From: a virus
Strand: one strand, 5' to 3'
DNA: 24,249 bases
IMG/VR virus record: IMGVR_UViG_3300029258_003655
Span: 1 to 24,249 of that record
Within the stretch, counting starts at the first letter, position 1; each line of letters opens with the position of its first letter. The notes beneath the pieces are model-generated. The model worked only from the letters and a program-made list of their open reading frames with translations, was not told where the DNA came from and made no database searches. Below, one piece after another: positions 1 to 24,249 of the stretch. The position numbers and the translations under genes are program-made.

Positions 1-927
1 ACCCAGGAAATCTATGCCCTGATAACGGACTACGCAACGGCGACCGGCACGGTGACTGTGGCTGCATGGCTGGATTATGAAGATAATCCGTCCAGTCTCA
101 CTCCTGCTGCGGGCGACAGTTTTTCTATCACCGATGTCAAGACCGTTGATGGTGACTTGGCCCGCTACTGGCTTCCTGATGATTTTCAGGGCGAGGTTGC
201 TGGTGACATTGCTTACGCTAAGGATACCGGAGTCGGACACTTCATTGGCTGGGCGCATGATAGCGAGATCAGATTCCAACGTGAAGTAACCGTGATAGAT
301 TCATACCCGGTGCAGGCTGTTGTGAGGCCGTCCCCCGCAAGACGAAGATGGGAGTTGTTTGTCAACCCGGCCCCGAATGAGGCCAACACCGTGACGTTTC
401 CTTATCGGGCTGGGTTTGACGAAATCAAGGCGATGGTCGGAATTTCAACGGCTTCGGGCGATACGGGTGTGACAATTGGCGGGATCGCAAATGTGTTTCC
501 CGATGATTATTTCAACGGCTGGTATGCGTATGTGGTTGCTGGAACTGGGCTAAACAGCTATGCCAAAGTGACGGATTATGTAGGCGCAACCGGAGCATTT
601 ACAGTCGCCGATTGGCTGTCAATTGACGGCTCGGCTGGCGGCACGAATCCTCATGCTACGGCGGCTTATATCTATGTCACTGATGATTACAAACATCCTG
701 CTGGTCCTCAGTTCGATGAGGCGATTTTGTCGGCGTGTTTGGCAAAAGCCGAGCTTGAATTTGAGGATATTCAGATGGGCTACAACGAGAAGTTTCATAA
801 GATTGATCTCCCGCAGGCCCAGCAAATTGATGCCCGATCTGCCCCGCGAAAACTGGGTCAGATGGTGCCGGGGTCAGGGAGAGTGGCGCGTGGACGAGTC
901 TGGAACGATATTACTCTGGATTCATAA
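1..927 (+). CDS. Adaptor-like (head-tail connector / tail tubular A-like) protein, 5' partial
   Basis: The frame is open from base 1, so the true start lies upstream; the internal GTG at 52 has no reason to be the start. Visible length is 308 residues. The segment RRRWELFVNPAPNEANTVTF followed by PYRAGFDE, and near the C-terminus FDEAILSACLAKAELE, resembles phage adaptor proteins that sit between portal and tail: a 'Trp-x-Leu-x-x-x-Pro-x-Pro' strand, then a helix beginning with an acidic residue and Ala/Leu-rich. Between these lies a roughly 60-residue beta-rich insertion (bases 502-687), and a related copy occupies bases 1-135 (shared YA-x-[IV]-TDY, ATG-x-x-TVA-x-WL). Its position at the head of a tail gene run fits an adaptor. 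The assignment is by family resemblance; a tail-attached structural protein of another kind is possible. Confidence 0.6.
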   Translation, partial: TQEIYALITDYATATGTVTVAAWLDYEDNPSSLTPAAGDSFSITDVKTVDGDLARYWLPDDFQGEVAGDIAYAKDTGVGHFIGWAHDSEIRFQREVTVIDSYPVQAVVRPSPARRRWELFVNPAPNEANTVTFPYRAGFDEIKAMVGISTASGDTGVTIGGIANVFPDDYFNGWYAYVVAGTGLNSYAKVTDYVGATGAFTVADWLSIDGSAGGTNPHATAAYIYVTDDYKHPAGPQFDEAILSACLAKAELEFEDIQMGYNEKFHKIDLPQAQQIDARSAPRKLGQMVPGSGRVARGRVWNDITLDS

Positions 928-928
928 G

Positions 929-976
929 TGTGTATGAATGCACACATTTATCACAAAACCTGTGCACTTATACACA
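929..976 (+). repeat. 16-nt imperfect inverted repeat (929-944 / 961-976)
   Basis: Bases 929-944 pair with 961-976: 14 Watson-Crick pairs, one G-T (G936 with T969) and one A-C mismatch (A938 with C967), around a 16-nt loop. It lies just after the stop codon of the adaptor-like gene. Its right arm shares bases with the stem-loop at 953-992, so the two cannot form together. It could be an RNA switch, part of a terminator, or a protein-binding dyad. Confidence 0.6.
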
Positions 977-992
977 AGTGTCGAGGTTTTGT
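953..992 (+). terminator. Stem-loop, possible terminator, between the adaptor-like gene and the next virion gene
   Basis: ACAAAACCT (953-961) is the exact reverse complement of AGGTTTTGT (984-992). Inside it CACTT (965-969) pairs with AAGTG (976-980), with G964-T981 as a wobble, a 2x2 internal loop and a 6-nt loop. That gives about 15 base pairs in a 116-nt intergenic gap, the largest in the plus-strand block. The T run is inside the descending arm rather than after it, so it is not a textbook intrinsic terminator. A processing site or attenuator is equally possible. Confidence 0.45.
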
Positions 993-1043
993 CAACAATT
1001 AAAACGGCGCACCCCCGCGTCGTGAAAGCAAAAGGAGAGGAAA

Positions 1044-1898
1044 ATGGCTAATAGGGCGAATATGGGTTGGCTTCTTGCCAACATGAAAGATCACGAACAT
1101 TTGGTCGCCGGAACAACGGGCGGCGTTGGACCTTCTCCGGCGATCTGGTCGGATTGTCCGTTGTTGTCCATCATGCTGAATCCGCAAAAAGGGTTTGTGT
1201 ACTTTGATGACTTCTTCAACGGGTTTACAGATTTGGCCGCTGCTGGCTGGGGCAACAATCTGTATCTTTATGAGCAGGATGCCGGTTTTTTGAAACATGA
1301 CCCCGCTGTGCCAGGAGGCATTGTTAAACTTGGTAGTGACGACACCACTGCTGATGACGGTGCCACAGTTAGAATCCCCGGCTGTCAGATTTACCCCGAT
1401 GCCGATGTGGATATTTACTTTGAGTGTCGCGCGGCCACCCTAAACGGCGGCGGTCAGATGTTCATCGGTCTCTGCGACGACAGTGAAAACACGCCGGTCG
1501 ATTCGGGCGATGCCATTACCGCTGACAAAGACCTTTGTGGGTTTTTCCGCGATGCTGGCACTGCCGATACCAAATGGTCGGTTGGCGTTTGCGATGGTGA
1601 CTCCAGTGAGGAAGCTGATGACAAGGCTACGGCTGATGAGGGCACTTATGATAATTATGGAATGATTGTCAGAGGTATCGGTAATGTGGCTGGCGCACGG
1701 GTTGAATTTTACTTCAACGGCGCATGTGTCTATGTTGCCGACGACTATACGGATATTCCTGATGGTGTTATGTGCCCGGTTTTCCAGGCACATGCAGACG
1801 GTACTGATAAGGGCGGCATTGCTCTTGATTGGCTTCGTATTGCCGTGCATGACAAGAAAGATGGCACTGTTGCCAGGGAAACAGTCTATACGTCGTAA
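1044..1898 (+). CDS. Virion structural protein, beta-sandwich type, function unknown
   Basis: 284 residues starting at ATG 1044 behind a strong AAAGGAGAGG ribosome site (1031-1040). After a short N-terminal arm, residues from about 50 onward (FVYFDDFF... to ALDWLRIAVH) alternate short hydrophobic strands with acidic Gly/Asp/Thr loops. This is the pattern of concanavalin-like or jelly-roll virion proteins. The product is strongly acidic, with no membrane segment and no enzyme motif I recognise. It sits between the adaptor-like gene and the nozzle-like genes, so it is probably a virion component (decoration or tail surface). It is separated from the upstream gene by the hairpin region, and may therefore be expressed at a different level. 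A capsid role cannot be excluded. Confidence 0.55.
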   Translation: MANRANMGWLLANMKDHEHLVAGTTGGVGPSPAIWSDCPLLSIMLNPQKGFVYFDDFFNGFTDLAAAGWGNNLYLYEQDAGFLKHDPAVPGGIVKLGSDDTTADDGATVRIPGCQIYPDADVDIYFECRAATLNGGGQMFIGLCDDSENTPVDSGDAITADKDLCGFFRDAGTADTKWSVGVCDGDSSEEADDKATADEGTYDNYGMIVRGIGNVAGARVEFYFNGACVYVADDYTDIPDGVMCPVFQAHADGTDKGGIALDWLRIAVHDKKDGTVARETVYTS

Positions 1899-1945
1899 GA
1901 TGTTTATACTCCCGATGATTAAAGGAGGAGTTGTCGGGTTATATC

Positions 1946-2092
1946 ATGGGGCGGGTCGTGAAGCGAAACGGGTCATCCGAGATAGCCGCCGCCCCTAATT
2001 TTGAGGATCGTGATTATGGAACTTACATTTCCGATCAAAGGCAAACATGTCGGGATGCCCTCAAGCCAGCAGCCTCCGGGCACTTCCCGTGA
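1946..2092 (+). CDS. Possible 48-aa small protein overlapping the start of the next gene
   Basis: An open frame from ATG 1946 to TGA 2092 encodes MGRVVKRNGSSEIAAAPNFE followed by DRDYGTYISDQ and a Pro/Ala-rich end. It would fill the gap between 1898 and 2016. A strong AAAGGAGGAG site lies at 1921-1930, but it is 15 nt from this ATG, and an in-frame TTG at 1931 is too close. It overlaps the N-terminal 25 codons of the 2016 gene in another frame. The composition looks protein-like, but the start spacing is poor. The ribosome site may be a relic, or the frame may not be translated. Confidence 0.35.
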   Translation: MGRVVKRNGSSEIAAAPNFEDRDYGTYISDQRQTCRDALKPAASGHFP

Positions 2093-2234
2093 TTTGAATA
2101 ATGTTCGTCCGTTCTATGACGGTCGGGCGTGCGGGGGCCAGAGGCCGGGGCTGGATAAATGGGGTGCTGGTACGTTGATTGGTGCAGCGGAGCAGCCGGT
2201 TGTTTGCATGTGTTCTGTGACGGTGGTGGTATAA
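2016..2234 (+). CDS. Tail nozzle / tubular B-like protein, N-terminal part only
   Basis: 72 residues from ATG 2016, behind GAGG at 2003-2006. The sequence MELTFPIKGKHVGMPSSQQP, followed by DLNNVRPFYDGRACGGQRPG and a 'DKWGAG' turn, resembles the extreme N-terminus of large phage tail proteins of the nozzle/tubular B kind (QPP..., NVRP..., GGQRPGL). Those proteins normally run on for hundreds of residues; this one stops at TAA 2232-2234 shortly after CMCSVTVVV. The next gene begins one base later. The likely remainder of the family protein begins at 4256. So it is either a naturally split gene whose pieces assemble, or a broken gene. The family match is from memory; the truncation is seen directly. 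Confidence 0.6.
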   Translation: MELTFPIKGKHVGMPSSQQPPGTSRDLNNVRPFYDGRACGGQRPGLDKWGAGTLIGAAEQPVVCMCSVTVVV

Positions 2235-2235
2235 C

Positions 2236-3138
2236 ATGGCTTTGTATGAAAATTCCACTTGGGAGTGGAACGGTCAAGTTAGCAATGTGTATTCTAATTG
2301 GTGGTATGCTCAATCTTTTACTCCATCTGTAACACATGATATTAGCAGTGTTATTTTGGCCCTTGGTAGACCTGTTGGAGATTCTCCGGGGACTGTAACT
2401 GTTTCAATACGTGCAATATCAGATGTTCCTCCACATGTGGGAGAAGCAATAATTCCTGATTTATGCTCTGGAACAACAGATGGTGATACTGTTGCTGAGT
2501 TAAGTGGTTTAGAAGACACTCCAACAGAAAGAGAGATAACTTTTGCAGAACCGGCAACACTGACGGCAGGAACACAATACGCCATTGTGGTAAGAGCGCC
2601 TTCTGGTTCTTCTTCCAATAAGTTATATTGGGTGGCAAATGCCAGCAGTGTATATGCAGGCGGCGTTCAAATGTTTAGTTCTACTTCCGGGGCTAATGGG
2701 GGGTGGACGCTATATGCAGATAAAGAACTGTGGTTCAAAGAGTACGGCGATCCCGGTGGTGCCAGCAAGCCAGTAAATCCGACGCCGTCTGATACAGACA
2801 CTGGGATTTCGATAAATCTTAGTGAGCTTAGTTGGGAGAGTGGTGGAGATACGGATGCTTATGATGTGTATTTCAATACCGGGAGTGGTCTTGTCCAAAT
2901 ATCAAGCAATCAAATTGAAACTTCTATTGATGTTTCTGATTTTTTGCCGTTGACTTATGGTGCTGAATATTCATGGCGTGTTGATGCCGTTAACAATGAT
3001 TATGGCACTGTGACCGGCGATGTGTGGACATTTACAGCGTTGGTCTTTGCTCCTCCAATTGCCGCCACTGGTATAAAAAAACGCGAAAAACGTTTGGTGG
3101 CTATGGCCGAAAACCGATTTTGGTATGAGGATATATAG
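2236..3138 (+). CDS. Adhesin-like tail protein: beta-sandwich + FnIII-like domain + short nozzle-like tail
   Basis: 300 residues from ATG 2236, one base after the previous stop, so translation is probably coupled. Residues about 1-172 form a beta-sandwich of the type seen in exported or phage carbohydrate-binding proteins (QSFTPS near the start, ALTAGTQYAIVV-like strand, ending WFKEYG). A related domain occurs in the protein at 9284. Residues about 173-268 look like a fibronectin type III domain (NPTPSDTDTGIS, LSWESGGD, YSWRVDAVN, WTFTA). The last 25 residues (KKREKRLVAMAENRFWYEDI) differ in character and match the end of the protein at 3546-4256. The role is probably host-surface binding on the tail. 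The codons look more AT-rich than the flanking genes, consistent with later acquisition. Confidence 0.6.
   Translation: MALYENSTWEWNGQVSNVYSNWWYAQSFTPSVTHDISSVILALGRPVGDSPGTVTVSIRAISDVPPHVGEAIIPDLCSGTTDGDTVAELSGLEDTPTEREITFAEPATLTAGTQYAIVVRAPSGSSSNKLYWVANASSVYAGGVQMFSSTSGANGGWTLYADKELWFKEYGDPGGASKPVNPTPSDTDTGISINLSELSWESGGDTDAYDVYFNTGSGLVQISSNQIETSIDVSDFLPLTYGAEYSWRVDAVNNDYGTVTGDVWTFTALVFAPPIAATGIKKREKRLVAMAENRFWYEDI
3114..3137 (+). repeat. Direct repeat, copy 1 (24 nt)
   Basis: CCGATTTT-GG-TATGAGGATATATA covers the last codons of the gene ending at 3138. It matches 4232-4255 at 22 of 24 positions; only the two middle bases differ. It marks the end of the first adhesin-like gene. Confidence 0.85.
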
Positions 3139-3147
3139 GGAGAAACA

Positions 3148-3543
3148 ATGGGTTCCTTTTCAGATTATCTTGAAGATGAAGTGTTGGATCACGTAACAGG
3201 TAAGGGTGCCTACACCAGCCCAACAGTATACGTGGCACTGTCTACTGCCGATCCAACTGACGATGCTTCTGGTATGGCAGAACCTTCTGGTGATGCGTAT
3301 GCGAGAGTAGAGACATCGGCAAGTGATTGGGATGCTTCGTCTGGCGGTGCTACAGCCAACGCTACTGCAATTACGTTTCCAGAGGCTACGGGAAATTGGG
3401 GGACTATTACGCATTTTGCTTTATATGATGCGTCTACTGGTGGAAACATGCTTATGCACGGCGCTTTAGATGCGTCACGTTCTATAACCAACGGAATTAC
3501 ACCAAGGTTTGCTATTGGCGAACTGGACATAACCCTGGATTGA
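3148..3543 (+). CDS. gp80-like virion structural protein (putative tail protein)
   Basis: 131 residues from ATG 3148 behind AGGGAG (3136-3141). Features are SDYLEDEVLDHVTG at the N-terminus, SPTVYVALSTADPTD, a YARVETS segment, ATAITFPEATGNWGTITHFA, and LYDASTGGNMLMHGAL. This order (short helix, 'vyvALyt..Pt', 'YaRv', 'fP.at.dWGtvthf.lyda..GG') is the signature I associate with a phage virion family related to mycobacteriophage gp80. It forms a small beta domain found near tail tips and fibres. It sits inside the three-gene cassette between the two nozzle-like pieces. No enzyme motif is present. Confidence 0.65.
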   Translation: MGSFSDYLEDEVLDHVTGKGAYTSPTVYVALSTADPTDDASGMAEPSGDAYARVETSASDWDASSGGATANATAITFPEATGNWGTITHFALYDASTGGNMLMHGALDASRSITNGITPRFAIGELDITLD

Positions 3544-3545
3544 TT

Positions 3546-4256
3546 ATGGCTGTTGTAGACGGTACTAATGCTGGATTTGTCACTGTAGCGCCCGTAGCCG
3601 ATCCTACTGGCAACTTCACACAAACCTGTGATAACGCTGGTTTTGCGGGTAAATTTACTACTCCAGCCGGAATATCAAAAATAACTGAAGTTGGCTGGTG
3701 GTGTAGCAACGCCACGCAAGCGGCCAATTTTAGGATAGCTCTATACAGTCACGATGCTGGTGGTGACGATCCTGACGCTCGTTTGTACGTTACGGATTAT
3801 ACAGCTAAAGGAACGGCTTCAGGGTGGAAAACGGTATCAGGACTTGATTGGGATGTCAACCCCGAAACTGTTTATTGGCTTGCGCTGTATGTGCAAAATA
3901 CAGCTACAGCAACACAACTTGATGTACAAACCGGATCGGGTCGTTACAGTTACAATGGAGGCGATTGTCCTGATCCTTGGCCCAATGTAGGTGAATATGC
4001 GTCTGTGTTGGCTATATACGGCGTTGTTGAATCAGGGACCACCTATTCGGAATTGTCGGGCACCATTGCTACAACGTCTACAACATCAGGTAACCTTGAA
4101 CTGTTGCAGTATTCTGCATTGTCCGGCACAATAGCAGCGGAATCAAATGTAGAAAGTGCGTCACTCGGCCAAACAAAAGTTAGTTTGCCAGAAAGCTGTA
4201 TTACAAAAAGAGTAATTGCAATAGGCAACAGCCGATTTTTTTATGAGGATATATAA
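3546..4256 (+). CDS. Adhesin-like tail protein: beta-sandwich + repeat segment + short nozzle-like tail
   Basis: 236 residues from ATG 3546. An in-frame TTG at 3540 overlaps the previous stop and is less likely. Residues about 1-160 are a Gly/Asp/Thr-rich beta-sandwich (GKFTTPAGISKITEVGWWCS, VYWLALYVQ, AIYGVVE). Its layout resembles the domains at 2236 and 9284. Residues about 165-208 hold two related units, YSELSGTIATTST and YSALSGTIAAESN. The last residues, TKRVIAIGNSRFFYEDI, match the end of the gene ending at 3138. The stop TAA overlaps the ATG of the next gene (TAATG, 4254-4258). It is probably a receptor-binding or fibre-accessory protein; the ligand is unknown. Confidence 0.55.
   Translation: MAVVDGTNAGFVTVAPVADPTGNFTQTCDNAGFAGKFTTPAGISKITEVGWWCSNATQAANFRIALYSHDAGGDDPDARLYVTDYTAKGTASGWKTVSGLDWDVNPETVYWLALYVQNTATATQLDVQTGSGRYSYNGGDCPDPWPNVGEYASVLAIYGVVESGTTYSELSGTIATTSTTSGNLELLQYSALSGTIAAESNVESASLGQTKVSLPESCITKRVIAIGNSRFFYEDI
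4232..4255 (+). repeat. Direct repeat, copy 2 (24 nt)
   Basis: CCGATTTT-TT-TATGAGGATATATA, 22 of 24 bases identical to 3114-3137. It ends the second adhesin-like gene and abuts the start of the large nozzle-like gene. The encoded residues (x-RF-[WF]-YEDI) are conserved in both copies. Confidence 0.85.
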
Positions 4257-5788
4257 TGGCTGCTGGAACAATGACGGAACTTGTCGCGGCTCGCGATGAC
4301 ATTGATACAACAAAGGCACTTTGGGCGTTTGAGCTTTATGGCAAAGTGTTTGTAGTTAATGGCACAAATCGTAAGGTTGCCGATTTTATCAATGTCAAAA
4401 TAACAACTACAGACATTGGTGCCAACCCGCCCGATTTTCAAACGGTGCTGACCGGAGGAACGTCGGGGGCGAAAATGATTGTGGATTATATTACGTCATT
4501 GGCTGGTGCGGCCACGATTTACGGGCGGCGGACTACAGTTGCTGATTTTGAGGCAGAGACGGTTACTGGCACCGACGATGATGGCAACGCCATATCATTT
4601 ACTGGAACTGCTGAAGTGGCTGGGCCGCATTGGTATGATTGGACATCGTATGGCGACAGCACTACTTTTGGTTCTGTTCCCGATCAATTGACTTTGGGTT
4701 GTGCGTGGAATGGGCGGGCGGTTGTTGCTGGGAATGAGGATGATCCAAATCAATGGTATATGTCCCGGCAGGGCAATCCTTGGGATTTTAATTATATTGC
4801 CAACGATCAACAAGCCCCAATATCAGGCGAAGATGCGGAACCTGGGAAAGCTGGTGATCCGCTTATAGCTGTTATTCCATATAGTAGAGATTATCTTGTT
4901 CTTGGTGGTGCTAATTCTATCTGGTATATGGCGGGCAATCCGGCAGCACACGGGTCATTGTTGGTTCTTAGTGACATTGGCGGTGTTCTTGATTCGCAGG
5001 CATGGTGTAAAGACAAGAGTGGTAATTTGTATATGCTCACGACGGTCGGCCTGCTCAGAATTCCAACTGGTTTTGGTCCACCGGAAAATTTGCTTGAAAC
5101 AATTTATCCTGATTTTCTTACCGATTTTGATTTTGATAATTCTTTACACAGAATAGTGATGGGGTTTGATAAATCCAGAAACGGAATTGAGATTGTAAAA
5201 ACAACTTTGGCGACAGGAGCAAATTCGTGTTGGTGGTTTGATTTGCGAACTGGTGGGTTGTTTCCCGAAAATTATCCTGAAGAATGCGGCACTTACTGTC
5301 TTTTTGATTATGCGGCCACTGATGCTACATATAGCGGGTTTTTGTATGGTTGTAAAGATGGTTATATTAGACTTCCTAAAGATTCGGCCAAAGATGATGA
5401 TGTCGGACCATCAGATGAGGCAATTGATAGTCATGTGACCTTTGGCCCGCTTAAATTAGGTAAGGAAAATCAAGAAGGTGTTGTCACTTCAATTGTGGGC
5501 ATAACCGCTGGTGGAGGATCGGATGGAACTATTACAGATTCTAATGCTCTGACATACTCAGTGTGGTCGGCTTTATCTGCTGATAATATTGTAGAAAAGT
5601 TAGCTGCAAACACAACGCCGAATGCTGCTGGCACAATAGCGGCCCCCGGTCGAAATCGGGGTGCCAGGAAGCGCAAACCGATACGCGGGCTTTATGCCGG
5701 GATCAGAATAGGAAACGATACAGCGGCTCAAACATGGGGATTGGAGAAGCTCGTTGTGGAAAGTCGCAGAAAAGGAAGGGTGAAATAA
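4256..5788 (+). CDS. Tail nozzle / tubular B-like protein, main part lacking the usual N-terminus
   Basis: 510 residues from ATG 4256 in a TAATG overlap with the preceding stop. It opens MAAGTMTELVAARDDIDTTK, which reads as the middle of a beta-propeller-like tail protein rather than a natural N-terminus. It continues with KVFVVNGTNRKVADF, DQLTLGCAWNGRAVVAGNED, DPNQWYMSRQGNPWDFNY, YLVLGGANSIWYMAGNP and GLLRIPTGFG. Repeated 'W.G..vv.g....n.wy.S..G.p..f' blades of this kind are typical of large phage tail nozzle/stabiliser proteins. The likely N-terminus is at 2016-2234 and the joint at the two direct repeats. Product and context support a tail conduit role. Whether the split pieces form a functional unit is unknown. 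Confidence 0.6.
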   Translation: MAAGTMTELVAARDDIDTTKALWAFELYGKVFVVNGTNRKVADFINVKITTTDIGANPPDFQTVLTGGTSGAKMIVDYITSLAGAATIYGRRTTVADFEAETVTGTDDDGNAISFTGTAEVAGPHWYDWTSYGDSTTFGSVPDQLTLGCAWNGRAVVAGNEDDPNQWYMSRQGNPWDFNYIANDQQAPISGEDAEPGKAGDPLIAVIPYSRDYLVLGGANSIWYMAGNPAAHGSLLVLSDIGGVLDSQAWCKDKSGNLYMLTTVGLLRIPTGFGPPENLLETIYPDFLTDFDFDNSLHRIVMGFDKSRNGIEIVKTTLATGANSCWWFDLRTGGLFPENYPEECGTYCLFDYAATDATYSGFLYGCKDGYIRLPKDSAKDDDVGPSDEAIDSHVTFGPLKLGKENQEGVVTSIVGITAGGGSDGTITDSNALTYSVWSALSADNIVEKLAANTTPNAAGTIAAPGRNRGARKRKPIRGLYAGIRIGNDTAAQTWGLEKLVVESRRKGRVK

Positions 5789-6219
5789 TGGCTAATCCAT
5801 TTGGGCTTAGTCCATACTTAAAAGGATATCAGCAACGAGAGAATGCCAGAGTCCGAAGTCGTAATGAATCACGACAAAGGATCGCACTGGCTGCACCATT
5901 TGAGTTTGAGCGCAGACAGCGGTATCAAGAAGGACTTGCGCCATTGCAAGAAATGAAAAAATTATTCGGCCCCGATTATATGAAGGGCACTGAAAAGGTC
6001 GCTTTGGCAAATGCGGATGCAGGCTTAATTAGTCGCGGTTTGGGCAATACGACGCGGCCTGTTGCAATGTCCGTAGGTATGAAGGGCCAGTTTGAAGATG
6101 TTCGTAGAAGTAGGTTAGCTGATGCGTTAGCCATGATGTCAAGATACACACAACAGAGTTCGCCAACGCCAAGTACATTTGGATCGACATTGTATGCAAC
6201 TGGGTCATTGCCTTTTTAA
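5788..6219 (+). CDS. Small conserved virion-associated protein, function unknown
   Basis: 143 residues. ATG 5788 is chosen because it overlaps the upstream TAA (TAATG) and has AAGGAAGGG at 5772-5780. A longer frame from 5734 would run inside the nozzle-like gene. The N-terminal third is helical and rich in Arg/Gln/Glu (QQRENARVRSRNESRQR). The middle has LFGPDYMKGTEKVALANADAGL and RGLGNTTRPVAMSVGMK, a pattern I recall from short proteins beside tail nozzle and fibre genes in several environmental phages. It has no membrane segment or enzyme motif. A structural or assembly role is inferred from position. Confidence 0.55.
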   Translation: MANPFGLSPYLKGYQQRENARVRSRNESRQRIALAAPFEFERRQRYQEGLAPLQEMKKLFGPDYMKGTEKVALANADAGLISRGLGNTTRPVAMSVGMKGQFEDVRRSRLADALAMMSRYTQQSSPTPSTFGSTLYATGSLPF

Positions 6220-6232
6220 GGATGGGCTATAA

Positions 6233-9200
6233 ATGAATCTCGGTTTTATAAATTCCGAAGACCCCCATGCTGTTCGACGGGCGTTCCAGACTATTCAAGG
6301 TGGGCTTGGTTACAGCAGTTCACCGATTTTTGCTGGACTGACTATAACTGGATTAACTGCTAACAGCTTAATGTATTCTGCCAGTGGGGGCGTTGTAACC
6401 TCACTTGGAGCGGCGACGAACGGCCAGATTCCGATAGGCTCGACCGGGGCTGTTCCAGTTCTGGCTACGATTACCGGCACTGCAAATGAGATTGATGTGA
6501 CCAATGGGGCCGGTTCTATTACAATCGGTCTGGTTAATCCGTTAATCGTGGGCAAAGGCGGCACAGGTGCAGCCACGTTGACAGATCATTCTTTGTTGGT
6601 TGGTTCTGGGACAGATGCCGTTACTGCTCTTGGGGCGGCTACAAATGGACAATTGCCAATAGGTTCTACAGGGGCCGATCCAACTTTAGCCACAATCACT
6701 GGCACTGCAAATGAGATCGAAATAACAAATGGCGCGGGTTCCATTACCATAGGTTTGGTCGATCCGCTTATTGTAGCAAAGGGGGGAACGGGCGCTGCCA
6801 CGCTCACCGATCACTCCTTGCTTGTTGGCTCGGAAACTGATGCTGTTACTGCGTTGGGCGCAGCCACAAACGGCCAGCTTCCTATTGGTTCTACTGGTGC
6901 CGATCCTGTTCTTGCTACACTCACTGGTACAGCTAATCAGGTTAATGTGACCAATGATGCCGGATCAATTACGCTCTCGACTCCGCAGAACATTCACGCT
7001 ACGGCTGATGTGGAGTTCCAATCGTTGTTGATAGACCAGGATACAGACGCCATTGGTCTGAATATTGATAGTGAGGCCACCACTGCCGCCAATTACGGGC
7101 TACAGTGTGTGACTGGCGGGGGGGCTATTGCGGCGTTGATTTCTTGTGGTGCTACAGCAAATGGCGCATTTTATGCGGGATGCCCCAACAATCAAAGTTA
7201 TGCTGGCAGTTTCGTGTTTGTAAGAGACTTGGCTGCTGCCAGCACAGATGGGTCTGTGGTTTATATCTATCAGGATAACGCCGGTGACGATCAACCCGCT
7301 CTTGAGATATTGCAGGATGGAACTGGTTATGCTCTGTTGGCAACTGGTAATGTTAGATTTGACGGTGACGCCACTATTACCGGGACTACTACATACGAGG
7401 GCAATATTGTAATTCCTGACGCTGGTTATATCGGCTCGGCTTCGGATACGGATGCAATCCAAATTGAGGCGGATGGCGATGTAGTTGTGTCGCAGATGCT
7501 TGCAGTGACGGGGGACATACAAGTAACAGGCAACATTTTGCTCATGGCCGATAGAGGTGGGTTGGGTTATAGTGACAATAACCCGATGATTGTGTTTGAC
7601 GACACCAACAATCGCGTGGAATTTGTCGGCAATATAATGCTGGCCGATGACGGCACTATTGGCGTAGCTGATGGCGAGCCGAGCATCTTATTCGACAATA
7701 CAGACGGTCAAGTTGAAGTAACTGGTATTCTTACTGTAAGCTCAAACATATCTGCTACTGGAACGATCACAGCTTCTAATTATACTGCCGCCAATCTTCT
7801 TACAGCCTGTGCCACAAATGCCGGGGCTTTGGATTTTAGTGCTGCCTCTAAGACTTTAACTGTTGAAGATGACGCTGTTGTCAGTCAGGATTATTCGTCT
7901 GATGCTTCTCCTACATTTGCCGGGCTTGATCTCACAAATATAACAGATGGCAACATTCCCTACATGTCAGCCAGTGGCTTTGCTGATAGCCCCATAAGTT
8001 ATAACGGAACTGCTATTGTATCTGGCGGCAATTCTTATTCTGCTGCGAACCCATCTATAATTTTAACTGGGACACTTTCAGGCGCTAATAGCGGGCACGG
8101 GTTCACAGATGAAAAGTCTTTGAGTCTGGATGATAACACAAAAGGATATGCGTCATTTGATGCTTATGCTGAAATAAGCGGGAGCGGTGATTTAGACCAT
8201 TATAATTCATTTCAAGCACGATCTGAATATAAATCAACTGGAACTATTGATTATTTTCGTGGGTTAAGGGTCGTTGATAAAGTTTACGATGGAACCGTTA
8301 CTAATTATATTCATGTAGACATTGCTCCTCGTTCCAAAGATGGTGGTACAATTACAAATGAATACGGATTAAAGATAGCGAGCATAGCACAGGGGGATAC
8401 GCTCAATTATGCTATATATACCGGCAATGGTTATGTTTATTTTGGGGACAACGTAGGAATAGGAACTGCGATTCAGAGTAACCGCTCGTTGTCTTTAGCT
8501 GGTGATATTGATGTTGGCGATTGTATATATATTGGTGGCACGCGATTTATGTTTAAGGAGGGCACTAATGGGTTCGCCCATAATGCTGGCAGCGATGGCA
8601 TAAGGTTCAAAAATGCTAATACAGAAAAAATGCGCATAAATGCTAACGGCGTTGGTGTAGGAGAAGGCGTCGATCCGGTTACTCAGGTAGAGGTGGTTGG
8701 AACTTCTCCCTACGTCACCCTTCATAATTCAACATCAGAAGACGGAGACGGGGGTAGAGAATCGCGCATTATTGCCAGAGGTCAACAGAATGGAGACGAA
8801 GAAACAGTTTTAGGTTATTTAGAATTTGCGCATGATGGCGCAGCAGATGACGAGAAGGGATTATTTAGAGTATTATTAAATGATGGGGATGATGGCACGG
8901 CCCCAAGTTTAACTGCTTTAACTTGTCATTCAACGGGCGAAGTAAAATTTCACCAAACTGTTTATTTTGCTTCAGAGGTAGATAACGGTGATTCCGGCGC
9001 AGCAGATACAATAGATTGGACCGCAGGAAACAAGCAAAAATCCACACTCACTGGCAATTGTACTTTTACTTTCTCGCCCGAACCTTCAGGTCCGAGTAAT
9101 CTCACACTGAAGCTGAAACAAGATGATACTGGAAGCAGGACAGTAACATGGCCGGGCGATGTCAAATGGGCGGGCGGTGCTGCTCCAACACTAAGTACCG

Positions 9201-9280
9201 GGGCCAATGACGTAGACATAATTAGTTTTTATTATGACGGCACAGATTTCTATGGACAAGCTGCTTTAGATTTTGGATAA
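6233..9280 (+). CDS. Tail fibre / receptor-binding protein with tandem repeats
   Basis: 1015 residues from ATG 6233. Residues 1-57 form a short attachment region. Residues 58-207 are two full 75-residue repeats and about 208-254 part of a third (LGAATNGQ-[IL]-PIGSTGA, TGTANE, TNGAGSIT, KGGTGAATLTDHSLLVGS). This is the Gly/Thr-rich shaft typical of phage fibres. Residues about 255-900 contain further beta-rich segments (FAGLDLTNITDGNIPYMS, VGIGT-type motif near 8455). The C-terminal ~100 residues (STLTGNCTFTF, TVTWPGDVKWAGGAAP, DIISFYYDGTDFYG) match a widespread fibre-end domain. No self-cleaving chaperone signature is seen. It probably contacts the host surface. Confidence 0.85.
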   Translation: MNLGFINSEDPHAVRRAFQTIQGGLGYSSSPIFAGLTITGLTANSLMYSASGGVVTSLGAATNGQIPIGSTGAVPVLATITGTANEIDVTNGAGSITIGLVNPLIVGKGGTGAATLTDHSLLVGSGTDAVTALGAATNGQLPIGSTGADPTLATITGTANEIEITNGAGSITIGLVDPLIVAKGGTGAATLTDHSLLVGSETDAVTALGAATNGQLPIGSTGADPVLATLTGTANQVNVTNDAGSITLSTPQNIHATADVEFQSLLIDQDTDAIGLNIDSEATTAANYGLQCVTGGGAIAALISCGATANGAFYAGCPNNQSYAGSFVFVRDLAAASTDGSVVYIYQDNAGDDQPALEILQDGTGYALLATGNVRFDGDATITGTTTYEGNIVIPDAGYIGSASDTDAIQIEADGDVVVSQMLAVTGDIQVTGNILLMADRGGLGYSDNNPMIVFDDTNNRVEFVGNIMLADDGTIGVADGEPSILFDNTDGQVEVTGILTVSSNISATGTITASNYTAANLLTACATNAGALDFSAASKTLTVEDDAVVSQDYSSDASPTFAGLDLTNITDGNIPYMSASGFADSPISYNGTAIVSGGNSYSAANPSIILTGTLSGANSGHGFTDEKSLSLDDNTKGYASFDAYAEISGSGDLDHYNSFQARSEYKSTGTIDYFRGLRVVDKVYDGTVTNYIHVDIAPRSKDGGTITNEYGLKIASIAQGDTLNYAIYTGNGYVYFGDNVGIGTAIQSNRSLSLAGDIDVGDCIYIGGTRFMFKEGTNGFAHNAGSDGIRFKNANTEKMRINANGVGVGEGVDPVTQVEVVGTSPYVTLHNSTSEDGDGGRESRIIARGQQNGDEETVLGYLEFAHDGAADDEKGLFRVLLNDGDDGTAPSLTALTCHSTGEVKFHQTVYFASEVDNGDSGAADTIDWTAGNKQKSTLTGNCTFTFSPEPSGPSNLTLKLKQDDTGSRTVTWPGDVKWAGGAAPTLSTGANDVDIISFYYDGTDFYGQAALDFG
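6404..6994 (+). repeat. Tandem 225-bp coding repeats in the tail fibre
   Basis: Units start at 6404, 6629 and 6854; the third is partial. The protein copies are nearly identical, but the DNA has diverged mostly at synonymous positions. Over the first 26 codons, units 1 and 2 differ at 16 synonymous and 3 non-synonymous codons. Confidence 0.9.
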
Positions 9281-9283
9281 TCT

Positions 9284-9841
9284 ATGTTTGCGAGAGATGA
9301 ATATTATACGGTCAATGATGACGAAGGGGCGGGGCTGATCTACGGTTCTGGTGAAGGAACTGGTGTTTGGATGGGGCAGGTGTTCACTCCAGTACACACT
9401 ATGTCTCTCCGGCGCGTTGAAGCGAAATTATATCGTCTCGGCACTGTGGGAGATATTACGCTGTCCGTGTATGCTACAACGGGCAGTCCGGCGCTCCCAA
9501 CAGGGGCCTCTTTGTCAGATATTGTGGTTGACGGGGACACGATCACCACAGATTCTGCGGGAGAATGGGTTCCTTTTACTCTGGGTTCTGCTCTTTCTCT
9601 TACTGGCGGGACGGCTTATGCTTTGATATTAAAGGTGCCTGATGGTTATAACAATGGGGGTTCTGCTGGGATGTACTGGCGTCGGGATGGTACGTCTTCT
9701 GTCTACGCTAATGGGCATCATGTCCAGCTATATAGTGCTGTGGGGTCATGGCAATACAGCAGTACGACAGATTTGATGTTTGAAACGTGGGGAACAAGTA
9801 ACATAATCGGATCGTCAATTAACTTGGGGTCATTGTTCTAA
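9284..9841 (+). CDS. Adhesin-like beta-sandwich tail protein
   Basis: 185 residues from ATG 9284, four bases after the fibre stop, with only a weak ribosome site, so coupling to the fibre gene is likely. The whole chain is one domain: GQVFTPVHTMSLRRVEAKLY, DITLSVYATTGSPALP, LTGGTAYALILKVPDG, GMYWRRDGTSSVYANG, and a final DLMFETWG strand. It aligns by eye with the N-terminal domain of the protein at 2236 (QSFTPS, TVSIRAI, LTAGTQYAIVV, YWVANASSVYAGG, ELWFKEYG). Such domains are typical of secreted or surface beta-sandwich modules. It is probably a fibre accessory or second receptor binder. Confidence 0.6.
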   Translation: MFARDEYYTVNDDEGAGLIYGSGEGTGVWMGQVFTPVHTMSLRRVEAKLYRLGTVGDITLSVYATTGSPALPTGASLSDIVVDGDTITTDSAGEWVPFTLGSALSLTGGTAYALILKVPDGYNNGGSAGMYWRRDGTSSVYANGHHVQLYSAVGSWQYSSTTDLMFETWGTSNIIGSSINLGSLF

Positions 9842-9874
9842 GAGAGTTGGAACTGTGTAAGATGGGAGTATAAA

Positions 9875-11050
9875 ATGGGTTTAACAAATCCTTATGGGCG
9901 AGAATTTCCAAACACTGTGCCGGGTCAAGAGACAGGCGTGGTGGATAGTCGAACATTCAATTTCAATGATCCCGCTAATATGACCCATCCGACTGGCGGC
10001 GGTGGTAGCGTAACCTATAAACCCAACTGGGGCCAACCGATTATTGACGGTCAGTGGCGAGGGGCACAGGCTGCGCAAGACCCGGAGATTCAGCGTTTGG
10101 CTACGACTGATCCGCGTGAGATCGTGCAGCAACAACAAAAACAAGCATTGTCGCAGTTGGAAGCTGATGTTGCCGCCAAGACCCAGGAGGCTACGCGCGA
10201 TGCGCAACATAAATTGCGGCAGCTTGCCCAAGAGCGCGATGTGAAATTCCGCCATTTGCAGAACAAACATCTCGGTCCCGGAGCGGATAAAGCAAAGACG
10301 CCGGAGGAACGAATGAAGTTGTTTCACGATGCTGTCGCTGATCTGGATGAGAAGATGGAGCTTGCCAAATTGCGGATCGACGGGAGTGTTCAGCCCGATC
10401 TGGATGAGATTGGTGCGCAGAAGCAACAGATAGCTGCGCAGATTCAGAGGGATTTTGAAAACGGGCAATTACAATTAAATCTATATGATAAGCTGGCAGA
10501 GGATGGTTTTCTTGATCCTACTATTGCCAAGTATCTAAAATTGAAAACTGCTGGGGTTGACATTCCATTATCTGATGTGCGGGTGTCTACAGAGGCCGGT
10601 CGGCGGAACCAACTTTATAGACAGCTTCAACAATCGCGATCAATATCTAATGAAATTGCTCAACAGATTGAGGAACTTGGTACGGAATATAGTTTCGACA
10701 ATCTTGATGAAACTGATGCAGAACGAAAGCTCCGCGTGAAACGGCAACAAGAGTTGGTTGTTGATCGCAGTAGAGTAGAAGAGACCATTAAACAAATACT
10801 TTCAGAACTTAATCCGAAACGAGATTTTGGAAAAGTCGGGCAATTAAACAAAGCACACGCTTCCGTTCTTCCCGCAACTGGAGAGCCGGTCGGGACTGTG
10901 GGGACTGCGGTAAAGGGGGAGTTGGAAAAGCAGTCGGGGTCGAAAACAACTGGTGGCAGGGTGTCTGTTATTAGTCCCGACGGGGTAAAAGGCACTGTGC
11001 CAGCGGAAGAATTGCAGCAGCATTTAGCTCAAGGGTTTAGGAGAATATAA
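9875..11050 (+). CDS. Coiled-coil virion protein, probable internal/ejected or tail protein
   Basis: 391 residues from ATG 9875 (GGGAG at 9865-9869). Residues 1-65 are Gly/Pro/Asn-rich. Residues about 75-330 are highly helical with Gln/Glu/Lys/Ala heptads (QQKQALSQLEADVAAKTQEA, HKLRQLAQERDVKFRHLQNK, IEELGTEY, AERKLRVKRQQE). The C-terminus (RVSVISPDGVKGTVPAEELQ) contains a 'SPDGxxGTVPxxxL' motif that I associate with phage internal virion proteins. It overlaps the next gene by TAATG at 11048-11052. By position before the 1300-aa protein it resembles the smaller partners of podovirus ejection proteins. The function is inferred. Confidence 0.55.
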   Translation: MGLTNPYGREFPNTVPGQETGVVDSRTFNFNDPANMTHPTGGGGSVTYKPNWGQPIIDGQWRGAQAAQDPEIQRLATTDPREIVQQQQKQALSQLEADVAAKTQEATRDAQHKLRQLAQERDVKFRHLQNKHLGPGADKAKTPEERMKLFHDAVADLDEKMELAKLRIDGSVQPDLDEIGAQKQQIAAQIQRDFENGQLQLNLYDKLAEDGFLDPTIAKYLKLKTAGVDIPLSDVRVSTEAGRRNQLYRQLQQSRSISNEIAQQIEELGTEYSFDNLDETDAERKLRVKRQQELVVDRSRVEETIKQILSELNPKRDFGKVGQLNKAHASVLPATGEPVGTVGTAVKGELEKQSGSKTTGGRVSVISPDGVKGTVPAEELQQHLAQGFRRI

Positions 11051-14000
11051 TGCCTTTTGTCCCCGATGAACAACAAAACACCGGGTTCATTCCCGATAAA
11101 CCCAGCGATCCGTTTGCCCGCGCAGGAGATATGCCTGCCGGTATGACAATGGGGAGTGGCGTATCGGGTATGCAGTTGCCGGAACATGTTGGGCTTGAAC
11201 CAACGCGCCAGAAGGCCGCGAGCGGTTTTGTTCCCGATGACACAATTGGGTTTTGGGGGGCGATGAAGGAGAAACCACATCAGTATATTCCAGGTGTGGG
11301 GGCCGTAGCTGATGTTGTGATCTCTACGAAAGATAGAGAAGCTTTTGCGCGGTTAGAAAAGGGCCATGACTACGCCAAGCCCATTGCTTATTCCGGTTTA
11401 GCAAGTGGCTTTGGTATGATGAACAAGAGTCCCGTTTATACTACGCGGGAAAAAGATGTTGAACGGCTGGTCAATTGGATAAATGAGGCTAATAAAAAAT
11501 ACTCATTTGGTGGTCGCATCGGGCGGATAGCAAAGCAGTTGCCGCCATTTATGGTTGAGTTTCTGGCGACCAGCGGTCTGTTTTCTGCTGGCGAGACTGT
11601 GACAAAGAAAATGGCTGTAAAAGCTCTTGGTAAATATGCAAAATCTAAGGCGGGTAGAGCCGCCACTACAATGGCAGGTCTTGGTGCCGGGGCAGTAACA
11701 CAGGCCACGTTTGGTTTGCCACACCGTACTGTCCAAACGTTTGCCGAACGTAGGTTGCCCGAAGGATTAACTGTTGACGGTGAAACAGGGAATGTCGAAT
11801 TTGAGTGGCCGGAGGAAAATCCCGCCACTTCATTTGTAAAGGCGTGGGGTGATACGGTGATTGAAGTCGCTTCGGAGCGGGCTGGTGAATTTTTGCCGAT
11901 TAGTGGACTCGCGGGTAAAGGGGCGACAAAAGTGGCCAAAGTTGGAGAGGGGCAATTAGCCAAATCTGCATTTGGGGCTAAACTAATCGACAAGTTTTAT
12001 GCTGGTTATAAGAAACTGCACCCCGTTATGGAGAAGACTGAATTTGCCAAGCAGTTTATGAACAAAGCCGGACGGCAGGGGATACTGGAAGAACTCGGTG
12101 AGGAATATATCGGGGACTCATTACGGGCGATCACCGGCACCGATGATTTTGGGGCCGGAAAAGGCGCGGGGATGAAGGAGCGGCTGGTTGCGGCCCTGAA
12201 GCAGGATTGGGAGAACACCCCCGAAATGGCAACGGCATTTGCGATCCCTGCCGCTGGCGCGCATGTAGCCGGGGGGATTCTGTCCGCGCCCCCATCGGTA
12301 GAAAAAATAGAAGCTATCGCTGAGCAGATCAAGAATAGCGAATCTCTGAGTGATGTGGAGAAGGTGCGGGAGTTGGAAAAGTTGCAAGAGATTGTGACCG
12401 GGGAAAAAGCTGGAGTGAAAAAAGCGGGGGAGGTGGGTGATACATACTATCATGGCACAAGCGCGGATGCGGCAGATCAGATTACTGAGGGCGGTTTTAG
12501 GCTCAGTAAGCGCGCACATGACATTTCGATTTCTAAAGACAGATCGGTTGCCGAATTTCATGCTAAGAGGCGGGGGCCAAGAAATAAAGTATTAGAAGTT
12601 TCTATAAACCCTGACGCAAAAATCTTCACAACTAAAGATGTGCCTGCAAAATTCAAAAAACGATCCGTTAGCACAGTTGAGTTAGACACTTATGCAAGAC
12701 AGAATGGCTATGACGGCATAGATGTGGCGCAACTGAGCGCCGATGGTGTCACTAAGGGTGTGGTGGGCGAAGAGAAAGAAGTGACTATTTTCAACACAAG
12801 TGTGCTGTCTCCAACAAAATCACAACAAGACCTCTCAGCTTTCGACATCCCCGAATCCACCCGCAAGACTGTGAAGGTAGTCCGCCGCCTATCTGAAACT
12901 TTGGCCGATCTGGAATCCCAGCGGCCTGAACTCGCAAAGGGCATCAAGAAGCGTCGGGCCAGCGTGTATCAGGAACAGAAGAAAATCCGGGAGGCGCACG
13001 CTGATCCGGTCGAGGCCAACAAACGGGCGCAGGCTTTCGCCAAACAACAACTGCGAGCCACGATCCCGAATCTGACGGAACAGTTCAGTCAGGATGATAT
13101 TGCATCGTTACATCGAGCCATAAAAGAAACGAAATTATTGAACGAGGCCGAGAAGACCAATTTGGTGGACACATTTAACGATCTGTTTGTAAAGAATGTT
13201 CAACCATCCAGAAGTCAGATTAAATTGTTCGATAAATTTTTCGGGACCAAGATTCTCGATTCTGTTAATTGGAAAAATCTGACGAAGTATCAGAAGACTG
13301 TCCACGCGATCAATGAAACACTCGGCATTAGCAAGGCTTTGCTGGCATCGTGTGATATGTCTTTTGGTGGCGTTCAAGCATGGCCCGCTTTTTTCAAAGA
13401 CCCGGTAAATTGGTTCAAAGGTGTCGGACATGGTTGGCGGGCTATGTTCAGTGAGGACTATGCCAGGATACGCGACATTGAAATAAAGACCAGTCCGTAT
13501 TATGGACAGGCGGTTTCTACTGGAATAGATCACACAGAAGTTGGGAGTAAATTACGTGGTGAGGAAGCGTTCATTAGTCAGCTTGCTCACAAGATTCCGC
13601 TCATCGGTATAGCCGTTCGCGCCTCCGACAGAGGGTTTGTAACGGCGGGCAACAGTATTCGATTTGGCTTGGCTTATAAGACCTACGAAGCATGGGACGG
13701 TTTGGTCCTTCCCCACGAACAATATTTGGAGATGTCCGATCATATCAACAACCTCACAGGTCGGGGAAAGGGCGAGGAAGGCGGCAAGCTTGAAAGATAT
13801 ATGCCAGAGCTTAGTGCAGCATTCTGGACTCCCCGGTTGTGGATTGCGACGGGCAAGACAGTGACAGATATGGCAACTAAAAAGCATATTCGCCAGATCG
13901 CCGCACATGATCTGATTCAATCGCTTGCGTTGATGGGGGTTATTACTGGGCTGGCATCTCTGATCCCGGATGTTGAAGTTGAGACTGATCTCCGATCTTC

Positions 14001-14952
14001 CGATTTCTTGAAAGTTCGGGTTGGACAGATGCGGTTTAATCCTTTTGGTCGATACCAACAAGTTATGCGAACAGCCGCACAAGTCATAATGGGCGAATGT
14101 AAAGCCACAGGAAGCGGGCGGATCAGCGATGTGGATCGAAACAAAATTGTGACCAAATTCCTGCGGAGCAAACTCAACCCAGTTGTAGGAATGCCCGCTG
14201 ATCTATTCTACTTCAAAGAGACTTACATGGGTGAGAAGGTCCGCTGGGAATCGGACTTTATGACCAAATACATCGCCGACCATGTGACCCCGTTGTTCAT
14301 CCAGGATTTGCGGGACGCGGCCAAATATCAGGGCATGGGCACTTCCACCTACATAATGGCACCGCTGGCCGTTCACGGGATCGGTGCGCAGACTTATAAG
14401 ACAACCCCGACACAGGAAGCTATGGAACTTAAAAATCATCTGGCCCACGAATACTTCGGGGCTGAGTGGGATGCTCTGGGGCCGGAAGCACAAGAGGCTT
14501 TGCGGGAACAACGGCCAGCGATAGAACAATTTGAGCGGCAGGCTGATTATGAGCGGGAAGATTATAGCTTTCTTGGCAATCTGGCCGATCAAGAAAATGA
14601 AGCTGGGCGACGAGTGGAGAAAAAGCTAAACCGTCGTGTGCAAGATGAGTTAAGGAAACACATGGTTAAAGTGGGGCAGTTAAGCAGACGGATTGGAAAA
14701 AGCTGGTACCTGAACCACGACCGATACAAAGCATATCAAAAAGATTTGGTCAAGGCTCTAAATCATGCGATGCCCAAAGTCGTAAATTCGCCTGGTTGGG
14801 CTGGCATGGGGTCAGAAGCGCAACGAACCTATCTTGAGACTACGTTAAATGACGCTAAGAAATATGTTCGGCAGCAAATCATCGACAAGGCAAACGCTGA
14901 GGATTTTGCACGCCGGGAGGAAGTGAAAGATGAGCGAACAACAGCTAAGTGA
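11050..14952 (+). CDS. Large multidomain virion protein, probably ejected, with an ADP-ribosyltransferase-like segment
   Basis: 1300 residues from ATG 11050 (TAATG overlap). The N-terminus repeats the motif F[VI]PD three times (residues 3, 14, about 60). Residues ~145-450 are Ala/Gly-rich with helical and hydrophobic segments. Residues ~464-590 hold TYYHGTS (H468), ISISKDRSVAEFHA (491-505), then NGYDGIDV and KEVTIFNTSVLS (E577). This order of 'HGT', 'S.D...A' and 'E' before a strand resembles ADP-ribosyltransferase domains of phage polyvalent proteins. Residues ~759-1130 resemble another large polyvalent-protein domain (ASCDMSFGG, RASDRGFVTAGN, LNPVVGMPADLFY). The C-terminus is charged and helical. 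Length and context suggest an internal protein delivered with the DNA. ART activity is not established. Confidence 0.65.
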   Translation: MPFVPDEQQNTGFIPDKPSDPFARAGDMPAGMTMGSGVSGMQLPEHVGLEPTRQKAASGFVPDDTIGFWGAMKEKPHQYIPGVGAVADVVISTKDREAFARLEKGHDYAKPIAYSGLASGFGMMNKSPVYTTREKDVERLVNWINEANKKYSFGGRIGRIAKQLPPFMVEFLATSGLFSAGETVTKKMAVKALGKYAKSKAGRAATTMAGLGAGAVTQATFGLPHRTVQTFAERRLPEGLTVDGETGNVEFEWPEENPATSFVKAWGDTVIEVASERAGEFLPISGLAGKGATKVAKVGEGQLAKSAFGAKLIDKFYAGYKKLHPVMEKTEFAKQFMNKAGRQGILEELGEEYIGDSLRAITGTDDFGAGKGAGMKERLVAALKQDWENTPEMATAFAIPAAGAHVAGGILSAPPSVEKIEAIAEQIKNSESLSDVEKVRELEKLQEIVTGEKAGVKKAGEVGDTYYHGTSADAADQITEGGFRLSKRAHDISISKDRSVAEFHAKRRGPRNKVLEVSINPDAKIFTTKDVPAKFKKRSVSTVELDTYARQNGYDGIDVAQLSADGVTKGVVGEEKEVTIFNTSVLSPTKSQQDLSAFDIPESTRKTVKVVRRLSETLADLESQRPELAKGIKKRRASVYQEQKKIREAHADPVEANKRAQAFAKQQLRATIPNLTEQFSQDDIASLHRAIKETKLLNEAEKTNLVDTFNDLFVKNVQPSRSQIKLFDKFFGTKILDSVNWKNLTKYQKTVHAINETLGISKALLASCDMSFGGVQAWPAFFKDPVNWFKGVGHGWRAMFSEDYARIRDIEIKTSPYYGQAVSTGIDHTEVGSKLRGEEAFISQLAHKIPLIGIAVRASDRGFVTAGNSIRFGLAYKTYEAWDGLVLPHEQYLEMSDHINNLTGRGKGEEGGKLERYMPELSAAFWTPRLWIATGKTVTDMATKKHIRQIAAHDLIQSLALMGVITGLASLIPDVEVETDLRSSDFLKVRVGQMRFNPFGRYQQVMRTAAQVIMGECKATGSGRISDVDRNKIVTKFLRSKLNPVVGMPADLFYFKETYMGEKVRWESDFMTKYIADHVTPLFIQDLRDAAKYQGMGTSTYIMAPLAVHGIGAQTYKTTPTQEAMELKNHLAHEYFGAEWDALGPEAQEALREQRPAIEQFERQADYEREDYSFLGNLADQENEAGRRVEKKLNRRVQDELRKHMVKVGQLSRRIGKSWYLNHDRYKAYQKDLVKALNHAMPKVVNSPGWAGMGSEAQRTYLETTLNDAKKYVRQQIIDKANAEDFARREEVKDERTTAK

Positions 14953-15109
14953 CCACGATCTTCTGATCCGGCTGGATGAGCGACAGCAGAAAATAGAGAA
15001 GTGGTGCACGAATCACACCGAACACCACTTCCGATATACACTAATGGCGTGGGCTACGACGTTGGGTTTGCTGGGGGCGCTGGTTCTGGCGTTGGTGAAG
15101 GTGGGATAA
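14930..15109 (+). CDS. 59-aa single-span membrane protein, holin- or XhlA-like
   Basis: ATG 14930 lies inside the end of the previous gene, behind GGGAGG (14915-14920). The first 35 residues are polar and helical (SDHDLLIRLDERQQKIEKW, then an NHTEHH cluster). They are followed by one hydrophobic helix (LMAWATTLGLLGALVLALV) and a short basic end. Small phage proteins with a charged coiled N-terminus and a C-terminal membrane helix are often holin-associated or holins. No endolysin lies next to it, so lysis is only a suggestion. It overlaps the oppositely oriented gene at 15054 by 56 bases. Confidence 0.65.
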   Translation: MSEQQLSDHDLLIRLDERQQKIEKWCTNHTEHHFRYTLMAWATTLGLLGALVLALVKVG

Positions 15110-15410
15110 GCTTTGCCCGCAATTTAAGCGTTTTTTGGAACTTGTGTTCGGCCCAAAGACCTACTGCCTTCTTCTGATTGTAGCGATTTCGTGCCCCGGC
15201 TTTGTCAGGCTTGCTGGGGTGCTTGACTTCCTGTGGTCCGCAGATATAGCCATCATCGTCGCACAGCATTATACAACGGCCTTTGTTAAATATATCAGCG
15301 GCCACAATAGATTTTAGCTCATGAATTTGTCCCGACGAGCTTTCAAATTTAACGAGCATGTCGGGCGGGCAGAGTCGCAATATGGCGATGAGTTCATTGA
15401 CTGTCATCAT
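15054..15410 (-). CDS. 118-aa hypothetical phage protein
   Basis: ATG 15410 overlaps the methyltransferase stop (ATGA) and has GGAGG four bases upstream; the next codon is also ATG (15407). The N-terminus MTVNELIAILRLCPPDMLVK has the 'TV.eLI..L...PPD..V' form common in small phage proteins of unknown function. The middle contains CIMLCDDDGYICG. The C-terminus is basic, then Pro-rich (PPSPTPEPAPP). It is the last gene of the minus-strand block and its 3' end overlaps the membrane protein gene head-on. The function is unknown. Confidence 0.6.
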   Translation of the reverse strand: MMTVNELIAILRLCPPDMLVKFESSSGQIHELKSIVAADIFNKGRCIMLCDDDGYICGPQEVKHPSKPDKAGARNRYNQKKAVGLWAEHKFQKTLKLRAKLIPPSPTPEPAPPANPTS

Positions 15411-16357
15411 CTAACCTCCAGCTTCGCTCCGGTTTCTCCGGCGACCTCAGCCAACCGCCGATTCGTCAGTTCAATTTGTGATTCTCGAACATCAATTCCA
15501 ATATATTTCCGGCCCAACTTCTTCGCAACTGCACAAGTTGTGCCCGATCCTGAAAAGGGATCAAGTACAATTCCATCAGGCGGACAAAAGGATTTGACGA
15601 AGAACTCGGCCAGCTTTTCTGGGAACGGGGCTTCGTTTTGGTGAGCGAGATTTGATCCCATGTGGCCTTTTCCAACAGCCCCGCAATTTACAGTTAATCC
15701 TGCATCAAAAAATTCCAAGTAGTCGCCGGGATTACAGAGTTTTGGAGGCTTGTAATCTTTTGGCACTTTGTTTGGATCAAGATAAAAATGAGACGGCTTT
15801 TTATAATTTTTAGTTTGCCCGTCTTTTAATCGTTCAGTTTGTTTTCCTGTTCCGCCCCATTGATTCACTCTGCTACCATCTTTTTTTCGGTTGCTACATG
15901 GCCCCCCCGGCCCATATTTCGGGACATGTCCACAAGCAGTGTTGTCACTCCAAGGCAATTTGCCGCCATTAGTAGCACAAATGACATATTCGTGATTACA
16001 TTTAAGCCACTCTTTGCCGCCACTACCGGGCACACCGTATCGTTGAAAAATAACTGGGCGTCGTAAATTGATCCCTGCTCTGTGCAAATCAGCCATAAGC
16101 AATGCGGGAACAGCGCTCCATTGACGGTTACGGGTTCGTCCCTGCACTACAAAAGCCACCAACCCTTTGCACCGCAACAAAGACGTTCGATAAACTTCGA
16201 CCATCCAATCCACCCAATCTTGTCCTTTAAGCTTGAAGTCAATGCCATAAGTGCGGGCATCTTCATAAGGCGGCGACCCAAAGATTAAATCAACAGATTT
16301 CGGTGGCAATTTTTTGATTTCCTCTAAACAATCACCCTGAATTATTCTGCTTTCCAT
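15407..16357 (-). CDS. DNA methyltransferase, N6-adenine/N4-cytosine family (beta-type motif order)
   Basis: 316 residues from ATG 16357, behind GGGGGAG. Motif IV, DLIFGSPPYED (SPPY at residues 28-31), comes first. Motif I, DPFSGSGTT (FSGSGTT at 268-274), follows near the C-terminus, then KYIGIDV. This order is that of beta-class amino-methyltransferases (N6_N4_Mtase family), which use S-adenosylmethionine to modify adenine N6 or cytosine N4. SPPY is common in N4-cytosine enzymes but does not settle the base. The long middle (about residues 60-240) should hold target recognition. No restriction enzyme gene is near, so it is an orphan enzyme, probably protecting phage DNA or marking it. Confidence 0.9.
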   Translation of the reverse strand: MESRIIQGDCLEEIKKLPPKSVDLIFGSPPYEDARTYGIDFKLKGQDWVDWMVEVYRTSLLRCKGLVAFVVQGRTRNRQWSAVPALLMADLHRAGINLRRPVIFQRYGVPGSGGKEWLKCNHEYVICATNGGKLPWSDNTACGHVPKYGPGGPCSNRKKDGSRVNQWGGTGKQTERLKDGQTKNYKKPSHFYLDPNKVPKDYKPPKLCNPGDYLEFFDAGLTVNCGAVGKGHMGSNLAHQNEAPFPEKLAEFFVKSFCPPDGIVLDPFSGSGTTCAVAKKLGRKYIGIDVRESQIELTNRRLAEVAGETGAKLEVR

Positions 16358-16631
16358 CTTCTCCCCCGTTATATTTTTCCATCACCTGCCCCGCCTCTTT
16401 TGGAATCTCCACCGTTTCGGACCAGTGAAATGTTATGCTGCCCGACTTCTTACAGTGCTGTTGATCTTTGAAAACCGATATGGCATTTCGCACCCGCTCA
16501 ACCGGCACTACAGCATAGAGACCTTTGTTGTGCCAGAGAATCGGTTGGGGCTTTTCGATCAGTTCAATGAGTTTCGGGCCGCTGATTTGTAGAATGCTGC
16601 TGTTTTGTTTAATTGTCATCGGGTGGATCAT
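16332..16631 (-). CDS. 99-aa hypothetical protein
   Basis: ATG 16631 is chosen because GGAGGAG (plus-strand 16639-16645) lies 7 nt upstream. A TTG at 16637 and an ATG at 16619 are alternatives. The sequence MIHPMTIKQNSSILQISGPK, LIELIEKPQPILWHNKGLYA, VVPVERVRNA suggests a small alpha/beta protein. The C-terminus is charged. It overlaps the upstream gene by 23 bases and the methyltransferase start by 26. No known family is recognised. Confidence 0.55.
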   Translation of the reverse strand: MIHPMTIKQNSSILQISGPKLIELIEKPQPILWHNKGLYAVVPVERVRNAISVFKDQQHCKKSGSITFHWSETVEIPKEAGQVMEKYNGGEDGKQNNSG

Positions 16632-16815
16632 AACCAAGCTCCTCCAGAATCATATCCTCGATCTCTTGTCGTGTGTGGCGCTTTTCAATACGAGAATAGA
16701 GTTGCTTCAATGCAGCCCACCAACCATCTTCTAATCCGTTTTGATACTCAATTTCCGCCCTTGATGTTGGCGGTCCGGGACCGTGTGACTGTAACCATTT
16801 TTCAAACGCTTTCAT
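16609..16815 (-). CDS. 68-aa hypothetical protein
   Basis: ATG 16815 is preferred over an upstream in-frame start at 16869, because AGGGGGA lies 8 nt before it and the longer version would run into the membrane protein gene. The chain is MKAFEKWLQSHGPGPPTSRA, EIEYQNGLEDGWWAALKQLY, then a helical charged end (RQEIEDMILEELG). Short helical proteins with 'GW.aAL..ly' are common among phage genes near primases and methyltransferases, but no function is known to me. Confidence 0.6.
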   Translation of the reverse strand: MKAFEKWLQSHGPGPPTSRAEIEYQNGLEDGWWAALKQLYSRIEKRHTRQEIEDMILEELGYDPPDDN

Positions 16816-16828
16816 TTTGAATGTCCCC

Positions 16829-17002
16829 CTAAAGTTTCTTTTCAAGCAATTTTCCTTGAAGAAACACAAACACGCACAACGTTACTATAATTGGCCAAAG
16901 ACATATCAGCACTAACCACCACACGATTTTTGTTGGTTCTCTCCACACACAAAAACGAAACCAGAGCATTACTATTGACCCAATTAAAAAATACACAATC
17001 AT
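16829..17002 (-). CDS. 57-aa two-helix membrane protein
   Basis: Start ATG 17002, stop TAG at 16829-16831. The ATG overlaps the upstream TGA (ATGA, 16999-17002), and GAGAGG lies 8 nt upstream. Two hydrophobic stretches, residues 1-20 (MIVYFLIGSIVMLWFRFCVW) and about 27-48 (VWWLVLICLWPIIVTLCVFV), are joined by a short basic-polar loop (REPTK) and end in LLEKKL. It is very rich in Trp, Val, Leu and Cys. Two-helix hairpins of this size can act as holins or superinfection-exclusion proteins; nothing here decides. It fills the gap between 16815 and 16999. Confidence 0.65.
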   Translation of the reverse strand: MIVYFLIGSIVMLWFRFCVWREPTKIVWWLVLICLWPIIVTLCVFVFLQGKLLEKKL

Positions 17003-17220
17003 TTTGAATGCCTCTCAATAAACTCATCCACCGCCTGCTTTGTAGTCCACTTGTATCTCCGATCCTGATCATTTGGTCTCATCAACGGAATCTCCCCGAC
17101 TTCTGCCCATCGGCGGACGGAATATGATGTCACTTGCTGGCCGGTTTGGGTGAAGATGTAATGGCGGACATCAGTTAGTTTGATTAGATCGGGAACCATC
17201 ATCCCCCCTTGTTCCGACAT
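16999..17220 (-). CDS. Helix-turn-helix DNA-binding protein (MerR/excisionase-like)
   Basis: 73 residues from ATG 17220; ATGs at 17202 and 17199 are alternatives, because AAGGGGGG sits directly before them. The pattern LTDVRHYIFTQTGQQVTSYS, VRRWAEVGEIPLMRP, DRRYKWTTKQAVDEFIERH matches small winged or MerR-type HTH proteins: a helix, 'S..VrrWa..G.ip', then a basic 'R.y.wtt.qaV.eFi'. It probably binds DNA as a phage regulator or excisionase-like protein. No integrase is in the window, so lysogeny is not implied. It overlaps the upstream gene by 22 bases. Confidence 0.75.
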   Translation of the reverse strand: MSEQGGMMVPDLIKLTDVRHYIFTQTGQQVTSYSVRRWAEVGEIPLMRPNDQDRRYKWTTKQAVDEFIERHSK

Positions 17221-17735
17221 CCGATCCGAAATGTGTTGAGCATGGTATTATTATCAACGGTATAAGATGCGGCCCAATCTCGCCACGTACTCTTGGCATC
17301 TGCTTCAGTCTTCCCCTTGAATCGGGGATCATAGTCAGGATCAAAATGCTGGACGATCATAGTGGATAGTTCTGCCATTTTACGATGTCCTGCTAATTGT
17401 TCGACCCACATCCGCTGCGCCTCCTCAAATCTTTCTTTGGGCGACAGTTTTTGGTAGTGCAGCTCATCAATACGGAATAAAAGGCAGGGTTTTTTGTTGA
17501 CGGTGATACAAAAACCTTCAAACCCCTTTGCCGAAAAACGATAGTCCAGCGCACAAGCGGGCATACACAAGATAGCATCGCGCAATGATCGTACAAATGT
17601 ACGAAAATCTCTGGTGGTGTTTATCTTATCCCAATCTGGTTCCAGCGCTGGGGTCTTTTGTTCTACTGCACCTGCTCTCGCGATCCCACAAATCGGCAAG
17701 CCAAGTCCGACTTTCAACAACTCTCTACGTTTCAT
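17199..17735 (-). CDS. Exported protein with a Tat-type signal peptide, function unknown
   Basis: 178 residues from ATG 17735, preferred because AGGGG lies 6 nt upstream; ATG 17741 and an upstream ATT/TTG-type extension to 17795 are less likely. The N-terminus MKRRELLKVGLGLPICGIAR fits a twin-arginine signal: R3-R4-x-L-L-K, a moderately hydrophobic Gly-rich core, then A-G-A at 21-23 as a possible cleavage site. The mature part has cysteines (CMPAC, GFCITVNKKPC), a helical charged region (SPKERFEEAQRMWVEQLAGH) and an Asp/Trp-rich end. I recognise no enzyme family. It starts 11 bases inside the upstream gene. Folded export suggests a role at or outside the host membrane. Confidence 0.6.
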   Translation of the reverse strand: MKRRELLKVGLGLPICGIARAGAVEQKTPALEPDWDKINTTRDFRTFVRSLRDAILCMPACALDYRFSAKGFEGFCITVNKKPCLLFRIDELHYQKLSPKERFEEAQRMWVEQLAGHRKMAELSTMIVQHFDPDYDPRFKGKTEADAKSTWRDWAASYTVDNNTMLNTFRIGCRNKGG

Positions 17736-18033
17736 TTCCATCCCCTCTATACAATTCATTCTCAGCATCCGCCCCAATCCACCGGGACCAATCAATCATC
17801 TCCTCCTTGAGCCTGAACCAGTACAACTTGAAATTCTTCACCCCGACCGCGATCACATGCACCCTCCCCCGCTTTGATGTCACCCGCACGACCCAGCCTG
17901 GATTCTTGGAAGTGGGAAGGGGGCGGAAACCCCCCAGGTTTTCAATCCGCCCCCACTCTATTGCCTCTCGGAGTATTGGATCGGTGATGTTGCGGGAGAG
18001 CCAGGTGATTAGCTCGGTTCGGGTGTGGAGCAA
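17725..18033 (-). CDS. 102-aa hypothetical protein
   Basis: The start is TTG 18033, directly after the upstream TAA, with a GGGGGG tract six bases before it; no ATG lies nearby in frame. The N-terminus LHTRTELITWLSRNITDPIL is helical. The middle is beta-like (GWVVRVTSKRGRVHVIAVGV, KLYWFRLKEEMIDWSRW). The C-terminus is acidic. It may be a small nucleic-acid-associated or host-takeover protein, but no family is recognised. Translation is probably coupled to the lipoprotein gene before it and the Tat-signal gene after it. Confidence 0.6.
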   Translation of the reverse strand: MLHTRTELITWLSRNITDPILREAIEWGRIENLGGFRPLPTSKNPGWVVRVTSKRGRVHVIAVGVKNFKLYWFRLKEEMIDWSRWIGADAENELYRGDGNET

Positions 18034-18426
18034 TTATTTCCCCCCATTCTTTTTCTGCATCGTCTTGATTATGCTATCCTTCTTCCTGTTATCGGCCACC
18101 GCACCAATACCCAAGATACCCAGCAATGTCACCCCCGCACCGATTGGGTTGACCGCGCCGCCCTGAGCAGCAATCAGACCGATCTCAAATAACTTCTGCT
18201 TGAACAAGTCCTGCTTGTTGAGGTCTTCAACGGCCAGTTCCACATCTACCATCAACCGCTCTACCTCAGCTTCAAGCTGTGCCCTGTTGACCTTCTTTGG
18301 CGGATTGACCGGCGACATAACGCTGCTTTCACAGCCAACGAGCCAGATTGAAAGTGCAACCACCACAACCAGAGCCAGTGCAAGAAATTGGTTGTGTCTG
18401 AACGCTCTTTTAATTTTGTCAATCAT
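18034..18426 (-). CDS. Lipoprotein with a second hydrophobic segment
   Basis: 130 residues from ATG 18426, which overlaps the end of the upstream 42-aa gene. Residues 1-32 form a lipoprotein signal: basic start (IDKIKRAFR), a long Val/Leu/Ala core, then lipobox L29-V-G-C32. A Pro/Lys segment and a helical Glu/Leu-rich region follow (AQLEAEVERLMVDVELAVED). Residues ~93-110 are a second hydrophobic stretch (NPIGAGVTLLGILGIGAV) before a basic C-terminus. Small lipoproteins in phages can be outer spanins or exclusion proteins. A second membrane segment is unusual for a spanin. It neighbours other membrane or exported genes. Confidence 0.7.
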   Translation of the reverse strand: MIDKIKRAFRHNQFLALALVVVVALSIWLVGCESSVMSPVNPPKKVNRAQLEAEVERLMVDVELAVEDLNKQDLFKQKLFEIGLIAAQGGAVNPIGAGVTLLGILGIGAVADNRKKDSIIKTMQKKNGGK

Positions 18427-18547
18427 TTTTTCCCTCTCGTCTTCTGTAATCTTCGAGTTCGGTTTCTAAATTTTCAATAGTGTTTTTCAGGTCCGCAACC
18501 TCATTTTCCAATTCGTCAATTATGTTTTCCAAATCTGCTTCGCTCAT
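18419..18547 (-). CDS. 42-aa coiled-coil protein
   Basis: ATG 18547 overlaps the primase-helicase stop (TGATG) with GGGAGG 5 nt upstream; the stop TGA is at 18419-18421. The whole chain is a heptad-patterned acidic helix (MSEADLENIIDELENEVADL, then NTIENLETELEDYRRR). It probably dimerises. The function is unknown; it could tether or regulate a neighbouring product. The strong ribosome site and both tight overlaps support translation despite its size. Confidence 0.7.
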   Translation of the reverse strand: MSEADLENIIDELENEVADLKNTIENLETELEDYRRREGKND

Positions 18548-20805
18548 CACGGCCTCCCTAAAAAATTCTTATATGCTTCCGGCACAATCCGAATCCCTTC
18601 ATACACGTACATCCGCTCCCCATCGAATCGTTTTTGGACTTTGTTGATCTGCGTCGGAAAAGCGTTTTTCATTTTTCGTCCGAAACTGACTCGATTCTCT
18701 GGAATATCCCCATTTTCCTGTGACACCACACGATGTAGCTCGTACAAATAATTCACCGGCGTCTCATACTGCGGACCAAACTCACACCACATATCCACCA
18801 TCGTTCGGATCGGGGCCGATATTGCTTTGCAATCGGCAATGTGTTCCTCCGATGCTCCGGGCTTGGTGAAGTCACCCCGTTCAAACAATCGCCGCAGTCC
18901 TTCCAAAGACCAGTTGATAATTCCCGGCACTTCTTTGGCGAGTTTCAGACCCAGTGACCGATCCGGCTTGGCATAGTGGTTGCCGTAATACAACAGATTA
19001 AATCGGCGAAATAATGCCTGTGGCTCATCCTGGAACGTCGGCAAATCGTTGCTGGCATAAGTGATCCGACAGAACAGTTTGGTGTCAATGATCTCTTTGT
19101 ATTTCTGATTAACCTTAACCGTATCACCACCTGTGATCTGTTTGATCTTCTCCAACGCCTGTTTTGCCTGTCTCTTGCTGGTCGCCGCACTCTCCGAAAT
19201 AATCACGGCATATTTATTAACCAAAGGCTGCAACCCAAATTGCGATGTAAACGATTCTATATCGGCAGTAGCAAACCTGTTGGGGCCGAGCATTTGCCGC
19301 AGGATTTCAATTGTTGTTGACTTGCCCGATCCCGGCACGCCATAGAGAAATAGTAACTGCTGTAAGTAGTTGTCGGCAATAAGGTTATAGCCAAACCATT
19401 CTTGCAGCAATCGAACACATTCCGGGTCACCGTTAAATATATCGTTAACAAACCACAACCATGTTGAACACTTGGCTTTTGGGCTGTACTTATGCGGCAA
19501 GGTGCTGGTGATAAATACCTCCGGCGTCAGCGGCAACATTTTGTCCTCCAGAACATCGTAGATTCCATTTAGGAACACAACGAATCGGCTGATGTCTAAG
19601 TTCACCCGTTGTCCGATGTAAAACGGCTCTGTCATGTGTTTTGGCACCTGGATAAAGCAGGCAGATTTCAAAGCATCCTGGATTTCATCCACGAACTTCT
19701 TGTTGATCGCTAACGGCTCAATCGCCTGGACTTTGCCGCGTTGTTGTGTGATCTCAAAATTCCTGAAGTATGTCCGAATCTGCTGTCTTAGCCAGTTTAC
19801 ATTCGTCTGTTCGTAATGGGTGCCATTGTGACAGTACCAATCTCCCAAATGTAACACGATTCGATCTGGTTGATCTCCCAACCACTGATCGGCCAGAGCC
19901 AGATAATCCACCACGTCGATGACGTTGCTACTCTCGGCCTCTTGGCCTTCACCTTCCAGCCAGCTTTCAAACTCCTCCGCTGTCGGGTGCCATGCTCGGA
20001 GGTCTTTGTATTTGGCCGGGGGCAGAACCTTCTGCACCGCCCGGCAGACAGGCCGCAAGACGCTGAAGGTCTTTTTCATCCCCCGCCGACCGGCTTCATC
20101 ATTCTCCCCGACGATTACGACATTTTTGCCTTTAAGTAGTTCCACCAGTTCCGCATGACCGCTTTCAGCCGCAGGCTTGCCGACCGGAACATAACCCATA
20201 TCCATAGCAGCCGCCACATCAGACATACCTTCAACCACGATAATCGGCTTATCCGAACTAAATAACACACTGCTTCCACGTCGTCCTGAATCGGGTGTAG
20301 CGTGGCGTATATGCAGGTAACCCGAATTTTCATAATATCGGACAGCGCCTTTTGGAGTATGTCCACAGATAACGGCAGATGGGTCTTTGGGGTTATCATT
20401 CGATACCATGCACCACTTCTTTTTGCCACACAGCGGACAACTGACACCAGCATCATACGCCCGGATAAATTTATTCTGCCTGTAATTATCTGGTTGTTGC
20501 CGCTCAATCTGCGCATGTTGATTGTACTCATACACCAACCCCCTCTTAGACCCCGGCCACATGAATTTTTTGCCATTCATAAACCGTTGCTGCAACCCAA
20601 TTATCCGACCTTGATGATCTCGTTCAGGGATGATCCACGCCTGTTTGCCCGGATAAAATCCGATCTCTAATCGGTCAAGGGATTCAACGGCAACACCTAA
20701 ATCATCGGCCAAGTGTTTGACCATGCCGGGAAAAATATTTCTACGAAAAATTAGAAACAGGTCTTCCCAGTTCGGCGGCTTTTCCTTCTTTTCCTTCTTT
20801 GACAT
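18547..20805 (-). CDS. Primase-helicase: zinc finger, TOPRIM domain and D5-type SF3 helicase
   Basis: 752 residues from ATG 20805, behind AAGGAGGGG; a TTG at 20829 is an in-frame alternative. Residues 1-110 include the primase-associated AWIIPERDHQGRIIGLQQR. A zinc site follows (CPLC 123-126, C132, C147). The TOPRIM core is IIVVEGMSD (E192, D196) and VVIVGENDEAG (E234, D236). A linker follows, then an SF3/D5 helicase: Walker A GVPGSGKST (489-497), Walker B-like VIISESA (~534-540), sensor ITYASND (N586) and RRF (600-602) as arginine finger. It would unwind DNA and make primers at the phage replication fork. It is encoded downstream of the ssDNA-binding candidate and a structured gap. Confidence 0.92.
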   Translation of the reverse strand: MSKKEKKEKPPNWEDLFLIFRRNIFPGMVKHLADDLGVAVESLDRLEIGFYPGKQAWIIPERDHQGRIIGLQQRFMNGKKFMWPGSKRGLVYEYNQHAQIERQQPDNYRQNKFIRAYDAGVSCPLCGKKKWCMVSNDNPKDPSAVICGHTPKGAVRYYENSGYLHIRHATPDSGRRGSSVLFSSDKPIIVVEGMSDVAAAMDMGYVPVGKPAAESGHAELVELLKGKNVVIVGENDEAGRRGMKKTFSVLRPVCRAVQKVLPPAKYKDLRAWHPTAEEFESWLEGEGQEAESSNVIDVVDYLALADQWLGDQPDRIVLHLGDWYCHNGTHYEQTNVNWLRQQIRTYFRNFEITQQRGKVQAIEPLAINKKFVDEIQDALKSACFIQVPKHMTEPFYIGQRVNLDISRFVVFLNGIYDVLEDKMLPLTPEVFITSTLPHKYSPKAKCSTWLWFVNDIFNGDPECVRLLQEWFGYNLIADNYLQQLLFLYGVPGSGKSTTIEILRQMLGPNRFATADIESFTSQFGLQPLVNKYAVIISESAATSKRQAKQALEKIKQITGGDTVKVNQKYKEIIDTKLFCRITYASNDLPTFQDEPQALFRRFNLLYYGNHYAKPDRSLGLKLAKEVPGIINWSLEGLRRLFERGDFTKPGASEEHIADCKAISAPIRTMVDMWCEFGPQYETPVNYLYELHRVVSQENGDIPENRVSFGRKMKNAFPTQINKVQKRFDGERMYVYEGIRIVPEAYKNFLGRP

Positions 20806-20840
20806 CTCCCCTCCTTGTCCCCCGGTCAACTTTCTCTCCC

Positions 20841-20912
20841 AAGAATCAAACCCCTAAGACGACCATCCGGGCGTCCTTGCCCAGATAGTCTATCGGGGGA
20901 CTTTGATTCCTT
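20841..20912 (-). promoter_or_regulatory. Nested stem-loop in the gap before the primase-helicase gene
   Basis: The 110-nt gap between 20805 and 20916 can fold as a rod. On the minus-strand RNA, AATCAAA (complement of 20902-20908) pairs with TTTGATT (complement of 20844-20850), flanked by CTT/AAG with a one-base bulge. Next come CCCC/GGGG (20895-20898 with 20851-20854) and AGAC/GTCT (20888-20891 with 20857-20860). An 8-bp hairpin then closes a 6-nt loop (20865-20872 with 20879-20886). The inner hairpin has a U-G wobble on the minus strand but a C-A mismatch on the plus strand, which favours the minus transcript. Terminator, attenuator and RNA processing site are all possible. Confidence 0.45.
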
Positions 20913-20915
20913 GTT

Positions 20916-21809
20916 TTACTTCCCGACTAACTCCAACACCCCATCTCTGACTTTGTACCAGTGGTCCCCGATTGCTTCTTCATCACCGATGTCGCCAATG
21001 GTTTGGGTCCAGATGTTTGCAAGATCGTCATCGCTGATGTCGTCTTTCCGGTGTTTGGCGCAGGCTTCCCACGCTTCCTCCTGCGTGCAGGCGGCAGGCA
21101 GACCATACTTCTCCTGCACCGATGCGCTCTTGGCAGCAGGAACCGGAATCGGGGGAGCAACAGGTTTGCCCTGCTTGGCTTCTACCTCAGCCGCCTTCTT
21201 TTCAGCAGCCTTGCCCTGTTCTTTCTTTTTGTCATATTTGGCCTTGGCTTCAGCCTTGGCATCAACAACAGGCGCAGGTGCCGCAGGCTTAGATGCAGCG
21301 GGCTTTGGGGCCGCAGGCGGAGCGCTCTTGGGCTTCGGGCCACCGCCAAGCTCTCTTAGACCGGAGGCAAATTTGGCGTTGAGCTTCTTGAGTTCGTCGG
21401 CGTCGAGCCGTTGCAACTGCCCACCTGGTGCAGCGTCAACATGGTCGATCCACTCAATTTGTAAAGTAATTTTATCATTATAATCGTTTTCGCCGACGCG
21501 ACCTTGAATTTGCACTTCAGACAAATCCATTTGATCGAGTTCGGCGAGATCACGACCGTCCCAATCTACTGCTTTCAAAAGTTGCTTGGCATTAAGGAGC
21601 GGTTGTTTTTGCTTACCGAACAGGCACAAAAACGCTTTGATTTCATTGTCCTCATAACTGCTATAATCTACCCATTCGCCCGATTCGTCATCGTAAGCTT
21701 CGTATGCCTGTAAAGTAGCCTCCCATCGAGCCAGACCAGTACTGGTTTTGGTTACGCCTGACTCCAAGATATTAAACCTGAACGTTCCAATTTGTTTGAT
21801 TTGACCCAT
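20916..21809 (-). CDS. Probable ssDNA-binding protein with disordered linker
   Basis: 297 residues from ATG 21809 (TAATG overlap; GGAGGG 6 nt upstream). Residues 1-155 look like an OB-fold-type domain: GTFRFNILESGVTKTSTG, KAFLCLFGKQKQP, then VQIQGRVGENDYNDKITLQI-EWI. The 'V.i..g.n.Yn.k....v.WI' ending is one I associate with phage proteins encoded beside Sak4 recombinases. Residues ~156-230 are a Pro/Ala/Lys linker (PKPKSAPPAAPKPAASKPAA). Residues ~231-297 are a small helical C-terminal domain with an acidic patch (DDISDDDLANIWTQTIGDIG). It probably coats ssDNA and contacts the recombinase or primase. The OB-fold call needs a profile search. Confidence 0.55.
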   Translation of the reverse strand: MGQIKQIGTFRFNILESGVTKTSTGLARWEATLQAYEAYDDESGEWVDYSSYEDNEIKAFLCLFGKQKQPLLNAKQLLKAVDWDGRDLAELDQMDLSEVQIQGRVGENDYNDKITLQIEWIDHVDAAPGGQLQRLDADELKKLNAKFASGLRELGGGPKPKSAPPAAPKPAASKPAAPAPVVDAKAEAKAKYDKKKEQGKAAEKKAAEVEAKQGKPVAPPIPVPAAKSASVQEKYGLPAACTQEEAWEACAKHRKDDISDDDLANIWTQTIGDIGDEEAIGDHWYKVRDGVLELVGK

Positions 21810-22120
21810 TATACACCCTCCGATTCATTTTCTTTAATATTCGTTGTTCCACACTTGGGACATAGCAACGTCCCCGCCACTAATCTTGACTCTACAGGTT
21901 CATCAAACCCGTGCCCGCACTCTTCACATTCCCAATTCCAGGGAATGATCCCCCGCTTCTTCTGCTCCTGCTGGACGAGTTGCATCATTTTCAAATTGGC
22001 AACTCGGTTTGCAATTATTCGCTTGCTCTCGTCTCCGTGACAATATTTGTATTTGAGTTGGCTGCCACAGGGACAAAGCTCGTTTCGACCCGGCTCATGG
22101 CCGGTTGGTTTTAGGCCCAT
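21809..22120 (-). CDS. SEC-C motif plus zinc-ribbon protein
   Basis: 103 residues from ATG 22120 (TGATG overlap, GGGGGAG upstream); an in-frame GTG at 22123 is less likely. Residues ~10-30 are a SEC-C motif (GRNELCPCGSQLKYKYCHGD), the zinc-binding tail known from SecA and many stand-alone proteins. A helical spacer follows, then a zinc ribbon with two Cys-x2-Cys knuckles (CEECGHGF, LCPKCGTTN). It has two metal sites but no enzyme core. Placement between the ssDNA-binding candidate and the recombinase suggests nucleic-acid or protein binding in replication, but no specific role is known to me. Confidence 0.8.
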   Translation of the reverse strand: MGLKPTGHEPGRNELCPCGSQLKYKYCHGDESKRIIANRVANLKMMQLVQQEQKKRGIIPWNWECEECGHGFDEPVESRLVAGTLLCPKCGTTNIKENESEGV

Positions 22121-22311
22121 CACTCTCCCCCGAATGTCTTTTCAAACCGTTCTTCTAATTCATACTGTTTTTGAGATTCTGGAATTGATGTGCTGTCAAC
22201 CAACAACGTAAACGCATTAGGAAAAGAAAAACCCAAATCGCGCCGATGCTGAGCTTTGTCCCACGCACTTAATTTCGTAAGAATAACTGGTTGATTGCCC
22301 TTCTTTTTCAT
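22120..22311 (-). CDS. 63-aa hypothetical protein
   Basis: ATG 22311 lies two bases after the recombinase stop, with a GGGGA site just upstream; the stop TGA overlaps the next ATG (TGATG). The chain begins basic (MKKKGNQPVILTKLSAWDKA), has QHRRDLGFSFPNAFTLLVD, and ends in a charged helix (QYELEERFEKTFGG). The family is not recognised. Tight coupling on both sides suggests it belongs to the recombination-replication set. Confidence 0.65.
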   Translation of the reverse strand: MKKKGNQPVILTKLSAWDKAQHRRDLGFSFPNAFTLLVDSTSIPESQKQYELEERFEKTFGGE

Positions 22312-22313
22312 TT

Positions 22314-23147
22314 CTATTCCCCAAACATTAACCTCCAGATTGAATCGTCACTTGGTTTGTTGAAGCTCACCACCGGATAATCTTTCGCCCACGCACCCCG
22401 CGACCCTGCAAAGAAAGTGGCGTCAGGCCGAACGAAAACGGCCCGTTCTTGAACAGGTGCAATCCTGCCCCTCTCCACAATCCGATTATTGTAGGCGATT
22501 CTAAATATATGATCCATTCGTGACATAAAAGACAACGCCACAGACACAGATCGGCTGTGATATAGTCCCGGCCCCGCCATCAGAAATTCTTCGACATCAC
22601 TGGTTTTCCATTTGTGGGTTGCCTCTTGGGCCAAGACGATGACATTTTTGCCCTTGCGCACCCACCGATCAAAATCAGGCAGTAACAAATCCATAGCATT
22701 TTGCAAATGCTTGAAACCTTCATGGTAGCCGTAGTCGTGGATGTTTTTGGCTGGCCCGCCGCCTTGCGACTTCGGCTTTGGCACTGCCGTCAAAATGTAC
22801 TGCTCACACCAATGCTCAATGAAAGTAATCGTGTCAATGACGATTGACCGGCAGTCGTCAAAAACATTGGATTGCAGGGCAGCGCGCACGTCTTGGAATG
22901 ATTCAATGCCGGGAACATGGTTAAGATCAGCCCCGGTAACCGGGTGTTTAATCTTCCGCCCGCCGTCGTCAACACCAATAAACACTGGGTCAGGAGCGAG
23001 TGACGCCAAAGTGGTCTTGCCCATTTTGGTCACGGCGTAGATCATCACTTTCTCACCTTCATCTGCACCAGTCCAAGGCCTAACATGAAACGCTTTAACC
23101 TTATTCGCTTTGTTCGCTTTTTTGCTCGGCATCTTCGGCAGCGCCAT
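22314..23147 (-). CDS. Sak4-like RecA-fold single-strand annealing recombinase (AAA_24-type)
   Basis: 277 residues from ATG 23147, behind GGGGGAG; a TTG at 23159 is weaker. The basic N-terminus (PSKKANKANKVK) leads to a P-loop, VMIYAVTKMGKTTLA (residues 34-48, K44). A strand with VFIGVDDGG follows, then Walker B SIVIDTITFIE (101-111, D105). Further elements are NVIVLAQEATHKWK and MAGPGLYHSRSVSVALSFMS. This order is typical of Sak4-type phage ATPases that promote strand annealing with an SSB partner. The first P-loop Gly is replaced by Ala (AVTKMGKT). It overlaps the upstream gene by 47 bases. The neighbours (ssDNA-binding candidate, nuclease) fit a recombination module. Confidence 0.8.
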   Translation of the reverse strand: MALPKMPSKKANKANKVKAFHVRPWTGADEGEKVMIYAVTKMGKTTLASLAPDPVFIGVDDGGRKIKHPVTGADLNHVPGIESFQDVRAALQSNVFDDCRSIVIDTITFIEHWCEQYILTAVPKPKSQGGGPAKNIHDYGYHEGFKHLQNAMDLLLPDFDRWVRKGKNVIVLAQEATHKWKTSDVEEFLMAGPGLYHSRSVSVALSFMSRMDHIFRIAYNNRIVERGRIAPVQERAVFVRPDATFFAGSRGAWAKDYPVVSFNKPSDDSIWRLMFGE

Positions 23148-23406
23148 TTTCTCCCCCAAACATAGTTAACAATGTTGCTTTTAGATTATCACGAACCAAC
23201 TGCTTCACTTCTTCATCTGATTCAAGCAATTCAACTGTTATTTTACTCGCATGATTCAATATTTCTTGACGAAGATTATAATCACCATATTTGACAAGCT
23301 TGCGCAACGGCTCACCATATTTTTGTTCATAAACACGACGCGCTACATCCAACACAGTTTGTTCAAGTGTGCTTTCAAGTAGACTTTTGACTTTTTCTCT
23401 TAACAT
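23101..23406 (-). CDS. 101-aa helical hypothetical protein
   Basis: ATG 23406 has GGAG 5 nt upstream; a GTG at 23409 is an alternative. The chain is almost all helix: MLREKVKSLLESTLEQTVLD, ARRVYEQKYGEPLRKLVKYG, ITVELLESDEEVKQLVRD, with an acidic/Gln tail (EDAEQKSEQSE). It overlaps the upstream gene by 32 and the recombinase by 47 bases. No family is recognised; a small dimerising accessory protein is likely. Confidence 0.6.
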   Translation of the reverse strand: MLREKVKSLLESTLEQTVLDVARRVYEQKYGEPLRKLVKYGDYNLRQEILNHASKITVELLESDEEVKQLVRDNLKATLLTMFGGENGAAEDAEQKSEQSE

Positions 23407-23581
23407 CACATCTCCTTTTGATTAGATAGTCGTTTTCAAATAGTGGGCAGCCGGGAGGAAATTCGCTATCATTGGGACAATCTGCAATCACACCATCATT
23501 AATTATATTGCACCACCACATTGTCTCATCGAAAAAACGAAACGGACACCTTATTGGGCCTGCCACCACGATCTCTTTCAT
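23375..23581 (-). CDS. 68-aa cysteine-containing hypothetical protein
   Basis: ATG 23581 follows GGGGGAG (plus-strand 23584-23590). Five cysteines are spaced across the chain (IRCPFRF, WWCNI, ADCPND, GCPLF, RRCDV), with PFR and MWWC segments. Short phage proteins of this kind often hold a small metal or disulfide-stabilised fold; here the spacing does not match a named zinc finger. The C-terminus is basic. The function is unknown. It lies upstream of the helical protein and overlaps it by 32 bases. Confidence 0.6.
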   Translation of the reverse strand: MKEIVVAGPIRCPFRFFDETMWWCNIINDGVIADCPNDSEFPPGCPLFENDYLIKRRCDVKRKSQKST

Positions 23582-23601
23582 TTCTCCCCCTCAAGTATCA
23601 T

Positions 23602-23832
23602 TCAACGACGCATAATATTGTTCACAAGCTGCTGATGAAATTTATTTCTCCCGCAACTTGTGAACGGGTTTAATTTTTTCCACCATCGCGAACCGAGTGT
23701 ATCTATACCCAACGCCTCCGTTATTGCGTTATAATTGAACATGGCATAAAGCTTGTCTACTTCTTCTTGTGTTTCTAATGTAAGGACTACTGGTCTAAAT
23801 ACTGGTTTTGGTTCAATTCTTTCTACTTTCAT
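23602..23832 (-). CDS. 76-aa hypothetical protein
   Basis: ATG 23832 follows a long G tract (complement of the C run near 23841-23848). The strand-helix start FRPVVLTLETQEEVDKLYAM, FNYNAITEALG is a pattern common in small phage proteins ('tleTqeEvd.lya.lnh..I'). It is followed by RWWKKLNP and a basic end. I recall such proteins near phage nucleases and recombinases, but their function is not established. Confidence 0.65.
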   Translation of the reverse strand: MKVERIEPKPVFRPVVLTLETQEEVDKLYAMFNYNAITEALGIDTLGSRWWKKLNPFTSCGRNKFHQQLVNNIMRR

Positions 23833-23837
23833 TCTAT

Positions 23838-24249
23838 TTACCCCCCCCGTTTCCTTTTCTTAAATCCATCCGGCACTTCGTCCCCCCCGACATTCAAACA
23901 CCCCACCACATTCCTCACCGGCAGGAAATCACACCTAAACGGCGATTCACACATCCGGTCACAGCAATACCACAACTCATGCTCCTGCACGTATCGGATC
24001 AGCTTGACCAGGTTGGCCAAATTCCGCTGATACTCGACCAACTGTTTGTCCGTTCGGGCGATCTCCCGCTGGGCAAAATAGGCTTCGGGTTGTTGGGAGA
24101 TGTCCTGAAGCAGTCGGGCACCGTACATTTCGGGGGTCTCGAAGATGGAGAAAGTGCCTTCTTTTTTGCCGGGCGATGACGCGGCAGAAACAGCGTTGAC
24201 AGTTAAAATCGCTCCATCAGCATTACTGCCGCCCACAGCGTCAAACTCA
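23838..24249 (-). CDS. PD-(D/E)XK (RecB-type) nuclease, C-terminal part, 5' partial
   Basis: The frame is open to the window edge, so the start and probably the catalytic core lie beyond 24249; the GTG at 24236 is not taken as a start. The visible ~136 residues include FETPEMYGARLLQDISQQPE, AYFAQREIARTDKQLVEYQR, then a helix and a cysteine-rich end (WYCCDRMCESPFRCDFLP, VGCLNVGGDEVPDGFKKR). This is the form of the C-terminal half of phage RecB-like exonucleases: 'TPE.yg.Rl..DI...P..yF.r.ei.R', then a Cys cluster that may bind a metal or Fe-S site. It would process DNA ends for the Sak4-like recombinase. Confidence 0.65.
   Translation of the reverse strand, partial: EFDAVGGSNADGAILTVNAVSAASSPGKKEGTFSIFETPEMYGARLLQDISQQPEAYFAQREIARTDKQLVEYQRNLANLVKLIRYVQEHELWYCCDRMCESPFRCDFLPVRNVVGCLNVGGDEVPDGFKKRKRGG

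Follow-up and report, generated by a model that had tools for sequence, protein, structure and literature searches.

A tail nozzle that is encoded in separate pieces, conserved and functional, and that bears exchangeable modules where it is divided, is well supported by our analysis of a phage contig and its relatives. The stretch of DNA analysed (the window) is the entire viral contig of IMG/VR record IMGVR_UViG_3300029258_003655, 24,249 bases in length. Judged by predicted fold, the N piece and the C piece encoded in it together make up the tail nozzle of a podophage, with the fold of tail tubular protein B and P22 gp10. We consider it probable that this nozzle is built from several chains, with swappable adhesins at the cut and blade 1 of its propeller completed in trans, the assembly and the receptor binding being the parts of this proposal that we infer.

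The nozzle locus of the window

Each of the five open reading frames claimed by the initial annotation was found, all of them on the plus strand and ending in TAA, TAG, TGA, TAA and TAA, respectively. The nozzle N piece (2016..2234; 72 aa, stop TAA) was recognized by an HMM, and the same domain is N-terminal in unbroken frames of distant relatives. It is followed by module chain A (2236..3138; 300 aa, stop TAG), which consists of a DUF4082-like sandwich, an FnIII domain and then a tail, tail 1 (KRLVAMAENRFWYEDI; 3088..3135), with a position-matrix score of 43.5 and the TAG immediately after it. In the Pfam scan, fn3 was above the cut-off (E 5e-6) and the sandwich was sub-threshold; the latter is 37% identical to the module fused in L087, the nearest relative. 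The third frame encodes a Gp80-like protein without a tail (podophage GP4 fiber I; 3148..3543; 131 aa, stop TGA), which matched Pfam PF23140 (E 2e-45; 154.6 bits with a cut-off of 27; positions 2-128 of the 128 in the model) as well as PDB 8jou_a (E 4.5e-12), and is a clear member of the family of GP4 fiber I gp80 (PF23140, PDB 8jou). Module chain B (3546..4256; 236 aa, stop TAA) comprises a module for which Pfam returned no family and tail 2 (KRVIAIGNSRFFYEDI; 4206..4253; score 35.6), whose codons GAGGAT double as the Shine-Dalgarno position for the next ATG. The last base of the TAA of this gene overlaps the ATG of the 510-aa gene at 4256, the nozzle C piece (4256..5788; stop TAA), which by predicted structure supplies the remaining beta-propeller and the C-terminal part. 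The beta-sandwich, FnIII-like and gp80-like modules that had been called between the end pieces were thus upheld by Pfam.

Sequence searches with the two end pieces were negative: the Pfam and PHROG scans gave no usable family, the PDB profile searches with N or C alignments gave nothing relevant, and no relative emerged when family members, the N-piece consensus and the unbroken form were compared with INPHARED by tblastn, which returned weak partial hits only (E 0.2-8). The fold predicted for the 510-aa protein of the window from 9 sequences was weak (pLDDT 66), with the nozzle of the Pseudomonas phage Pa223 as its best PDB match (Z 12.4). It was replaced by a 60-sequence fold of L087, in which the module is fused to C (65% identity to the C piece of the window). 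In the L087 model (pLDDT 88), residues 175-702, that is, the tail and the C piece, overlay the solved nozzles of Pa223 from residue 67 (Z 20.6, 402 aligned, rmsd 3.7), SU10 from residue 75 (Z 19.4), VP1 from residue 66 (Z 18.9) and P22 gp10 from residue 67 (Z 18.5), and also those of cyanophage Pan3 from residue 63 and crAss001 from residue 77. Because the overlay begins at these residues, the C chain would lack the first ~65-75 residues of a nozzle, which is the size of the N piece. The nozzle-like identity first proposed from the sequence is therefore upheld by the predicted fold and its Z score to the Pa223 nozzle. The L087 tail is modeled as two strands (180-184 and 187-191) at the start of the overlaid part, and the L087 module (1-165) resembles a baseplate chain of phage phi812 (Z 19.3). 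LUZ24 gp56 is the Pa223 nozzle at the sequence level; by eye, its PILDMFPFIRN and NIPYWLLCSEQRLYLADG match the end of the N piece and the tail, a lead that was not significant by profile methods, since hhalign of the N, C and joined N+tail+C profiles against the LUZ24/Pa223 nozzle group gave no significant result.

Upstream of the N piece, a gene truncated by the contig start (1..927, plus strand) encodes a protein with 39% identity (E 8e-70) to the product of an L003 gene that sits two genes upstream of the L003 N piece. By its position it is a probable head-tail adaptor gene; PHROG gave no match for relatives of its protein. As in other podophages, the nozzle gene of the split-nozzle relatives lies shortly downstream of the probable adaptor gene. 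Podophage nozzles are hexameric and sit at the end of the tail, beneath a dodecameric adaptor; for the split nozzle, the observation that bears on this arrangement is the gene order. Positions 1044-1898 encode a 284-aa protein with the motif xWxDCP...FDDF, which by eye is also present close to the adaptor-like genes of L007, L009 and L278. Downstream of the locus lie a probable fiber of 1015 aa with repeats of KGGTGAATLTDHSLLVGSGTDAVTALGAATNGQLPIGSTGADP (6233-9280) and a 185-aa homologue of the first module of chain A, without a tail (9284-9841; 32% identity, E 1e-13), so that, to judge from this similarity, the sandwich module is used at a second site of the genome. A 1300-aa protein (11050-14952) had only weak PHROG matches (RNA 2'-phosphotransferase, E 0.03) and is perhaps, by the place of its gene, an ejected protein. 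The minus strand at 15407-23159 carries genes for a DNA methyltransferase (15407-16357), a primase-helicase (18547-20829) and a Sak4-like protein (22314-23159).

Conservation of the split and unbroken homologues

Relatives of the 510-aa protein were gathered from IMG/VR and from Planctomycetota genomes, and a separate, independent search was made with the consensus of the N piece, chosen because the variability of the N-piece alignment precluded scanning with a pattern; the searches relied on conserved patterns, which highly divergent forms would escape. The N-piece HMM matched 183 of the 197 loci analysed, and both pieces were present in 176. In none of these 176 loci did N and C share one stop-to-stop frame. 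The stop of the N piece lay 1-12 residues past the end of its domain in every one of them (1 residue in 139), and the C core started 554-4908 nt after the N piece, never directly. Removal of repeats left 108 distinct junctions with a nearly constant split site, and the same N stop was present in all 44 of the new loci found by the N piece alone. Median dN/dS values were 0.24 for N and 0.22 for C (80 pairs, Nei-Gojobori; rough values, as synonymous sites are partly saturated), and both pieces are under purifying selection. The split is accordingly not an event in this phage, as the initial annotation had it, since all 176 two-piece loci have the same N/C division; it is old and shared across the family, which consists of uncultured short-tailed phages, some of them located within Planctomycetota genomes.

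Unbroken homologues were found in distant relatives. In L278, a 6.96-Mb Planctomycetota contig, the N domain (residues 4-59; i-E 1.3e-15 in a one-sequence search) and the C domain (residues 1076-1428; 5.8e-50) belong to a single chain of 1431 aa, in which they are separated by ~860 residues of different sequence together with a weak tail-like stretch. L293 (a 1345-residue frame) and L291 (a 772-residue frame) likewise hold N and C in one frame, with N-domain E values of 2e-7 and 7e-5, respectively; the order in L291 is N piece, a module of ~200-250 residues, the tail-like HRRLAAVAGNRVYASG and C piece. L292 was left unclassified owing to an undetermined base in the gap. Because these unbroken forms carry the N part and then the C part in one chain, the 72-aa and 510-aa proteins of the window are the halves of one protein, as had been suggested. 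The occurrence of separate genes in many phages with no fused form, which had been counted against that suggestion, holds within the close family and not beyond it: the N-terminal ~65-85 residues are discontinuous with the propeller in 176/176 loci and continuous only in the distant L278, L291 and L293. The simplest course, given that the nozzles known so far are single chains, is a later split of an unbroken ancestor, a direction that the comparison suggests. No viral contigs near the unbroken L278 form were found. Within the chromosome-size L278 contig, head-like, adaptor-like and nozzle genes are present, and the locus is probably a prophage of a distant relative. Relatives are also present in 7 further genomes from the class to which the L087 genome belongs, which points to Planctomycetota as the phage hosts.

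C-terminal tails and exchange of modules

Most of the module chains end in a conserved C-terminal hairpin of ~16 aa, the tail (KRLVAxGNNxxWYEDI), which the initial annotation had not described. In the window, the 300-aa and 236-aa proteins have nothing significant in common save their last 16 residues (9/16 identical). With a position matrix (PSSM) built from known tails, the maximum among 1042 reversed control ORFs was 14.3, compared with the scores of 43.5 and 35.6 given above. At least one tail was present in 106 of the 108 distinct loci, and only a few residues lie between the last tail and the C core, the two being joined in one chain or parted by a stop and a new start; nearly all earlier tails are followed by a stop. 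Three layouts were observed: one tail fused to C (39 loci), a separate tail-bearing module followed by a C-fused tail (46 loci), and all module chains separate, as in the window (20 loci). Over 1.27 Mb on both strands, 176 tails lay between N and C and a single one lay outside. This lone outside tail stands at the end of a separate FnIII/Ig-like chain of 284 aa, encoded just upstream of the L074 N piece, a location that fits a tag acting in trans.

The extra tail on separate chains (tail 1) and the tail adjoining C (tail 2) can be told apart at position 7, which is Gly in 80 of 105 tails 2 and in 1 of 70 tails 1 (p 6e-26, uncorrected for kinship). The Trp of the KWG motif of the N piece was present in 62/62 loci with tail 1 versus 8/38 without it (p 2e-18, uncorrected); after correction for the tree, mostly 5-6 to 0 pairs (median p 0.06), the association is suggestive. 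Where tail 2 is fused to C and tail 1 is also present, tail 1 is without an obvious free slot in a standard propeller.

The cassette between N and C varies in size: some loci have a single module there, others several genes. In about one third of the loci it is fused to the C chain. Modules swap among close relatives while the tail stays: the C pieces of L096 and L048 are 86.5% identical and their modules are alike only in the last 25 aa, and the modules of L063/L096 and of L006/L009 have only their last 46 and 40 residues in common, respectively. On the tree of C pieces, at least 26 changes between the fused and separate layouts were counted, with the N split constant among these loci. Domains recognized in the modules include lectin-type Laminin_G_3 (E 1e-18 and 7e-17), FnIII and Ig-like domains, several of them below cut-off. 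Gp80 was found in 19 loci, within the flanks covered only inside the nozzle gap, whereas in Venkman, C72C1 and phiM5 the gp80 gene comes after that of tail tube A or of a virion protein. Based on the domain types and the exchange, the inserted modules are probable host-binding adhesins. In L290 (6842-7714, reverse complement coordinates), a laminin-G-like module seemingly lies inside the N piece, with the last strand GSPVVACGQVSSVGV after the module and a stop right behind the strand. Short frames with Cys motifs like those of HNH-type homing endonucleases were seen by eye in or close to the nozzle region, namely in the L055 nozzle gap (~3.1 kb), in L003 (3566-3991) and in L278, and such frames could help to move modules.

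Separate chains, their proposed assembly and its significance

We propose that the nozzle consists of separate, co-translated chains and that the cut in its gene falls in the loop which follows the first strand of blade 1 of the propeller. The N piece would supply the N-terminal part and the first strand of blade 1 (PVVCMCSVTVV), the probable adhesin modules would fill the cut, the beta-hairpin tail would form the next two strands of blade 1, and the C piece would give the rest. In the window, three chains would make up blade 1: the 72-aa chain, the 510-aa chain and, through its tail, the 236-aa chain. Completion of the blade by this tail would anchor a swappable adhesin in the nozzle wall. 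Completion of blade 1 in trans by the tails is the most likely mechanism, based on the modeled fold, the unbroken forms and the location of the tails. Tail 1 of the 300-aa chain, helped by the N piece, probably serves to dock another adhesin, at a position that we place by inference. A tentative extension, to which we give somewhat less than even chances, is a nozzle acting as a modular socket with two hairpin slots, in which tail 2 and C would complete blade 1, tail 1 would pair with the KWG N piece, and adhesins with matching tails would dock from separate genes, even from outside the gap as in L074.

A single polypeptide, made from the pieces by programmed frameshifting, stop readthrough or ribosome bypass, would agree with the unbroken forms in distant relatives and with the very tight junctions, but we regard it as very unlikely in view of the junctions themselves. 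At 61 distinct junctions, the gene after the N stop was in all three frames (25, 24 and 10; 2 unassigned), the N stops were TAA (39), TGA (14) and TAG (8), and the gaps were mostly +1 or -1 nt. Because the next gene occurs in any of three frames, frameshifting and stop reassignment do not explain the layout, in line with the earlier remark that no single stop reassignment joins the pieces. The junctions have ATG starts; a Shine-Dalgarno-like motif preceded 18% of the starts after the N stop versus 57% of N starts, and in the split loci 18 of 20 C starts had such a motif (GAGG in 17), located at the tail's own Glu-Asp codons. These features fit coupled translation of separate chains. A programmed frameshift or readthrough gene was also considered as a known type and set aside, there being neither a conserved relative frame nor a conserved recoded stop at the junction. 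Decay of a structural gene, with a working nozzle elsewhere, is suggested by the view of a single genome, which resembles a gene fragmented by stops; it has next to no probability given the same split at 108 distinct junctions, intact ORFs, dN/dS of about 0.2, conserved tails and translational coupling. Between the two options initially offered, a gene opened yet still working as separate chains is thus strongly favored, also by the complementing tails and the unbroken homologues, and the decaying gene is rejected.

The motif upstream of the C starts, together with the retention of the tail in module swaps, could also mean that the tails are non-structural and serve mainly as translation signals (the GAGG of the Glu-Asp codons) or as recombination landing sites for modules. 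We find this improbable, as the hairpin is kept as protein where no start follows: nearly every fused chain has one tail, with Glu-Asp/Glu-Ser still common. Moreover, the tail falls on two strands at the start of the nozzle-overlaid part of the L087 model, a tail-like stretch is present in the unbroken L291, and tails 1 and 2 differ consistently. A split nozzle whose inserted modules are structural decorations or chaperones instead of receptor-binding proteins is rather unlikely; many modules are without a Pfam family and no receptor is known, but the Laminin_G_3, FnIII and Ig-like domains, the Gp80 fiber and the frequent swapping among close relatives argue for binding proteins.

Compared with known systems, the split nozzle has in common with Pa223/LUZ24 gp56, VP1 gp16 and P22 gp10, by predicted structure, the propeller-plus-platform fold; T7 gp12 is a further nozzle (tail tubular protein B) and, as a member of this family, presumably shares the fold. 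Known podophage nozzles, by which the DNA leaves the particle, are one chain, whereas here the first ~72 residues are a separate gene, the modules are placed in the first-blade loop and there is no sequence family match. In pilins, donor-strand complementation has a short strand of one chain complete and anchor the fold of another chain; there a single strand completes an Ig fold, in contrast to a hairpin and a propeller here, and we claim no sequence relation. In the nozzle gp17 of SU10 (Kuravirus), blade 1 is extended by a fiber-dock loop, and Ig-like domains lie between blades 2 and 3 (PMC9509320). This nozzle is like the split nozzle in having extra domains inserted in the propeller, and SU10 fibers are docked on the nozzle (PMC9509320); however, SU10 gp17 is one chain with fibers held by a loop, while the split nozzle has its insertion where blade 1 begins, and its chains can carry a putative blade-completing hairpin as their last element. 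For a Vibrio phage, tail tubular proteins are reported to bind the receptor (PMC7241545). In a search of mostly openly accessible literature, no report was found of a nozzle propeller made from separately encoded pieces.

Inserted domains and docked fibers on nozzles are already known. If the proposal is true, the split nozzle would be a naturally occurring system for plugging receptor-binding modules onto the DNA conduit and would suggest how gene fission becomes fixed in an essential virion protein; if the two-slot socket is also true, one phage would show several receptor binders, exchanged as plug-ins. Under the main proposal, the tail would be a sequence tag with which to find unknown adhesins of the phages linked here to Planctomycetota.
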